Part shown: positions 1 to 64,000 of the stretch, piece by piece | How positions within the stretch are numbered: the stretch's first letter is position 1 | Layout of the letters: each line of letters opens with the position of its first letter | Assembly: GCF_006352475.1 (NCBI RefSeq) | Contig: NZ_VCMZ01000001.1 | Span: 1,674,001-1,738,000, forward strand | DNA: 64,000 bases | Direction of reading: 5' to 3' | From: Acinetobacter pullicarnis | Lineage (GTDB): Bacteria > Pseudomonadota > Gammaproteobacteria > Pseudomonadales > Moraxellaceae | Notes under the pieces: generated by a model | Databases searched by the model: none | Told to the model about the DNA's origin: nothing | What the model saw: the letters and a program-made list of their open reading frames with translations, nothing else | Position numbers and translations under genes: made by a program

Positions 1-1
1 T

Positions 2-38
2 ATCCCGATGCGCTATCAAAGCTCATCGGGATTTTTTA
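2..38 (+). terminator. Hairpin with T-run just upstream of the first gene
   Basis: A 9-bp perfect stem (ATCCCGATG at 2-10, CATCGGGAT at 24-32) is followed by a T-run. It can end transcription from a gene left of the window. It also lies only about 20 bp before the next start codon, so it could act as a leader hairpin. Other genes of this island have hairpins in the same position. Confidence 0.75.
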
Positions 39-57
39 TGCTTAAAGGAATTCCAAT

Positions 58-618
58 ATGCAACCTCGTATTTTTGATAAAGCCAATCAAACTCTCGTTA
101 AAACGTTGAACTGCAATAAGCTATCTGAACGCTCTAAAGGTCAACTGCACTATCAGCTCTGGCAGGACAATGATGATCAATCTTTTGGGATTGCACTCAG
201 TGGTAATGACTCCTCTGGGGGATTTAGTGCTGAACTCATCAAAGTTGAGCAGATCATTGCAACTTTAGAGCAGCTCTACCAAACAGCTAAGCCATTTCAT
301 GCAATAGCCCTGAAAGGCCTATTCATTGGGAAATCAGTTAACAATGCTAGTTTCTTGGGAGCAATCTTAGTCGATCAAGGTGTTATTCGACTTCACCCTC
401 AAACCACACGATTGTTAGAAGTAAGTGATGAATATGAGTTGTGGCCATTATCTTTTGATGACTGTATTCAAGATGGTGAGTTATTAGAAAATACTGATAG
501 TGGCGCTAAGAATTCCTCCAAGCGAACTAAAACAAAGGCTCAGCAACAAGCGTCCGTTAATATGGATACCGCACAGACTGAGGAGATAGACGATGAAATA
601 CATCAAGACGCCCACTGA
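58..618 (+). CDS. Hypothetical island protein, 186 aa
   Basis: I do not recognise this protein. The ATG follows an AAAGGAATTCC ribosome-binding region. The first ~145 residues look like a compact alpha/beta fold. The last ~35 residues are Lys/Thr/Gln-rich and probably disordered. There is no signal peptide or membrane segment. It overlaps the next ORF by 26 bp, so the two are probably translationally coupled. Its place with integrase and helicase genes upstream of a tRNA-fragment att site marks it as accessory island content. The function is unknown. Confidence 0.7.
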   Translation: MQPRIFDKANQTLVKTLNCNKLSERSKGQLHYQLWQDNDDQSFGIALSGNDSSGGFSAELIKVEQIIATLEQLYQTAKPFHAIALKGLFIGKSVNNASFLGAILVDQGVIRLHPQTTRLLEVSDEYELWPLSFDDCIQDGELLENTDSGAKNSSKRTKTKAQQQASVNMDTAQTEEIDDEIHQDAH

Positions 619-928
619 GCTATACCAAGTTGCTAATCATTTTGTGAGAGCTAGCATTAAATTGCACATGCAGACTTTAGAACAACAGTATGCTGAACCG
701 TATCAAGCCATCCTGCATGGGTGGTTTGTTGTTTGTGAGGATGATAAAGATATTGTTGAACCTTTTCACGGACTATCATTTAGCCTTGCTGAAAAGCTGC
801 AATTAGGCGAAGTCGAATACGTGGAGAAAAAGCAAGATTGGTATGAAGTCTATATTCTATTAAATGATAACGAGGGCATCTTAATCTATGTCCCGATTGA
901 GATATTAGAACGGCATAAAATCGCTTGA
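593..928 (+). CDS. Hypothetical island protein, 111 aa
   Basis: Unrecognised small acidic soluble protein. Its start overlaps the 3' end of the previous gene, and GAGGAGAT just before the ATG is a good ribosome-binding site, so the two genes form a coupled pair. A reverse-strand ORF over the same region looks like a shadow. No catalytic motif is visible. Small acidic genes of this kind are common next to integrases in integrative elements; a role in element maintenance is only a guess. Confidence 0.65.
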   Translation: MKYIKTPTELYQVANHFVRASIKLHMQTLEQQYAEPYQAILHGWFVVCEDDKDIVEPFHGLSFSLAEKLQLGEVEYVEKKQDWYEVYILLNDNEGILIYVPIEILERHKIA

Positions 929-994
929 ATCTAGCCTGTTTGCTACAGCACTGACCTAGCAACATCCCTATGAATTTTAATAAAGAGTCCATTT

Positions 995-1273
995 ATGACA
1001 AGGCAACTATTATTCGCTTTGGGGAAAGTCGTATCTACGCCTAATGCCTTAGAGTTTGTTGTAAAGCATCACATCAATATTTTGATCTTGTTACATCGTC
1101 ATCAAATCGGTGATTGGGGGGAGTTGTGTGAGGAAGATCGTGAATCCAATGAGGATGCTTTGATCACTGATTCGAGAATTTTGTCTAGCTATAATTTTGA
1201 CCAAGACAAGATTTGGATCATTACCGAAGCTGATCGATCCCTAACAACGATCCTATTGCCAAGTGATTACTAG
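995..1273 (+). CDS. Small mobile-element-associated protein, 92 aa
   Basis: The pattern is ALGKVVSTPNALEF, then HQIGDWGELCEEDRESNEDAL, then an IWIITEADRSLTTILLP ending. From memory this matches a conserved family of ~90-residue proteins found on ICEs and plasmids. They are often labelled plasmid-related protein, or wrongly as type I restriction subunit M. The biochemical role is unknown. A strong terminator follows the stop codon, so this is the last gene of a short three-gene unit beginning at 58. The family assignment is from recall only. Confidence 0.75.
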   Translation: MTRQLLFALGKVVSTPNALEFVVKHHINILILLHRHQIGDWGELCEEDRESNEDALITDSRILSSYNFDQDKIWIITEADRSLTTILLPSDY

Positions 1274-1290
1274 TGAAACCGCAAAATAGA

Positions 1291-1320
1291 CCCCAAAGCG
1301 TAACCTGCTTTGGGGTTTGT
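1291..1320 (+). terminator. Rho-independent terminator after the 92-aa gene
   Basis: A perfect 9-bp stem (CCCCAAAGC at 1291-1299, GCTTTGGGG at 1307-1315) with a 7-nt loop and a short T-rich tail closes the first gene unit. Confidence 0.85.
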
Positions 1321-1396
1321 TGTTATTGATCAAGACTTGCTAAGTGTTGATGCAATTTTTAGATGAGGTGACGGACGTTCTAGTAGTCCGAAGGCT

Positions 1397-1846
1397 TCAT
1401 TCTTCATAGTCAGGAACTTTACGTATACGCTTTTGAGTATAAAATCCTCGATCTTTTTTATGCTTACTTCTGCAAATTCTTAAAGATAACTTTTTGAGTT
1501 TATTTCTATTTCTTTCCCTAAAGCTCAAAAATAGTTTGTTAAACGTGTGTCTAGAGCATTTAAACTCTAATTGTGATTTTTCGTACAGCTCTTTGGTACT
1601 TTTAAATCCACCTTTTCTTAATATATTAAATAAAAATTGATCAAACGTCTCATCTTCCACTCCTTTTTTATGAAAATTAGTCACACGTTTTACATAAAAT
1701 TCCTCTTCAAGATCAATAGTTTTGAAGATTTGAATATAACGATAAGCTGAACTTTTAGGCGTATTAAACTTATACGCTATTTGATTTGCATTCATTTCAG
1801 GATTGTTTACTAATTCGCTAAATATCTCAGGAGGAATATGTGCCAT
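1397..1846 (-). CDS. Hypothetical HTH-like protein, 149 aa
   Basis: No family recognised. Residues ~15-42 (ANQIAYKFNTPKSSAYRYIQ) look like a helix-turn-helix of the winged or resolvase type. The C-terminal third is very rich in Lys and Arg (for example RNRNKLKKLSLRICRSKHKK), which suits nucleic-acid binding. It is the only minus-strand gene in the left island part and is divergent from the 215-aa gene, so it could control that gene across the ~250-bp AT-rich spacer. That role is inferred. Confidence 0.6.
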   Translation of the reverse strand: MAHIPPEIFSELVNNPEMNANQIAYKFNTPKSSAYRYIQIFKTIDLEEEFYVKRVTNFHKKGVEDETFDQFLFNILRKGGFKSTKELYEKSQLEFKCSRHTFNKLFLSFRERNRNKLKKLSLRICRSKHKKDRGFYTQKRIRKVPDYEE

Positions 1847-2097
1847 TTCAGTTGATTAAAAAACAGTCAGTCATTTGATTTTTAAAAGTATGACATATTC
1901 ACCAGTTTTATCCAGCTCGCATAGGAGAATGCTTTCGAAAAGGAAAACCCCAGTATCGTTTTTGATAAATTTTATTTATAAAATACAACATGTTATGTAT
2001 ATTTTATATCAATTTTACCAACTTATGATAATGTGAGATTATCTTTTCCGTTGCTAAAGGCAGCACTTAACTTGCTCAACTGAATGGATGATATCTC

Positions 2098-2745
2098 ATG
2101 TCAAAAGTTTCTAAAAAATCTAAGTTTTCTGATTTAAAAGACAAATTAATGTTGAGAGGTCAAAATACTCTTAAAAATGAAATACACGTTGCCACAAACA
2201 ACCTGTTTAGCGATTGTGTTGGTTTTTACTACAACACTGATATTTTTAAAGAATTCAATGATATCAACACTTTGAATGAAAAAGAAAATTTAAACCTCAC
2301 CTTAAAAAAGTTAGGCAAGAAAGAAAAACCATTAAAAATCACAGGTGATTTTAGCTGTTCAATAACTAGGGCATATCTTGATTATATTGATCACAAAGTT
2401 TGTGTGGAATTATTAGATTATGCAATGTGTAGAGATGTTCCTTTATTGGTAATTAAAAATGAATTCAATCTGAAAGCATTAAAGATTAACTGTATGTCTT
2501 ATCAATCAAATTATGATTTTACTGAGATACTAAATGATTACCAACCAGCTAAAATTATTTTCCTTCAACCTCAAAGGTATAACGGTTTTTCTGAGTGCTA
2601 CATTTTGGGAGTTTATTTATTAGACGAAGAAAATAATTTTATTAGCAAGTTCATCATACAGTTTATGGATGAAAAAAATGCACCTAAAGGGTGTAAAAAA
2701 CTTCGTGTACCAAAGTCTGTAAGCGAGTTTTATGCTTCATACTAA
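2098..2745 (+). CDS. Hypothetical protein, 215 aa
   Basis: Unrecognised. The N-terminus is Lys/Ser-rich (MSKVSKKSKFSDLKDK), followed by a soluble alpha/beta-looking body with no membrane segment or obvious catalytic motif. The gene is AT-rich like the rest of the island. The sequence before the ATG (GGATGATATCTC) gives a moderate ribosome-binding site. It is separated from the integrase by a 13-bp inverted repeat, so it is probably a separate transcription unit. Confidence 0.6.
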   Translation: MSKVSKKSKFSDLKDKLMLRGQNTLKNEIHVATNNLFSDCVGFYYNTDIFKEFNDINTLNEKENLNLTLKKLGKKEKPLKITGDFSCSITRAYLDYIDHKVCVELLDYAMCRDVPLLVIKNEFNLKALKINCMSYQSNYDFTEILNDYQPAKIIFLQPQRYNGFSECYILGVYLLDEENNFISKFIIQFMDEKNAPKGCKKLRVPKSVSEFYASY

Positions 2746-2766
2746 TTTTTAAACCTCTCTAAATGT

Positions 2767-2824
2767 ACTAATCCCTGATTCTTAAAACATGGTCTCATGA
2801 TCAGGGATTAGTGCGCCTTTTTTT
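2767..2824 (+). terminator. 13-bp hairpin plus T-run before the integrase
   Basis: Perfect stem ACTAATCCCTGAT (2767-2779) / ATCAGGGATTAGT (2800-2812), followed by GCGCC and seven T. It ends the 215-aa gene and lies ~14 bp before the integrase start codon. The AATCCC arm recurs in other hairpins of this island. Confidence 0.75.
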
Positions 2825-2837
2825 ACAAGGAGACCTC

Positions 2838-4034
2838 ATGAACAGCCCTTTTGCAATCAACGCATCAACTAATTTAGGAACGTCACAGTTTTTCAATATT
2901 GAAAAACTCACACTACCAGAGGGTAAATCCAAAGTTGAAATCTCAATTCCTCATGTTAAAGGCCTGAAAGTTGTTGTTTCAAATGCCAGTAAGAGCTTCA
3001 TGTTTCGAGCTGTTTTTGCTCAAAAAAAAATCAGCTGCATGATAGGGAAATATCCTGATATTTCCCTAGAACAAGCTATAAATATCGTTATTCAGTATCA
3101 GCACTCACTGAACAAAGGTATTAACCCTTTGGAGGAGAAAAAACGTGTCAAGAATCTACCCACCCTAAAAGACTTTTTCTACAAAACGTATTTACCTTTG
3201 GCTAAATTGAATAAAAAGTCTTGGAAGGATGATATTTCAAGATTCAAGAATCATATTGAAGCGACTTTGGGGGCTATTCAAATCAATATAATTACAGCAG
3301 CGATGCTCAGTGACTTAATGTTGGAAATCAAAGGGGAAAATCGATCAAATGCAACGGTCAATAGATCGAGAGCATTATTAAGCAGTATGTTCAATCTAGC
3401 CTTCGAACGAGAAGTAATTGATCTTAGCCCAATGAGCCGTGTCAAAAAATTCGTAGAGCAGAATCATATTGAGAGATACCTCAGTGATGATGAGCTTCAG
3501 CGACTTATGCAGATTCTTACAAATCACAAAGTTCACGGCATCGAAAATCAAATTATTGTTGGCATCGTTGAAATGTTGCTATTAACAGGAGCACGTAAAG
3601 GCGAAGTACTCAACCTTAAATGGAGTGATTTAGATGAAAATAATCATCTATGGAAACTCAATGAAAATAAGTCGGGAAAACCACGCATTATTCAGCTGAA
3701 TAGTGAGGCCCAACTAATCATACGCAGAATGTCTCGTAAATATCCTTATGTATTTGCAAACCCTGCAACAGCCCTACCTTACAATGATATACGTAAAACC
3801 TTTCAAAACATCTTGGAAGCTGCTCAGATTGAGAATTTCCGTATTCATGATCTACGTCATAACTTCGCAAGTATGGCTGTGAATAATGGTTGTGATATCT
3901 ATGTGGTACAGCACTTGTTGGGCCATGCTTCACCGACCACCACGCAGCGGTATGCGCATCTACGCCAAGATACTTTGCGTAACGCATCTGAAATGCTAGC
4001 TGGACGTATCAACAGCGCTCGCCCAACTCTCTAA
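2838..4034 (+). CDS. int: Tyrosine recombinase / island integrase, 398 aa
   Basis: Site-specific recombinase of the phage-integrase family. The N-terminal ~95 residues resemble the DUF4102-type arm-binding domain (IGKYPDISLEQA), followed by a SAM-like core-binding region. The catalytic domain shows the Arg in LLLTGARKGEVLNLKW, the HDLRHNFAS box, LLGHASPTTTQRYAHL and the terminal Tyr. I chose the ATG at 2838 because AAGGAG lies just upstream; the longer ORF from 2811 would begin inside the terminator stem. It probably integrates the island at the tRNA-Ile2 gene whose 3' fragment is at 11753-11797. Confidence 0.93.
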   Translation: MNSPFAINASTNLGTSQFFNIEKLTLPEGKSKVEISIPHVKGLKVVVSNASKSFMFRAVFAQKKISCMIGKYPDISLEQAINIVIQYQHSLNKGINPLEEKKRVKNLPTLKDFFYKTYLPLAKLNKKSWKDDISRFKNHIEATLGAIQINIITAAMLSDLMLEIKGENRSNATVNRSRALLSSMFNLAFEREVIDLSPMSRVKKFVEQNHIERYLSDDELQRLMQILTNHKVHGIENQIIVGIVEMLLLTGARKGEVLNLKWSDLDENNHLWKLNENKSGKPRIIQLNSEAQLIIRRMSRKYPYVFANPATALPYNDIRKTFQNILEAAQIENFRIHDLRHNFASMAVNNGCDIYVVQHLLGHASPTTTQRYAHLRQDTLRNASEMLAGRINSARPTL

Positions 4035-4056
4035 CCCTTAATTTTAATCATTATCT

Positions 4057-4081
4057 GGGTATATCGCAAAACGATATACCC
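4057..4081 (+). promoter_or_regulatory. Perfect leader hairpin before the helicase
   Basis: A 10-bp stem GGGTATATCG/CGATATACCC with a 5-nt loop ends two bases before the AAGGA ribosome-binding site of the helicase gene. There is no T-run, so this is less likely a terminator. It could be a protein-binding operator or a translation-control element. Confidence 0.5.
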
Positions 4082-4093
4082 TAAGGATTTCTC

Positions 4094-6340
4094 ATGTCTA
4101 AAAAAACATTTATGCTTGATAAAAGTCAATTTCTAACCCATTTAGGGCTAAAAATACCACCTAATCAAAGCTTCTTTTTGATTGCACCAACAGGATCAGG
4201 CAAAACCTCTTTTACAATGGAGGACTTAAATACTCAATTTGAGTTTGTCCTGATCCTAGTTCCGACTCAGGCCAAAGTAATGGAACTGGAAAGTGAATAT
4301 CCTAAAGTTAAATGCTCAAAATATTTATTTTTTTGTGGAAATAAAAGTCCTGATGAAAGTATTCGTAGTTTTAAAGGTGTTGTAGTCGCTACATATGATA
4401 AATTCGACAAAGTCATAGAGTTAATGACGCCTTTGCAAAAAAAGAAAGCTCTACTGGTCATTGATGAATCTCATAAACTTTATTCAGCAGGATCATTTCG
4501 AGATAGCGCTTTAACACCTGTCATTTGGCATCTACAACAGCGCTCGATTCCCTCAATATTATTTTTGACTGCAACTAAAACCAATACGTTATTTGAGCAG
4601 TTAAAAATCAAGATTGATCAAGAATATATCATTGAACATAAGAATCCGATTATCCGTAGTATTGAAGTTGTTTCATTGCTTAAGGGGGATCAATATACCT
4701 GTGTTGCTATGATTGAGAATAGAATCAAGCAGCTCAAAAAAGAATATATCAGCTTGCCTAAAGATCAACGCTGTAAGACCATTATTGTACGGGTCAATTC
4801 ACGAGAGAAATGTGACAATCTACAGCGATATTTTGAGGATAAATTCAAGCTAAAATGTCTTGTGGTACATAGTAAGTCTAAGAACAATGTTGATGTTCGT
4901 GAGATTTTTGAGACACAGAAGATCCCGAAAGGTGTCGATATTGTATTTACAACCTCAATCATGGATGAAGCTGTAAATCTTAAAAACGAACAGATTGAGG
5001 TTGATTCTATTTTTGTACTTGGAAAACAAGCGCACGTAGAAGAATTGGTTCAATTCATTGGTCGTTTACGTTTGGCCAATGTACCTTGTTATCTGCTATT
5101 GCATACCGAAATTTGTCGTACCCATGATGACCCATCAAAGATTCATGAAAAGCATATTAAAAAGCTGAATGACTTTATATCACGTGTAAATAAAATTGCA
5201 GAAGCTCTAGCAAGTCTTGCTGAAGATTATGAGTTCGATCTGCAAGATATCGAGAAGCCAAATATTTATGACAAAGTTAATCGAATGAATGAGAGTTTTA
5301 AAGAATGGTTCGGTTGCAAGCTTTTTGCTGTCTATAAAGGAAAATCCCTAGAGAATATTGCGAGCCTTGTTTCAACGCTGTATCAAATAGATGCTGGCCA
5401 ATTCTATAGTAGCTTCGAATACCTCAAGTGGCGTATCCAAAAATTTCTTCCTAATTGTAAGATTAGCTATGCTGAGAACAAAACGCTTGAAACACCTCAA
5501 GATATCAAGGATTTTTTTAATGAGCAAAAAAGTAATGCTGAACAAGCCTATGCTGAGAGTATTGATACAGGAATTGAAATTTTTCTTAAGCATTTTCAGA
5601 CTATAAATTTTAAACCTGAATCATTAAAAGATATTTCAAGTAAGTTCATCAAGAATAAACAGCAAGATGAGGCTTATATTGAGGACCTTGTTTGGCATAA
5701 AGACTATCAGGTTCGACACTATGAAGAGGTTAGCCAAGTTCTAAATGAAACGATCTATCTGTCGCAGCATATAACTAATTTACATGATATACGTGAAATA
5801 CTTACCCAGAAGAAATTTAGGGAAATATTGAAAGTCACTGAGGCTTATGCGAATAATGAATTTATCCGTCATATCGTTAAACAACTCTATGGCAGTAATC
5901 CTAATAAATATTTGCATGGTCACTATACCCTTAATGGCGTACAGGCCAGTAAATTATTGAGTAAGACAATCAAAGCCGTACAGGATCAGACACACCTACC
6001 GATGCGAACGATCATTAAAGAGAACCTGATCAAAGGAATGCGTTATGACTATAAAACCGATGCCTTTGACATTACTGAAAGCAAAGCCTTAAACTTTCTT
6101 GCTGCTTATTTTGAGGTCAAAGACAAAAATAAGAATAAACCTGAAAGACGCTACCTTGAATTTCAGGGTATTGCTGTTGGCGGCTTTGAATACCTGAGTC
6201 TTAAAGATTTACAAGCTCCGCATCTCATTGCAAAAGAAAAATTTATACTCAATGAGAAGACCTATGATGCCTATTCTGGTCAATGTCTGACTAAGCTGAC
6301 TCGTACACTAAGCATGGAAGATCTTTATAACGAACTTTAA
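4094..6340 (+). CDS. SF2 DEAD/DEAH-type helicase, 748 aa
   Basis: Superfamily 2 helicase. Visible motifs: Walker A APTGSGKTS (~residues 31-39), motif II DESH in LLVIDESHKL (~125), motif III TATKT (~158), and a motif VI-like QFIGRLR near residue 320. The C-terminal ~400 residues have no motif I recognise and are rich in charged helices. It stands alone between the integrase and the repeat-bounded cargo gene. Possible roles are replication of the excised island, mobilisation, or defence. The repeat copy begins within its last codons (6335). Confidence 0.8.
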   Translation: MSKKTFMLDKSQFLTHLGLKIPPNQSFFLIAPTGSGKTSFTMEDLNTQFEFVLILVPTQAKVMELESEYPKVKCSKYLFFCGNKSPDESIRSFKGVVVATYDKFDKVIELMTPLQKKKALLVIDESHKLYSAGSFRDSALTPVIWHLQQRSIPSILFLTATKTNTLFEQLKIKIDQEYIIEHKNPIIRSIEVVSLLKGDQYTCVAMIENRIKQLKKEYISLPKDQRCKTIIVRVNSREKCDNLQRYFEDKFKLKCLVVHSKSKNNVDVREIFETQKIPKGVDIVFTTSIMDEAVNLKNEQIEVDSIFVLGKQAHVEELVQFIGRLRLANVPCYLLLHTEICRTHDDPSKIHEKHIKKLNDFISRVNKIAEALASLAEDYEFDLQDIEKPNIYDKVNRMNESFKEWFGCKLFAVYKGKSLENIASLVSTLYQIDAGQFYSSFEYLKWRIQKFLPNCKISYAENKTLETPQDIKDFFNEQKSNAEQAYAESIDTGIEIFLKHFQTINFKPESLKDISSKFIKNKQQDEAYIEDLVWHKDYQVRHYEEVSQVLNETIYLSQHITNLHDIREILTQKKFREILKVTEAYANNEFIRHIVKQLYGSNPNKYLHGHYTLNGVQASKLLSKTIKAVQDQTHLPMRTIIKENLIKGMRYDYKTDAFDITESKALNFLAAYFEVKDKNKNKPERRYLEFQGIAVGGFEYLSLKDLQAPHLIAKEKFILNEKTYDAYSGQCLTKLTRTLSMEDLYNEL

Positions 6341-6533
6341 AAGACCACTATCAAGTCCACAATCCCAATGTTTTCAGTTCTCACAGGTTCAGGTGAGGTT
6401 CGAACCGAAATCATTGGGATTCTGCACGATGCAGAAATGTGAGGGGGATAAATTTATTTTGTGGTAAAACTCTGGGCTTGTGTTCGGTCACATCATGTTG
6501 TGGGCTCGGTGCTGGGGGGAGTTTTGGTTATTT
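6335..6533 (+). repeat. Structured direct repeat, copy A (~198 bp)
   Basis: This copy matches 11134-11331 with only scattered substitutions. It contains an outer 10-bp stem AATCCCAATG/CATTGGGATT enclosing two small hairpins, CTCAC/GTGAG and GGTT/AACC, then a conserved tail hairpin CTGCA-CGA-TGCAG and AATGTGAGG. It starts at the helicase stop codon. With copy B it brackets the nuclease/NTPase gene. Confidence 0.85.
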
Positions 6534-6727
6534 AGTAAGTTACAGATACATTATACTTATAAAAAGATGCTTTTAATATTTATCTAACAAGTATGATCGA
6601 TATAAAATCATTTAAATTATATTCTATATCTATTACTTAAAATGTTTATAAATCTAGAATTGACATAGAGAGCATACTGATGCTTTATATACTAACTACA
6701 TATTATATAATAGTTTTAGGGTACTAA

Positions 6728-8183
6728 ATGGCTAATATTGACATCGCGGAAGGAAAATTAAAATGTTTACTGGATGAAGTAAGGCAAAACTTACCAACAA
6801 TAATAAGTGAAGAAGATGCAAAAATTAAAATTATAAATAGAATCTTTAATGAGTGTTTAGGCTGGTCATTCACCACTTTTTTTTGTGAAAATAGCCATGA
6901 AAATGGTTTTTCTGACTATATATTAAAAATAGGTGATGAAGAGTCGCTTGTCGTAGAAGCTAAGCGTATAGGCATATTAGGTGTAGAGTCAGCTATTATT
7001 GACAAGTGTCGAACTCTTAAGATTTCTGGTACTGTTTTGAAACCATCAATCGAGGGTATAAAGCAGGCTCATTCATACGCCAGTGATGCTGGGATTCCTA
7101 TTTCAGTAGTAACAGATGGGATTACATGGATAGTTTTTAAAAATTGGGTTAAAGGTGGATACAGAGAAAAGGAGGCATTTGTTTTTCCATCTCTTGAGGC
7201 TGTTGAAAATTCTTTTAGTACTTTTTATGAGCTACTTTCATATGAAAGCTTTACTAATAAAACATATAGTATTCTTTTTGACCAAGTACATAATAATCGT
7301 CAACAGCTCACTCTCCCTTTGACCGCTGCACTGGAATCTAGTGATATAAATATACTTCAAAAGTCCCCCATTGCATTTGATCTTGAAAAGATCTTTAACA
7401 ATTTTTTCACACAAATTACAGGGGATGCTAATTCCGAAATCATGAAAGAGTGTTTTGTTGAATCTAATGAAAGTCAGATTGCAGATTATTCCTTAGAGAA
7501 GATCACCAATAGTGTTTTGAATAATTTACCTCATTATAAAAGTCAAGTAGGACATGAATTAAGTAATCTAATTGAGGGAAATGTACAGGCAGGCATCCCG
7601 CCAGATTCAGACCTATCTGTCTTTATTGTCGGTCCAACTGGTTCTGGTAAAACCACTTATATTGATAGATTCTTCTCAAAAATACTGGATAGGAATATAA
7701 GAGAGGATTGCTTAACTATAAATATTAATTGCTTAGATGCTACTGGGGATATAAGCAGAATAACAAGTTGGCTAACTGCAACAATTATAAGTTTTTTAGA
7801 AAAAAAGTTGTTTTCGGAGGGATTCCCTACTTATAACGACTTAAAAGGTATGTATTTTAGTCAATATCAACGAATGGCTTCAGGTTATTTAAAGAAAGTT
7901 TATGAAAATGATAAAAAAATATTCGATGAAAAATTTGCAGACTTTCTAGATAAAGAGGTTCATGAAAATCGTGAAGGTTATCTAGAGAGTCTGCTTCACT
8001 TCACAATACATAACCGTAAAAAACTACCCATCATTATTGTGGATAATACGGATGAATTTACAATTGATTTTAAGATCCAAATTTTCCAGTTTTGTAATTC
8101 TTATAGAAGAAAAGTAAAAACGTGTATGTTAATGTTCCCCGTTACAGATAAGTCTGCATGGAGCTTTTCTAAGACCGATATAT
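6728..8183 (+). pseudogene. 5' part of IS-split nuclease/P-loop NTPase gene
   Basis: This encodes residues 1-485 of a protein that would be 975 aa without the IS; as it stands it stops at the IS edge (TAG at 8183-8185). Residues ~20-190 resemble the HsdR_N-type PD-(D/E)XK fold: FSDYIL gives the Asp, LVVEAKR gives the ExK, and a downstream Gln lies in IKQAHSY. From residue ~298 a P-loop NTPase begins with VGPTGSGKTTYID (Walker A) and a Walker B-like IIIVDNTDEF near 435. A nuclease plus NTPase on an integrase-bearing island suggests an anti-phage or anti-plasmid system. That role is inferred. Confidence 0.85.
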
Positions 8184-8271
8184 AGAGGTGGATCAGGAAA
8201 TTTGAACAACACTTATAAGTGATATTTTGCTCCCCAAATGATGTTATAAACATCAATATATGGAGTATTTT

Positions 8272-8577
8272 ATGGCACGTAGACCAAGAAGAAATCATTC
8301 AAATGATTTTAAAGCTAAGGTAGCACTTGCTGCGATTAAAGCAGAAAAAACACTTGCTGAATTGAGTGCTGAATTTGATGTTCATCAAAACCAAATTATC
8401 GACTGGAAAAATCAACTGATTTCAGCTTCCTCGCAAGCTTTCGATCAATCAAAAGCTCCAACAGAACCACCCATCGATCTAAAAAAACTACATGCAAAAA
8501 TCGGTGAGCAGGCATTAGAAATTGATTTTTTAGAAGGTGTGTTGAAGAAACTGGGCCGCTTCAACCACAAAAGTTAA
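8272..8577 (+). CDS. IS3-family transposase OrfA, 101 aa
   Basis: DNA-binding half of the transposase. It has the IS3-type helix-turn-helix (FKAKVALAAIKAEKTLAELSAEF, with HQNQIIDWKNQL) and a C-terminal leucine-zipper-like coiled coil. The start at 8272 is chosen because GGAG lies 7 bp upstream; the ATG at 8260 has no such site. Near the 3' end, T-TTT-TTA (8526-8532) in the zero frame is a classic -1 slippery heptamer that would produce the OrfAB fusion transposase. Confidence 0.92.
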   Translation: MARRPRRNHSNDFKAKVALAAIKAEKTLAELSAEFDVHQNQIIDWKNQLISASSQAFDQSKAPTEPPIDLKKLHAKIGEQALEIDFLEGVLKKLGRFNHKS

Positions 8578-8663
8578 TCGATGACTCACTTCAGATTTCA
8601 GTATCTAAGCAAGCTCAGCTGCTGAAAGTCTCCCGTGGTTGTTATTACTATCGCCCAAAACCT

Positions 8664-9404
8664 GTGAGTGCATCAGATCTGAAGCTGATGCGCTGTATGG
8701 ATGAGTTACATATGCAATACCCTTTTGCAGGTAGCCGTATGATGCGTGATTTGTTGAATCGTCAAGGACATCATATAGGACGACGTCATACACGTACTTT
8801 AATGAAGAAAATGGGCATTAATGCGTTATATTGCAAACCAAATTTAAGCCAGGCTAATCAAGCTCACCGCAAATATCCATATCTGCTCAAAGGATTGGCT
8901 ATTCAGCGCAGTAATCAAGTGTGGTCTACGGATATAACGTATATCCCTATGGCAAAAGGCTTTGTTTATTTATGTGCTGTGATTGATTGGCATAGCCGCA
9001 AGGTACTTGCGCATAGAGTATCGATTAGTATGGAGGTTACATTTTGCATAGAAACATTAAATGAAGCTATTGAAAAATATGGTCGACCTGAAATATTTAA
9101 TACAGACCAAGGCAGTCAGTTTACCAGTGATGCATTTATTGATGTATTGAAATCAAATGACATCCAAATCAGCATGGATGGTAAAGGTCGATGGGTTGAT
9201 AATGTGATGGTTGAACGATTATGGCGGAGCGTTAAATATGAAGAGGTGTATCTCAAAGCCTACAGCAATGTTTTGGATGCGAAGAAGCAATTAAACGCAT
9301 ATTTTGAATTTTATAATTTGAAACGACCTCATTCGAGTCTGGACAAAATGACTCCAGATGAGTTTTACTATGACCAGCTACCACAACAAAATAAGGTAGC
9401 TTAA
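8664..9404 (+). CDS. IS3-family transposase OrfB (DDE), 246 aa or OrfAB fusion
   Basis: Catalytic half of the transposase. The HTH_21-like region (MQYPFAGSRMMRDLL) precedes the rve core with the DDE triad: Asp in WSTDITYI, Asp in FNTDQGSQF, Glu in VERLWRSVKYEE. The frame is open upstream of the first ATG back to the slippery site at 8526-8532, so the active product is probably the -1 frameshift fusion of 8272-9404. No internal stop is seen, so the IS may still be active. Confidence 0.93.
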   Translation: MSASDLKLMRCMDELHMQYPFAGSRMMRDLLNRQGHHIGRRHTRTLMKKMGINALYCKPNLSQANQAHRKYPYLLKGLAIQRSNQVWSTDITYIPMAKGFVYLCAVIDWHSRKVLAHRVSISMEVTFCIETLNEAIEKYGRPEIFNTDQGSQFTSDAFIDVLKSNDIQISMDGKGRWVDNVMVERLWRSVKYEEVYLKAYSNVLDAKKQLNAYFEFYNLKRPHSSLDKMTPDEFYYDQLPQQNKVA

Positions 9405-9468
9405 CTAGAGCAGAGTATCACTTATAAATAAGCTTTTAGTTGTTCAAACATGTGGGACCACCTCTTAT

Positions 9469-10940
9469 TTACAATACATCAGTCAAAATCTTTCTTTTTG
9501 CCAACACCTTCACCAAGAGAGGTTTTTAGAAAGCGACTAGAATTTCTCAATAAAAAACTTATTACAGCTGATATAAAAGATAGAAAAGAATATTTATCTA
9601 GTAAAGGAATTCGCATAGAACTCAAAGATATTACAAAGTTTGCACAGGTTTTAGAGGATATCTTCGTTGAGAATAATTTTACAGCGAAAACTTTAGGTGA
9701 ATTAACTAACTACAATATCCGTTCAATTATGAATCTTTCAAGAAGAATCATCACATCCCCAGTAATGAGAATTGAAGACCTTATTGTCAGTTATGTAACT
9801 GAAGAACCTATCAGTTTTGCCAAGTTTATTGATGCCCTGCTTCGTGGAGATTATGAGGCTTATAAGGTAAGTACTGGGGATGATTTTGGTGTTATTTCGA
9901 CTTTCAACGTAAATTCAACGAAAATCCATTCTCCACTACTAACTTTGCGAGTACTTGCTTTGTTAAGAGTAGCAAAACACAATGGGAGAGATGTTGAAGA
10001 AAAACATTTAACTGTACGGTCAGTTATTAACTATTTTGAAGTATTAGATGTAGATTCTATTAGTATTGAGTTTTGCTTAAAAGAGCTAGTTTTTTTAAAA
10101 CTACTGGAACCTTATGACCCTTCAACAAGTGTATTAAATGAAGGACAACGGTTAGCCATAACGTATAAAGGTTTGGTTCATTATGATTTAGCCACAAAGA
10201 ATAATGTATATTTTTACCAAATGGCAATTACTACGGGATTAAGTGATCCAGAAGTAGTTTATGAAATTCGAAGTTATTATCAATCAAAACGCCCTTTTGG
10301 AGATAAAACTTTATACATCAGAAGGAAGTTTTCAGAATATCTACTTCATGAAGACAAAAAGTATATAACTCAAATTCAGGATAAAGAGCAGTTCGAATGC
10401 CAAAGAGATTTGATTAAAGATATAAATGCTTTTAGTCTTGATAGGAGTGGTAATGGACTAAATTCACTTATTCAAGACAATTATTCTAGTCTTCTAGGAG
10501 AGAAATTAGTCGGTAAAGTGAATAAATATGATCAAGAAAAAGACTATGGATTTATGGCCTTTTCTGAAATAAGTGATGAAGTTTACTTCAAAATTTCCAG
10601 ACTTATAAGAAATGAAATAGGTGCAGTCTATGATGGAGATGTTGTGTACTGTACATTAAAGCGCGGGGAAAAAGGAATCTCTATAAATACTATAGATGGA
10701 TTTGTCGAAGATAAAAATGAATTTCAGATTGAAAAGTGTCTCATAACATTTTACAACATGGAGCGAGGATTCGGCTTTGCTAATATAGGTATTACGTCAA
10801 ATGATGCTTTCTTTCATAAGACAGCATTCCCAAATAACTTTTCTGAACACATTAAAGAGAATTTGGAATTTCAAGCCGAAATAAGACTAAAAGAAAATGG
10901 GAAGTATTATGTAAGACGCTGTTTGGGCTTAATTGAGTAA
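9469..10940 (+). pseudogene. 3' part of IS-split gene, with two cold-shock-like domains
   Basis: This is the rest of the 975-aa protein (residues 486-975). It joins in frame to 8183 as Asp-Ile-Phe-Thr-Ile. A long helical middle region has no motif I can name. Near the C-terminus there are two OB folds of cold-shock type: GKVNKYDQEKDYGFM (~residue 832) and ITFYNMERGFGFA with FFHKTAF (~908-930), the latter matching RNP1 and RNP2. This suggests single-stranded nucleic-acid binding. An ORF from 9450 begins inside the IS end and could yield a fragment, but the intact protein is lost. Confidence 0.85.
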
Positions 10941-11039
10941 TCGATTAGAATCGCTATAAAGTAATATTTTTTATTGGGTTAGTTCCAGTTACTAAACAAC
11001 TATTTTTTCATTTCTCAAGTAAACTTCTCCCTTTTTCCC

Positions 11040-11128
11040 GATTTACTCAGCTTTCTCATAGTCGACGTTAAGACCCAAGCTGAGTAAATCAGGATTCTGC
11101 GCGATACAGAAATGTGAGGAGGATAAAC
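11040..11128 (+). repeat. Third structured element, with a different stem but the same tail
   Basis: Perfect 14-bp inverted repeat GATTTACTCAGCTT (11040-11053) / AAGCTGAGTAAATC (11077-11090), followed by the tail GGATTCTG..CAGAAATGTGAGG that also ends the structures in copies A and B. The stem sequence is unrelated to A and B, while the tail is conserved. It lies after the split cargo gene and may serve partly as its terminator. Confidence 0.7.
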
Positions 11129-11133
11129 TAGTT

Positions 11134-11331
11134 CTTTAAATGGCCACTATCAAGTCCACAATCCCGATGTTTTCAGTTCTCACAGGTTCAGGTGAGTTTC
11201 GAACCGAAATCATTGGGATTCTGCTCGATGCAGAAATGTGAGGGGGATAAATTTATTTTGTGATAAAACTTTGGGCTTGTGTTCGGTCACATCATGTTGT
11301 GGGCATATGCTGGGGGGAGTTTTAGTTATTT
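11134..11331 (+). repeat. Structured direct repeat, copy B (~198 bp)
   Basis: This is the second copy of 6335-6533, on the same strand. The outer stem is AATCCCGATG/CATTGGGATT, with one G-T pair where A has A-T. CTCAC/GTGAG is kept, the GGTT/AACC hairpin is weakened by one change, and the tail hairpin is CTGC-TCGAT-GCAG. A short ORF at 11238-11477 over its 3' part looks fortuitous. Confidence 0.85.
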
Positions 11332-11425
11332 TGAAATATTTTGCACTCGGTTGGAGCCGATATAAATGCACTAAAGTTGCTCCTGACATGGCAGCGCTAA
11401 GAATCCCTAATCCCTCAAAGCAGCT

Positions 11426-11545
11426 TTTGCGGTCGTGTCTTTGTGTAAAAAGAAAGCATGGTCTTTGCGGTCTATAAAAAAAAGCTTACATTTGTGAGGT
11501 CTATCTTTGCGAGACCGCAGCGGTCAGCGGTCTTTTTGCGGTTTT
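11426..11545 (+). repeat. Cluster of TTTGCGGTC motifs near the att site
   Basis: TTTGCGGTC occurs at 11426-11434 and 11464-11472. Related copies are TTTGTGAGGTC at ~11491, the inverted AGACCGCA at ~11512, AGCGGTCT at 11526 and TTTGCGGTTT at ~11535. A further TTGCGGTC lies near 11666. Short repeats ~200-350 bp inside an att site are the expected layout of integrase arm-type sites. The function is inferred. Confidence 0.5.
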
Positions 11546-11752
11546 TGTCAATTTCCCATACAATAAATAGCTTATTTTTCTTATGCTTATAAAAGTACTC
11601 TTTTGTCTATTCCAAGGAGAATGATATAAAATCCTTTAGTTTTCTTTTACTTAGAAAATTGATTGCGGTCTTGTTATAACTATTCATTCCTATCATCCAA
11701 CACTAACCTAGATCATTGTTTTTAAATAAAAATTTATAAAATTCTGTCTCCG

Positions 11753-11797
11753 CTCATAATCCGTTGGTCCCGTGTTCAAGTCACGGTGGGCCCACCA
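11753..11797 (+). other. 3' fragment of tRNA-Ile2(CAU)-like gene; island attachment site
   Basis: The 45 nt carry the anticodon loop CTCATAA, a TTGGTC variable region, a T-arm CCGTG-TTCAAGT-CACGG, the acceptor strand TGGGCCC and an encoded ACCA. No matching 5' half precedes it; the upstream bases cannot pair with the anticodon stem. TTGGTC and GTTCAAGTC fit tRNA-Ile2 better than elongator tRNA-Met. Tyrosine integrases often use tRNA 3' ends, so this is read as the right att of the island. Confidence 0.8.
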
Positions 11798-11802
11798 AAT
11801 TC

Positions 11803-11836
11803 AACCTCATAAACCATTGGTTTATGAGGTTTTTTA
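11803..11836 (+). terminator. Native tRNA terminator
   Basis: A perfect 13-bp stem AACCTCATAAACC/GGTTTATGAGGTT and a T-run follow the tRNA fragment directly. Its presence here shows that chromosomal sequence resumes to the right of the att site. Confidence 0.9.
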
Positions 11837-11839
11837 ATG

Positions 11840-12310
11840 CCTGCTATCTTTAGGATGTTGGACTTTGCGGTAAAAAATGCGGTCCATTTATTGAATCGTC
11901 GGTTGGGCTATCTTACCTGTGGTCTAGCATATATCTAGTTTTACTCTTCGCCTCAGCTCAAATACTTCTTGGCTATAATTTTGTTATCAAATTCTATTGT
12001 CGTGCTTATAAACTTTGAATTATTTCTTACATAAAATCAAATAGAAAGATGTATTGGTTAATATTATTAATTCGTTTGAACTGGTTTTTTCTCATAAAAA
12101 AACCATCGAATTGAGGTTAGTAATATTTGCTCTATTACTCAATATTTCCAAACATAATTCATCTTCGATATCTACATTTTTTGTTGATAGATCATTTTAT
12201 TCCTAAAAAAGCTTGACCTTACAATTATGGGAAGCTGGATAAAAGCACCGAGAGCGACTTTAGCTCAGTAGAACTAAAACGAAATGTCGATTCCAGATAT
12301 GGACGTAAAG
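11840..12310 (+). other. Non-coding spacer before the efflux operon
   Basis: AT-rich spacer with no supported gene. A TTGACC (12213-12218) is followed 17 bp later by a poor -10 candidate, TGGATA, so the efflux promoter is only suggested. No divergent regulator gene is present. GCGGTC-like motifs continue at ~11866-11886. A TTTAGCTCAGT string near 12259 resembles a tRNA D-arm, but no tRNA can be folded there. Confidence 0.5.
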
Positions 12311-13480
12311 ATGATGAAACTTAAACGAATAAGCTTACCTGCAGTCACGGCTTGCCTAGCTTTGGCGCTTGTAGGCTGTCAAGAAACAGTCCCTGAAGCT
12401 GCTTCTGCCAAGCCGCCAAGTGTTCCTGTTGCCAAAGTCATGGCGAAGCCCGTAACGCCATCTGTTGAATTCACTGGGGCATTGGCTGCGGTCAAACATG
12501 TTGAGTTGCGACCAAGGGTCGCTGGTTATATTCAAAGTGTGAGCGTTCCTGAAGGGCGCTTTGTTGAAAAGGGGCAAGAGCTTTTTAGAATTGATCCACG
12601 GGTTTTTCAAGCCAAACTCAACGCAGCAATAGCACAGTTACGTGAAGCAGAAGTAGCATCAGTGTTGGCTCAAACAGAATATATTCGGGCCAAACAATTA
12701 TTTGAACAAAAAATCATTGCACGTGATCGACTCGATACCACAATGGCTGCTTTGGGGGTCAGTAAAGCACAAGTCGATGCAGCTAAAGCCGTACGTGATG
12801 CAGCTCAATTAGATTTAAGTTTTACTCGAGTGACAGCATCAATGAGTGGGCGTGTTGGGCAAATCCTTGTGACCGAAGGAAACTATGTCACGAGTGGTAT
12901 CACGCCATTAATGAGCATCGTCTCAACTAATCCGTTGCACGTTTATTTTGATGTTGACGAACGTACTTATTTACAATCGCTTGCAGCAGGTCGCGCCAAA
13001 GCAGGTTCAAATGTAGGAGAGGCAGTAAAGGTCAAAGTGGCCCTACTTACTGATCAGATGCATTCAAGACTCGGTCATGTTGATTTTCTCTCGAACACTG
13101 TTGATCGTGGTACAGGAACGATACGTGCCCGTGCCGTTGTCGATAATACCGATGGATTATTGATACCTGGACTTTTTGCCAAGGTCAAATTAGAGACAGG
13201 CAAACCAGTGGATCGAGTGCTCATTTCTGATCAATCGATAGGTACTGATCAAGGGAGTCGTTATGTATTGGTGGTTGGTAAAGGGGATGTGACGGAGTAT
13301 AGGCCAGTGGAGCTTGGGCCAGTCATCGATGGTTTACGTGTGATCGAGAAAGGTTTAAAGCCAAATGAACGTATCGTCGTTAAAGGCTTAGTACGTCCTG
13401 GAATGCAGGTCTCACCGCAAGTAACGACAATTGATGGGAAGACGATTACACCGCAGAAAGCAGTGGGGGCTAGTCAATGA
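12311..13480 (+). CDS. mexE: RND efflux periplasmic adaptor (MexE-like lipoprotein)
   Basis: Membrane-fusion protein linking the inner-membrane pump to the outer-membrane channel. The N-terminus has a lipoprotein signal with lipobox LVGC. The barrel-sandwich halves (LRPRVAGYIQSVSVPEGRFVEKGQ and TRVTASMSGRVGQILVTEGNYV) flank an alpha-hairpin, followed by beta-barrel and membrane-proximal domains, as in MexE. Several in-frame ATGs exist (12284, 12299, 12311, 12314). 12311 is preferred for a compact signal peptide, but the ribosome-binding site is weak. The stop overlaps the pump start by 4 bp. The order mexE-mexF-oprN matches the Pseudomonas operon; its usual LysR activator is absent here. Confidence 0.88.
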   Translation: MMKLKRISLPAVTACLALALVGCQETVPEAASAKPPSVPVAKVMAKPVTPSVEFTGALAAVKHVELRPRVAGYIQSVSVPEGRFVEKGQELFRIDPRVFQAKLNAAIAQLREAEVASVLAQTEYIRAKQLFEQKIIARDRLDTTMAALGVSKAQVDAAKAVRDAAQLDLSFTRVTASMSGRVGQILVTEGNYVTSGITPLMSIVSTNPLHVYFDVDERTYLQSLAAGRAKAGSNVGEAVKVKVALLTDQMHSRLGHVDFLSNTVDRGTGTIRARAVVDNTDGLLIPGLFAKVKLETGKPVDRVLISDQSIGTDQGSRYVLVVGKGDVTEYRPVELGPVIDGLRVIEKGLKPNERIVVKGLVRPGMQVSPQVTTIDGKTITPQKAVGASQ

Positions 13481-16400
13481 ATATCCCTCGGTTTTTTATT
13501 GATCGACCAATCTTTGCTGTTGTCCTCTCGATTGTCATGATGATTGCGGGCATTGTAGCCTTTTTCCAATTACCATTAAGTGAATACCCCGCAGTAACCC
13601 CACCTACGGTACAAGTTACCGCTTCCTATCCCGGTGCCAATCCTGCTGTAATTGCTGAAACGGTGGCAGCGCCTCTGGAGCAGGCGATTACTGGCGTTGA
13701 GGACATGTTATATATGTCTTCGCAATCGGCAACGGATGGCCGCATGGTGCTTACCGTCACATTTGCGCAAGGCACCAATGCGGATATGGCTCAGATTCAG
13801 GTACAAAATAGGGTTGCGCGTGCACTGCCACGCTTGCCTGAAGAAGTACAGCGTCAGGGTGTTGTCACACAGAAAACTTCGCCAGATATCTTAATGGTCG
13901 TACATCTATTATCACCCGATAAACGTTATGACCCATTGTATATGTCGAACTATGCTCACATGAATGTGCGTGATGAGTTGTCTCGTATTCCCGGAATTAG
14001 TGATGTGTTGGTATGGGGTGCAGGGGAGTATAGTATGCGCCTTTGGCTCGACCCTGATTTGATCGCTTCGCGAGGACTGACTGCTGGGGATGTGATTGCT
14101 GCAGTACGTGAACAAAATGTACAGGTGGCCGCAGGCTCCGTTGGGCAGGCACCGAATTCCAGTGCAGAATTTCAAGTCACGGTAAATACGCTTGGTCGAT
14201 TAACCGATGAAGAACAGTTTGGTGACATTATCATTCGTACTGGTAGTGATGGCCAAATGACGCGTTTACGTGATGTTGCGCGGATTGAAATGGGCGCTGA
14301 TGCTTATGCGCTACGTAGTCTGCTTGACGGCGAACCTGCGGTTGCATTGCAAATTATTCAGAGTCCAGGAGCGAATGCACTTGACGTTTCTCAAGCTGTA
14401 CGAACAACGATGCAGCGACTTGAGGGTAAATTCCCAGAAGGACTCAGCTCTCGTATTGCCTATGATCCTACCGTATTTGTCCGTGCATCACTGGAAACAG
14501 TAGCAACCACGTTATTAGAAGCCATCCTTTTGGTCGTGATTGTCGTGGTGCTATTCCTACGAAATTGGCGTGCTTCTATTATTCCACTGATGGCTGTGCC
14601 AGTCTCGCTGATCGGTACTTTCGCAGTGATGTATCTGATGGGCTTCTCACTTAATACTTTGTCATTGTTTGGTTTAGTACTTTCAATAGGGATCGTCGTG
14701 GATGACGCTATTGTCGTGGTCGAGAATGTTGAAAGGCATATTGAAAATGGGGAGAAACCGATTGAGGCGGCAAGGAGAGCGATGCAGGAGGTGACAGGTC
14801 CGATTATCGCGATTACGTCAGTGCTTGCCGCTGTATTCATTCCGACCGCTTTTCTCAGTGGTTTGCAGGGAGAGTTCTATCGCCAGTTCGCGCTGACGAT
14901 TGCGATTTCAACTATTCTGTCTGCTGTCAACTCGCTTACTCTCAGTCCAGCGCTTGCTGCATTGTTATTACGTCCACGTAAAGCTGCGGTGGTACATGAT
15001 CCGCAGAGCATTCGCGGTCGGGCTAATCGCACGTTTCAGTGGTTGGGTCGACCATTTCAACGTGCACCTAACGCTTATGGCAACATGGTACGTAAACTCG
15101 TGCGCTTGAGTGGAGTGGTACTGATCGTTTATGGAGGCATGTTGTTCTTGACCTATGTCGGTTTTAAGGCCGTACCACCTGGCTTCGTACCAATGCAGGA
15201 TAAATACTATCTTGTGGGGATTGCACAACTTCCAAATGCTGCATCACTAGACCGCACTGAGGCTGTGGTGAAGCAGATGACTAAAATTGCATTGGCTGAA
15301 CCTGGGGTTGAAAGTGTGGTTGCCTTTCCAGGACTTTCAATCAATGGTTTTGTGAATGTACCAAATGCAGCCGTGATGTTCGTGATGCTTGATCCCTTTA
15401 AGGATCGTATTACACCTGATCTGAGCGCTAATGCAATTATGGGGCGTTTACAAGCAAAATTCTCAAGTATTCCTGATGGTTTCCTCGGCGTATTTCCACC
15501 ACCGCCAGTACCAGGTCTTGGTGCAACAGGTGGTTTTAAAATGCAGATCGAAGACCGAAGTGGTGCAGGGTTGAATGCCTTGGTAGAACAAACGCAGATA
15601 TTAATGACAAAAGCGACCGAATCAGGACAAGTTGCAGGGGTGATGACCAGTTTTGATGTCAATGCACCACAACTCGATGTTGCGATTGATCGTACTCAGG
15701 CAAAAAGCCAAGGAGTGTTATTGTCAGATATATTCGAGTCATTACAAGTTTATCTTGGCTCACTTTATGTTAATGATTTCAATCGCTTCGGAAGAACATA
15801 TAAAGTTATGGCTCAAGCAGATGCAGAACATCGGATGCAAGCTGAAGCTATTGGTCGCTTACAGGTACGTAATGCAGCTGGAGATATGCTGCCATTGTCA
15901 TCATTTTTAAGTGTTACTCCAAGTGCAGGTCCTGATCGAATCATTCATTACAATGGCTATCCATCAGCCGATATTTCAGGGGCTGCTATGCTGGGTGTAA
16001 GTTCAGGGCAGGCCGTAGCCGAAATGGAACGTTTGGCGAAAGAATTCTTAGCAGATGGCATAAGTTTTGAGTGGACAGATCTTACCTATCAACAAAAGTT
16101 AGCAGGCAATACAGCGCTGTTTATTTTCCCACTGTGTGTACTGTTAGCCTATCTGATTTTGGCTGCACAATATAACAGTTGGTTACTACCTTTTGCAGTT
16201 CTGCTGATTGTACCAATGTGTTTGTTAAGTGCAGTGCTTGGGATTTGGTGGGTAGGTGGCGATAACAACATTTTCGTACAGATTGGGCTGATTGTTCTTG
16301 TTGGCTTAGCTGCCAAGAATGCGATTTTGATTGTTGAGTTTGCGCGGAGTCTTGAAGCCGCAGGATCAACGGCACTTGACGCAGTAATTGAGGCCTGTCG

Positions 16401-16653
16401 CTTGCGGTTACGGCCGATTGTGATGACGTCATTGGCCTTTATTGCAGGTGTGGTTCCGTTAGTGTTTGCGACCGGGGCAGGTGCTGAAATGCGTCAGGCG
16501 ATGGGCATTGCTGTTTTTGCAGGGATGTTAGGCGTGACTTTGTTTGGATTGTTTCTGACCCCCATTTTTTATGTCGTGATACGTAAAATATCGGCTCGTT
16601 TTGAGCGATCTAAGAAGATTGATCAATCTCTAGAAGAGGAAAGTCACTTATGA
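13477..16653 (+). CDS. mexF: RND multidrug efflux pump (MexF-like), 1058 aa
   Basis: Proton-driven inner-membrane transporter of the HAE1 family. It shares long stretches with Pseudomonas MexF from memory, including the start (FFIDRPIFAVVLSIV), the mid-region VPPGFVPMQDKYYLV and the PPPPVPGLGATGGFKMQIED segment. The TM4 proton-relay pair is in SIGIVVDDAIVVVENVE and the TM10 Lys is in VGLAAKNAILIVEFA. Length is normal for the family. It overlaps both neighbours by ATGA, indicating one coupled operon. MexF-type pumps export chloramphenicol, quinolones and trimethoprim; the substrate here is not shown. Confidence 0.95.
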   Translation: MNIPRFFIDRPIFAVVLSIVMMIAGIVAFFQLPLSEYPAVTPPTVQVTASYPGANPAVIAETVAAPLEQAITGVEDMLYMSSQSATDGRMVLTVTFAQGTNADMAQIQVQNRVARALPRLPEEVQRQGVVTQKTSPDILMVVHLLSPDKRYDPLYMSNYAHMNVRDELSRIPGISDVLVWGAGEYSMRLWLDPDLIASRGLTAGDVIAAVREQNVQVAAGSVGQAPNSSAEFQVTVNTLGRLTDEEQFGDIIIRTGSDGQMTRLRDVARIEMGADAYALRSLLDGEPAVALQIIQSPGANALDVSQAVRTTMQRLEGKFPEGLSSRIAYDPTVFVRASLETVATTLLEAILLVVIVVVLFLRNWRASIIPLMAVPVSLIGTFAVMYLMGFSLNTLSLFGLVLSIGIVVDDAIVVVENVERHIENGEKPIEAARRAMQEVTGPIIAITSVLAAVFIPTAFLSGLQGEFYRQFALTIAISTILSAVNSLTLSPALAALLLRPRKAAVVHDPQSIRGRANRTFQWLGRPFQRAPNAYGNMVRKLVRLSGVVLIVYGGMLFLTYVGFKAVPPGFVPMQDKYYLVGIAQLPNAASLDRTEAVVKQMTKIALAEPGVESVVAFPGLSINGFVNVPNAAVMFVMLDPFKDRITPDLSANAIMGRLQAKFSSIPDGFLGVFPPPPVPGLGATGGFKMQIEDRSGAGLNALVEQTQILMTKATESGQVAGVMTSFDVNAPQLDVAIDRTQAKSQGVLLSDIFESLQVYLGSLYVNDFNRFGRTYKVMAQADAEHRMQAEAIGRLQVRNAAGDMLPLSSFLSVTPSAGPDRIIHYNGYPSADISGAAMLGVSSGQAVAEMERLAKEFLADGISFEWTDLTYQQKLAGNTALFIFPLCVLLAYLILAAQYNSWLLPFAVLLIVPMCLLSAVLGIWWVGGDNNIFVQIGLIVLVGLAAKNAILIVEFARSLEAAGSTALDAVIEACRLRLRPIVMTSLAFIAGVVPLVFATGAGAEMRQAMGIAVFAGMLGVTLFGLFLTPIFYVVIRKISARFERSKKIDQSLEEESHL

Positions 16654-18128
16654 GGAATTCTTATATAAAGCGCTTACTTCCGCTGAGTGCATTGACTTTT
16701 TTGGCTGGCTGTGCGGTCGTAGGGCCTGATTATTCAGCACCGGCTTTGCCGCTGTTACAGTTCCCTGCCAGTTTTGATCAGGCATCTACAGGCTTAAGTC
16801 CAGAGGCCGTTGAGGTGCAGTGGTGGCAGACTTTTGCAGATCCGATGCTAACAGGTTTGGTACAACAGGCATTGTCTGCCAATCACGATATTGCAATTGC
16901 AGCCATGCGCTTAGAAGAAGCCAAAGCGTTACTCCGTGAAAATCGTCAAGGTTATTTGCCAAGTGGCGGTAGCATACTGCGTTATGAAAACAACAGACGT
17001 AGTCAGACTGAAACACCATTTGATCAACCACGGCGGATAGAAAGTTATCGCACTGCGGTAGATGCTGCTTGGGAGATTGATCTTTTCGGTCGTGTACAGC
17101 GTTCGGTGGAAGCTGCTCGAGCACATGCTGGTTCGCGTGAAGCATTGCTGCGGCAAGTGCAGGCAGGTGTTGCAGCAACAGTCGCTGCGACCTGGTTCGA
17201 GCTACGTGGTATTGAAACCGAGTTAGTATTAGTGGCTGATATTCGTCATAACCAACAACAAAGTTTGCGCTTAGTTGAAAGGATGGTGATGGCCGGTTCT
17301 GCGAGTGAATTCGATCGACTACGTGCTGAAGCATTACTGCGTAATGTCGAAGTCGCTGTACCTGAATTGGAACAGCGTCGTTCAGTCGCCATTAATGCAT
17401 TGGCATTACTTGTGGGTGAAGCGCCACAAACATTCACAGTCCCGACCATAAAACCTGTGGCTAAAACATTGGCTATCCGAACAATTGCAGTGGGTGATCC
17501 AACTGGGCTCTTGTCACGTCGTGCTGATATTGCAGCAGCAGAGCGCAATCTTGCAGCAGCGACTGCTCGCATTGGAGTGGAAACAGCTGGGCTTTATCCT
17601 GAGATTCAGGTACAGGGTTCAATTGGATTCGTAGCAGGGGGATTGGATAGCTTAACTGGTGCAAGTACATTGTCTGGTATTTTTGGACCAAGCATTCGTT
17701 GGTCGTTTCTAGATATTGGGCGTGTACGTGCTCGGATCGCGGCCAGTGAAGCACAGAGTAAAGCGGCTTTATTCATTTATGATCAAACCATATTACGTGC
17801 ACTGCAAGAAACTGACAACGCTTTTAAAGCATATATCACTGCGGGTGAGACCCTAGGACTACGGTTATTGGAAGCTACTGCAAATACCGCAGCCGCAGAC
17901 TTGGCCCGAATGCGCTTTACAGCGGGCGAAGGTGTTTATTTAGATGTGCTTGAAGCAGAACGTAGTGACTTTGCCAGTCGGCGTGCACTGACGATTGCAC
18001 GAACCAATCAACAACTTGCAGTCGTTAGTATTTACAAAGCATTAGGTGGTGGTTGGGAAGTTTGCACACAGCAGCAAAATGATTGTAGTGGGGCTAATGC
18101 GGCAGCAAACTTTAATTTTTTAAAATAG
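16650..18128 (+). CDS. RND outer-membrane channel (NodT/OprN-like lipoprotein)
   Basis: TolC-like outer-membrane factor of 492 aa. It has a lipoprotein signal with lipobox LAGC, the family start VVGPDYSAPALP, a WWQTFADPMLTGLVQQAL region, and two OEP repeats (VDAAWEIDLFGRVQRSVEAARA and IRWSFLDIGRVRARIAASEA). It is the third gene of the operon and is followed by a clear terminator. It is likely to form the exit duct with the MexE/MexF-like proteins. OprN is the nearest named analogue by context. Confidence 0.92.
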   Translation: MRNSYIKRLLPLSALTFLAGCAVVGPDYSAPALPLLQFPASFDQASTGLSPEAVEVQWWQTFADPMLTGLVQQALSANHDIAIAAMRLEEAKALLRENRQGYLPSGGSILRYENNRRSQTETPFDQPRRIESYRTAVDAAWEIDLFGRVQRSVEAARAHAGSREALLRQVQAGVAATVAATWFELRGIETELVLVADIRHNQQQSLRLVERMVMAGSASEFDRLRAEALLRNVEVAVPELEQRRSVAINALALLVGEAPQTFTVPTIKPVAKTLAIRTIAVGDPTGLLSRRADIAAAERNLAAATARIGVETAGLYPEIQVQGSIGFVAGGLDSLTGASTLSGIFGPSIRWSFLDIGRVRARIAASEAQSKAALFIYDQTILRALQETDNAFKAYITAGETLGLRLLEATANTAAADLARMRFTAGEGVYLDVLEAERSDFASRRALTIARTNQQLAVVSIYKALGGGWEVCTQQQNDCSGANAAANFNFLK

Positions 18129-18197
18129 ATCATGCATTTTGAAGTAGGATGTCTAGATAAATTCTAAGCCAGAGCCCTAAGGCTATATACTTCAATA

Positions 18198-18233
18198 AAT
18201 CAACGCATAGCAATGAGCTGTGCGTTGATTTTT
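18198..18233 (+). terminator. Terminator of the efflux operon
   Basis: A 10-bp stem AATCAACGCA (18198-18207) / TGCGTTGATT (18221-18230) with a short T-run ends the mexEF-type operon. The rest of the 18129-18435 spacer shows no gene. Confidence 0.85.
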
Positions 18234-18387
18234 CAACCAATAGATTTAAAAATAGGTAATCACGCTTAAAGTTGCTTTAACCAGCTGCTTTTTTTCTCCT
18301 CAAAGGAAAAGTTGAAAGGGCTTATAAAATGAGTTAAGTAAACCAGTTTAATAAACAAGCGCATCTATAAATATCATCTGCTGTGCC

Positions 18388-18417
18388 TAAAAAAGGCCAC
18401 CTCAACAGGCAGCCTTG
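18388..18417 (-). terminator. Terminator of the putrescine cluster
   Basis: On the minus strand, AAGGCTGCC/GGTGGCCTT (with G-T pairs) is followed by six T. It lies just after the oxidoreductase stop codon. Confidence 0.75.
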
Positions 18418-18435
18418 ATCTTTATAACCCACCCC

Positions 18436-19851
18436 CTAAAACGAAACCATCTTCCCAGGATTTAACATGGCACCAATGCCATAGGCACTTTTGGCCAGCG
18501 GAATAATCATCGGGGCAATGTTACGGCCAAAGGCAATATTTTGATGGTCGATCTGACACAGCATATTAAAGTCACTCGATTGACCCATAAAATCTGCAGC
18601 AATGGCTTTACCGATGCGTACAGTTTGTGCCACGCCATGACCACTCCAACCATGTACGGCATAGATGGGAAATTTAGTGCCATATTTACGGCTATCCACC
18701 GCACCATTCACGGTTAAGTCTGTAGTACCACTCCATACAAAATCGAGTGCAACCTGTTTCAGTTGTGGGAAAACCGTTTGAATACGGGTCTTTAAATAGT
18801 CATGGGTTTTTTGTGGTGACCAGCAGCTGCCTGTACCTTGACCACCAAACAATAAACGATTGTCTGCAACGGGACGATAATAATCAATTTGAAATTGAGT
18901 GTCATAGACCGGATGTCCGTAGGGCAAAAGGCTGTGTATGTCTACCTCTAAAGGGGCGGTAGTACTGACATAAGTATAAAAAGGCAGGGTGGTCTGTTTA
19001 TTTTCAGCGAGTAATTTAAAAGAGGCGTGATGTACACCCAGCACCACGGATTTTTTCGCTTTAATGATGCCATTGGCAGTATGCACATAAATCCCTTGTG
19101 GGGTTTCTTCAATACGGATTACTTCTGTCTGTTCATGCACTTTGCCGCCATTTTGGCAGAAGGCATAAATCAAGCCACGATTCAGCGCCAAGGGGTGAAT
19201 ATGCCCACCAAGCTCATCGATTAATCCTCCTTGATAGGCATCGGATTGAATGTACTGCATTAGTTCATGTTTACCCATAATACGGGTATGATCTTCCCCT
19301 AGAAATTTACGGGCATCTGCCGCTTGGGTTAACCCAACCAAATGACCAGGATGCACCGCAGCGGTAATATGGCCATGCTGACGCCTAAAGTCGAGTTGAT
19401 ACTGTGCTGCAATTTGATCAATCAATTGCATGGCTTCGGTGGAGGTGAAGTGCCAAAGTTTTTTTGCATCTTCATGGCTGAGTCGCTCCGCCATTTCCTC
19501 TGCTTCCCAGCGTGCCAGTCCTGGCGTGAGTTGACCACCATTACGACCTGATGCAGCACTGCCAATCCGATTTTTTTCCAGCAAAATGGTTTCCACCCCT
19601 TGCTCGGCCAGATGTAAGGCAGCAGATGAACCCAATAAACCACCGCCTATGACGACCACATCACATTCAGTATCGGCATTTAAAGCGTCAAATTGCTGCC
19701 AAGCCGCCAAGGAACTTTCATAGTAATTGGCAGGATGCTCAGCTTGAAATTGATTTGGGTTACACCAGTTCCACTCTTTGCCGATGGCAGCTGCGTGACT
19801 GGCTTTAAATTCGACATCATCTAAGAAAATGGGTTTTTGTATTGCAGTCAT
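18436..19851 (-). CDS. puuB: FAD-dependent gamma-glutamylputrescine oxidase-like protein
   Basis: DAO-family flavoprotein of 471 aa. The Rossmann motif is in CDVVVIGGGLLGSSAALHLAE (~residues 62-82), followed by the ILLEKNRIGSAASGRNGGQL signature shared with PuuB/OrdL. The C-terminus has a FAD-binding GWSGHGV. The likely reaction is oxidative deamination of putrescine or a gamma-glutamyl derivative to an aldehyde. It lies 30 bp after a PuuP-like permease gene and in the same cluster as a gamma-aminobutyraldehyde dehydrogenase. No PuuA synthetase is present in the window, so the exact substrate is open. Confidence 0.82.
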   Translation of the reverse strand: MTAIQKPIFLDDVEFKASHAAAIGKEWNWCNPNQFQAEHPANYYESSLAAWQQFDALNADTECDVVVIGGGLLGSSAALHLAEQGVETILLEKNRIGSAASGRNGGQLTPGLARWEAEEMAERLSHEDAKKLWHFTSTEAMQLIDQIAAQYQLDFRRQHGHITAAVHPGHLVGLTQAADARKFLGEDHTRIMGKHELMQYIQSDAYQGGLIDELGGHIHPLALNRGLIYAFCQNGGKVHEQTEVIRIEETPQGIYVHTANGIIKAKKSVVLGVHHASFKLLAENKQTTLPFYTYVSTTAPLEVDIHSLLPYGHPVYDTQFQIDYYRPVADNRLLFGGQGTGSCWSPQKTHDYLKTRIQTVFPQLKQVALDFVWSGTTDLTVNGAVDSRKYGTKFPIYAVHGWSGHGVAQTVRIGKAIAADFMGQSSDFNMLCQIDHQNIAFGRNIAPMIIPLAKSAYGIGAMLNPGKMVSF

Positions 19852-19881
19852 GTTGAGATTCCTATTCGTTTTTTAATCGTG

Positions 19882-21213
19882 TTAATAGCTGCTTGTAATA
19901 GCAATGCTTTGTTTTTTAATCCGTTTGTAGGCAAATAATAAGATGCCAACAAAGAGCCAGGCACAGCCGAAAGTCAAGGCAGTGGTGTCGAGGTTGAGCC
20001 AAAGAAAGACAATGCAGGTCACAGAAATGAAAGGTAGAAATAGATTGAGGCATTTATTTTTAAAACCTTTTCTGTGATTTTCTTTTAAATAAAACTTAAC
20101 GAACACTGAAAAATTCACTGCAGTAAAGGCCACCAAGGCACCAAAACTAATCAGGCTCACCACTTGTGCTAAATTCAGAAAAATAGCGCTCATCGAGATG
20201 ATGCCGACAAACAGCACAGAAAAGATCGGAGTGCCGAGGGTGCGATGAAAAGTCCCGAAGTATTTCTGTGGGAAAATATTGTCCTTGCCCATGATATACA
20301 ACAAGCGTGAAGCACTGGCATGTGATGCCAAACCCGAAGCTGCCGTATTCATAATTTGACCGACCAAAAAGATCGATTGAAATAAGGCCCCCCCGACATA
20401 GAGTACGATTTCGGGTAGGGCTTCTTGGGGATGTTGAAAACGAATATTGCTTGGATAATACAGTTGGATAAACCAAGCTGCGCTAAAAAAGATAAATCCA
20501 CCAGTAAGCGTGGTGAGGATGACCGCACGTGGAATATTCTGCTTTGGATTTTTGGTTTCACTGGACAAGGTGGTCACCGCATCAAAGCCTAAAAAAGAAA
20601 AACACAGTACGGAGGCACCGGCAATCAGCGGCAAAAGTTCTTGCGAGCCATGCCACAATGGTTTGAGTGTCAGTACATGGGTCGCCCCCTCACTGCTTGA
20701 AATGCCATTCACCACCAAATAGATAAACACAAACATCAACAGGACTGGGGCAAATACAAACACCAAACTGAGATTGGCCAAGATGCGAATTCGGAAGCAA
20801 TTGACCAAGGTCACTACACTGGTTGAGAGAATGACCCAAAACCAATAAGGCAGACTTGGAATCAATGCAGTTAAATAAATGGCCGCCAGCAGCACATTGA
20901 TTAAAGGCAGCAGTAAGTAGTCCAGTAAGGAACACCAACCGACAAAGAAACCACTTTTGGCACCACAGCTTTCAGCGGTATAGCTATAGGCGGAACCAGA
21001 GTGTTCCGATTCACGGCTGAATCGGGCATAACTCCATGCCGTCAGGAGCATGGCACACAGCGCCAATAAATAGGCCAATGGCACACGACCTTCGGTAATA
21101 CCAGAGACAATGCCAAAGGTATCGAATACGGTCATGGGCGTCATATAAGCAATGCCGATAATGGTGACTTGCCACAAGGACAGTTTTTTCAGTACAACAG
21201 ATCTGTTTTCCAT
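19882..21213 (-). CDS. puuP: APC-superfamily amine/putrescine importer (PuuP-like)
   Basis: 443-aa permease with about 12 hydrophobic segments. It begins with the APC entry LKKLSLWQVTIIGIAYMTPM and has the family's FLGFDAVTTLSSETKNPKQNIPRA motif near residue 215. The close match in layout to PuuP and the oxidase just downstream suggest uptake of putrescine or a related amine. A general amino-acid carrier cannot be excluded. Confidence 0.82.
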   Translation of the reverse strand: MENRSVVLKKLSLWQVTIIGIAYMTPMTVFDTFGIVSGITEGRVPLAYLLALCAMLLTAWSYARFSRESEHSGSAYSYTAESCGAKSGFFVGWCSLLDYLLLPLINVLLAAIYLTALIPSLPYWFWVILSTSVVTLVNCFRIRILANLSLVFVFAPVLLMFVFIYLVVNGISSSEGATHVLTLKPLWHGSQELLPLIAGASVLCFSFLGFDAVTTLSSETKNPKQNIPRAVILTTLTGGFIFFSAAWFIQLYYPSNIRFQHPQEALPEIVLYVGGALFQSIFLVGQIMNTAASGLASHASASRLLYIMGKDNIFPQKYFGTFHRTLGTPIFSVLFVGIISMSAIFLNLAQVVSLISFGALVAFTAVNFSVFVKFYLKENHRKGFKNKCLNLFLPFISVTCIVFLWLNLDTTALTFGCAWLFVGILLFAYKRIKKQSIAITSSY

Positions 21214-21375
21214 AGATAGATCCTGATTTTTGTTGTTTTAGCTCGATTTAACCGCTATTTCACATTTTTTAGGTACAACTGTAGCGTACCTAAGCAGATC
21301 GTGATGCAAAGGTCGATTAAAGGTTGGTCGATTGCTTTTTAGGCGTGTTAAGCGTGATGCTGCAAAACCGAATAG

Positions 21376-22101
21376 CTAACTGGCATTGGGTAAAATCACC
21401 AATTGCAAGCTTGGGCTTTGATCGGCATGCTGCTGTGGGAATTTTTCTCCCGCCATTTTTAATAATGTTCCTGTGCGAATACTCACATCATTTGAGGTAA
21501 TCACACGAGAACTGTCATTGATGATGACTGCGCGTTGCTGAATGCCTTTTAATGCGGGCATCAATAGTTTTTCTAATGCAGAGACCAACAGGTCAATCGC
21601 AATTACCCCAATAAATTGACCATGTAATAGGACGGGGTGTGCTGAAGTAATGGTATAGGCACCATTACAAATATAGTCGACATAGGGGCCATGCAGGCAG
21701 GGCTTTTGATTTAAGGCGGGTTGATGGAACCATTCGAAGGAACGAAAGTCGAGGAAGCGTTGCGCATTTTGATAATTTTCCAGTTGGGCTTGTTGGAGTT
21801 GATTGGCCTTTTTATACCACCACTCAAGCGTCCAATAATCTTGTTCCTCTTGTGTTTCAGGGCGATAACTGGCAAAGCCCATGCCTTGGCTGTAGGTGCT
21901 TTGGTTTAATGCAGATTTAATTTCAAGTTGTAAGGCCTGACGTTGATCCTGACTCAGTTTAATGCCATTTTCTACAGCGAGGCTGTGTTGCGTCATTATG
22001 ATGCTGGTCTTTTCAGCCAGCTTTTCAGCGGTGAGTGCTGTTTCAGACTGTACTTGTTGCAACAGCGTTTGTAACTGCACGATCGATTGAGACTGGGTCA
22101 T
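21376..22101 (-). CDS. Cache/PDC-type sensor-domain protein, 241 aa
   Basis: The pattern YSQGMGFASYRPETQEEQDYWTLEWWY, then YTITSAHPVLLHGQFIGVIAIDLLV, is typical of a small-molecule-binding Cache (PAS-like) domain. There is no transmembrane helix, no HAMP and no output domain, so it is a free-standing cytoplasmic domain. Between the permease and the GntR gene, it could bind the amine or a metabolite and influence the regulator. The role is not known. Confidence 0.7.
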   Translation of the reverse strand: MTQSQSIVQLQTLLQQVQSETALTAEKLAEKTSIIMTQHSLAVENGIKLSQDQRQALQLEIKSALNQSTYSQGMGFASYRPETQEEQDYWTLEWWYKKANQLQQAQLENYQNAQRFLDFRSFEWFHQPALNQKPCLHGPYVDYICNGAYTITSAHPVLLHGQFIGVIAIDLLVSALEKLLMPALKGIQQRAVIINDSSRVITSNDVSIRTGTLLKMAGEKFPQQHADQSPSLQLVILPNAS

Positions 22102-22161
22102 TCCTTTAACTCCTTGTATATCTCATTTACTTGACTTAAATCAAAGCTGCCTATTTTATTT

Positions 22162-22881
22162 TTATTCTAAAGCGAGTTTATAGCGCAGCATTTGGTCCGT
22201 GAGCATCGAGATGATTTTTTTGGCTTGAAGCATTGCATCATCTTCATTCCCATCATGAAATGCAGACAACAGTTTTTGATATTGCGTGACGATACTTTGA
22301 TGAAACGCATGATCTTGGTACAGGACTGCAATTAAAGGTGCCCATTCGGCTTGAACGGTCAACTCTTGGGTGGCTAGGCGTGAAGATTGTGCAAAAGTGG
22401 TTAGGGTTAATAAACAGCGTAAATCCAATTGCGCACGCAGATCAGGCTCGGCTTGCTGTTTGAATTGGTCGATTAATTCTTGCATTTTATTCAGTTCAGC
22501 ACGTGTCGTTCGTTGTGCTGCTAAATAGGCACTGTGGCCTAAAATTGCACTGTGAAACTCACCCAGGTCGGCCAAATACTCATTTGAGGCTTGGCGCAAT
22601 GGATGTTGATTGAGCAGTAAATCTGCAGGAAGTTCACAAATAAAACTGCCGCCATTACGACCACGGCGCGTATCAATTAAACCTTTAACTCTTAAGGTGT
22701 TGAGGGCTTCACGAACGGTAATCGGAGACACACCCATTAAACGTGCCAAGTCCATTTCGTTCGGAAGCTGTTCATTACTTTTGAGTAAGCCCGAAATAAT
22801 TGCATTCTCCAAGCGCTCAATCACTTGTTCTGAACGTGTGGCTTGACCAATAGGTGCAAATATAATGGTGCTGGCTGACAT
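22162..22881 (-). CDS. FadR-subfamily GntR transcription regulator
   Basis: 239 aa. The N-terminal winged helix-turn-helix (ISGLLKSNEQLPNEMDLARLMGVSPITVREALNTLRVKGLIDTRRG) is typical of GntR. The all-helical C-terminal FCD-like domain binds the effector. It is inside the amine-catabolism cluster, so it is likely to control the cluster in response to an amine or an acid product. Confidence 0.88.
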   Translation of the reverse strand: MSASTIIFAPIGQATRSEQVIERLENAIISGLLKSNEQLPNEMDLARLMGVSPITVREALNTLRVKGLIDTRRGRNGGSFICELPADLLLNQHPLRQASNEYLADLGEFHSAILGHSAYLAAQRTTRAELNKMQELIDQFKQQAEPDLRAQLDLRCLLTLTTFAQSSRLATQELTVQAEWAPLIAVLYQDHAFHQSIVTQYQKLLSAFHDGNEDDAMLQAKKIISMLTDQMLRYKLALE

Positions 22882-22976
22882 AATGAACTCTCAAAAAAGC
22901 GCGGGACAAGCCCGAGCTTTAAAACACAATTTTGATTAAGGTGGTGAATCATAAGCTATTGCAAAAACAGCAATGC

Positions 22977-23762
22977 TTAAAATACCCCATGCGCATGTAC
23001 GGCTTGCTCATCGGTGGGTACTGCGGCAATCGCATCCCAAAGTTCAGCAATTTGACCATTTTCAACACGCCATAACTCAAAATAGGCATGTCGTGTTCCA
23101 GCAATACTGCCTTCAGAATGGGTGAGAACAAATTGACCGTCTGCGATGCTACGATGCGTTTGCGAGTATAGCAAACCCTGACCTTCTTGACGGATTTTGT
23201 TCAGAAAGTCGATCACAGCGGTAATGCCATCGCCAATATCGGGACTATGTTGCAAGAAATGGATGCCATCCGAATAGGTACGGAAGGCTTCATAATTGCC
23301 CTCGATCAAGGCTTTTTCAAAAAAGCCTGTCACTAATTGACGATTTTGTAATTCTTGACCAGTACTGATGACTTCCGTTGGGCCATCCAGCTGAGTCCGT
23401 CCGCTGACATTTGGCGCAGCTTCGGGCACCAAACCATCCCAATGTTCCACAATTTTGCCATCACGCACGCGATAGATATCAAAACCCACCAGTGGAACGC
23501 TGTCTAAGCCTTCAAAACGCCCGTGAATTGCAACCAGATCACCCTCTGCCAACACCCGTACTGCTTCATGTTTGAGATTTGGGCAGTCTGCGACCAATTG
23601 CTTTAAGCCTGCAAGACCATCGGCCACCAATGGGGAATGCTCGATAAAGTCTGTGGAAAAATACAGATCCAATGCACTGCTGTCTCGCAAGGTGAACAGT
23701 TGGTGGTGGGCCTTGCTGACCAGTGCTTTCATGTCTTGTTTGTTCATGACTAATTTATCCAT
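22977..23762 (-). CDS. Tandem SnoaL/NTF2-like protein, 261 aa
   Basis: Two SnoaL-like halves (~residues 10-115 and ~135-245). Each has the pattern of a D/E-Y or D-F-I-hydrophobic start and a YRVRDGKIVEHWDG or WRVENGQIAELWDA end. Such folds serve as hydrolases, isomerases or binding proteins. Several nearby ATGs are possible (23762, 23744, 23729) amid repeated AAGACAT strings. It lies between the regulator and the aldehyde dehydrogenase genes. Its reaction in this cluster is unknown. Confidence 0.8.
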   Translation of the reverse strand: MDKLVMNKQDMKALVSKAHHQLFTLRDSSALDLYFSTDFIEHSPLVADGLAGLKQLVADCPNLKHEAVRVLAEGDLVAIHGRFEGLDSVPLVGFDIYRVRDGKIVEHWDGLVPEAAPNVSGRTQLDGPTEVISTGQELQNRQLVTGFFEKALIEGNYEAFRTYSDGIHFLQHSPDIGDGITAVIDFLNKIRQEGQGLLYSQTHRSIADGQFVLTHSEGSIAGTRHAYFELWRVENGQIAELWDAIAAVPTDEQAVHAHGVF

Positions 23763-23837
23763 GTCCTGTTTAACGATGTCTTATTGGTCTATGTCTTATT
23801 GATCAATGACCTCGTTATCGATGATGCGTTGCAGCGC

Positions 23838-25268
23838 TTATTCGTTATTGCTCATCACATGTTTGATGCGGGTATATTCATCAAAGCCATAGGCAGATAA
23901 ATCTTTGCCATAACCCGATTTTTTGAAACCGCCGTGCGGCATTTCTGCGGTAAGTGGGATATGGGTATTCAGCCAAACCGTCCCAAAATCCAACTCACGT
24001 GAAAGTCGAGTTGCACGGGCATGATCTTTGGTCCATGCACTTGAGGCGAGGCCATATTCAACATCGTTGGCTTTGTCGATGGCATCGGCTTCATCTGTAA
24101 ATTTCTGCACCGTAATCACCGGGCCAAAAATTTCATTTTGAATGGCATCATCATGCTGCTTTAAGCCACTGATGACAGTTGGTTCAAAATAAAAACCAGG
24201 GCGATCCGCTTGTTTACCGCCAGTTTCAACTTTGGCATGCGCAGGAAGGTTTTGAATAAAGGCTTTTACATTTTTCAATTGGTTGGCGTTATTTAATGGG
24301 CCATAAAGTGCATCGAGATCATCTGGATCACCAAAACGGGTGTTTTGAGCAGCCACAATTAATTTCGCCAAAAATTCATCATAAACTTGTTCAGCAACGA
24401 TCACGCGGGTCGCTGCGGTACAGTCTTGACCCGCATTGAAATAACCGGTCATGGCGATATGTTCAACTGCTTTATCAATGTCAGCATCTTCAAAAATAAG
24501 CACCGGTGCCTTACCACCGAGCTCAAGATGTGCTTTGGCTAGATTGGCTGCCGCAGAGGCTGCAACTTGTAGGCCTGCGCGAACTGAACCCGTAATGGAA
24601 ACCAATGCTGGGGTTTTATGAGAAACGACTTTAGAGCCGACAGCCGCCGTGCCAAGAACCACGTTAAATGCGCCTTTAGGAAAAAATGGTGCTGCAATTT
24701 CGGCCAATAACAGGGTGCTTTCTGGGGTGGTATCACTTGGTTTAAGCACCAAAGTATTGCCTGCGGCCAATGCCGGTGCAATTTTCCAGACCGCCATCAT
24801 CAGTGGATAGTTCCAAGGGGTCACTTGTCCCACCACGCCAATCGGTTCACGACGAATACTTGAAGTTAAACCTTCCATATATTCACTGGTTGCCGTGCCT
24901 TCTAGCATTCTTGCAGCACCAGCAAAGAAACGAATTTGATCGGCAGAGCCAGTAATTTCTTCAGAGGCAATTAAATGTTTGAGCTGCCCAGTATTGCGGC
25001 TTTGCGCTTCAATTAAGCGATCGGCATTGGCTTCAATTGCATCGGCTAAATTTAAGAGTGCTTTTTGGCGTACAGACGGTGTGCTACGACCCCAGATTTT
25101 AAAAGCCGCTTTGGCAGCAGCATAGGCAGCATCGACTTCGGCATCGGTTGCATTCGGTGACTGCGCATAGACTTGACCTGTGACAGGGCTGACCAAGTCA
25201 AAATAATCTTGTTGTTTTGCGCTGACATATTCGCCATTAATAAAGTGTTTGAGTTGAGTGGTGCCCAT
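23838..25268 (-). CDS. patD: Gamma-aminobutyraldehyde dehydrogenase (PatD-like)
   Basis: 476-aa NAD(P)-dependent aldehyde dehydrogenase that oxidises 4-aminobutanal to GABA. The folding motif VTPWNYPLMMAVWKIAPALAAGN, the glutamate in LELGGKAPVLIFEDADI and the catalytic Cys in NAGQDCTAATRV match E. coli PatD/YdcW closely from memory, and the length is near 474 aa. Together with PuuB/PuuP-like neighbours this gives putrescine to GABA. The first gene of the minus-strand cluster, it is preceded by an AT-rich promoter region. Confidence 0.9.
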   Translation of the reverse strand: MGTTQLKHFINGEYVSAKQQDYFDLVSPVTGQVYAQSPNATDAEVDAAYAAAKAAFKIWGRSTPSVRQKALLNLADAIEANADRLIEAQSRNTGQLKHLIASEEITGSADQIRFFAGAARMLEGTATSEYMEGLTSSIRREPIGVVGQVTPWNYPLMMAVWKIAPALAAGNTLVLKPSDTTPESTLLLAEIAAPFFPKGAFNVVLGTAAVGSKVVSHKTPALVSITGSVRAGLQVAASAAANLAKAHLELGGKAPVLIFEDADIDKAVEHIAMTGYFNAGQDCTAATRVIVAEQVYDEFLAKLIVAAQNTRFGDPDDLDALYGPLNNANQLKNVKAFIQNLPAHAKVETGGKQADRPGFYFEPTVISGLKQHDDAIQNEIFGPVITVQKFTDEADAIDKANDVEYGLASSAWTKDHARATRLSRELDFGTVWLNTHIPLTAEMPHGGFKKSGYGKDLSAYGFDEYTRIKHVMSNNE

Positions 25269-25589
25269 AATGTATTCCTTAACTTTGGGTTTAAAATATA
25301 AACCTATATGTATTATGTTTTAAAAAGACTGTCAAATTATTTAAGTCTCGTTTAGTCGGATTTTAAGTTTAAATATGAGGTTATTTGTTTTAACTAGTTG
25401 ATATTGTATGGTTTAAATTTGGTTAATTAAATTTTTAATAATGCATTTTTCAAACTGAATTAAAAAATTAAAACAGCGATTTCGGTATGAAAAATAAATG
25501 GCTCTATTAATTTTTTATAATTGGCTCTATTTTGCGTTGCGATTTTAGCAATACTCTAGACTGCCCACTTTATGCTTGGCGGTGGGGGA

Positions 25590-26240
25590 TTCACCTCTCC
25601 TTGCAAGCAGAGGTATCTACACATCTTTTGATATGCTGTTTTACGATCCCAAGAAATCCCTCCCGACCTTAATGCTAGTCAGTTAAGACAAATACAACTG
25701 TTTTTGATTGATCAGTTGTATCTGAAAGCCCCTTCTCCCTTTGGGAGAAGGCTGGGAAGAGGGTGCTTTTAAACTACAAAATCCCTTAACTGACTGGCAT
25801 TACTCCCGACCTCCCTTTGTTAAAGGGAGGAGCGTTGAGTCGCATACACTAAGCTTTGAATCGCAAAAAAATCGGCCTCTTTTTCAAAGATGAGCCATAT
25901 ATGGCGCAAGGGGGAGATTTATAAAATACTGAAAACTTTGGTGTTCCACCGCGAAGCACTGGGACGAGGTGATACGATATTCACCTCTCCTTGCAAGCAG
26001 AGGTATCTACACATCTTTTGATATGCTGTTTTACGATCCCAAGAAATCCCTCCCGACCTCCCTTTGTTAAAGGGAGGAGCGTTGAGTCGCATACACTAAG
26101 CTTTGAATCGCAAAAAAATCGGCCTCTTTGGACAAGATGAGCCATATATGGCGTAAGAGGGGAGATTTATAAAATACTGAAAACTTTGGCGTTCCACCGC
26201 GAAGCACTGGGACGAGGTGATACGGTATTCTCCTCTCCTT
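25590..26240 (+). repeat. Tandem intergenic repeats, period 247 bp
   Basis: 25803-26049 and 26050-26240 are nearly identical tandem units, and 25590-25659 repeats 25978-26049. The units contain small palindromes (CCTCCC-TTTGTTAAA-GGGAGG and CCTCT-CCTTGCAAGC-AGAGG). No coding frame is supported. The whole 25269-26613 spacer is otherwise AT-rich and gene-free. Confidence 0.88.
25670..25802 (+). mobile_element. 133-bp MITE-like element with target duplication
   Basis: The ends TAATGCTAGTCAGTTAAG and (inverted) TAATGCCAGTCAGTTAAG match at 17 of 18 positions. CTCCCGACCT is duplicated directly on both sides (25660-25669, 25803-25812). The neighbouring repeat unit at 26050 has the same sequence without the insert, giving the empty site. 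No ORF is present, so it must have been mobilised in trans. Confidence 0.85.
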
Positions 26241-26613
26241 GGAAGGAGAGGTTGGGAGAGGTTGATTGGTTAATCGGCAAGGAGAGCTTGAGATGCAAGT
26301 AGTACTGCTATGCAAGACAGACCACATTGCTTGCAAGCCATGCTTTTAAATGTTGCCAATTGACATCTAGGCTGACTTGGTCGAAACTGAATTTTCTTAT
26401 ATCTGATTGTTTTAGTAGGGTTTTAATTATTGGTCTAATAAACACATAAAAATATACTTTGAAAGTATTTAACATTGTGAAGATTATCTCATTTAATACA
26501 AATTCGATTATTAATATTCCATCAGTGTATTTTGAAGAAAAGGACAATCAAGTTCGGTCTTTGAATCTATTCAATAGACCTATTTTCAACAGATGTATTT
26601 CTAGCTAGGTGAC

Positions 26614-27606
26614 ATGGATATGACTTCACTCAGCCAACAAATGGATTTGAATCATTACTCTAGTCAAGCTGATTTTGCGCAAAAATTGATGTCGTCGATT
26701 TGTGGCGAGCATCATTTAGATACGGGCGCTAGAGATAGTTTAGATTTCCATTATGACGGACTTCGCTTACCCAACAAAAATATGACCATTGGGAGTATTC
26801 GCTATGGCGCAAATGTCTCAATTAATATTTCAAATTTAAAAGCTTATAGTATTAGTTTGCCCACTCAAGGCAAACAAAGCCTAAATATTCATGGGGCAAA
26901 ATATCGATCAGATGAAAACTGCGGTTTGATCGTTTCAAATAATGCTTCGCAAGACTTAATCATTGATCGAGATTGTCACAAACTTCAAGTGGTGATCCCT
27001 GAACAAAGTTTACAGTTGGTTTTAGCAGATTTATTACAGCAACCTGTTAATGCACCCGTTATTTTTAATCCAGAAATGCAGATTAACTCGATGCAGTTAA
27101 TTGCAGGCTGGTGGAAAAATATTCAAAATTTTTTAGCCTTAAAGTCTCAATATGCAAGTTTTGTTGGGCTACAAATGATGTCTGCAGATTATGAAAACTT
27201 CTTAATCAAAGCCTTGTTGTTGTCTCAAGAAAATAATTATTCAGCGGCTTTAAGTGGCATGACAGAGTCGAAAGAACCTGCTTATATTCGCAAAGTAAAA
27301 AACTACATTATTGAGCGTGCACATACTGATATTTGTGCTGAAGATTTTCAAGCCATTGCAGGGGTTTCTAAATCTAAACTGTATCAAGAGTTTCAGCAGT
27401 ATTATGGCACCAGTCCAATGCTGTATTTACGCCAGTATCGTTTACAACAGGTTTATAAAGTTTTAAGTGCAGGCCAGCAACCGAATGTTTCTATTTCTAA
27501 ACTGGCCTATGACTGGGGCTTTAATCATTTAAGTCGCTTTTCTCAAGCCTATCGTGAAGAGTTTGGTGAGAGCCCAAGCGAAACCAAGGCAAGACTTTTA
27601 ATCTAA
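26614..27606 (+). CDS. iifR: AraC/XylS-family regulator, likely IifR (indole cluster)
   Basis: 330 aa. The N-terminal ~200 residues are a cupin-like effector-binding domain of the AraC_binding_2 type. The C-terminal double helix-turn-helix includes IAGVSKSKLYQEFQQYYGTSPMLYLRQYRL and LAYDWGFNHLSRFSQAYREEFGESP. It lies upstream of the iif genes with an MFS gene between. In Acinetobacter the iif indole-oxidation genes are known to have an AraC-type activator, so this is the best candidate. It probably binds the paired half-sites at 29487-29521. Confidence 0.85.
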   Translation: MDMTSLSQQMDLNHYSSQADFAQKLMSSICGEHHLDTGARDSLDFHYDGLRLPNKNMTIGSIRYGANVSINISNLKAYSISLPTQGKQSLNIHGAKYRSDENCGLIVSNNASQDLIIDRDCHKLQVVIPEQSLQLVLADLLQQPVNAPVIFNPEMQINSMQLIAGWWKNIQNFLALKSQYASFVGLQMMSADYENFLIKALLLSQENNYSAALSGMTESKEPAYIRKVKNYIIERAHTDICAEDFQAIAGVSKSKLYQEFQQYYGTSPMLYLRQYRLQQVYKVLSAGQQPNVSISKLAYDWGFNHLSRFSQAYREEFGESPSETKARLLI

Positions 27607-27640
27607 ACCCACCTATTTAACAACAAATGATTAACCCAAC

Positions 27641-27677
27641 AAAAAAACGGATTGAGCTGAGCTTAATCCGTTTTTTT
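27641..27677. terminator. Bidirectional terminator between iifR and the MFS gene
   Basis: A 13-bp stem AAAAAAACGGATT / AATCCGTTTTTTT gives T-runs on both strands, serving the two convergent genes. Confidence 0.93.
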
Positions 27678-27822
27678 GCTTTTACGTATTAGACCACTTT
27701 AATCCACCCTTTAAATTTCTCCTGTAAGGGGAGAAGTAAACGGTTAAAACTATGATGAAAGTGGACGATTCTAAAGTGCGCTGGGGGAGAATGAGTGGCT
27801 AGTTCATATCGCCCCCAAGTAC

Positions 27823-29163
27823 TCAGTTTGCGGTCTTGGCTTTTAAGGTTGTTGCAGCTTTCGATTTTTCCTGCATCAATTTAAGCGTCAGTGCCACGAA
27901 TGAAATAAATGTTGGGATAGCGAGAATATAGAAAATACTGCTGAGCGATAGATCGAAGGTGAAGATTAATGCACCAAAGAATGCGCCTAAAATTGCACCA
28001 ATACGACCGATTCCGTGCATCCATGAAACACCAACAGCACGGCATTCGGATGGATAATATAGTGCAGCTAATGGGAGTAATGATGATTGTGCACCGACCA
28101 ATAATGCACCAATCAAGAAAATGGTAACACCCAGCAGGATCACATTTGAATACAGCATACCCGCAATGATAAATAAGATAATGGCAAAGAAATAAGCATA
28201 TTTAACCACGGCAGTTGGATTAACTTTATCCATATACCAACCCATCACAATAGCACCAACAACGCCACCAAAAGGGAAGATTGCAGCAATTAAACTAAAT
28301 TGTTGTGTGCTAAAGCCTGCGGTTTTTAGAATCGTTGGCATCCAGCTGGTCAATAAATAAAATACCAACAAACTGGTGAAACAGCACATCCATAGCATGA
28401 CTGAACCAAAGCGATAGCGACCGAGTACCATTTTTACTGGGTTTTCTGGTTGTGCAGCGCCCTTCGCTTGCTGAAATTTAACATCGAGTCCTAAGGATGA
28501 GCCGTGTATTTTTTCTAAAATAATTTGGGCTTTGGCATATTGTTCGCGTTTGATTAAATACTGGGTCGACTCAGGCAGTTTAAGCAGTAAAATCAAAACT
28601 AAAACCAGTGGAATGAGACCGCCAATAATCACAACATTGGCCCAACCAAGACTGTCGAGCAGGCTTGCAGAGAGTAAGCCGCCACATGAAATTCCCAGCA
28701 TAAAACCACAACCAGCGAGGCCAGTGAGAAATGCTTTGCGTTTGAGCGGCATATATTCAGAGACAATGGTACTGATATTGGGCATCGCAGCACCGAGTCC
28801 AAGACCGGTAATAAAGCGATAAATAATCAGTTCTTGCGTAGAGGTTGCATAACCACAGAGGATGGTGAAACTGGCAAACAATAAAGTGGTCATCACAATG
28901 ACCCCTTTACGTCCAAAGCGATCCGCCATTGGTCCAGATAAAATTGCACCAATTGACATGCCAACGAGGGCTGCACTGAGTACCGGTGCCAGCTGTGGTT
29001 TGGTGATTCCCCAATCATCCAATAATGCTGGTGCGATAAAGCCAATAATACCGGTGTCAAGACCATCACTGAAGAAGACTAAAAAACCGAGAATAAAAAC
29101 CAGCCACTGTAAAGGGGATAGTTTCTCGCGGTCAATAATCGTATTTGCATCTATTGTTTTCAT
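27823..29163 (-). CDS. MFS aromatic acid:H+ symporter (AAHS family)
   Basis: 446 aa with 12 predicted helices. The first helix carries the DGLDTGIIGF signature of the BenK/PcaK family (DGxD motif), followed by the loop 2-3 motif GPMADRFGRKG and PESTQYLI between the halves. It diverges from iifA, sharing a ~415-bp promoter region. A carrier for anthranilate or another aromatic acid is likely. Indole itself is membrane-permeable, so indole uptake is less likely. Confidence 0.85.
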   Translation of the reverse strand: MKTIDANTIIDREKLSPLQWLVFILGFLVFFSDGLDTGIIGFIAPALLDDWGITKPQLAPVLSAALVGMSIGAILSGPMADRFGRKGVIVMTTLLFASFTILCGYATSTQELIIYRFITGLGLGAAMPNISTIVSEYMPLKRKAFLTGLAGCGFMLGISCGGLLSASLLDSLGWANVVIIGGLIPLVLVLILLLKLPESTQYLIKREQYAKAQIILEKIHGSSLGLDVKFQQAKGAAQPENPVKMVLGRYRFGSVMLWMCCFTSLLVFYLLTSWMPTILKTAGFSTQQFSLIAAIFPFGGVVGAIVMGWYMDKVNPTAVVKYAYFFAIILFIIAGMLYSNVILLGVTIFLIGALLVGAQSSLLPLAALYYPSECRAVGVSWMHGIGRIGAILGAFFGALIFTFDLSLSSIFYILAIPTFISFVALTLKLMQEKSKAATTLKAKTAN

Positions 29164-29486
29164 CTAGATTCCTTTCATTTTAAAGTGTTTATTTTGAACC
29201 AGTATCCCGTGTGGTCCAATCAGCCCTTTATTGAAGCTTAATTTGCAGCTTATCGCTATCCATTTTGTGGTCGAGATTATCCGAATTTTCCATAAAAACT
29301 TACATTGCTTTTGACGTTTCAGCACGGTCAGGCTAAGCATGGCTTTTTATCTTTCATCAGCTTCAGATTTAAGGCGAGTGTTCCGCGGTAATTTGACAGC
29401 AATGATTGGAGTTTCTCACATAATACATGGCAATAAATGCGCTAACTAATCGACCTATAAGGCTAAATACAGGAATTTCACAATTC

Positions 29487-29547
29487 GGCACAGATTGGAT
29501 AGTGCTTGCAGATTTTGGACAGTCAAGCGAGCTGTTCAGGGTAAAGA
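29487..29547 (+). promoter_or_regulatory. XylS-type operator and promoter of iifABCD
   Basis: Two direct half-sites fit the XylS/BenR consensus TGCA-N6-GGNTA: GGCA-CAGATT-GGATA (29487-29501) and TGCA-GATTTT-GGACA (29507-29521), 20 bp apart. A -10 candidate TAAAGA (29542-29547) follows the proximal site by 20 bp. There is no good -35, as expected for an activator-dependent promoter. Confidence 0.65.
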
Positions 29548-29578
29548 TAAGCGGATAGGGAAATCAGGAGTAACAACA

Positions 29579-30829
29579 ATGACGGGTCAAATGATCGAAG
29601 TAAATACGGCACAAGGACAACGCTTTAGTGCTTATCTTGCAACACCTTCACAAGGCAAAGGTCCAGGCATCGTACTTTGCCAAGAAATTTTTGGTATTAA
29701 TACCGCAATGCGCGCTAAGGCTGATTTTTTAGCGGAAGAAGGTTATACCGTATTGGTACCCGATTTATATTGGCGTATTGCCCCAAACACTGAATTAGAA
29801 TACACCCCAGACGACTTTCAAAAAGCCTTTGCGTTATATCAAGAATTTGATGAAGACATCGGTGTTGAAGATATTCAAAATAGCCTAAGCTTTTTAAAAA
29901 CTTTGCCTGAATGTGATGACAGTAGCGGACTCGGTGTTGTGGGTTACTGCCTTGGTGGGAAGTTGGCCTATTTAGCGGCGTGCCGTCTCCCAGAAGTGGC
30001 ATGTGCTGTTGGCTATTATGGCGTAGGGATCGAAAAAGCCTTAGATGAACTGCCGAATGTAAAAGGCCGTTTGGTACTCCATCTTGCCGAACTTGATGCC
30101 TTCACTCCGCCAGAAGCCAGACAACAGATTATGCAAGCCTGCGCACAGCAAGCCAATGTACAGTGCTATGTCTATGATGGCGTAGACCATGCCTTTGCGC
30201 GTCCAGCCAGTGAACATTATCACAAACCCTCTGCGCGTTTTGCCCATGAGCGTAGCGTGACAGCATTGCATAGCACGATTGGTCCACATTTTGATTTGGT
30301 GGCGTTATGGGAAGAGCATATTCGACACGAATTTGACACCCGTGATGTGCCTGCAACCATGGCGACCATGGTCGCGCAACCCTATGTAAATCACATTCCA
30401 ACCATGACTGGGGGCGTCGGCTACAGTCAACTGGCACGTTTTTATAGCCATCACTTTGTTCATCAAAACCCACAAGATATGAAGATCACTTCAATCTCTC
30501 GTACTGCAGGTTCAACGCAGGTTGTGGACGAATTTATTATGAGTTTTACCCACGACACCGAAATTGATTGGTTGTTGCCTGGGGTGAAACCAACCGGTAA
30601 ATACGTACAAATTCCGATGCTAGGCGTGATCCAATTCCGTGGTGACAAGCTTTGCCATGAGCATATTTATTGGGATCAAGCTTCAGTCTTGGTGCAGATC
30701 GGTTTGCTCAATCCAGCAGGACTGCCAGTTGCAGGTGTTGAAACCGCACTGAAATTATTAGATGAAGATATGCCTTCAAATACGCTGATGCCATCTTGGC
30801 CAAGCAGCGCTGAAAAAGCCATCGGGTAA
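29579..30829 (+). CDS. iifA: IifA-like: dienelactone-hydrolase domain fused to SnoaL-like domain
   Basis: 416 aa. Residues 1-~245 form an alpha/beta hydrolase of the dienelactone hydrolase type with Cys nucleophile in GYCLGG, Asp in AELDAFTPPE and His in GVDHAFARP. Residues ~265-395 are SnoaL/NTF2-like (ALWEEHIRHEFDTRD...YDQ-type core with FYSHHFVH). In the Acinetobacter iif pathway IifA converts 3-hydroxyindolin-2-one to anthranilate with oxygen but no cofactor. The start at 29579 is chosen because TCAGGAG precedes it; the ORF can extend 28 codons upstream, but only across the operator. First gene of iifABCD. Confidence 0.8.
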   Translation: MTGQMIEVNTAQGQRFSAYLATPSQGKGPGIVLCQEIFGINTAMRAKADFLAEEGYTVLVPDLYWRIAPNTELEYTPDDFQKAFALYQEFDEDIGVEDIQNSLSFLKTLPECDDSSGLGVVGYCLGGKLAYLAACRLPEVACAVGYYGVGIEKALDELPNVKGRLVLHLAELDAFTPPEARQQIMQACAQQANVQCYVYDGVDHAFARPASEHYHKPSARFAHERSVTALHSTIGPHFDLVALWEEHIRHEFDTRDVPATMATMVAQPYVNHIPTMTGGVGYSQLARFYSHHFVHQNPQDMKITSISRTAGSTQVVDEFIMSFTHDTEIDWLLPGVKPTGKYVQIPMLGVIQFRGDKLCHEHIYWDQASVLVQIGLLNPAGLPVAGVETALKLLDEDMPSNTLMPSWPSSAEKAIG

Positions 30830-30839
30830 GGGGACGACC

Positions 30840-31625
30840 ATGAAACTTGAACTCAGTGGAAAATTGGCGGTGGTCAGCGGTGGTGCAACTTTAATCGGAC
30901 AAGGTGTGGTCAAAGCCTTGGTTGAAGAAGGCATGCAAGTGGTGATTTTAGATATCGATGCTGCGGGCGCTGCAATTGCAGCAAGCTATGCTAGCGAAGT
31001 GACCTTTATTCAAACCGATTTAAGCAATGATGCTGCGATTACACAGGCGATTGCACATATTCATCAACATCTTGGCACAGTACATAGTGTGGTGAATTTG
31101 GCCTGTAGCTATTTGGATGATGGTTTTGCTTCATCGCGTCAAGATTGGATGAAAGCTTTAGATATCAACTTATTGTCTGCGGTGGAATTGACTCGTGGAC
31201 TCTATGAAGATTTAAAAGAAAACAAAGGTGCAATCGTTAACTTTACCTCTATTTCTTCAAAATGTGCGCAAACAGGACGTTGGCTCTATCCCGTGTCAAA
31301 AGCGGCGATGCGTCAATTGACCCAAAGTATGGCAATGGATTTTGCAGTAGATGGCATTCGTGTCAACTCAGTTTCGCCAGGTTGGACCTGGTCTCGTGTG
31401 ATTGCTGAAGTGAGTGGTGATAACCGAGCCAAAGCCGATCAAGTCGCTGCTGATTATCACTTATTGGGCCGCTTAGGTAATCCAGATGAAGTGGCCAATG
31501 TGGTGACCTTCTTATTATCCGCTGCTGCCAGTTTTGTGACAGGTGCAGACTATGCCGTAGATGGTGGTTATTCAGCAATGGGTCCAGAGCAAAACAAGCC
31601 TGCTATTCCTCGTTTAGCCGGATAA
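30840..31625 (+). CDS. iifB: Short-chain dehydrogenase IifB-like
   Basis: 261-aa SDR with a slightly unusual nucleotide motif (SGGATLIGQG), catalytic Ser in FTSISSK, YPVSK for Tyr and Lys, and a VDGGY end. The gene starts 10 bp after iifA with GGGGACGACC as ribosome-binding region. In the known pathway IifB oxidises an indole dihydrodiol to 3-hydroxyindolin-2-one. Position and order support that assignment. Confidence 0.82.
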   Translation: MKLELSGKLAVVSGGATLIGQGVVKALVEEGMQVVILDIDAAGAAIAASYASEVTFIQTDLSNDAAITQAIAHIHQHLGTVHSVVNLACSYLDDGFASSRQDWMKALDINLLSAVELTRGLYEDLKENKGAIVNFTSISSKCAQTGRWLYPVSKAAMRQLTQSMAMDFAVDGIRVNSVSPGWTWSRVIAEVSGDNRAKADQVAADYHLLGRLGNPDEVANVVTFLLSAAASFVTGADYAVDGGYSAMGPEQNKPAIPRLAG

Positions 31626-31713
31626 ATACACGACCTGCAAGTGGCTTGCGTTTATAGCCAAGCTGCTTGCAAAGATTGAGCGTCACAATCAATTTAAAAT
31701 TAAGGAGAATTTT

Positions 31714-32952
31714 ATGCGTCGTATCGCAATCGTTGGAGCAGGGCAGTCAGGTTTACAACTGGCATTGGGCTTATTAGATAAAGGTTATGATGTCACCGTG
31801 TTGACCAATCGTACCGCAGATGAAATTCGTTATGGCAAAGTCATGTCGAGCCAATGTATGTTTCATACGGCATTGCAAACTGAACGTGATCTTGGTTTAA
31901 ATTTTTGGGAAGAACAATGTCCAGCAGTTGAAGGCATTGGCCTCAACTTGGTGGATCCTGAAACTGGCGAAAAAGCCTTTGGCTGGAGCGCACGTTTAGA
32001 GCGTTATGCACAATCGGTCGACCAACGTGTGAAAATGCCATTTTGGATCGAAGAGTTTGAGCGCCGTGGCGGTAAATTGATTATTCAAGATGTTGGTATT
32101 GCTGAATTAGAGCAATTGGCAGTGGATTATGAGTTGGTACTGCTGGCAGCGGGTAAAGGCGAAGTGGTTAAGCAGTTTGAACGCGATGAAGCGCGTAGCG
32201 TATTTGATAAACCACAACGTGCTTTAGCGCTGACCTATGTCACGGGTATGCAGCCGATTTCTCCGTACTCACGGGTAAACTTCAATATTATGCCAGGGGT
32301 AGGTGAGTACTTCTGCTTCCCGGCACTTACCGTGACCGGTCCTTGTGACATCATGGTATTTGAAGGTATTCCGGGTGGACCAATGGATTGCTGGCAGGAT
32401 GTGAAAACCCCTGAGCAACATTTGGAAAAAAGCTTAGAACTGCTCAACACCTTACTTCCTTGGGAAGCAGCGCGTTGCCAAAATGTTGAATTAACCGATG
32501 CGGGTGGTTATTTGGCGGGTCGATTCCCACCGACTGTGCGTAAACCAATTTTGACTTTACCATCGGGTCATCGTGTTTTTGGTATGGCTGATGCGTTAGT
32601 GGTCAACGATCCAATTACCGGTCAAGGTTCGAACAATGCAGCTAAATGTAGCAAGGTGTATTTCGATGCGATTTTAGCCAATGACAATCAAGAATTTTCT
32701 GCAGCATGGATGCAGCAAACCTTTGAACGTTATTGGGATTACGCTGAAACTGTGGTGGCATGGACCAATAGCCTATTGGCACCACCGACGGCACATATGG
32801 TCGATATCTTAGCGGCTGCCAGTCAAAATCAACAGATTGCATCGGATATCGCGAATAACTTTGATGATCCACGTCAGTTTGCACCGTGGTGGTTTGAGGC
32901 AGAACAGGCAGCAGATTATATCAGCAGCAAAAATATGCCGAACGTCGCTTAA
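31714..32952 (+). CDS. iifC: Indole oxygenase IifC (StyA-type FAD monooxygenase)
   Basis: 412-aa two-component flavin monooxygenase of the styrene/indole class. The FAD Rossmann motif is at the very start (IAIVGAGQSGLQLALGLL), and the StyA-like features GMADALVVNDPITGQGSNNAAKC are near residue 290-310. It uses reduced FAD supplied by the reductase encoded just downstream. It starts indole degradation; such enzymes also make indigo from indole. A good AAGGAG precedes the ATG. Confidence 0.92.
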   Translation: MRRIAIVGAGQSGLQLALGLLDKGYDVTVLTNRTADEIRYGKVMSSQCMFHTALQTERDLGLNFWEEQCPAVEGIGLNLVDPETGEKAFGWSARLERYAQSVDQRVKMPFWIEEFERRGGKLIIQDVGIAELEQLAVDYELVLLAAGKGEVVKQFERDEARSVFDKPQRALALTYVTGMQPISPYSRVNFNIMPGVGEYFCFPALTVTGPCDIMVFEGIPGGPMDCWQDVKTPEQHLEKSLELLNTLLPWEAARCQNVELTDAGGYLAGRFPPTVRKPILTLPSGHRVFGMADALVVNDPITGQGSNNAAKCSKVYFDAILANDNQEFSAAWMQQTFERYWDYAETVVAWTNSLLAPPTAHMVDILAAASQNQQIASDIANNFDDPRQFAPWWFEAEQAADYISSKNMPNVA

Positions 32953-32968
32953 TACAGGGAGAGATGCC

Positions 32969-33508
32969 ATGCAGCAATTGAGCAATGATTTGGGTCTAAC
33001 CGCAATTGATATTGAAAACCCAAGAGAAATTCGTAACCTACTCGGACAATTCGCAACAGGTGTGACCGTCATTACCACGCGTGGCAAAGATGGTCGTAAA
33101 GTCGGTATGACGGCAAATTCGTTTTCGTCGCTGTCTTTGGATCCACCGCTGATTTTATGGAGTTTGGCCAAAACTGCACCGAGCTTAAGTGATTTCACTT
33201 CAGCAGAATACTTTGCCATTCACATGTTGGCGCAAGAGCATCATCAGTTATCGGGTCACTTTGCACGACCCGCTGAAGATAAGTTTGCAGGCATTGCCCA
33301 TCAACAATGTGCAGCAGGGACACCATTGTTAGAGGGTGCACTAGCGACCTTGTTATGCCGTAATGTTAATCAATATGAAGGCGGTGATCATTTGATCTTT
33401 ATTGGTCAAATTGAGCAATATCAGCAACGTGCTGGTGAGCCTTTGGTGTTCCATGCGGGTAAATACCGTATTGCTTCGGAACATCCAGATGTATTGCAGA
33501 CCGCTTAA
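32969..33508 (+). CDS. iifD: Flavin reductase IifD
   Basis: 179-aa NAD(P)H:flavin reductase of the StyB/HpaC family. It has LLGQFATGVTVITTRGKDGRKVGMTANSFSSLSLDPPLILWSL and a C-terminal GGDHLIFIGQIEQ. It would supply reduced FAD to the monooxygenase. The start at 32969 is set by CAGGGAGAG upstream; the longer ORF from 32837 overlaps iifC and lacks a ribosome-binding site. Last gene of the operon; a terminator follows. Confidence 0.92.
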   Translation: MQQLSNDLGLTAIDIENPREIRNLLGQFATGVTVITTRGKDGRKVGMTANSFSSLSLDPPLILWSLAKTAPSLSDFTSAEYFAIHMLAQEHHQLSGHFARPAEDKFAGIAHQQCAAGTPLLEGALATLLCRNVNQYEGGDHLIFIGQIEQYQQRAGEPLVFHAGKYRIASEHPDVLQTA

Positions 33509-33610
33509 AGAATCATACGTCGCAATAAAATAGCCTAAGCAAAGTTAGATTGAGTACTGAAGTTAATTTTATTGCAGGCGTGGATTAACACCGTTTTAGT
33601 GTCAAGTTTG

Positions 33611-33642
33611 ACCACGTTCAGCCATGCGCGTGGTTTTTTTTG
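33611..33642 (+). terminator. Terminator of iifABCD
   Basis: Stem ACCACG/CGTGGT with partially paired inner bases, followed by eight T. Confidence 0.8.
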
Positions 33643-33684
33643 TTTTGATATTTTAGTTGATCAGCTTGTGCTTATTATTGGGCC

Positions 33685-33726
33685 GCATTCCAGAGCTTCG
33701 CTCGAGCAGCGAAGCGACTGGAATGC
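33685..33726. repeat. Long two-part hairpin (REP-like)
   Basis: Outer stem GCATTCCAG/CTGGAATGC (9 bp) and inner stem CTTCGCT/AGCGAAG (7 bp), separated by small bulges. It lies between two convergent genes. It could be a terminator or a dispersed palindromic repeat. Confidence 0.6.
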
Positions 33727-33753
33727 TAGATGAGTCTGCTACAGGGTCTTTAA

Positions 33754-34110
33754 TTATTTTATTCTCACAAGACCTAAATCAAGCAGTACTGCAGTAATAT
33801 GTTTAGCATTAACATTGCCAGTAATCAGTGGAAGTAATTTACTCGCAGAACCAGCAACGCTATTCACATTTAATGCTTTTAAGATGCTATCTAAATCGAA
33901 GCTATTTTCCAAAGAGTCAGCTGCTTCTTTATTCGCGCTCAAAGCTTGAGTTGGAGAAATATCGGTAATGCTTAAACGTAAACCGTTTGAATCATTTGTG
34001 ATTTTATATGAAATTTTGCCTGAAGATTTTCTAACTTTATGGCACTTATGGTCTTTGTCGAACGCTACATTTTCAGTAAGTGTATTTCTAACTACAAGGT
34101 ATTGAGCCAT
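33754..34110 (-). CDS. Hypothetical protein, 118 aa
   Basis: Unrecognised. The start MAQYLVVRNTLTENVAFDKDHKCHKVRKSSGKISYKI looks like a beta-rich domain. The middle is polar and the C-terminus is a hydrophobic amphipathic helix region (ITAVLLDLGLVRIK). It has no signal peptide and is in its own minus-strand unit between the iif and ant modules. There is no evidence linking it to aromatic catabolism. Confidence 0.6.
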   Translation of the reverse strand: MAQYLVVRNTLTENVAFDKDHKCHKVRKSSGKISYKITNDSNGLRLSITDISPTQALSANKEAADSLENSFDLDSILKALNVNSVAGSASKLLPLITGNVNAKHITAVLLDLGLVRIK

Positions 34111-34340
34111 TTTAAGTCACTTCAAGTATTTTGAAAATTGGAGGATGCTATATATTCAACTCATTTTCAAGTAAATAACCAGTATTGAGGAAAGTAGTTA
34201 AAAAACTGAGATATTAAGCCAATAAAAGCGCTAAACAGATTGTTTGTTTTGAAACGGTGGGATAAATGCTGGATTGCTACTCACACTCGATCATAAACTA
34301 CGAAAGTTTCAGAATGTGAGCTCGTAAGCATTTAGGCAAG

Positions 34341-34480
34341 CAATCCCTCCCAACCCGAATGCCCTCATTCCAACGGGCGAAGGTGCTTTCAGACATAGTT
34401 TCATCAATCAAAAATGACAGGATTTGTCTTAACTGACTGGCATTACTCCTAACCCCGTCTTTTCAAAGATGAGCCTTATA
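34341..34480 (-). repeat. Diverged second copy of the MITE-like repeat
   Basis: On the + strand, CTTTCAGA..ATCAATCAAAAA..TTTGTCTTAACTGACTGGCATTA matches the reverse complement of the element at 25670-25802. The flanks (AATCCCTCCCAACC and TTCAAAGATGAGCC) also match that locus. The distal end is degenerate. Confidence 0.6.
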
Positions 34481-34493
34481 CGGTGCTTTGAAT

Positions 34494-35534
34494 TTAAACC
34501 AGCCCTGAACTTTGGCTAAAGCGTCGTGTAGATGAGGGTAATTCGCCATAGCGTTGTTTATATTCCTGCGAAAAGCGTCCGAGATGGGTAAAGCCCCATT
34601 TAAATGCCACATCGGTAATCGATAAGTTTTCATTTTGCTGTAGTTCTAAATGTGCTTGTTCAAAACGCAGATTTTTTAAGTAGGCCATCGGGGTGGTATT
34701 TAAAAAGCTTTTGAAGCCATTAAATAAAGTACGAACACTTACATCGGCATGTTCCGCCATTTTTTCAACATTGAGCGGCTCATGTAAATTTTCACGAATA
34801 TAGGCTTCGGTGCGTTTAATAAAAAACGGTGCCAGTGCATGGGTTTTTATTTTTTCCATTTGAGTAAGCGCAGTGTTGGGTTGGCCATAAATAAGCGCAT
34901 TAAATAAATTCGACTCAAACTGTTTTAGTGCCAAAGGGTGGTGTAAAGGATGTTGTTCACTGCTGAGTGCATCAACTAAGCTGCGAAATAATTGTAGAAA
35001 ATAACCACCATTGGTCGTAGAGAAATCCAGTTTAGGGTCAAAGTGGGGGGCTTTTAAATTGTAGTCGGGAATATGCTGCCGACAATGTTGCTGTAAGTCT
35101 TGTTTGGCAATTTTTAAAATCAGTTGTGGTGAGGCTGCATGCCAGCGCATTTTAAGCGCTTGCTCCGGTGAGATTATTGAAGCGACTTGAGCATAGGAAA
35201 TAAATTTCTGATTGGCAAATTCAATTTCTGCGTAGCCTTGCGTTGGAATTTGGATTAAATAAAACTGCTCTAGAAAGTCGGGTTCAATTTGAACTTCCTC
35301 ACTATATTCTAGACGACAGATTGAGAGATTGCCCTGTGTTTTGACACAATGCATATTGGCCGAAAAATCAGCTTTCTGTTTTAGAATCGTCAGGCGATGG
35401 GGTTTTAAAATCTGACCGACACCTTTGCAGGTCTCATTTAAATCATGATAGTCAAATACTAAGTTGTTTGGGCTAAAGATCGATTCATTATGAAAATGTC
35501 GACCACTTAGTTCAGGGGAGTTGGCTCGGTTCAT
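34494..35534 (-). CDS. AraC/XylS-family regulator near antABC (AntR-like)
   Basis: 346 aa. An N-terminal AraC_binding_2-type domain of ~220 residues precedes a double helix-turn-helix (MAEHADVSVRTLFNGFKSFLNTTPMAYLKNLRFEQAH and VAFKWGFTHLGRFSQEYKQRYGELPS), as in XylS, BenR and AntR. It lies downstream of antC on the same strand, separated by ~790 bp. It is likely to activate antABC, and its class fits the half-sites at 39365-39400. It is a paralogue of the 26614-27606 regulator, so cross-regulation is possible. Confidence 0.85.
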   Translation of the reverse strand: MNRANSPELSGRHFHNESIFSPNNLVFDYHDLNETCKGVGQILKPHRLTILKQKADFSANMHCVKTQGNLSICRLEYSEEVQIEPDFLEQFYLIQIPTQGYAEIEFANQKFISYAQVASIISPEQALKMRWHAASPQLILKIAKQDLQQHCRQHIPDYNLKAPHFDPKLDFSTTNGGYFLQLFRSLVDALSSEQHPLHHPLALKQFESNLFNALIYGQPNTALTQMEKIKTHALAPFFIKRTEAYIRENLHEPLNVEKMAEHADVSVRTLFNGFKSFLNTTPMAYLKNLRFEQAHLELQQNENLSITDVAFKWGFTHLGRFSQEYKQRYGELPSSTRRFSQSSGLV

Positions 35535-36235
35535 AATCGTCCCTTTTGGCTCACTACACCTGTATTCAGTTCAGTATTCGCATAATACGTATTGTAATAC
35601 GAGTATTGAGTATTTGAATGCAGTTCCCAGTTGTTGGTATTATTGATTAAAAATAGAGTGACTAAAAAATGATTTAGATCGTGACGATTTGTATTAAAAA
35701 ATAGCTGACGTGACGTTCATTCATAATCCGTTCAATTGAGTATAAAAACCAGCGTGGTGTAAAAAATATACGCGCTTTAAAATACGATTGTGATCACTCT
35801 ATTCATCTTATTCCTTAAGATTTACATTGATTTATAACAAATCCGAGTAGATTGGTCAATTTTATTTTTAAATGTATTTATTTTATAACCATATGAAATT
35901 TAATAAATTATTTAATTTTACTATTTTCTGTTGTTAAAATTATTGTGCTTTATTGGTTTTCCTCACGAGGCTCTATTTTTTATGAAATATGATTATAGCG
36001 GCACTCTGATTTATTTAAATAACGCGATACCTTGGGTGCATAAGATTATTATTTATTTGAACTGGATCAAGAGAAATAGTTTGATTAAATGATGGATTTT
36101 TTATCATATGCTGATTTTTAATCATCTCAATCAAATCTAAACTGAGCATTTGGGTTTTAGTTACATTGGGGGAATAAATCTAACAGTGGATTGGAGCGCT
36201 TGAAGACTTTATAAAACCAGATCGCTAAAATAGCA
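35535..36235 (-). other. AT-rich spacer without a supported gene
   Basis: No ORF, RNA gene or strong repeat is seen. It should contain the promoter of the AraC gene. A fragment TTATTTAAATAACGCGATA near 36013-36031 resembles one half of the palindrome at 36282-36309. Confidence 0.5.
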
Positions 36236-36270
36236 AAAACCTGTTTTGCCGTTTTGCGAAACAGGTTTTA
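36236..36270 (-). terminator. Terminator of antABC
   Basis: Stem AAAACCTGTTT/AAACAGGTTTT with T-rich flanks on both strands, about 55 bp after antC. Confidence 0.8.
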
Positions 36271-36281
36271 TCCGAACGATG

Positions 36282-36309
36282 GGATTGCGTTATTTAAATA
36301 ACGCAATCC
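36282..36309. repeat. Perfect 28-bp palindrome
   Basis: Both arms (GGATTGCGTTATTT and its exact complement) meet without a loop. It lies between the antC stop and its terminator. A half copy occurs near 36013. It could be a protein-binding site or a cruciform; the role is unknown. Confidence 0.6.
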
Positions 36310-36326
36310 GAATATAGCGGTTGTTG

Positions 36327-37358
36327 TTAAACTTTAGCGGTATTACTCTGCAAGAACTTCTCGCTATAAATACGATAATTACTAAGGGCTTGATCATCTA
36401 ACCAGGTTTTAACCGCTTCAATCATCGGGGGTGGACCACAGAGATACATATCAAAGGCATTTTCAGCAAGCTGGTCTTTATCCAGATGTTGTTGAATAAA
36501 TCCAGTTTTACCTGTCCATGTATCCGTACCACGACCAACAATCGGATGGTAGCTAAATTGTGGAATGCGTTCAGCATAAGCCTGTAAACGCTGTTGTTCA
36601 CATAAGTCTGCTTCGGTGTTCACGCCATAATACAAATGAATCGCTGGGGCATTGTCTTGCTCAGCAATGGTGTCTAGCATTCCCAAGAATGCAGATAAAC
36701 CCGTACCGCCTGCAACAAAGACCAGTGGGCGTTCGACTTCACGTAAATAGAAACTACCAAGTGGGGCTTCCATCATGATGGTTTGGCCAACGTCACAGCG
36801 ATCTCTTAAATAATTGCTCATCACGCCATCAGGCAATAAGCGAATTAGGAACTGCAATTGATTTTCAGCATTGGGACGATTGGCAAAAGAATACGAACGC
36901 CATTCATCGGTACCTGGAATATGCAAACGCGCATATTGGCCAGGTAAATATTGCAACTGCTGAGGATGCTGACTGGCATCAACATGCAAAATGGCAGTGG
37001 TTTCAGAAACCAATTCAACTTTGGTGACTGTGGTTGCAATTTTGAGTGATTCACCTGCATTACAAATATCAGAGTGATGATCAAAATAGAATGCCGCATC
37101 CGATTTCACCCGTGTTTGGCAAGCCAACATTTTACGTTCAGCCAGATCACGTTCGCTTAAAGCATCTTCATCGACATATTCTTGTTCATAAATGCCGGTT
37201 TCACATTGCCCTTGGCAGGTGCCACACACCCCTTCACGGCAGTCGAGTGGCAGTGTGATCCCTTGACGAATTGCAGCATTCAGCAGCAATTCATCATTGT
37301 TTACCGAGATAAAAAAGGTTTTACCATCGGCAAAATTGAGTGCAACAGAATGTCCCAT
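36327..37358 (-). CDS. antC: Anthranilate 1,2-dioxygenase reductase
   Basis: 343-aa electron-transfer subunit. The N-terminal plant-type 2Fe-2S domain has CREGVCGTCQGQC and a later Cys in MLACQTR. The FAD domain has RSYSFANRP. The NAD domain has VFVAGGTGLSAFLG and ends YLCGPPPMIEAVK. It passes electrons from NADH to the oxygenase. It is third in antABC, 11 bp after antB. BenC is a close paralogue, but the ant assignment follows the alpha subunit. Confidence 0.93.
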   Translation of the reverse strand: MGHSVALNFADGKTFFISVNNDELLLNAAIRQGITLPLDCREGVCGTCQGQCETGIYEQEYVDEDALSERDLAERKMLACQTRVKSDAAFYFDHHSDICNAGESLKIATTVTKVELVSETTAILHVDASQHPQQLQYLPGQYARLHIPGTDEWRSYSFANRPNAENQLQFLIRLLPDGVMSNYLRDRCDVGQTIMMEAPLGSFYLREVERPLVFVAGGTGLSAFLGMLDTIAEQDNAPAIHLYYGVNTEADLCEQQRLQAYAERIPQFSYHPIVGRGTDTWTGKTGFIQQHLDKDQLAENAFDMYLCGPPPMIEAVKTWLDDQALSNYRIYSEKFLQSNTAKV

Positions 37359-37369
37359 TTTATCTCCCC

Positions 37370-37861
37370 TTAAACATGATAAAAGTCGAGGACTGAATCA
37401 ATTTTGTCATTTAATAAAATGGTGTGCTGACGACGGATACGGAAACCATCTGCTGTTTGACGCAATAAATAGGTTACATGGCCATAGAAACAACCTTCCA
37501 AACCTTGGCGGTTATAGAGGGTTTGCCAAGCCGCTTTGGCTTCGATGTTGCCATCTTCCAAAGTTTTGACACGGATGTTGCTGACACAATGTAAAGTCCG
37601 TGGCAAAGGGGTTGCAGAGGCTGCTTTTCCTGTACGAATACGGAAGACACGGTCTTCTAAGCCAGTGCGGTCTTCATAATAAACATAAGACAAGCCCTGA
37701 TTTGGATCTTGAACATAGTTATGATCATCAATCCACTGCGGAATATGATATTCACTGTCTTCGTCATATAAGTTGATATAAGCATCCCAATCGAAGGCAT
37801 CGCAAAGTTCAGCCTTTTGAATGAGGAACTGGGAAACTGCAAAGTGAAGTTCTGCGCTCAT
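37370..37861 (-). CDS. antB: Anthranilate 1,2-dioxygenase small subunit
   Basis: 163-aa beta subunit of the ring-hydroxylating dioxygenase, with the family start VSQFLIQKAELCDAFDWDAYINLYDEDSEYHIPQWID and the ending FRIRRQHTILLNDKIDSVLDFYHV. It has a structural role in the alpha3beta3 hexamer. It sits 2 bp from antA and 11 bp from antC in one operon. Confidence 0.93.
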   Translation of the reverse strand: MSAELHFAVSQFLIQKAELCDAFDWDAYINLYDEDSEYHIPQWIDDHNYVQDPNQGLSYVYYEDRTGLEDRVFRIRTGKAASATPLPRTLHCVSNIRVKTLEDGNIEAKAAWQTLYNRQGLEGCFYGHVTYLLRQTADGFRIRRQHTILLNDKIDSVLDFYHV

Positions 37862-37863
37862 GT

Positions 37864-39300
37864 TTATACCTCATCCGTTTGGTTGGCAGGGCAGTCCGCT
37901 GCTGTCGCAGGTTCTTGACTGAGATCATGCATTTTTAAAGCTTTTTTATTTAGGCCATCCAGCAGTAAACGTTGCCAATGTCCATGTTGATTGACATAGA
38001 GTCCTTCGTGCGTGAGTTCACGACCAGTGATAACCGGTTCAATACCCAAGTCTTTTGAGTTTTGAGTCGCTTCATAGCACCAGTTTTGATGTCCGCGTGA
38101 AATATCACTCCAGCGTTCTAAGCGTGCTTGGAAGCCTTTTTGTTGCTCACGGAATTCGACCAAATCGTCCGGTGTACCGAGTCCTGAAACGTTAAAGAAG
38201 TCTTCGAACTGACGAATACGATTACGGCGTGCTTCTTTAGATTCACCTTTAACACCAATACATTGGCTAATGACTTCAGTTTTGTTCCAAGCCACAGGGC
38301 GGATAATACGCAGCTGTGAACTGATCTGATCCATAAAGAACAAGCTTGGATACAAGTTTAAGTTTCGTAAACGATGCATTGCCCATTCAGCGCGTTTAGG
38401 GCCATATTTTTCAACCAAATATGGCATAACCGTTTCATAGCCAGGACGTACGGTTGGGTTTGGCATGTCACTGAATAAAACACTGTGACCATTTTTAAAG
38501 CTGAACCAGCCATCATCTGTGGTCGAGTCACCCGCGCCTAATTTACTGTAATCGAGGGTATCTTGCTCTTCACCTTTTGATGCATTCACTTGTTGGCGAT
38601 GTTGCACAGTCGATACATAGTTATAATGCACGGTACTGACATGATAGCCATCTAAGCCATTTTCGTTTTGTAGCTTCCAGTTGCCTGCAAAGGTATAGGC
38701 AGACTTACCTTGTAATACTTCAAGCTCACCCGTTGGTGATTGCTCAACCATCAGGTCGATAAAGACTTTGGCATCGCCAAGGAAATCTTCAAGGCTGTTG
38801 GTCGCTTGCGTGTCTAAGCTAACAAATACAAAGCCACGGTAGCTGGCAATACGGCCTTGTTTTAGGCCACGGCTTGATTTATCAAAATCTTCACAATATT
38901 CATCTGGGGCTTTGACTTTAACCAAGCGACCATCTGATTTATAGCACCACGCATGGAACGGGCAGGTGAAGGTAGACTGGTTACCTTTGGCAACACGGGT
39001 CAAGGTGGCACCGCGATGTTCGCAAGCATTGACCATGGCGTGTAATTCGCCTTTGCCATCTCGGCTAATAATCATTGGTTGACGGCCAATTTGTACCGTC
39101 AAAAAGTCATTGTTATTTGCGACTTCACTTTCGTGACACGCATAAATCCAAGTTTTTTCAAAAATAAGTTCCATTTCAAGTTCAAACAGCTCTGGTGCTG
39201 TGAACATGTCTCGTGCAATTCGAAAGACACCATCTTGCGGGCGAAAGTCGGTGCATCCTTCAACGAAATTTTGCCATTCAGTAATGCTACGTGAGGCCAT
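37864..39300 (-). CDS. antA: Anthranilate 1,2-dioxygenase large subunit
   Basis: 478-aa catalytic subunit that converts anthranilate to catechol with release of CO2 and ammonia. The Rieske ligands are in CEHRGATLT and CPFHAWCY; the mononuclear iron ligands are in GLDGYHVSTVHYNY with a later Asp. From memory the sequence follows Acinetobacter AntA very closely rather than BenA. It is first in the operon and preceded by an XylS-type operator. With iifABCD it forms a full indole-to-catechol route; catechol cleavage genes are not in the window. Confidence 0.95.
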   Translation of the reverse strand: MASRSITEWQNFVEGCTDFRPQDGVFRIARDMFTAPELFELEMELIFEKTWIYACHESEVANNNDFLTVQIGRQPMIISRDGKGELHAMVNACEHRGATLTRVAKGNQSTFTCPFHAWCYKSDGRLVKVKAPDEYCEDFDKSSRGLKQGRIASYRGFVFVSLDTQATNSLEDFLGDAKVFIDLMVEQSPTGELEVLQGKSAYTFAGNWKLQNENGLDGYHVSTVHYNYVSTVQHRQQVNASKGEEQDTLDYSKLGAGDSTTDDGWFSFKNGHSVLFSDMPNPTVRPGYETVMPYLVEKYGPKRAEWAMHRLRNLNLYPSLFFMDQISSQLRIIRPVAWNKTEVISQCIGVKGESKEARRNRIRQFEDFFNVSGLGTPDDLVEFREQQKGFQARLERWSDISRGHQNWCYEATQNSKDLGIEPVITGRELTHEGLYVNQHGHWQRLLLDGLNKKALKMHDLSQEPATAADCPANQTDEV

Positions 39301-39337
39301 TGGGTCATCCTATAAGCAATGGGGGAGTTATGATTTG

Positions 39338-39400
39338 ATTTAACCGTGAATGAAGAAAGTGCACTATCCATTTATTCCGTGTCTTTATCCATTCTGTGCA
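39338..39400 (-). promoter_or_regulatory. XylS-type operator and promoter of antABC
   Basis: Reading the minus strand: TGCA-CAGAAT-GGATA (39400 to 39386), an exact fit to TGCA-N6-GGNTA; then CGGA-ATAAAT-GGATA (39379 to 39365), 21 bp later. A -10 candidate TTAAAT (39343 to 39338) follows the proximal site by 21 bp. The layout mirrors the iifA promoter. Confidence 0.7.
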
Positions 39401-39768
39401 ATTGATAGGTAAAGGATGAAAAAGCAGGCAGGGACTCTATATGTAAGTACATCACCGCAAAGGTCTTTGTCGGTAAAAGACAGAAGGATGCTTCACCCAA
39501 GTCAGAGCAGCAACGTTACTTCGGGCAGTGCAGAGAGAAGTGCTTAATGGATCCTTCGCAGGAATATGAGATGAAGTGCTGAAACTGTTTTTATTTATGT
39601 TACAAATTTGCAGACCAGTTTGAATCTCATCATTTTTACTCGCGTACTTAATAAAGTAGTTAAATGACTTAAAATGCTAAATGTTCTTAAAATAAGCGAG
39701 ATATCTGATATTTATTTTAAATAAATGATATAAGATCATATTACTTAGAGCGAATTTGGTATACAGAC

Positions 39769-39882
39769 ATGATGGATTCTATGAAAAAGAAAAATAAAGC
39801 GAGTTTTGTTTTTTTTATACTCGTTTTATATTCAATCATTGGCGCTGGATTAAGTTATTTCGTTATTCAATATCTTTTATAA
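39769..39882 (+). CDS. Small single-TM protein, 37 aa
   Basis: ATG-ATG-GAT start, Lys-rich KKKNK, then one hydrophobic helix (FVFFILVLYSIIGAGLSYFVIQYLL) to the stop. A strong terminator 38 bp after the stop and an AT-rich promoter-like region before it support a real transcript. There is no clear ribosome-binding site; a start at 39781 is also possible. The function is unknown. Confidence 0.45.
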   Translation: MMDSMKKKNKASFVFFILVLYSIIGAGLSYFVIQYLL

Positions 39883-39919
39883 ACGTATTATATTTCAATC
39901 GTTTAAGTTTATTGAAAAC

Positions 39920-39950
39920 AAAAAAGCATGGAATAAGTCCATGCTTTTTT
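39920..39950 (+). terminator. Terminator after the small TM gene
   Basis: A 12-bp stem AAAAAAGCATGG/CCATGCTTTTTT with a 7-nt loop, usable on both strands. Confidence 0.88.
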
Positions 39951-40053
39951 GTTGCCAAAAATGGACTGGGATCATTGTGGGATCAGGTTTCGAATCTTGA
40001 GGTAAGTCCAACTCGCTTATAATAGCGGAATGATTTTTATAATAATCTTGGTG

Positions 40054-40121
40054 GTGGTCTGTATTTTAATAATTATACTGACTGGTGGTCTGAAATTTAT
40101 AATAAACAATAGCGTGGTCTG
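40054..40121 (+). repeat. Three imperfect ~30-bp repeats with GTGGTCTG
   Basis: GTGGTCTG plus an AT-rich segment recurs at 40054, 40085 and 40114 (spacing 31 and 29 bp). There is no gene in 39951-40536. A minus-strand ORF at 40097-40288 is not supported. Confidence 0.5.
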
Positions 40122-40400
40122 AATTTTAAATGCTTTATTATGAATATTTTATAGGGAAAGTAAGTTTTTGATTTCGAGATTAGAGTTAACAGCCCAATCA
40201 AGTTAAATTTTTTATAATGCCAGAAAAGATCTAAACCGCGATTATAGCAGTCCTGACTTTCTGTTCGTTCTGCTTCAGTGAGTCGCACCAGATTCAGCGA
40301 TTTGGTTATTCAATATGAGGTTGAGATGTTGTCTGCATGCATTCTAGTATTAAAAGATACTGCCCATGATCACTTCATCGGATAGATGCGGTAAATCAAT

Positions 40401-40430
40401 TGTAATAATAAATAGTAATTCTTATCATGA
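40401..40430 (+). promoter_or_regulatory. Possible Fur box
   Basis: AATAATAAATAGTAATTCTT plus ATCATGA resembles overlapping Fur hexamers (NATWAT). It lies about 110 bp before a gene pair that includes a siderophore-type MFS carrier. The match is loose. Confidence 0.3.
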
Positions 40431-40536
40431 ATACGCTTTTTGCGTTGGCCAACGCACTCAATATGAATCCCGTTTAAAAAGAAAGATAAACAGATTAAAG
40501 CGTGTAAATACGCTTTAAAACAGAGGATATGGTCAG

Positions 40537-40842
40537 ATGAAAGCGCTTGCTAATCGCCTAGCGATGCAGCACCTTGTCAATGCATATGCACATGAAACCA
40601 GTAACGGTGTTTTGCTGGAAAAACAGCAACAGAATTTATCTCAACTCAGGTTTAGCCAAGGCTTAACGCTATTATCCATTTCACTCGATGCCATTCAGGC
40701 AAAATTATTGATTCCACTCTTCGATGACAGTTTGCTCGGAAGGTATCGTCTAAATATCGCTGCTGCTTTACATGCGTACGTCACCTTAGCATATACCAAT
40801 GCACTGCAATGGGCGGTGCAGAGGTGGATATGCCGAATATAA
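40537..40842 (+). CDS. Short ORF, possible remnant of a siderophore synthetase
   Basis: 101 aa. The start LANRLAMQHLVNAYAHETSNG recalls the N-terminus of IucA/IucC-type NIS synthetases (normally ~600 aa), but the ORF ends after 101 codons; a real small protein is also possible. It overlaps the following MFS gene, so the two are translated together. The family idea rests on recall of a short motif and is weak. Confidence 0.4.
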   Translation: MKALANRLAMQHLVNAYAHETSNGVLLEKQQQNLSQLRFSQGLTLLSISLDAIQAKLLIPLFDDSLLGRYRLNIAAALHAYVTLAYTNALQWAVQRWICRI

Positions 40843-42098
40843 ACAGATCAGTAGGAGGAACACCCAGCCCGAATACCAAACCAAAAATCACCGCTCTGGG
40901 CTTGAGTGTGGTGATTGCGTTGTATTTGGCGCATGCCTTACCGCTGTATTTTTACAATGTGGCCTTGCCAGCTATTTTACGCCATCAAGGTGTCGATCTG
41001 CGCTGGATTGGTATGCTCTCTTTGCTTTATATCCCGTGGGTGTTTAAGTTCTTTTGGGCACCATTGATTGATCGTTACTATGTCAAAAAGCTGGGTAAAC
41101 GTAAGACTTGGCTGTTGTTCACTCAAGTTGCGTTGGTGATTGGCATACTTGCATTGGCATTGACTCAATTTTCTTATGGCATCGTGGTTTTTGTGGTGAT
41201 TGGCCTATGGATTTCCAGCTTTGCCGCAACGCAGGATATTGCGATTGATGGTTATACCGTCGAAGCTTTTGCTGAGTCTGAATATCGGCTAGGCAGTATG
41301 GCACAAAGCATTGGGATTGCTTTAGGCAGCATGCTGGGCGGTGCTGCCATTCTCTGGTTATATCAATATTATGCTTGGCAATTTGCCTTGATCGGTTTAG
41401 CTGCAATGACTTTTTTGACGATGATGGCGGTGTTTTTTATTCATGAGCCATTTGCAGATAAAGCGATTGCCACGCAGCCGCCCAGCCTGAGACAAGCTTT
41501 TAAACGGCCTGAAATTTTATCGGCATTGACGCTTATTTTATGTTATCGCTTGGTCGAAGCACCTGCGATGGCGATGTTAAATCCTATGTTGATTGATCAG
41601 CAATGGTCACTGGCGCAGATTGGTGTATTGATGTCGGTGGTGGGAGCTGGCGTTGGATTGTTGGCTGCGGTCACCACCACATTGCTATTGAAGAAAATAC
41701 AGGCCACCCAGTTACTGATTTGGACCGGCTGGTGTCGAACACTGCTCTATGCTTTGATTGGCGTTTCAATTGTACTGGGCTGGTTCAATCAAGGGCAGCT
41801 GTTGCTCGGTATGTATGTGGTGGCGATGTTGGCCATTCGCTATATCGCAATGACCTCGCTGTATGCCTTTTTTATGCAGTGTTGCTCAAAACAACAAGCG
41901 GGTACAGATTTCACCTTATTGGTCTGCTTTGAATTGTTGATTTATTTCATCGGTGGCACGGTTTCAGGCTTTCTGGCGCAGTCACTGGGATATGGTCATT
42001 TCTATCTGCTTTTGGCGGTTGCCTCAGTCATCAGTATTGTATTTAGTCAGCGTATTGTAATGAAAAGCAAAGTATTTGATCACTCGCCCTCATCTTAG
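40830..42098 (+). CDS. MFS transporter, AmpG/RhtX-FptX siderophore type
   Basis: 422 aa with 12 hydrophobic segments. SLLYIPWVFKFFWAPLIDRYY and FAATQDIAIDGYTVEAF match the AmpG-like branch that includes the siderophore carriers RhtX and FptX. The start at 40830 follows GAGGTGG; the longer ORF from 40809 is possible. Coupling to the preceding ORF and a nearby Fur-like sequence favour siderophore or iron-chelate traffic. Muropeptide transport (AmpG itself) is the main alternative. Confidence 0.75.
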   Translation: MPNINRSVGGTPSPNTKPKITALGLSVVIALYLAHALPLYFYNVALPAILRHQGVDLRWIGMLSLLYIPWVFKFFWAPLIDRYYVKKLGKRKTWLLFTQVALVIGILALALTQFSYGIVVFVVIGLWISSFAATQDIAIDGYTVEAFAESEYRLGSMAQSIGIALGSMLGGAAILWLYQYYAWQFALIGLAAMTFLTMMAVFFIHEPFADKAIATQPPSLRQAFKRPEILSALTLILCYRLVEAPAMAMLNPMLIDQQWSLAQIGVLMSVVGAGVGLLAAVTTTLLLKKIQATQLLIWTGWCRTLLYALIGVSIVLGWFNQGQLLLGMYVVAMLAIRYIAMTSLYAFFMQCCSKQQAGTDFTLLVCFELLIYFIGGTVSGFLAQSLGYGHFYLLLAVASVISIVFSQRIVMKSKVFDHSPSS

Positions 42099-42158
42099 AA
42101 CAAAAGTCTCAGACCAATGAGGAATAACGATGCTTTGAAAAAGGAGAGCTGACTGGTA

Positions 42159-42365
42159 TTATTTTTTAAATATTTTAATTGTCTGTCTAATTTCACCTTT
42201 ATATTTAATATAGAGCACAGAGATTGTTAATACGCTGGAGATCACAAGACATATAAAAAAAGCAGTATCTATCATGAGTGGATAATCTATAAGATAACTT
42301 ATGATTGCCAAACTAAAATTTGATATTCCAAAATACTCCATAAATGATGTTTTTATGATTTTCAT
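42159..42365 (-). CDS. Possible small membrane protein, 68 aa
   Basis: Two hydrophobic stretches (FSLAIISYLIDYPLMIDTAFFICLVISSVLTISVLYI) and a Lys-rich end. No ribosome-binding site or family is recognised, and the surrounding 42099-42777 is very AT-rich, so a chance ORF is possible. Nothing else is seen in that spacer. Confidence 0.35.
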   Translation of the reverse strand: MKIIKTSFMEYFGISNFSLAIISYLIDYPLMIDTAFFICLVISSVLTISVLYIKYKGEIRQTIKIFKK

Positions 42366-42777
42366 TATATGATCAACTCAATTACATGGGTTTTATATGA
42401 CAAGAAAACACCTTGTAATCATACTAATTTGGGCGAGTATAAATCAATAGGATGTATTATAGAAAATGATCATTAATCAAAAATACAAGCTTGTGAATTG
42501 ACTTATCTAAGAGTTATTTATTTAAATACAGTAACTTATATTATTGTATGCAGTGTTTGTTCTTAATTTATTTTGATTGTGGGGAAACTTGAATGATATC
42601 TTGGATATTAATGTAAGGTGCTAGCTGTATATTTTAATTTTATTTAAATAATTCATATTGTGATTTAAATATAGGATGCTGCTCAATTTTATTTTATTAA
42701 ATATGATGCTATATATGTTTTGGGTGAGGTGGTTTTTTTTTTGCATACTAATTTATATTAAAAAGCCAAGTCATATT

Positions 42778-42811
42778 AAAAAGCCCAGTCAAATTGAACT
42801 GGGCTTTTTAA
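42778..42811 (-). terminator. Terminator of rlmL
   Basis: A strong stem AAAAAGCCCAG/CTGGGCTTTTT with T-runs on both strands, ~35 bp after the rlmL stop. A partial AAAAAGCC copy precedes it. Confidence 0.9.
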
Positions 42812-42844
42812 TATACGGAAAAAGGGCTTTAGCACCCATTATGC

Positions 42845-45115
42845 TTAAACAGCGAAGTGTTTAATTTTCCATGCACGGTGAATCTTGGTATTACGTTTAA
42901 AATCGGGGCCAATGGTGTCAGCACTAATTTCTTCTGTATCATACATGGCTTCGATTTCTGGTTCCATTTCAAAACCACGGAAGTTATTTGAGAAATATAA
43001 CGTTCCTTCAGAGGTGAGACGGTTCATCGCACGTTTTAATAATGACAAGTGATCACGTTGAATATCGAAGGTACCGTGGAATTTCTTCGAGTTCGAGAAG
43101 GTTGGTGGATCAATAAAGATCAGGTCATATTGCTCATGACCTTCTTTAAGCCACTCAAAACAATCCGCAGCAAAGAACTGATGTTGTTCATCTGGGTGAT
43201 CAACAGTTAAGCCATTCAATGCAAAGTTCTCTTTAGACCAATTCAAATAAGTATTGGATAAATCGACACTGGTGGTACTGGCTGCGCCACCCAGTGCGGC
43301 ATGTAAACTTGCCGTTGAGGTGTAGCTATATAAATTCAGTACGTGCTTGCCTTTGGCTTCATTGGCAATACGCAAACGCATTTGACGGTGATCAAGGAAC
43401 AAACCAGTATCGAGATAATCGGTCAGATTCACCAAGATCCGCGCTTTGCCTTCACGCACAATAAAGCGTTTAGAAACGGTACTTTGTTTGGTGTACTGGC
43501 TTTTGCCTTCTTGACGTGCACGAGTTTTAATAAAGATCGCATCACGACCTAAACCTGTCACAGCACGAATCGCAGCAAGCGCTAAGTTAAAGCGTTTTTT
43601 GGCTTTTTCAGGATCAATAATTTTTGGTGGTGCATATTCTTGCACATGCAAACGTTCGCCATATAAATCGACCGCGACATTAAAGTCTGGTAAGTCCGCA
43701 TCATATAAACGTAGGCAATGTACACCGTCTTTAACCGCCCACTTTTTCAAAGCTTGAATATTTTTTTGGAAACGGTTGGTAAAATCTTCAGCGCCTTCAA
43801 TTGCTTCAAACTGTTGCGGTTGCCAAGTGGCTAACCATGGTGCAGTTGATGCAGGAGTTTTGATTACACCCGAACGAATATAGATTGGCAATTTACCATT
43901 CATCAAACGCAGTGTTTGCGGGTCATGAATGGCCAATACATCGGCTTGCTCAATTTGTGATGCAATAATCGCTGCAAATTGTTGTGGGAAATGCTGTTGT
44001 AGTTGCCCAGACAAGCCTAAGTAAAATGCACGATTTGAGGCTTTTTCACCTAGACGTTCACCATAAGGTGGGTTGGTGACAATGAATGCAGATTTATTTT
44101 CATTTTCAAACGCAGGCCAATCGGCAAGGGTACGTTCTTCGATTTTAATTTGATCGAGTACCGACTCAAACCCAGCGGCAATAATGTTTTGCTTGGTGGC
44201 TTTAACCGCTTCCCAGTCAGCATCATAGGCATAAAAATCAGGAAGTGGGTTTTCTAAGGCTTTTTCATGACGATCGAGCGCTTCAGCTTTAATCGACATC
44301 CACAACTCATGGTCGTGACCATTCCAACCATTGAAACCAAAATTACGCACTAAACCTGGTGCACGATCGGTCAGCATCATTAATGATTCAATAATGAATG
44401 TTCCAGAACCGCACATTGGATCGAGGATAAGCTCAGGCTGACGTTTGAGTAATTCTGCACGTTGTAAAATTGCTGCAGCCAAGTTTTCTTTAATAGGGGC
44501 ATCGGTCATAAAACGGCGATAGCCGCGCTTATGCAGAGAATCACCAGATAAATCGAGACAGAAAGTATGTTCGGTTTTACCTGCCAAAATATACATGGTG
44601 ATTTCTGGTTGTTTGGTGTCGATATTGGGACGACGACCAACCGCATCCATAAATGCATCCACTACACCATCTTTTGCTCTAAGTGTGGCAAATTGGGTAT
44701 TTACTTTGATATCACGTTCCACATGTAGGCGAATCGCAAAGGTGCTTTGTGGTGCAAAAATTAAAGACCAATCAAAGGCATTGGCGCCTTCATACAGTTC
44801 TTCTGCAACATCACGTGCATCGTGGGTAAATTCGATTGGGTGGCTATGGATTGGCATCAATACACGTGAAGCCAAACGCGACCACATACAGATACGATAG
44901 GCGTTTTCTAATGTGCCTTTAAAAACCAAGCGGCCTGGGAAACGTTCAATATTTTCAACACCCAAACCGTTTAATTCTTCTACAAGCAGTGCTTCTAATC
45001 CGTCTGCACAAGTGACCCAATAGGTCGATAAACGTGGTTTTGAGTTCATGTAATGTTCCAAAGCTGCTTCGCAATCGGCTATTTTAGCGTATTTTTGCAT
45101 AGAAAACTTAGCCAT
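42845..45115 (-). CDS. rlmL: Bifunctional 23S rRNA methyltransferase RlmKL
   Basis: 756 aa, the usual length. An N-terminal THUMP domain (~residues 60-180) precedes the RlmL N2-G2445 methyltransferase with LDPMCGSGTFIIES and the NPPYGERLG catalytic motif. The C-terminal RlmK domain (G2069 N7) has VLNLYSYTSTASLHAALGGA and IFIDPPTFSNSKK. It modifies 23S rRNA before 50S assembly. The start at 45115 lacks a strong ribosome-binding site; the Met at residue 6 or 23 is a possible alternative. Confidence 0.95.
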   Translation of the reverse strand: MAKFSMQKYAKIADCEAALEHYMNSKPRLSTYWVTCADGLEALLVEELNGLGVENIERFPGRLVFKGTLENAYRICMWSRLASRVLMPIHSHPIEFTHDARDVAEELYEGANAFDWSLIFAPQSTFAIRLHVERDIKVNTQFATLRAKDGVVDAFMDAVGRRPNIDTKQPEITMYILAGKTEHTFCLDLSGDSLHKRGYRRFMTDAPIKENLAAAILQRAELLKRQPELILDPMCGSGTFIIESLMMLTDRAPGLVRNFGFNGWNGHDHELWMSIKAEALDRHEKALENPLPDFYAYDADWEAVKATKQNIIAAGFESVLDQIKIEERTLADWPAFENENKSAFIVTNPPYGERLGEKASNRAFYLGLSGQLQQHFPQQFAAIIASQIEQADVLAIHDPQTLRLMNGKLPIYIRSGVIKTPASTAPWLATWQPQQFEAIEGAEDFTNRFQKNIQALKKWAVKDGVHCLRLYDADLPDFNVAVDLYGERLHVQEYAPPKIIDPEKAKKRFNLALAAIRAVTGLGRDAIFIKTRARQEGKSQYTKQSTVSKRFIVREGKARILVNLTDYLDTGLFLDHRQMRLRIANEAKGKHVLNLYSYTSTASLHAALGGAASTTSVDLSNTYLNWSKENFALNGLTVDHPDEQHQFFAADCFEWLKEGHEQYDLIFIDPPTFSNSKKFHGTFDIQRDHLSLLKRAMNRLTSEGTLYFSNNFRGFEMEPEIEAMYDTEEISADTIGPDFKRNTKIHRAWKIKHFAV

Positions 45116-45246
45116 TCACTGCTGCTGATTCGGGCTAGTGTATTTTTTATGCGGAATAACTCAATCTTAGGGTAATAACATGGCTTGTAAATTAAATTGT
45201 TTACCCAATTAAAACTAAATCATAAAAAAGCAACGGATGCAGTCGG

Positions 45247-45852
45247 ATGATGACCCTTATTATTTCCATGTTTAGTTTTGCATTATCGATGTCGATTTCA
45301 CCGGGGCCAGTGAACTTTACGACACTGAGCAGTGCCATGAATTATGGCTTTAAAAACACCTTTGCTTTTGTGTCGGGTGCCACCATTGGATTCAGTTTAT
45401 TACTCGCAGCGGTATGTTTTGGCTTGGCGCAACTGTTTAATAGCTATCCTATCCTTCTTGATCTGATTACCGCAGCCGGTTCACTACTATTGCTTTGGAT
45501 GGGATGGAAAATCTTTGCGGCACAACCCGAACAGGTCAACATCCAAGCGGTCGCCAAAGCGCCAAACTTTATGCAAGGGGTCTTGATGCAATGGCTAAAT
45601 CCTAAAGCATGGATTGCGGCATTTGCAGGGGCTGCGGCATTTTCAGTACGTCAAAAAAACTCAGATCTTATATTATTTATTGCGATTTATTTTGTGGTTT
45701 GCTATTTGTCATTATTGTGCTGGGCGATTTTAGGCGAAAAAATGGCGGTGTTTTTAAAGCAAAGTCATCGGGTGAAAATCATGAATCGAGTCATGGGTAT
45801 TGCCTTAATGTTGATTGCTGTGGATATTGGTATGAGTCGATTGCTCGGTTAA
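45247..45852 (+). CDS. LysE/RhtB-family amino-acid exporter
   Basis: 201 aa with about six membrane segments. The N-terminal SMSISPGPVNFTTLSSAMNYGFKNTFAFVSGATIGFSLL is the LysE family signature, and MQWLNPKAWIAAFAGAAAF is the conserved mid motif. It probably exports an amino acid or amino-acid derivative; the substrate is not predictable. Divergent from rlmL. Confidence 0.9.
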   Translation: MMTLIISMFSFALSMSISPGPVNFTTLSSAMNYGFKNTFAFVSGATIGFSLLLAAVCFGLAQLFNSYPILLDLITAAGSLLLLWMGWKIFAAQPEQVNIQAVAKAPNFMQGVLMQWLNPKAWIAAFAGAAAFSVRQKNSDLILFIAIYFVVCYLSLLCWAILGEKMAVFLKQSHRVKIMNRVMGIALMLIAVDIGMSRLLG

Positions 45853-45906
45853 ATATTTGATGTGTCTGATGGATTGTATTTAGCCTAAGCAGGAGTATGT
45901 AGAACG

Positions 45907-46197
45907 ATGACTGTTTATAAAGCCGTGCTGAATTGGCATTTACCGGCCACTCAATATATGCCAATGATTCAAGCCAATCGACCGATGTATTTTATTACTC
46001 ACCTTGTGGATCATCCCAAATGCCAGCATTGGAGTGTGGTACTTAACGTTGATCAAAATCAAATGGATCTGGCTCAGTTGCATTTTTTAATGGGGGATCA
46101 GGCGACGAGTATGAGTTTAGGTGATGTTTTGACCCTATATCATGGTCCAACTGCTGTTGCGGAGGTACGTGTTATTGCAGGGTTAATGGATACATAA
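45907..46197 (+). CDS. Hypothetical protein, 96 aa
   Basis: Soluble protein with no recognised family and no catalytic motif. It starts after AGGAGTATGTAGAACG, giving an adequate ribosome-binding site. It follows the LysE gene by 54 bp and may share its transcript. Confidence 0.6.
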   Translation: MTVYKAVLNWHLPATQYMPMIQANRPMYFITHLVDHPKCQHWSVVLNVDQNQMDLAQLHFLMGDQATSMSLGDVLTLYHGPTAVAEVRVIAGLMDT

Positions 46198-46368
46198 AAC
46201 ATCGTCTTATATCTTCTATGAATTTGGTGGTTGTAGATAGTCGATACCGTTCATATTGGAAATAAGACTAAGCCAAAATTTAACAACGCAGGTTTTACAT
46301 TCAATAAATCTTCCTATGGGTTAAAGCCGTTGCTATATTCTTTGTCTAAAATAAATAAGAGCAAGCAG

Positions 46369-46506
46369 ATGCCAATAGTCACGATAGATGTGAGACAACA
46401 GTACCCAGCAGCGTTAGAAGTGAAAATCATGCAGGCAGTGCGTGCGGCCTTCCACCAAAGAGTGGATGGAACAGTCGCTACTCAATTAAATACTTTAAAA
46501 TTTTAA
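46369..46506 (+). pseudogene. Truncated tautomerase-like ORF, 45 aa
   Basis: MPIVTIDVRQQYPAALEVKIMQAVRAAF carries the Pro-1 start and first strand-helix of the 4-oxalocrotonate tautomerase family. The rest (residues 29-45) does not resemble the family, and the ORF then stops. Family members have 60-130 residues, so it looks like a decayed gene with the catalytic Pro kept. The family call is from recall. Confidence 0.5.
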
Positions 46507-46573
46507 TCTCACTCAATTAGATAGAATCTGGGAATAAAAATTAATGATTTACTGCATTTAAATTATCGAGAAT

Positions 46574-47083
46574 ATGATGTCGAACTTTCCTACTTTACTG
46601 AGTCAGCTTCACCAATTGGAATTTGATTATGCCGATGGTGAGGGAATTGATTTTGAGCCATTTCAAAATTTTATATCGACAACAGATACCCTTGAGTGGT
46701 TAAGGCTATGGACAGGGAATTCTGAAATTGACCACAGTCCTTTCTTGGTATTTGGTCAAGATGGGACAGGGGGGTATGCCGCTTTTTGGTTAATTGAGGC
46801 GTCGCTCGATATTTTAGAACAACCGATTGTATTTTTCGGTTCAGAAGGCGAAATCGGAGTGGTAGCAAAAAACTTTAATGATTATTTGTGGCTGTTGGCT
46901 CAGAATTTTGGTCCCTATGAAGCGGTTGAAGAATCTCATTCAAATCGATCAAGTAATGCCGTATTTTTAGATTTTGCTGAACAGCATGCGACTTCTGCAT
47001 ATCGTCCTGCTTTTGAAATGATTCAGGCTGCTCAAATAGCTTATCCAACATTCGAAACGCAGATTGAGGCGTTGTGCCGTTAA
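46574..47083 (+). CDS. SMI1/KNR4-like (SUKH-type) protein, 169 aa
   Basis: The central FLVFGQDGTGGYAAFWLIE and PIVFFGSEGEIGVVAKNFNDYLWLLA resemble the SMI1/KNR4 fold common in bacterial stand-alone and immunity proteins. There is no toxin gene beside it, so an immunity role is not supported. The start may be the first or second ATG. Confidence 0.65.
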   Translation: MMSNFPTLLSQLHQLEFDYADGEGIDFEPFQNFISTTDTLEWLRLWTGNSEIDHSPFLVFGQDGTGGYAAFWLIEASLDILEQPIVFFGSEGEIGVVAKNFNDYLWLLAQNFGPYEAVEESHSNRSSNAVFLDFAEQHATSAYRPAFEMIQAAQIAYPTFETQIEALCR

Positions 47084-47151
47084 TCTTGCCGCTGAGTAAA
47101 ATTCTTGTATGCTAATGAACTTCATAAATGATGTATAAACAAGGTTGTTCT

Positions 47152-47583
47152 ATGATTGTTCAAGCCACTCAAGCCGATTATTTAACCTTGATTGATCTTT
47201 GGGAAAGGTCGGTACGTGCAACCCATGATTTTCTGCCAGAAACTGAAATCGCTCAATTAAAGCCGCTGATTTTAAATGAGTACTTTGCACAGGTATGCCT
47301 TCATGTTGTGGTGCGGGATAATCAGATTTTAGGTTTTCTTGGCAGCAGTGAAGATAATATTGAAATGTTGTTTATCGATCCGGATTTTAGGCGCACTGGC
47401 GTTGGCTCAAGTTTGCTTGATTTTGCGGTTAAACAACTGGGCATTCATAAAGTTGATGTAAATGAGCAAAACACTCAAGCCGTCAATTTTTATAAAAAAT
47501 CTGGGTTTGAGGTGGTGGGTCGGTCTGAATTAGATGGGCAAGGCAATCCTTATCCGCTGCTGCATATGGTATGCCCGCAATGA
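47152..47583 (+). CDS. GNAT N-acetyltransferase (YjaB-like)
   Basis: 143 aa. MLFIDPDFRRTGVGSSLLDFAV is the acetyl-CoA-binding motif A, and VNEQNTQAVNFYKKSGFEVVGRS is motif B. Overall it resembles E. coli YjaB. The start at 47152 is preferred (AAGGTTGTTCT precedes it) over the in-frame 47128. The substrate is unknown. Confidence 0.85.
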   Translation: MIVQATQADYLTLIDLWERSVRATHDFLPETEIAQLKPLILNEYFAQVCLHVVVRDNQILGFLGSSEDNIEMLFIDPDFRRTGVGSSLLDFAVKQLGIHKVDVNEQNTQAVNFYKKSGFEVVGRSELDGQGNPYPLLHMVCPQ

Positions 47584-47696
47584 AATATTTTAGCTGCGGC
47601 ATTCCACCGCAGCATAGTTGAAGCAGAGGATTAACATCAAAAAAACCTATTTTACTCAATGTGGTAGATTGGCTGCTCGAATGTTGAAAACTTAAG

Positions 47697-47725
47697 CTGA
47701 CCAACGACCTAGGTTTCTGTATAAT
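47697..47725 (+). promoter_or_regulatory. Sigma-70 promoter of pyrB-pyrC'
   Basis: CTGACC (47697-47702), a 17-bp spacer and a consensus TATAAT (47720-47725), ~30 bp before the pyrB start codon. The short leader has no obvious attenuator. Confidence 0.75.
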
Positions 47726-47754
47726 AGTTCAACTTAACAGATCAGGAATCTCTC

Positions 47755-48771
47755 ATGCACTTGGCGGCATTGCATACTCCGAGTCAGATTCAGCTCAACC
47801 AACAAGGTCATCTTAAACACTTCTTGACCATCGAAGGGCTTTCCAAACAGACCCTCACCAAAATTCTAGATACAGCCAATTCCTTTTTCAATGATCAAAA
47901 TCAACTGATAACCAACTCCTTATTAGAGGGTCGGACAGTCATGAATTTGTTTTTTGAAAACTCAACCCGTACCCGTACCACCTTTGAAGCAGCGGCAAAA
48001 CGCTTATCTGCCAACGTGATTAACATTGATATTGCGCGTTCAAGTACCTCAAAAGGGGAAACTTTACGCGATACTTTGTGGAATCTTGAGGCGATGGCGG
48101 CTGATATTTTTGTGGTACGTCATTCATCTTCGGGTGCAGCACATTTTATTGCACAAACCGTGTGCCCAGATGTGGCGATTATTAATGCTGGGGATGGCCG
48201 TCATGCGCATCCAACGCAAGCCATGCTCGACATGCTGACCATTCGCCGCGAAACCAAAAAGCCATTTGAAGCTTTAAGTGTCGCGATTATTGGCGATATC
48301 AAGCATTCACGTGTGGCACGTTCCGATGTCGCCGCATTACAAACCTTAGGTTGTACCGACATTCGCGTGATTGCACCGAATACTTTGTTGCCGTATGGCT
48401 TTGAGGAATATGGGGCTGGGGTACGCTTGTTCAATAATATGGAACAAGGTATTCAAGACTGTGATGTGATTATGACGTTACGCATTCAAAATGAGCGGAT
48501 CGATTCACCAGCACTGTCTTCACAAGCTGAGTTTTATAAACTTTATGGCTTAAACCAACAACGCTTGGCATTGGCAAAACCGGATTGTATCGTGATGCAT
48601 CCGGGGCCGATGAACCGTGGGGTCGAGATTGATTCTAGTATTGCCGATGGCGATCGTGCAGTCATTTTACAGCAAGTGACCAATGGGATTGCAGTACGTA
48701 TGGCGGTGTTGGCACTGTCGATGCAGGGGCAGTTGCAAGAGCAGGGTTTAATTGAAGCCGTGAGCATATAA
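47755..48771 (+). CDS. pyrB: Aspartate carbamoyltransferase catalytic subunit
   Basis: 338 aa. It condenses carbamoyl phosphate with aspartate in pyrimidine synthesis. The carbamoyl-phosphate motif [13 protein letters not shown] and the aspartate-side [12 protein letters not shown] are intact. The ~30-residue N-terminal extension and the adjacent pyrC' gene match the Pseudomonas-type class A enzyme, in which PyrB and an inactive dihydroorotase form a dodecamer. Confidence 0.97.
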
Positions 48772-48780
48772 GGGATCGTC

Positions 48781-50016
48781 ATGACTATTGTAAAAATCGA
48801 AAATGTGCGTGTATTAGATCCGATTCAACAGATTGATCAAATTCAAAGTGTTTATCTTGAAAATGGCAAATGGATTGCAGCGTGTGACGATGTGACGGAA
48901 AGCATTGATGGACAAGGCAAATGGCTGATGCCAACCATGGTCGATCTATGCGCCAGAATGCGTGAGCCGGGACAGCAACAACACGGTACACTAAAAACAG
49001 AAGGTCGAGCTGCCCGTGAAAATGGGATTTTACACGTATTTACCCCACCAGACTCCAAGCCAATTGTGCAAGACAATGGCGCTTTGGTGCAGGGCTTGGT
49101 TGAAAAAGCCATGTTGGACGGTGGTATTTATTTACAAGTGATTGGCGCGCAAACCCAAGGCTTAAATGGTAAACAACCCTCAAATATGGCTGGCTTGAGA
49201 AAGGGCGGTTGTAATGCAGTCACCAATGCCAATGCACCGTTTGAAAATGATGATGTGGTGTTACGCACACTGGAATATGCAGCTGGTTTGGGCTTAACCG
49301 TGGTGTTTTATGCCGAAGAAGCACAAATTGCCAAAGATGGTTGTGTGCATGAAGGCTTTATTGCATCACGCCAAGGTTTACCAAGCATTCCAGTATTGGC
49401 CGAAACCATCGCGATTGCTAAATATTTACTCATGATTGAAGCGGCTCAGGTGCGTGCGCATTTTAGTCTATTGTCTTGTGGTGCATCGGTTGCACTCATT
49501 CAGGCAGCCAAAGACAAAGGCCTTCCTGTTACCTGTGATGTGGCGATGCACCAATTGCATTTGACCGACAGCTTAATTGATGGCTTTAATTCATTGGCAC
49601 ATGTTCGTCCACCCTTACGTTCAGCGCAAGACAAACAGGTGTTGCGTGAGGCGGTAAAAACTGGGGTGATTGATGCAATTTGTACCCATCATGAACCCTT
49701 GAGTGCTTCTGCAAAGCTGGCACCTTTTGAGGAAACAGAGTCAGGCATTACTGCGTTTGATAGCTATGTGCCACTTGGTATGCAATTGATTCGTGAAGGT
49801 TTATTAGAACCTTTGGCATGGGTCGAAAAAGTTACCCTTGCACCTGCACGCGTGGCACAGATCCAACAGCGTTGGGAAGATGAACTTGGCTGGGTATTAA
49901 TTGATCCTGAGTTAACTTGGTCGTTAGACAAAAATACGATCTTGTCGCATGGTAAAAATACTCCGCTGATTAACCAGCAGATGCAAGGTAAGGTATTGCG
50001 TACTTTTATTGGCTAA
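48781..50016 (+). CDS. pyrC': Dihydroorotase-like PyrC' (probably non-catalytic)
   Basis: 411 aa, 9 bp after pyrB. Active dihydroorotases have DxHxHxRxPG; here the site reads VDLCARMREPG, so both metal-binding His are lost, as in the structural PyrC' (PyrX) of Pseudomonas. Later His residues in ICTHHEP are partly kept. It probably holds the ATCase holoenzyme together. A separate active pyrC should exist elsewhere. Confidence 0.9.
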   Translation: MTIVKIENVRVLDPIQQIDQIQSVYLENGKWIAACDDVTESIDGQGKWLMPTMVDLCARMREPGQQQHGTLKTEGRAARENGILHVFTPPDSKPIVQDNGALVQGLVEKAMLDGGIYLQVIGAQTQGLNGKQPSNMAGLRKGGCNAVTNANAPFENDDVVLRTLEYAAGLGLTVVFYAEEAQIAKDGCVHEGFIASRQGLPSIPVLAETIAIAKYLLMIEAAQVRAHFSLLSCGASVALIQAAKDKGLPVTCDVAMHQLHLTDSLIDGFNSLAHVRPPLRSAQDKQVLREAVKTGVIDAICTHHEPLSASAKLAPFEETESGITAFDSYVPLGMQLIREGLLEPLAWVEKVTLAPARVAQIQQRWEDELGWVLIDPELTWSLDKNTILSHGKNTPLINQQMQGKVLRTFIG

Positions 50017-50062
50017 GTTTCCAATGAAGCCGATTTAACGTATCTTTTAGTCGATGATGCCT

Positions 50063-50094
50063 AAGGCTCAAGCAGATGAATCTGCTTGAGCCTT
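50063..50094 (+). terminator. Terminator of pyrB-pyrC'
   Basis: A 14-bp perfect stem AAGGCTCAAGCAGA/TCTGCTTGAGCCTT with a 4-nt loop and an AT-rich tail. Confidence 0.9.
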
Positions 50095-50221
50095 ATTTAT
50101 TGGATATATTGAAAAGCACTTTTGGACTGACTTTTTATTACTTATTTAACAATATGACTCGTAATTCAAAAAATAATTTGATTAAATATATCTCAAAATG
50201 AAGATAAGTTGGTTGTAATAC

Positions 50222-51232
50222 ATGGAAAAACAATGGATCAGCGTTGCGCTAATTTCATCAACACTGCTACTTTCGGGTTGTGATTTTTTTAAACAAAAAA
50301 AACCAGAACCCGTCGTTGAAGAAGTAACGAGCTGGAGCTGTAGTGATCAAGCCAATCTGGATCAACTACAAAAAATAGTGAAGGCTGATTATGTGAAACT
50401 GCTGGATCGTCGTTTACGTGAAAATAGCTATTATGTTGCCGACCAAGCCTTGCTGACGACCATTAACAACAGTTTGAAATTTGAAATTAAAAATATTCGA
50501 ACCACGACCCAAGATCCAGCCACTGCAACCCAATTACAGTGTGAAAGCCAATTGTTGGTGGTGTTTCCGAAGGGTTTATTGCAACGTGCTGAAAATGCAT
50601 TTGTTGAACAGCGTAAAGACTGTGAAGAATGTGAAAATGGTACGCTCAGAGACTATATTGAATCGGAGAGTGATGTACGTTTGAGCGATAATCAGCTCAC
50701 AGGTTCATTTAACTATGAGATTAGCAAAACAGATAAAGATGGCGTAATTGTAAATGTACAAAATCATAACGCCGTGATTGAAGGGCTAGCGACAGTAGTC
50801 GAAACTGCCGTGCAATATGCTTCTTATGCCAAGGAAAATAAAGAGAACCAAGAAGCTTATCGCAAAAATGATCAAGCCAATGCACAGCAACAACAGCTTG
50901 CCCAAAAAGCCATGAATATTCGTCATAAAGAATTGCTGGCTGAAAAAACCAAGCAGGTTGAACAACTCAATCAAGCTTGGGATGACCTCAGTGTAGAACA
51001 GCGTGCTGAGCTCAAACAAGCGCAGGCGGAATGGTTTGAAAAGCGTGATATCGACTGTAAAGTACTTGCGCAAAAAGACGTCTACAGCCTTGCGGATGGT
51101 GAAAGAGAAACCTATCAAAAGCATTATAGTTATTGGGATGATGCGATGCGTGCGCAGAATCAACAGATGCAATATAACAAATGTTTTAATCAACGTACCG
51201 AAGAGCGCAGTGCTTATTTAACAACACTTTAG
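50222..51232 (+). CDS. Hypothetical lipoprotein, 336 aa
   Basis: The signal peptide ends with lipobox LLSGC (Cys ~20), and the next residue is Asp, which may favour inner-membrane retention. The mature part has a mixed domain followed by a long Gln/Lys/Glu-rich coiled coil (~residues 200-290). No catalytic motif or known family is recognised. It is a stand-alone gene flanked by terminators. Confidence 0.75.
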   Translation: MEKQWISVALISSTLLLSGCDFFKQKKPEPVVEEVTSWSCSDQANLDQLQKIVKADYVKLLDRRLRENSYYVADQALLTTINNSLKFEIKNIRTTTQDPATATQLQCESQLLVVFPKGLLQRAENAFVEQRKDCEECENGTLRDYIESESDVRLSDNQLTGSFNYEISKTDKDGVIVNVQNHNAVIEGLATVVETAVQYASYAKENKENQEAYRKNDQANAQQQQLAQKAMNIRHKELLAEKTKQVEQLNQAWDDLSVEQRAELKQAQAEWFEKRDIDCKVLAQKDVYSLADGERETYQKHYSYWDDAMRAQNQQMQYNKCFNQRTEERSAYLTTL

Positions 51233-51266
51233 TCTCGATACGATTTGTACGATACGTCGTACTAAT

Positions 51267-51304
51267 AAAAAACAGCCGATTGAGCCATCAATCGGCTGTT
51301 TTTT
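51267..51304 (+). terminator. Terminator after the lipoprotein gene
   Basis: Stem AACAGCCGAT/ATCGGCTGTT with A- and T-runs on the two sides. Confidence 0.9.
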
Positions 51305-51398
51305 ATTGGCTATAGAGGATCACTTTAATTGCAGTGAAAATTGCACATCTCATCAATTATTGGCATCATCGACGGGTCTTTAAAATGTAGAAGAAGCT

Positions 51399-52184
51399 AT
51401 GCGAATCAGTATTGTTGGAGCAGGGCGTGTGGCAACACATTTGGCTAAAATTTTATCCTCACAACATCAGATGGTGCAGATTTTTAGCCCAACGCTGCTA
51501 CATGCACAGCAATTGGCCAAGCAAGTTCAGGCTAGTGCTGTTGCACGAATTGAAGATTTAGATTGCACGGTCGATTTGCTGATGATTGCGGTGAGTGACC
51601 GAGCAATTTCAACCTGTATTCAACAATTGGCGCAGCAGTTTAATCAGACTTTGATCGTACACACTTCGGGCAGTACCCATTTGGATATATTGACCGAGCA
51701 CTATGCGCGTGCAGGGGTATTTTATCCACTTCAGACCTTTAGCTTAGACTGTGAAATTGATTGGGCGCAGACGCCACTTTTTATTGAGACAGCACGGCCT
51801 GAAGATCTCGCGATGTTAAAAGGTATTGCAGATGGCTTGAGTCAACGGATTTATCAATACAACTCAGCACAACGCTTAAGTTTGCACTTGGCCGCGGTAT
51901 TTGCATGTAATTTTAGTAATTACTGTTATGACATGGCAGCACAAATTACCACGGCTGAACAGGTTGATTTTAGTTTATTACATCCACTGATTTTAGAAAC
52001 TGCCAAAAAAGCCACGCAAAACTCGCCTGAGCAAATGCAAACTGGACCAGCCGTGCGTCAGGATCAACATATTTTGGCGATGCATCAACAGATGCTTGAA
52101 CAGGCACAGCGTCCTGATTTAGAAGCGGTCTATAAACGAATGAGCGAAGAAATTTTAAAGCGCCATCATCCTGAGGCGCTTTAA
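51399..52184 (+). CDS. DUF2520 Rossmann-fold oxidoreductase-like protein
   Basis: 261 aa. The NAD(P)-binding motif ISIVGAGRVATHLA lies at the start, VHTSGSTHLDIL and GVFYPLQTFS are typical of DUF2520 proteins, and the C-terminal helical domain resembles ketopantoate/6PGDH-type enzymes. The substrate is unknown. It converges with trmB, only 34 bp apart. Confidence 0.82.
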   Translation: MRISIVGAGRVATHLAKILSSQHQMVQIFSPTLLHAQQLAKQVQASAVARIEDLDCTVDLLMIAVSDRAISTCIQQLAQQFNQTLIVHTSGSTHLDILTEHYARAGVFYPLQTFSLDCEIDWAQTPLFIETARPEDLAMLKGIADGLSQRIYQYNSAQRLSLHLAAVFACNFSNYCYDMAAQITTAEQVDFSLLHPLILETAKKATQNSPEQMQTGPAVRQDQHILAMHQQMLEQAQRPDLEAVYKRMSEEILKRHHPEAL

Positions 52185-52218
52185 CTTGAGCAAAAAAGTG
52201 GGAAAAGATCGTAATAGA

Positions 52219-52947
52219 TTAGTGAATTTTCTTAAAAAGAAAATCATTAATTTCATGGCCTGATTCGATACCACGGCGTTCAAATTTGGTCTGTGGACGC
52301 CAGTCAGGACGAGGATAACTGTTGCCTTTGCCTGCCATGTTTTCAAGAGCGGGGCGGTTGTCTAATACATCTAACATCCACTCCGCATAAGGTACCCAGT
52401 CGGTTGCGGCATGAAAAGTGCCACCGAGTTTTAACTTTTGCTCAACCAAAGGCATGCGGTCATGACTGACAAAGCGACGTTTGAAATGACGTTTTTTCTG
52501 CCAAGGATCTGGGAAATAAAGTTGTACGGTATCAATGCTATTGTCTGGCATTTCTTTGAGTACTTGAATGGCATCAGCATCAAGTACGCGTAAGTTATCT
52601 AGTTCAGCCATACCCGCTTCATAAACACATTGAGCGATACCAGGCACATGGACTTCGATGCCAACAAAATTGCGTTCAGGATTGGCTTTGGCCATGAGCA
52701 CAAAGGAGCGACCCATTCCAAATCCAATTTCTACGGTCAGTGGGCGTTCTGGATGTGGAAAATGTTGTCTTAGATCAGCAACAGGGTATTGCAAAATAAA
52801 ATGTGCATGTTGTTCAAGCGCAGTCCGTTGAGAGGTGTTCAACGGGGCAGATCGACGCATAAAAGTGACGATTTCGCGCTGTTCAGCTAAATGCTCTAAT
52901 TCGACTGGCTGCGCTTCAAGTAGATCGTTCGACATAAGGTGGGTCAA
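52219..52947 (-). CDS. trmB: tRNA (guanine-N7-)-methyltransferase
   Basis: 242 aa. It methylates G46 of tRNA. The SAM-binding VEIGFGMGRSFVLMAKANPE and the catalytic PDPWQKKRHFKRRFV are clearly present. The start could be residue 1 or Met-5. A single-gene unit divergent from the Hsp70 gene. Confidence 0.95.
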   Translation of the reverse strand: MTHLMSNDLLEAQPVELEHLAEQREIVTFMRRSAPLNTSQRTALEQHAHFILQYPVADLRQHFPHPERPLTVEIGFGMGRSFVLMAKANPERNFVGIEVHVPGIAQCVYEAGMAELDNLRVLDADAIQVLKEMPDNSIDTVQLYFPDPWQKKRHFKRRFVSHDRMPLVEQKLKLGGTFHAATDWVPYAEWMLDVLDNRPALENMAGKGNSYPRPDWRPQTKFERRGIESGHEINDFLFKKIH

Positions 52948-53151
52948 TATACAATTTCAAAAGGGCTATTTTAATTCTTTGGTGGGTGATGTCAAACCTT
53001 GTGCAAGGTCTTATTATATCTTCTCGATTTTAATCAGCTATACTTGTGTTCATTCGGATGCTGCTAAGCCTTCATTATATATAGAAAAAACATGAATAAT
53101 CCAGTAATATAAGACTTTTCATACCTACACTGATTGTGGAATTGAATAAAA

Positions 53152-54852
53152 ATGCAAGAACTAAAACCTTTAATTGCCATAGACTTAGGAACAAGTAACT
53201 CACTTGTAGGTGTATTTGAAAATGGTCAAGTTCGACTCATCCACAATGCTTATGGCACCTTACTGACTCCCTCTGCAATTGCTCTCGATGAAAAGGGTCA
53301 TATTTTAATTGGTCAAGCTGCACTTGAACTGCGCTATTTAGGACAGCCTGTTTTAAGTAGTTTTAAACGTTTGATGGGGACAGCAAAAACGCTCAGGTTG
53401 GGGCAAAAAAACCTGACTGCCATTGAGCTTTCTTCTTTGATTATTAAGTCATTAAAACAAGATGCTGAACAATCGTTAGGTCAAGATATTGAACAGGCGA
53501 TTATTACAGTGCCTGCCTATTTTAATGATATTCAGCGGCAGGCCACGGTTTCTGCAGCTGAATTGGCAGGTTTAAACGTCAGTCGTTTAATTAATGAACC
53601 GACTGCTGCGGCTTTGGCTTACGGCCTCGGTCAAACGGAAGACAGTTGTTTTTTGATTTTTGATTTAGGCGGTGGGACCTTTGATGTCTCGATTGTTGAG
53701 ATTTTTGATGGAGTGATTGAGGTGCGCGCCAGTGCGGGGGATAACTATCTCGGTGGTGATGATTTTGTACAACTCATTATGAAAAATTTTTGGAAACAAA
53801 ACGCAAAGCTTTTTCACTATGAAGAAAATATTTGGCCAGATGAAATTGAAATTGCACTCAGAGAAAAGGCCCAGATTGCGTTGCACCAGTTGAGTCGCAA
53901 TCCAGCAACAGAATTAAAATTTATCTGGGAAGGGGTTGAAGCTCATTTTAGTCTCACACAAGCTGATTTGATCCAGTGGGCAGAACCGTTGTTACAGCGA
54001 CTACGTCGTCCTTTAGAACGAGCACTCAGAGATGCGCGTATTCGACCAGAACAGATCGACCAAGTGATTATGGTTGGTGGTGCGACGCGAATGCCCGTTG
54101 TACGAAAGTTGGTGACCAAGTTATTTGGCCGTTTTCCGTCAACCAGTATCCAACCAGATGAGGCGATTGTCCGTGGCGCCTGTGTGCAAGCGGGACTTAA
54201 AGCCAAAGATCAGGCGTTAAAGGAAGTGGTGCTGACAGATGTTTGCCCATTTAGCTTAGGCATTGCTGTCGAAGAGGAAGAGCTATTTTCGCCAATTTTG
54301 GAGCGAAATATTGTAATTCCAGCCAGTCGAGTGAGCCGCTATAGTGCGACCCAAAAAGGACAGCGCCAGATTAGTGTCAAAGTTTTTCAAGGCGAGCACC
54401 GTATGTGCAAGGAAAATGTCTTTCTTGGAGATTTGGAGGTGAAACTCCCTGTAAATAACGAGTATTTAAGTATTGATATTCGTTTTTCATATAATCCGAA
54501 TGGTATTTTAGATGTCGATGTTGAGATTCCTGCAACAGGGGAAAAACTACAAAAAGTGCTAATGAATAATCAAAGCACCATGACACCTGAGCAAATTCAA
54601 ATTTCACGTGAGCAATTACAACAATTGAAATTACATCCTCGGGATAATTTGATCAATAAAAGTTTATTACTGCGTGCTGAACGGCTTTATAGCGAACATA
54701 CTGGAGATATCCGTGTACAAATTGGGGAGCGTACCCAACATTTCTATCAGATACTTGAGCAGCAAAATGAGCGTAATATTATTGAGGTTAGGCAGTATTT
54801 TGAAGACTTTATAAAGGATATTGAAAAACTACAGGTTTTTGATGATTATTAA
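53152..54852 (+). CDS. hscC: HscC-type Hsp70 chaperone
   Basis: 566 aa, shorter than DnaK (~640) and near E. coli HscC (556). The ATPase motifs are IDLGTSNSLVGVF, FDLGGGTFDVSIVE and VMVGGATRMPVVRK; the substrate-binding domain is short and lacks the long DnaK lid tail. In E. coli HscC works with the J-proteins DjlB and DjlC. Two such proteins are encoded just downstream on the opposite strand, supporting a dedicated chaperone set. Confidence 0.9.
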   Translation: MQELKPLIAIDLGTSNSLVGVFENGQVRLIHNAYGTLLTPSAIALDEKGHILIGQAALELRYLGQPVLSSFKRLMGTAKTLRLGQKNLTAIELSSLIIKSLKQDAEQSLGQDIEQAIITVPAYFNDIQRQATVSAAELAGLNVSRLINEPTAAALAYGLGQTEDSCFLIFDLGGGTFDVSIVEIFDGVIEVRASAGDNYLGGDDFVQLIMKNFWKQNAKLFHYEENIWPDEIEIALREKAQIALHQLSRNPATELKFIWEGVEAHFSLTQADLIQWAEPLLQRLRRPLERALRDARIRPEQIDQVIMVGGATRMPVVRKLVTKLFGRFPSTSIQPDEAIVRGACVQAGLKAKDQALKEVVLTDVCPFSLGIAVEEEELFSPILERNIVIPASRVSRYSATQKGQRQISVKVFQGEHRMCKENVFLGDLEVKLPVNNEYLSIDIRFSYNPNGILDVDVEIPATGEKLQKVLMNNQSTMTPEQIQISREQLQQLKLHPRDNLINKSLLLRAERLYSEHTGDIRVQIGERTQHFYQILEQQNERNIIEVRQYFEDFIKDIEKLQVFDDY

Positions 54853-54868
54853 TCATCATCATTTTTTT
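54841..54868 (+). terminator. Terminator overlapping the hscC stop
   Basis: GATGATT/AATCATC stem around the stop codon with a downstream T-run. Confidence 0.6.
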
Positions 54869-55122
54869 ATTTGCAAATTCAATCATTGATTATTTTTATC
54901 GGAAAGCTAAAGTGCGAAGTACAATAGAGTGTCTTTATATATCACTTTAGCTCCAATTGATTTTATGTTGGCCAATTTTATAAATTTGATCAGCTTAGAA
55001 AGTAAATAAACAAACTGTATTTTCTGCAGAAACCAACCCAATAAGCAGATTATCCGACTAGAATCATACTAAATAGAAAGTGACCCAAAAGAATAGTCAT
55101 GCCAAATGGCATCGAAAATAAT

Positions 55123-56268
55123 TTAATTAAGAAATTCAAAATTTTTATATAAAAAATAGCTACTGACTAGCAAGATCATACTCACCCATAGAAGACTTTT
55201 CCAGAAATGCAAGTCTGTTAAAAATAAGTCATTTGAGTCAGGGCTAGAATGCTGAGCTGACAAAGGATTGTGCTGTTCAAATGCAGTTTGATCAGCAGAG
55301 TGGCTAAGTTGTTGTTGCAGCTCAAACATTTTAACAGGGCTAAAGTCTTGTGGATCTATAAATGATTCTAAATGCTTGGGATCCACGTCTAAGGACGTAG
55401 ACCAGATCGATTGATAGAGGTGATACTCAATAAGTTTACTTTGTAAGCGCTGAGGATAATAATCTTCACTATAATTTTGTTGATCCTCTGGGTAGCAGGA
55501 TTCCCATAGTGCTAGGAAACGTTGAAACTGAGGATTAGCAATCTCAGCATCAATTTCAGCCAATGGTGCAAGGAGTTGATCTTTAATTGTAATTTGTTCA
55601 CTAATATTGAACTGATCACGTTGAGTGAGCAGCAATTGAAATTGATGATAAACATCATCATCGATTTTTTGATTCCACAGGGCTTGACTCAGTTCATCTA
55701 AAGTCTGATTAAAGCAATGCGTTGTTGCATTCACATCACATCCCAATTGGGTACAGCGATGAGAGGTTAAATTTTGAAGGGTATCCGGTATTGCATGAGG
55801 TGCCAGTAAGAAAAAAAAATCCTCTAAATCTTGCGTATCTAATAAGCGTTGAATTCGTTCGAGCTGCATGTGCTGTTGTGCGGCATCATTGAGTTGCTCA
55901 ATCATTTGCTTTAATTCAAAGAGTGCTTCACGTAATTGGAATTGAATGTTTTTCTGCTCAACTTGCAGCACTAGATGTTGGTATTTAGAAGTAATTTCAT
56001 CATTTAAATCGAAGGGTACAATCGGTTGTTGTTGTAAGTCGGTATTATTGGAACGCAAAATCATCTGATCCTCAGCATATCGTTGAGGATCACCCAAATT
56101 GTCTTGATATTCAGCAGCAAGCTTGGCTTCTTGTAATGCATCGCGAAGCTGAATAAAGGCCTCAGTGTCAGTTTCTTGGTTAATTAACTTCAGTTGCAGT
56201 GCATATGCTTTTTTTATAGCGCGCAGATCAGATGTGGGTTCAAGGGACAAATATTGCCAACAGTTCAT
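55123..56268 (-). CDS. DjlB/DjlC-like divergent J-domain membrane protein
   Basis: 381 aa. The first ~50 residues fit the J-domain helices of DjlB/DjlC (CWQYLSLEPTSDLRAIKKAYALQLK, then a TEAFIQLRDALQEA helix). The canonical HPD loop is replaced by INQETD. The middle is soluble and Gln/Leu-rich, and one TM helix lies near the C-terminus (LLWVSMILLVSSYFLYK). It is a likely partner of HscC. ISAba1 lies 347 bp upstream with its outward promoter facing this gene. Confidence 0.8.
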   Translation of the reverse strand: MNCWQYLSLEPTSDLRAIKKAYALQLKLINQETDTEAFIQLRDALQEAKLAAEYQDNLGDPQRYAEDQMILRSNNTDLQQQPIVPFDLNDEITSKYQHLVLQVEQKNIQFQLREALFELKQMIEQLNDAAQQHMQLERIQRLLDTQDLEDFFFLLAPHAIPDTLQNLTSHRCTQLGCDVNATTHCFNQTLDELSQALWNQKIDDDVYHQFQLLLTQRDQFNISEQITIKDQLLAPLAEIDAEIANPQFQRFLALWESCYPEDQQNYSEDYYPQRLQSKLIEYHLYQSIWSTSLDVDPKHLESFIDPQDFSPVKMFELQQQLSHSADQTAFEQHNPLSAQHSSPDSNDLFLTDLHFWKSLLWVSMILLVSSYFLYKNFEFLN

Positions 56269-56647
56269 TTATAATTCTCGAAGAATAAAACAACTACTTA
56301 ATTTAAATTCAACTACAGTCTCAACCAATTTTTTTATTTTAGTTGATCACTTTATACGTTCAAGTCTATTGCTAAAGTAATGCATGTTGAGACCGACTTA
56401 AGTAATTTTTTGGTTGGGTGTTGATCAGTATCATGGGGTTTATTCACTGTAACAAGTTAGGTCAGTAATCCGTACTTTAAAATTGTTTTAAGGCTGTAAG
56501 TGAGAACTAAGTTTAATGATAACAATATTTCACATAGGCTTAATGTTTAGATATCAATACTATAGATTGAAATGATAGAAAACAACTACACAATGCATCA
56601 TCTTGTAAAATGAATCTCTGTACACGACAAAAATAGATAACTCATTG

Positions 56648-56675
56648 AAATAATGTCATAATAATTGTTTTCTAA
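56648..56675 (-). promoter_or_regulatory. ISAba1 outward promoter
   Basis: Minus strand: TTAGAA (56675-56670), a 16-bp spacer, TTATTT (56653-56648). These are the known ISAba1 outward -35 and -10 boxes. They point toward the djl-like gene that starts at 56268. Confidence 0.8.
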
Positions 56676-56686
56676 CGACGAATACT

Positions 56687-57256
56687 ATGACACATCTCAA
56701 TGAGTTATATCTTATCTTAAACAAATATCTAAAATGGAACAAGTCACATTTAAAGTGCTTTGCGCTCATCATGCTTGTGATTATTTTAAAGCAAACATGT
56801 AATCTTTCTTCTGCATCTAAAGCCTTGCCCATCAAGTGCTTACCACAATCATTTTATCGACGTATGCAGCGCTTCTTTGCAGGTCAGTATTTTGATTATC
56901 GTCAAATTTCTCAGTTGATTTTCAATATGTTTTCATTCGACCAAGTGCAACTGACTTTAGATAGAACCAATTGGAAATGGGGAAAACGAAATATTAATAT
57001 CCTGATGCTCGCAATCGTTTATCGTGGAATAGCGATACCTATCCTTTGGACATTGCTTAATAAACGTGGAAATTCAGATACGAAAGAGCGTATTGCTTTG
57101 ATTCAACGCTTTATAGCCATTTTTGGTAAAGACCGTATTGTGAATGTGTTCGCAGACAGAGAGTTTATCGGTGAGCAGTGGTTTACATGGTTAATTGAAC
57201 AAGACATCAACTTCTGCATTCGTGTTAAAAAAACTTCATTGTCACCAATCATTTAG
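56687..57256 (+). CDS. ISAba1 transposase ORF1, 189 aa
   Basis: N-terminal part of the IS4-family transposase, including the first DDE Asp in LTLDRTNWKWG and the second in NVFADREFIG. The 189-aa length matches the described ORF1. It ends shortly after a run of seven A and a C (57227-57234), where a -1 shift enters the ORF2 frame. The full transposase is probably the frameshift product. Confidence 0.93.
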   Translation: MTHLNELYLILNKYLKWNKSHLKCFALIMLVIILKQTCNLSSASKALPIKCLPQSFYRRMQRFFAGQYFDYRQISQLIFNMFSFDQVQLTLDRTNWKWGKRNINILMLAIVYRGIAIPILWTLLNKRGNSDTKERIALIQRFIAIFGKDRIVNVFADREFIGEQWFTWLIEQDINFCIRVKKTSLSPII

Positions 57257-57330
57257 GAAAGAATCATAAAATTAGTGATTTATTTCGCCATCTTAAAGTT
57301 GGTCAAATTGAATGTCGTAAACGACGGATT

Positions 57331-57777
57331 TTGGTTGGTCGGGTGAAACTATATATAAGTGCACTACAGTTAGAAAATGGAGAGCTTTTACTCGTCGTTT
57401 CTCCTCAGTTTAATGCCAATGCTATTCAGGATTATGCATTACGCTGGGAAATTGAAACCTTATTCAGTTGTCTCAAAGGACGCGGGTTTAATCTTGAAAA
57501 TACGCGCTTGACAGACCCTAGACGAGTGAAAAAATTGATTGCGGTGTTAGCTATAAGCTTCTGTTGGTGTTACTTAACGGGTGAATGGCAACATGATCAA
57601 AAAAAAGTGATAAAAATAAAGAAGCATGGACGACTCTCAATGAGTTTATTTCGCTATGGTTTAGACTATGTTCAAATGGCGATTCAGCGTTTAATTGGTT
57701 TTGGGAAAAAAGAAGAGTTTAAGGAAATTTTGGCAATTTTAAGAAGGCAGAACCCTGATAGGATAAGGGTTCTGTGA
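57331..57777 (+). CDS. ISAba1 transposase ORF2
   Basis: C-terminal part with the catalytic Glu in YALRWEIETLFSCLKGRGFN (YREK-like motif). The frame is open upstream to the A-run at 57227, so it continues ORF1 after a -1 shift; the ATG at 57331 is just the first Met in that frame. No internal stops are seen, so the element may be active. Confidence 0.9.
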   Translation: MVGRVKLYISALQLENGELLLVVSPQFNANAIQDYALRWEIETLFSCLKGRGFNLENTRLTDPRRVKKLIAVLAISFCWCYLTGEWQHDQKKVIKIKKHGRLSMSLFRYGLDYVQMAIQRLIGFGKKEEFKEILAILRRQNPDRIRVL

Positions 57778-57844
57778 AATTTGTCGTGTACAGAGAAAAT
57801 GAATACAAAATACTTAGTTAAAATAACAGCACTGGTTTTTTATT

Positions 57845-59824
57845 TTATTCAATTTCAAGAGGAAAATTAAAAGCTGGTATATGGCGAATATTGCTTTTAG
57901 TTAGACTCATTAAGAAACCAAAAAGTAGTGATACCATCAATATCGTAATGATTAATGAAAAAATTCTAAAAATAGCTAAGATTTCTTGATGCTTTAAGCA
58001 CACCAAGAGAAGTGAAACAATAGTTAAAATCAAAATAACTAAGCTATATTTGAATTCAACGGCTAAGCCCACGTTTAGTACTGTAATAAATAAAATAGCA
58101 GAACTTGCAATAATGACCAAGATTGCCCTTAAATTAAGCCAGTCGCGTCGATAATAATTTGAAATAAGATCTTTACCCTCAAATTTAAACAAGCTAAAAA
58201 GTGGGTTAAACTTATGTGGTGCGATCAGAATACTAATTGGAACGAGGGCATAAAATAAAAGCCAAGGTGCGATAGATGGCGCAAGTTTCGCGTAAATTGC
58301 AATAATACCAACTGAACATAAAACCACTGCGGTCAGTGTACAAAAGCGCTCAATTCTATTCTCTGTGATGGTGAAAATTAAGAAAAAATCATGCTGGCTT
58401 CTCAGTTGTAATATAACCCATAGAAAGCAGGTTAATAATACCCAAATAAAGGTGATGCTTTGATGTAAAGTTGCCGCAATAAAATTAACCAATATGCAGA
58501 GTATAATTGCGGAAGCGAACCAAAAATAAATGGCAATTTCTTGTTGTTTCTCTGAAGAAAAACGATGAAGCACCTGGATTGCAAGCGGCATTTGTAGGGC
58601 AAAAAAATAGAAAAACCCAAGACTGAAGGCGAGTATGGTGGCAGTCACTACATTGTCGATATTATTTGCAGAAAAATAAAAAATGCAAAGGGATAAGATA
58701 ATTGGAATCCAGAGCAGTAGCTTGATATTTAAGACCGTTTTTAATTTCCACCAGTTTTGCTGATGTTTGAGCGCGTTAATATCCAGTAGTTCATAGAGGT
58801 TATCTAAATGAGTGACCAAACCCAAGTCGTTTAAATGGCGTTTAAATCTCAAAATCTCAATGCATTTTAACGGCTGGTTAAGCTTGAGTTTTTTGATACT
58901 TTCGTAATATTGAGATTGTGGGTCTTCAAGTGCCATAAGGGTTTGATAACGATTTAAGCATTTTAGAATTTTTTTTTCATAAAGATGTATTTTATCGGGA
59001 TCTGTACTAATCGGAAAGCTGTTTAACCAGAGTGTTGCAAACTGTTTAAACTGTTGCTTATGATCGTCACGATAACTCGCAGCAAAGGGGATTAAGAGTT
59101 TAAGTTTAATGAGTTGTTTTTCTTCGTCGCTGACAAAGTTTATATCAATGAGCAATTCTTTTAACAGTTGAAAAACCGAATCGCTTAACAGTTTCTTTTC
59201 TAGATAGACAGAAATATCTTGGCTACGTAAATAGAGCTCGGACTCTGTAAATTTGGATTTTTCAATATAATCGAATTCATATTGATTAATCTCTAAATCA
59301 TTAAATAAGTCTTGTGGTTTGATCTTGAGCCAAATTTCAAGTGTGCCTAATGCATGGGCGTTGAGTAATGCATTGATTTTTTCAATTTGAAGCGTACTCT
59401 GCTGCTTATCGAGTTGTTTAATTAAATCAGCGAATTTAGATAATCTATGCTGTAAATTAAACTGGGGGTTTTGCATTTCGATGTGCTGTTTGAGCTGTTG
59501 GAAGTCGTTTTCAACTTCAAGTGCAATATCAACGTTGCTTGCTGTATAAGGTTGAGAATGCGGGATTTCAGTGAGTTGGCTTAAGTTATCTATATCACGA
59601 TGCGTCATCACCTGCCTGGGCAGGATATTTGCTGTATCCATTTGAATCGGATTTTGTGCCAAACATTCAGCCTCAAACTGAGCTCGTTGCAATGCTTCGC
59701 GCAAGGCAATGAATGCGTTGGGATCGGTTTCTGGATCCATTAATTTTAGCTGAACCGCATATGCTTTTTTAATGGCTCGTAAGTCAGAAGTTGGTTTAAT
59801 AGCTAAACGTTGCCAACAGTTCAT
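57845..59824 (-). CDS. DjlB/DjlC-like divergent J-domain membrane protein, 659 aa
   Basis: The N-terminus (CWQRLAIKPTSDLRAIKKAYAVQLK) is nearly the same as in the 55123-56268 protein, so the two are paralogues. The HPD loop is replaced by MDPETD. A ~300-residue soluble helical region is followed by about nine membrane segments in the C-terminal ~300 residues, an unusual addition for this family. It could be a membrane-anchored J-protein for HscC. It is separated from its paralogue by ISAba1. Confidence 0.78.
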   Translation of the reverse strand: MNCWQRLAIKPTSDLRAIKKAYAVQLKLMDPETDPNAFIALREALQRAQFEAECLAQNPIQMDTANILPRQVMTHRDIDNLSQLTEIPHSQPYTASNVDIALEVENDFQQLKQHIEMQNPQFNLQHRLSKFADLIKQLDKQQSTLQIEKINALLNAHALGTLEIWLKIKPQDLFNDLEINQYEFDYIEKSKFTESELYLRSQDISVYLEKKLLSDSVFQLLKELLIDINFVSDEEKQLIKLKLLIPFAASYRDDHKQQFKQFATLWLNSFPISTDPDKIHLYEKKILKCLNRYQTLMALEDPQSQYYESIKKLKLNQPLKCIEILRFKRHLNDLGLVTHLDNLYELLDINALKHQQNWWKLKTVLNIKLLLWIPIILSLCIFYFSANNIDNVVTATILAFSLGFFYFFALQMPLAIQVLHRFSSEKQQEIAIYFWFASAIILCILVNFIAATLHQSITFIWVLLTCFLWVILQLRSQHDFFLIFTITENRIERFCTLTAVVLCSVGIIAIYAKLAPSIAPWLLFYALVPISILIAPHKFNPLFSLFKFEGKDLISNYYRRDWLNLRAILVIIASSAILFITVLNVGLAVEFKYSLVILILTIVSLLLVCLKHQEILAIFRIFSLIITILMVSLLFGFLMSLTKSNIRHIPAFNFPLEIE

Positions 59825-59990
59825 TGCCTATACTCTAAAGGTCATAAAATAAAATCTAAGTCATGCTATAAAATGTATTCTGGATATATCTATGCGTTAA
59901 TATATGAAGTCTAAAGCATTTTATAGGATTAGCGTCAAAAATATTAACATTTTCAGCTCATTATATTTACCAATATAGCTTAATGATTAA

Positions 59991-60012
59991 AATGACAGAT
60001 TTAACTGTCATT
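59991..60012 (+). promoter_or_regulatory. Hairpin in the ExeM upstream region
   Basis: AATGACAG/CTGTCATT with a 6-nt loop, ~170 bp before the ExeM start and without a T-run. A wider repeat CTATAAAATG/CATTTTATAG lies at ~59866-59926. The remainder of the 59825-60182 spacer is AT-rich without a gene. Confidence 0.4.
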
Positions 60013-60182
60013 TCAAGATAATCACACTACCGTTTAAGTATTTACTCTTAAAGAAAATGAGGCTGCGTAATTACGCCTGTATACAGTTATTTTCATCTTC
60101 GTTGTTTTGTTATAAAAGCTTCATAAGCTTGTCATTTTTAAGACCTATTCTTGGATATACTCCTCACAATACCTCCAAATAT

Positions 60183-62642
60183 ATGAAAAATTTAAAACCA
60201 CATACGCTCGCTTTAAGTTTATTGTTACTCGGGGTTTCTGCACCGAGTTATGCTCAATTGATGTTTAGCCAATATATTGATGGGAATTCTAATCGCAAAG
60301 GTTTAGAAGTTTTTAATCCAGATGCAGCCACTGTTCGTTTGGAAGATTATGAAATCCAGTTGTTTAGTAATGGTTCGCAAACAAAAACCATGACGGTTGC
60401 ATTAACGGGATCACTTGCGACTCAGCAAAAACATTTGGTAGGTCGGAGCGAACTACAAACGTTGCTTGGCAATAAGGTGAAGCAAGTTGCGGCATTAAAT
60501 TTTAATGGCGATGATGCGATCGTTTTACTCTACAAAGGTACGCCAGTTGATCGCTTTGGGCGTGTTGGTGAGTTTTTTGAGAAAACCGGATGGGGAAAAG
60601 GGCCAACCAGTTTTAATCAAAGTTTTAGTCGGACTAAAAAAACCAATCCAGTCACTTCAATTGATCAAGCAGCGGTATTTGATTTAGAAAGCGAGTGGGG
60701 GATCTGGGACGATCGTAATAATTTTGATAAATATTTAGGCTCAGATAATACGCCACCGGTTACTGAAAATATCAGTTGTAGCTCAAGCGATACCCCAATT
60801 GCGGATTTGCACAAAGCCAAATTAGATGCGCGTTATATTGTGCGTGGGGTGGTTACCGCAGATTATCGCTATGCCAATGGGATGTCAGGTTTATATATAC
60901 AGACCCAGGACAGTAAGGCCAAGCCAAATCTCAGCAATGCTATTTTTGTTTATATCCCTGCCAGCAGTAAGGTCAAAGGCGGACAGGTTGGGCAAGAAGT
61001 GGTGTTGAGTGGGCGTTTAACCAATTTTCAAAACCAGCTACAAATGGATCAGCTCAATCAAGATATCTTGAGCTGTAATCAACAAGCAGCACATTTGGTA
61101 ACGCCTTTAGAGGTTAAATTGCCATTTAGCAGTTTGACTGACGCCACAGGCAATGTGCCCAAACGCTATCAAGGCATGTTGGTTAAAATTCCACAGACTT
61201 TAACGGTTAGTGAAAACTACGATTACAGTCGTTATGGTCAATTGGCTTTAAGCCTTGGACGTTTATATATTCCAACCAATTTACATCCTGCTAATTCTGC
61301 CGAAGCCAAAGCTTTGGCGCAGCAAAATCTACTGTCTAAAATTATTTTAGATGATGGTTATAATGCACAGAATTTAACCCCTTGGTTGCCACAAAATTTT
61401 AGTGCCCAAAATACAGTAAGATCGGGTAATCAATTAAAAAATGTGGAAGGGATTTTAGAATATCGCTTCAATGCTTGGCGCATTCAACCAATAGCGGGTA
61501 AGCCTAAACCTGAGCTAGTCACTAGCGTTAATCCTCGTAGCAGTATTCAAGCCAAAACAGCCAGCCAGATTCGTGTGGCGGCATTTAATGTGTTGAATTA
61601 TGACAACGCACGCGGTGCTGAGGGTAAAGACTTTAAAACTGAACGGGGTGCTTCCAGTTATCAAGAGTTCAAAAAACAACATGCGAAAATCGTCAGCGCA
61701 TTAAAAGCCATTGATGCTGATGTTTATGGTTTGATGGAAATTGGCAATAATGGCTATGATGAAAAAAGTGCGGTAGCCAGCTTAACCAAAGCCTTAGGTC
61801 CAGATTGGAAATATGTTACACCACCGAACATGGATAAACTCGGAACGGATGTGATTGCCGTTGCGATTATTTACAACAGTAAACGGGTTAAACCTGTCAA
61901 TGTAACGGCCGTTTTTGATGATTTGAGTGAAAAAAACCGCGTCACCATGGCGCAAAGTTTTCAACCAATCCAAGGTGGAAAAACCTTTACTGTGGTACCC
62001 AACCATCTTAAATCGAAAGGCAGTTGTGATAAGGCCACAGGTTTAGATCAAGATCAGAAAGATGGTCAAGGCTGTTGGAACCCAACTCGCGTCAAGCATG
62101 TTGATGCATTAATTCAATGGATGGCAAAAAATCCAACACAAGCGCAACAACCAAACTACTTATTAGTTGGTGATATGAATAGCTATGCCAAAGAAGATCC
62201 AATCTTGGCATTAGAAAAAGCTAAATTTAAAGTCTTGCTCAATGATGAAAAAGTTGGACAGGGTAAAACGGCCTATAGCTATGTATTTGGTGTCAACTCG
62301 AATGCTGATGGTTATGGCGGTGCAGGTAACTTAGACCACGCCATTGCAGATCATAATCTCTATCCTTGGGTAAAACGTAGTTTTACTTGGGCAATTAATG
62401 CAGATGAACCAACAGCCTTAGACTATAACGAAGAATATAAAACGCCTGAGCAAATCGAAGCGTTCTATCATGCCGATGCTTATCGTTCATCCGATCATGA
62501 TCCCGTTATTGTCGATTTAGACTTTAATCCGCCAACCATCTCAGATGAAAGCAAAGGTGGCGGTGGATCATTTGGCGTGTGGTCAATCTTTGGTTTGATG
62601 GGGCTTGCACTTAGCGCAGTATTGGGACGTCGTAGAAAGTAA
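60183..62642 (+). CDS. ExeM/NucH-family secreted endonuclease with GlyGly-CTERM tail
   Basis: 819 aa from the chosen start. It has a Sec signal peptide (TLALSLLLLGVSAPSYA) and a lamin-tail-like domain (LMFSQYIDGNSNRKGLEVFN...). A central OB-fold region follows (VVTADYR...GLYIQTQDS), then an endonuclease/exonuclease/phosphatase domain with AFNVLNYDNARG, YGLMEIGNNG, VVPNHLKSKGSC, LLVGDMNS and the final SSDHDPVIVDLDF. The C-terminus is GGGGSF, a hydrophobic helix and GRRRK, the GlyGly-CTERM signal cut by rhombosortase. The ORF from 60057 would add 42 residues ahead of the signal peptide and is unlikely. It likely degrades extracellular DNA. Confidence 0.92.
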   Translation: MKNLKPHTLALSLLLLGVSAPSYAQLMFSQYIDGNSNRKGLEVFNPDAATVRLEDYEIQLFSNGSQTKTMTVALTGSLATQQKHLVGRSELQTLLGNKVKQVAALNFNGDDAIVLLYKGTPVDRFGRVGEFFEKTGWGKGPTSFNQSFSRTKKTNPVTSIDQAAVFDLESEWGIWDDRNNFDKYLGSDNTPPVTENISCSSSDTPIADLHKAKLDARYIVRGVVTADYRYANGMSGLYIQTQDSKAKPNLSNAIFVYIPASSKVKGGQVGQEVVLSGRLTNFQNQLQMDQLNQDILSCNQQAAHLVTPLEVKLPFSSLTDATGNVPKRYQGMLVKIPQTLTVSENYDYSRYGQLALSLGRLYIPTNLHPANSAEAKALAQQNLLSKIILDDGYNAQNLTPWLPQNFSAQNTVRSGNQLKNVEGILEYRFNAWRIQPIAGKPKPELVTSVNPRSSIQAKTASQIRVAAFNVLNYDNARGAEGKDFKTERGASSYQEFKKQHAKIVSALKAIDADVYGLMEIGNNGYDEKSAVASLTKALGPDWKYVTPPNMDKLGTDVIAVAIIYNSKRVKPVNVTAVFDDLSEKNRVTMAQSFQPIQGGKTFTVVPNHLKSKGSCDKATGLDQDQKDGQGCWNPTRVKHVDALIQWMAKNPTQAQQPNYLLVGDMNSYAKEDPILALEKAKFKVLLNDEKVGQGKTAYSYVFGVNSNADGYGGAGNLDHAIADHNLYPWVKRSFTWAINADEPTALDYNEEYKTPEQIEAFYHADAYRSSDHDPVIVDLDFNPPTISDESKGGGGSFGVWSIFGLMGLALSAVLGRRRK

Positions 62643-62707
62643 CGGCCAAACCGAAATGAAAAAGCAAGAATGAAAAAAGAGTTATAAATTAAGAATAAAG
62701 CGTAAGG

Positions 62708-62734
62708 CAGAAGCCGCTTAATTGGCGGCTTCTG
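62708..62734. terminator. 10-bp hairpin over the adeS stop codon
   Basis: CAGAAGCCGC (62708-62717) / GCGGCTTCTG (62725-62734) with a 7-nt loop. It lacks a good T-run on either strand, so it may be a weak terminator or an mRNA-stabilising structure. Confidence 0.5.
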
Positions 62735-63800
62735 TTACACGTAAACGGATCTGAAAACAGCTTCCGCCTAAACTGCTTGATTTCGCATAGGTAATATAGC
62801 CTTGATGGGAATTGACAATCGCATCGACCACAGCCAATCCTAATCCAGAACCACCTTGTGCTTTACTTCGTGACTGTTCTACGCGATAAAAAGGATGAAA
62901 TAAATGCGCAATATGCTGTTCAGCAATACCTGGACCTTCATCCTCAAGTTGTAAAATCCAATCCTGATTGATTTTTTTGGTGGTGATTTTTAGTATTCCA
63001 GCATTGGCATAACGCGTGGCATTATCAAACAGAATACTTAAGACTTGTTCTAGGCGCTGAGTGTCGCAGTAGCATCGTTCATCCGTCAAATTGGCTTGAA
63101 TTTTTAAACCGGCCTGATCAAAACGACTTTGAAAATTATCAATGCTTTGAATAATGACTGAGTGTAAGGAACTAAAGCTGAAATTTAAATTCAACTGTCG
63201 ATTTTCAGCCAGACTTAAGGTTCTTAAATCTTCAATCAACAGTGAGAGTTGTTCAACTTGACGCAACAAATCTCTAAATAACTGTTCATCCGCTTCAAAA
63301 ACACCATCTAAAATACCATGCAAGCGACCTTGTAAAATGGTGACCGGAGTACGTAACTCATGCGCAATGGCAGCATTCCACATGGTGGTATTTTTAACTG
63401 AATTTTCAAGCTTTTCCGCCATGTCATTAAAATCTAGCACCAGACGTGATAGTTCAGACAGTTGGGATTTCGAATTAATTTCAGCACGTACCGATAAGTT
63501 CCCTTCGCTGATTTGTTTGGCGGATAGCGCTAGACTGCTAATCGGGTTGAGAAACTTTTTTGCCAGTTGAATACCAAGAATGACCGAGGTAATAAAACCA
63601 GAGGCACTAACAAAAAATATCCAAGTAAAATCCACGATATTAAAATAGTCATCGTCGAGTTGTTCTGGGCTAATGAAATTGAACTCAAGGGCTAGAGAGT
63701 AAATAAAATAAGCAGTGATAAAGGATAATAACGTGGTGATCAGACTGACTTTACCCATGGTTAAAATCAGCTGGCGGCTAATACTACTGCTGGTTTTCAT
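62718..63800 (-). CDS. adeS: AdeS-like sensor histidine kinase
   Basis: 360 aa. Two TM helices flank a short periplasmic loop, then HAMP (~residues 70-125), HisKA with the H-box NAAIAHELRTPVTILQGRLHG, and HATPase with LFDNATRYA, DEGPGI and GGSGLGLAVV. Sequence and length match A. baumannii AdeS closely from memory. AdeRS controls the AdeABC efflux pump; adeABC is not in the window but would be expected beyond adeR. It overlaps adeR by 4 bp (ATGA). Confidence 0.88.
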   Translation of the reverse strand: MKTSSSISRQLILTMGKVSLITTLLSFITAYFIYSLALEFNFISPEQLDDDYFNIVDFTWIFFVSASGFITSVILGIQLAKKFLNPISSLALSAKQISEGNLSVRAEINSKSQLSELSRLVLDFNDMAEKLENSVKNTTMWNAAIAHELRTPVTILQGRLHGILDGVFEADEQLFRDLLRQVEQLSLLIEDLRTLSLAENRQLNLNFSFSSLHSVIIQSIDNFQSRFDQAGLKIQANLTDERCYCDTQRLEQVLSILFDNATRYANAGILKITTKKINQDWILQLEDEGPGIAEQHIAHLFHPFYRVEQSRSKAQGGSGLGLAVVDAIVNSHQGYITYAKSSSLGGSCFQIRLRVTEAAN

Positions 63801-64000
63801 CTGGCTTGATCCAATCGGTAGCCGACACCACGGACATTGATTAGTAAGTTAAACAATTGCTGGTCTTCGAGTTTTTTTCTCAATTTGCTGACATGACTAT
63901 CGACCGTGCGTTCTAATGCATCCCGGTCAGGTAAGCATTGCAACATCAGTTCGCTGCGGCTAAACACCTTGAAGGGTTGTTGTATCATCAGCAACAAAAT
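63797..64000 (-). CDS. adeR: AdeR-like response regulator, C-terminal part (cut by window edge)
   Basis: The last ~67 residues of an OmpR/PhoB-type regulator: FKVFSRSELMLQCLPDRDALERTVDSHVSKLRKKLED and LLINVRGVGYRLDQ form the winged helix. The start and receiver domain lie beyond 64000. It overlaps adeS, as in the known adeRS operon. Confidence 0.88.
   Translation of the reverse strand: MLLLMIQQPFKVFSRSELMLQCLPDRDALERTVDSHVSKLRKKLEDQQLFNLLINVRGVGYRLDQAR

What the first reader, a model, noticed from the sequence alone, without database searches (positions are those of the whole stretch)
6728..10940. IS-split 975-aa nuclease/NTPase/cold-shock protein: candidate undescribed defence gene
Removing the IS (8184-9465) and one TAT joins 8183 to 9469 in frame and gives one 975-residue protein. 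The order is PD-(D/E)XK nuclease-like (D in FSDY, VEAK), P-loop NTPase (GPTGSGKT, IIIVDNTDE), a helical region, then two cold-shock-like OB folds with RGFGF and FFHKTAF. I cannot name a known system with this architecture. An NTP-gated nuclease with single-strand or RNA-binding domains as the cargo of an integrase island fits an anti-phage or anti-plasmid effector. The IS may have been selected because the gene became costly.
Basis: partly seen in the sequence, partly recalled or inferred. Interest (0 to 1): 0.78.

Follow-up and report, generated by a model that had tools for sequence, protein, structure and literature searches.

The report
IS-broken nuclease–NTPase phage-defence gene
A mobile element has cut in two a gene for a probable DNA-cutting, NTP-driven protein with cold-shock tails; intact relatives occur in prophages, plasmids and defence-bearing islands of many bacteria, so it is probably an uncharacterised single-protein antiviral system.

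Summary
Window 6728-10940 is one gene of about 975 codons split by a recent 1,282-bp insertion sequence with TAT target repeats. Intact relatives of 975-976 aa exist in other Acinetobacter. D63, E77, K79, Q113 and Y117 are kept in 61 of 61 aligned rows, the window's piece included. Four relatives scanned match one uncharacterised phage family, phrog_14719. Cold-shock tails are accessory: two in 20 of 58 tree rows, one in 2, none in 36. Context supports defence. The gene sits in the cargo slot of a tRNA-Met integrase-helicase island; slots of sister islands hold Septu, type I R-M, SIR2/ThsA-like, PD-Lambda-4/Avs4-like and NACHT genes. One distant relative lies in the published P2 gpA-gpQ anti-phage hotspot; all 7 E. 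coli copies found lie among lambdoid-prophage genes. Best reading: a one-protein NTPase-gated nuclease defence, broken here. Nuclease activity, trigger and defence itself are inferred. No structure could be predicted because the server queue stayed full.

The parts
6728..8185 (+). 5' piece of the gene: HsdR-type PD-(D/E)XK nuclease region (D63, E77, K79, Q113, Y117) and P-loop NTPase (Walker A GPTGSGKT, Walker B IIIVDNTD)
8184..9465 (+). insertion sequence (IS3-type layout), two transposase ORFs (8260-8577, 8664-9404), TAT target repeats at 8181-8183 and 9466-9468
9466..10940 (+). 3' piece of the gene: end of the NTPase module, helical/winged-helix-like region (by eye, not by a model), two cold-shock domains
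10500..10930 (+). two cold-shock (OB) domains with RNP1-like DYGF / RGFGF and RNP2-like VYF / FFHK motifs (approximate span; RNP names recalled)
6335..6505 (+). 171-nt direct repeat, left copy, beginning at the helicase stop codon; flanks the cargo
11134..11304 (+). 171-nt direct repeat, right copy (96% identical); related repeats (73-79%, some partial) flank Septu-type cargo in L125 and L129
4094..6340 (+). island core: DEAD/SF2 helicase; 20 of 173 genus genomes searched have a match
2811..4034 (+). island core: tyrosine integrase
2098..2745 (+). 215-aa protein, weak match below cut-off to Gad1 (Gabija anti-defence 1; E 0.035)
1397..1846 (-). 149-aa protein with weak HTH matches, homologues in some sister islands
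58..1273 (+). three small conserved island-core genes (186, 111, 92 aa), no Pfam match at E<=0.01
11753..11800 (+). attR: copy of the 3' end of tRNA-Met (11753-11797 identical to it over 45 bp); the full tRNA-Met lies at C1:1671362-1671438, 2.6 kb left of the window

Best explanation
The locus is an IS-inactivated copy of a single-gene anti-phage (or broader anti-mobile-element) defence protein carried as cargo of a tRNA-Met integrase-helicase island. In the intact protein an N-terminal HsdR-type PD-(D/E)XK nuclease is held in check by a STAND/ORC-like P-loop NTPase. An infection cue sensed by the C-terminal half triggers NTP-dependent rearrangement or oligomerisation and switches on DNA cutting. 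In this subfamily two cold-shock OB folds were added, probably to recognise single-stranded DNA or RNA made during infection. Shown: architecture, conserved active-site residues, modular tails, carriage and cargo slots, the IS break. Inferred: nuclease activity, gating, the trigger, and defence itself.
For: (1) D63, E77, K79, Q113, Y117 and Walker-A K308 kept in 61 of 61 rows, Walker-B D439 and D442 in 60 of 61; rows include the window piece, near-duplicates and one frameshifted copy, L099. PDB search with the nuclease profile: best hit an HsdR subunit, weak (E 0.041). (2) No conserved partner: among 981 neighbour ORFs of 70 loci the most widespread cluster is in 9 loci, ABC transporters by the look of it. 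(3) Sister islands: 16 fetched; PADLOC run on 20 of 76 slot ORFs, chosen by me, from 13 of the 16; 16 of 20 ORFs, in 11 of 13 islands, match defence models at E<=1e-5. In L125 and L129 Septu-type cargo is flanked by repeats related to those around the window's cargo. Four island proteins of the window (integrase, helicase, 215 aa, 149 aa) had no match at that level. The same gene lies between tRNA-Met and the core in the A. ursingii island (L029, L137) and on the same side of the core on pYUSHP14-1. (4) Phage cargo sites: L096 lies between P2-type portal and gpA, the interval published as an anti-phage hotspot (PMC9122126 section 10); L093 (two-CSD type) beside lambda-type tail genes; 7 of 7 E. 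coli copies between DUF977 and hokD. (5) 25 plasmid records. (6) Sporadic: 4 of 175 genus genomes, 7 of 5,426 E. coli genomes for the short type.
Against: No experiment and no structure. The window pieces match no PADLOC or NCBIfam model well. HSDR_N is found in only 8 of 44 relatives and not in the window piece. PADLOC on 276 neighbours of genome and plasmid loci gave AbiE, IetAS, PDC-S01/S06 and type I R-M among others, but the output lists only the 25 commonest families, each with 1 to 4 members; how many neighbours matched anything, and a background rate, are unknown. The slot ORFs were chosen by me, also without a random background; one of the 11 islands (G124) has only a partial helicase and another (G069) only a weak hit. 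Four Nostocales copies (L045, L048, L049, L054) share neighbours such as riboflavin-synthase-like and aldo-keto-reductase-like genes, hence a fixed chromosomal place there. NTPase class is unresolved: the P-loop matches are mostly under Pfam cut-offs. INPHARED phage records gave no match to the window N piece or to L014.
Confidence: 0.72

Rival explanations
1. Type IV-like restriction enzyme: the NTPase drives the nuclease along or onto modified or foreign DNA (as HsdR or McrBC do) and cuts it directly, without a gated abortive response.
For: HSDR_N in some relatives, QxxxY motif (its link to HsdR is recalled), no conserved methyltransferase partner, weak best PDB hit HsdR.
Against: No SF2 motor domain above cut-off and no McrB match in the protein. 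The P-loop domain resembles AAA_16/AAA_22/ATPase_2 and, weakly, ORC/Cdc6.
Confidence: 0.2
2. Element-maintenance or inter-element competition gene (plasmid exclusion, superinfection exclusion of related prophages) rather than a broad anti-phage system.
For: Carriage on 25 plasmid records, prophages and islands.
Against: Slots shared with known anti-phage models and the P2 gpA-gpQ hotspot; the two ideas overlap.
Confidence: 0.15
3. Housekeeping or element-replication protein (ORC-like NTPase with nuclease, e.g. repair or replication of the element).
For: Weak ORC/Cdc6 similarity of the P-loop domain; shared chromosomal neighbours in four Nostocales copies.
Against: Found in 4 of 175 genus genomes, no conserved partner, different cargo positions, IS-split copies in islands, plasmid and prophage that persist.
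Confidence: 0.05
4. The IS insertion was positively selected because the gene is costly (autoimmunity).
For: Three copies split by three different IS: window, ISAba1 in pYUSHP14-1, IS1A in E. coli H7, 1 of 7 E. coli copies.
Against: The window's IS type has several copies in the genome, so it is simply active. No rate for neighbouring genes was measured.
Confidence: 0.3

Closest known systems
PHROG family phrog_14719 (PHROGs v4, unknown function, 833 positions)
   Same: Residues 1-819 of the intact relative L028 match nearly end to end (E 2e-237); three CSD-less relatives match over almost their whole length (E 4e-154 to 3e-301).
   Different: The profile ends before the two cold-shock domains; no function, name or trigger is attached to it. 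The window pieces themselves were not scanned against PHROGs.
Avs (antiviral STAND NTPases with N-terminal effectors; features recalled)
   Same: Order effector nuclease, P-loop NTPase, C-terminal half as possible sensor; apparently single gene; a sister island carries a PD-Lambda-4/Avs4-like protein after the helicase.
   Different: 976 aa against 1,570 positions of the Avs4 model, no TPR matched, no Avs model hit by the window pieces, cold-shock tails.
HsdR subunits of type I restriction-modification
   Same: N-terminal nuclease region with D, ExK and QxxxY; HSDR_N match in part of the family.
   Different: No SF2 helicase motor in the protein, no conserved HsdM/HsdS partner; the NTPase is of another class.
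McrBC type IV systems including CoCoNuTs (PMC11090510, passages seen)
   Same: Nuclease plus NTPase plus CSD-like OB folds; CSDs there are said typically to bind RNA, possibly ssDNA.
   Different: CoCoNuTs use McrB-type GTPases, McrC partners and coiled coils; none found here.
Anti-phage hotspot between gpA and gpQ of P2-like phages (PMC9122126, section 10 read)
   Same: Relative L096 occupies that interval.
   Different: This family is not named in the section read; the supplementary tables were not read.

Membership tests
phrog_14719 | near full-length profile match | tested here: met
   L028 1-819 of 976 to 1-823/833; L014, L095, L096 likewise (4 of 4 relatives scanned). Window pieces not scanned.
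PD-(D/E)XK nuclease, HsdR type | D ... ExK plus QxxxY | tested here: met
   61 of 61 rows incl. the window piece
PD-(D/E)XK nuclease, HsdR type | HSDR_N profile match | tested here: inconclusive
   above cut-off for L028/L007; 8 of 44 relatives at E<=0.001; none for the window N piece at E<=1
PD-(D/E)XK nuclease, HsdR type | PD-(D/E)XK fold | not tested
   structure server full in 25 tries
Type I restriction HsdR | SF2 translocase motor and HsdM/HsdS partners | tested here: not met
   no helicase domain above cut-off in the protein; no conserved partner
Avs | match to Avs models | tested here: not met
   window pieces against PADLOC, E<=1; full-length relatives not scanned
Avs | STAND NTPase | tested here: inconclusive
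   nSTAND_NTPase5 in 5 of 44 and NACHT in 1 of 44 rows at E<=0.001; commonest AAA_16 and AAA_22
Avs | C-terminal TPR sensor | tested here: inconclusive
   no TPR among the 15 Pfam families in 44 rows; fold not tested
McrBC / CoCoNuT | McrB-type GTPase and McrC partner | tested here: not met
   no McrB match; no conserved neighbour
Cold-shock domain | CSD profile and RNP motifs | tested here: met
   PF00313 E 5e-10 in the window C piece; RNP1-like and RNP2-like motifs by eye
Anti-phage defence system | protection in an infection assay | not testable with these tools
   only context evidence

The most novel reading that the evidence does not exclude
A widespread unnamed one-protein immune family (phrog_14719 core) in which a STAND/ORC-like NTPase gates an HsdR-type nuclease, and which at least twice acquired cold-shock domains as sensors of single-stranded phage nucleic acid; and, as its vehicle in Acinetobacter, an undescribed tRNA-Met element that swaps whole defence systems in a slot bounded by repeats.
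Probability: 0.35. Interest if true: 0.72.

Novelty: new variant of a known kind. Interest (0 to 1): 0.58.

Why it matters
If the family defends, a protein annotated 'hypothetical', 'cold shock domain-containing protein' or 'type I restriction endonuclease' on plasmids and in prophages becomes a named immune system. Its accessory cold-shock tail would offer a testable case of nucleic-acid sensing by an NTPase-gated nuclease. The island family gives a list of further defence candidates: the unassigned ORFs in its cargo slots.

Tried and rejected
Rejected: (a) a partner in a conserved operon: no neighbour family recurs in more than 9 of 70 loci. (b) The DEAD helicase as functional partner: it belongs to the island core; 20 of 173 genus genomes searched have it, and of these only G000 and G169 are among the 4 of 175 with the nuclease gene; on pCUVET596 no helicase is listed near the gene, in a gene table that is incomplete. 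(c) A housekeeping role: sporadic distribution, against which stand four Nostocales copies with shared neighbours. (d) A known system: PADLOC and NCBIfam gave only P-loop or CSD hits to the window pieces.

Led nowhere: PDB searches with full profiles give P-loop matches in the 60 rows shown of 124 and of 140. Phage records gave no match. A paper search for one phrog number and three accessions found 0 papers. Searches for the architecture or for such islands (listings, several capped below the number found) showed no title or abstract opening about either; most of those papers I did not open. In PMC12421847 (A. baumannii defence; passages seen) I saw nothing about these islands. DefensePredictor (PMC13092281: section 5 and passages) validates systems with these domain classes, but its tables were not readable here, so overlap with this family is open. 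AlphaFold prediction was asked for 25 times; each time the queue was full, so no fold search was made.
Full report
What is there. The window lies in an Acinetobacter chromosome (G000:C1:1674001-1738000). The genus follows from same-genus genomes G038 and G169, whose match positions coincide with those on named A. ihumii and A. ursingii contigs. At 6728-10940 one gene is split by an insertion sequence at 8184-9465 with TAT on both sides. An identical IS copy lies at C1:2266077-2267356, so the event is recent. The halves keep low dN/dS against orthologues: N half 0.056 and 0.073, C half 0.101 and 0.105, with dS about 2 and so only indicative; a third comparison was saturated. Each half aligns to its half of an intact relative. 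Intact relatives: A. ihumii 976 aa, A. ursingii 975, A. baumannii plasmid pCUVET596 976. I worked with those and did not rebuild the window gene.

Family. tblastn of the N piece finds 25 plasmid records, 23 with at least 80% of the query covered. A genome scan with alignment A1 finds 60 loci, of which 44 went into A3. A shorter type of about 810-840 aa (A2) is homologous over 717 columns (hhalign probability 100, E 3e-74). Over 61 aligned rows D63, E77, K79, Q113, Y117 and Walker-A K308 are unchanged, Walker-B D439 and D442 are kept in 60; the window's N piece has all of them. Pfam sees AAA_16 in 39, AAA_22 in 37, CSD in 17 and HSDR_N in 8 of 44 relatives. The window's N piece has AAA_22, ATPase_2 and AAA_16 below cut-off and no HSDR_N; the C piece has CSD above cut-off. 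Four of four relatives scanned match phrog_14719, 'unknown function'.

Cold-shock tails are accessory. Of 58 tree rows 20 have two CSDs, 2 (Planctomycetota) have one, 36 have none. The careful tree needs two changes, which I read as two gains; the two-CSD group is one side of a branch with support 73/38, so one origin of the pair is likely but not firm. RNP-like motifs are visible in most of the 21 rows aligned. The core probably works without them; they may widen or retune sensing or substrate binding (inference).

Island. A 45-bp perfect copy of the tRNA-Met 3' end lies at 11753-11797, and the full tRNA-Met at C1:1671362-1671438, giving an island of about 14.4 kb. Small genes, integrase and helicase recur in sister islands. 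In one search, 20 of 173 genus genomes have a helicase match; I fetched 16 of the 19 others, dropping one partial and two weak ones. There are two cargo places: between tRNA and core, and between helicase and attR. The helicase-attR slot has an att copy at its far end and is filled in seven islands: the window (this gene), G059 (type I R-M), G017 and G047 (Septu-type), G167 (SIR2/ThsA-like plus a 475-aa protein without match), G029 (NACHT protein by Pfam, no PADLOC match) and G075 (MoxR plus VWA by Pfam, no PADLOC match). It is short, at most about 1.3 kb, in G079, G170, G022, G166, G169 and on pYUSHP14-1. Others carry type I R-M genes on the tRNA side of the core (G079 between both att copies; G081, G170 and G119 with the outer end not located), a PD-Lambda-4/Avs4-like protein after the helicase (G143, attR not located), a protein matching a dCTPase model (G081), a weak PDC-S33 match (G069) or an NsnA/PD-T4-2-like protein (G124, partial helicase). 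PADLOC was run on 20 of 76 slot ORFs, chosen by size and look; 16 matched. The choice is biased and has no random background; four island proteins of the window scanned the same way had no match at that level. G022, G166 and G169 slots were not scanned. Repeats related to the window's 171-bp repeat also flank the Septu-type cargo of L125 and L129 (73-79% identical, some partial), which suggests exchange of cargo by recombination between repeats (inference).

Phage and plasmid carriage. L093, an IMG/VR contig with an intact two-CSD relative, has lambda-type tail genes next to it. L096 has portal, family gene, gpA in that order, the interval described as an anti-phage hotspot of P2-like phages (PMC9122126 section 10). 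L100 lies next to a P2-type portal gene. In E. coli 7 of 5,426 genomes carry the short type (DNA search with L014), 7 of 7 between DUF977 and hokD. Three were seen in wide context with integrase and head or terminase genes, four only within 4 kb, among phage genes; one is split by IS1A. INPHARED records gave no match. The copy on pYUSHP14-1 is split by ISAba1 and lies near tet(X3) and sul2; it is described only. Against mobility everywhere: four Nostocales copies share chromosomal neighbours.

Mechanism. A conserved nuclease site fused to a conserved NTPase, no conserved modification partner, and a variable C-terminal end fit a gated effector: cue, NTP-driven switch, DNA cleavage. A direct type IV-like restriction enzyme is the main rival. 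Which nucleic acid is cut, what triggers it, and whether the cell dies cannot be told from sequence.

Novelty. In PADLOC 2023, NCBIfam and Pfam no named system covers the window pieces, and my paper searches showed none in their listings; supplementary tables of two relevant screens were not readable. The kind (NTPase-gated nuclease defence) is known, this branch is not named as far as I could see: hence 'new variant of a known kind'.

Noticed in passing
window 2098-2745: 215-aa protein next to the integrase with a weak match to Gad1, a Gabija anti-defence protein (E 0.035, below cut-off); a homologue is in sister island L126 at 63%.
   Followed up: no
window 6417-6452, 11092-11127, 11216-11251: A 36-nt motif occurs three times around the cargo, two of the copies inside the 171-nt repeats.
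   Followed up: no
L126:12336-16391: 1,352-aa NACHT protein in the same cargo slot of a sister island, without a PADLOC match: a further defence candidate.
   Followed up: partly
L128:8029-9453: 475-aa protein without Pfam or PADLOC match beside a SIR2/ThsA-like gene in the cargo slot.
   Followed up: partly
L132:5583-8728: MoxR ATPase plus VWA protein pair as cargo of a sister island, no PADLOC match.
   Followed up: partly
L006 (NZ_CP090068.1), L144 (NZ_CP010171.1): Two more copies of the family are split by other IS (ISAba1, IS1A).
   Followed up: partly
L045, L048, L049, L054: Four Nostocales copies share flanking chromosomal genes, so the gene has a fixed place there, by descent or by a shared insertion site.
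   Followed up: no
window 12284-18128: RND efflux operon (membrane-fusion protein, pump, outer-membrane channel by the look of the ORFs) directly right of the island; not part of it.
   Followed up: no
L088 about 15021-15138: Short remnant (81%) of the same kind of IS just left of the tRNA-Met.
   Followed up: no
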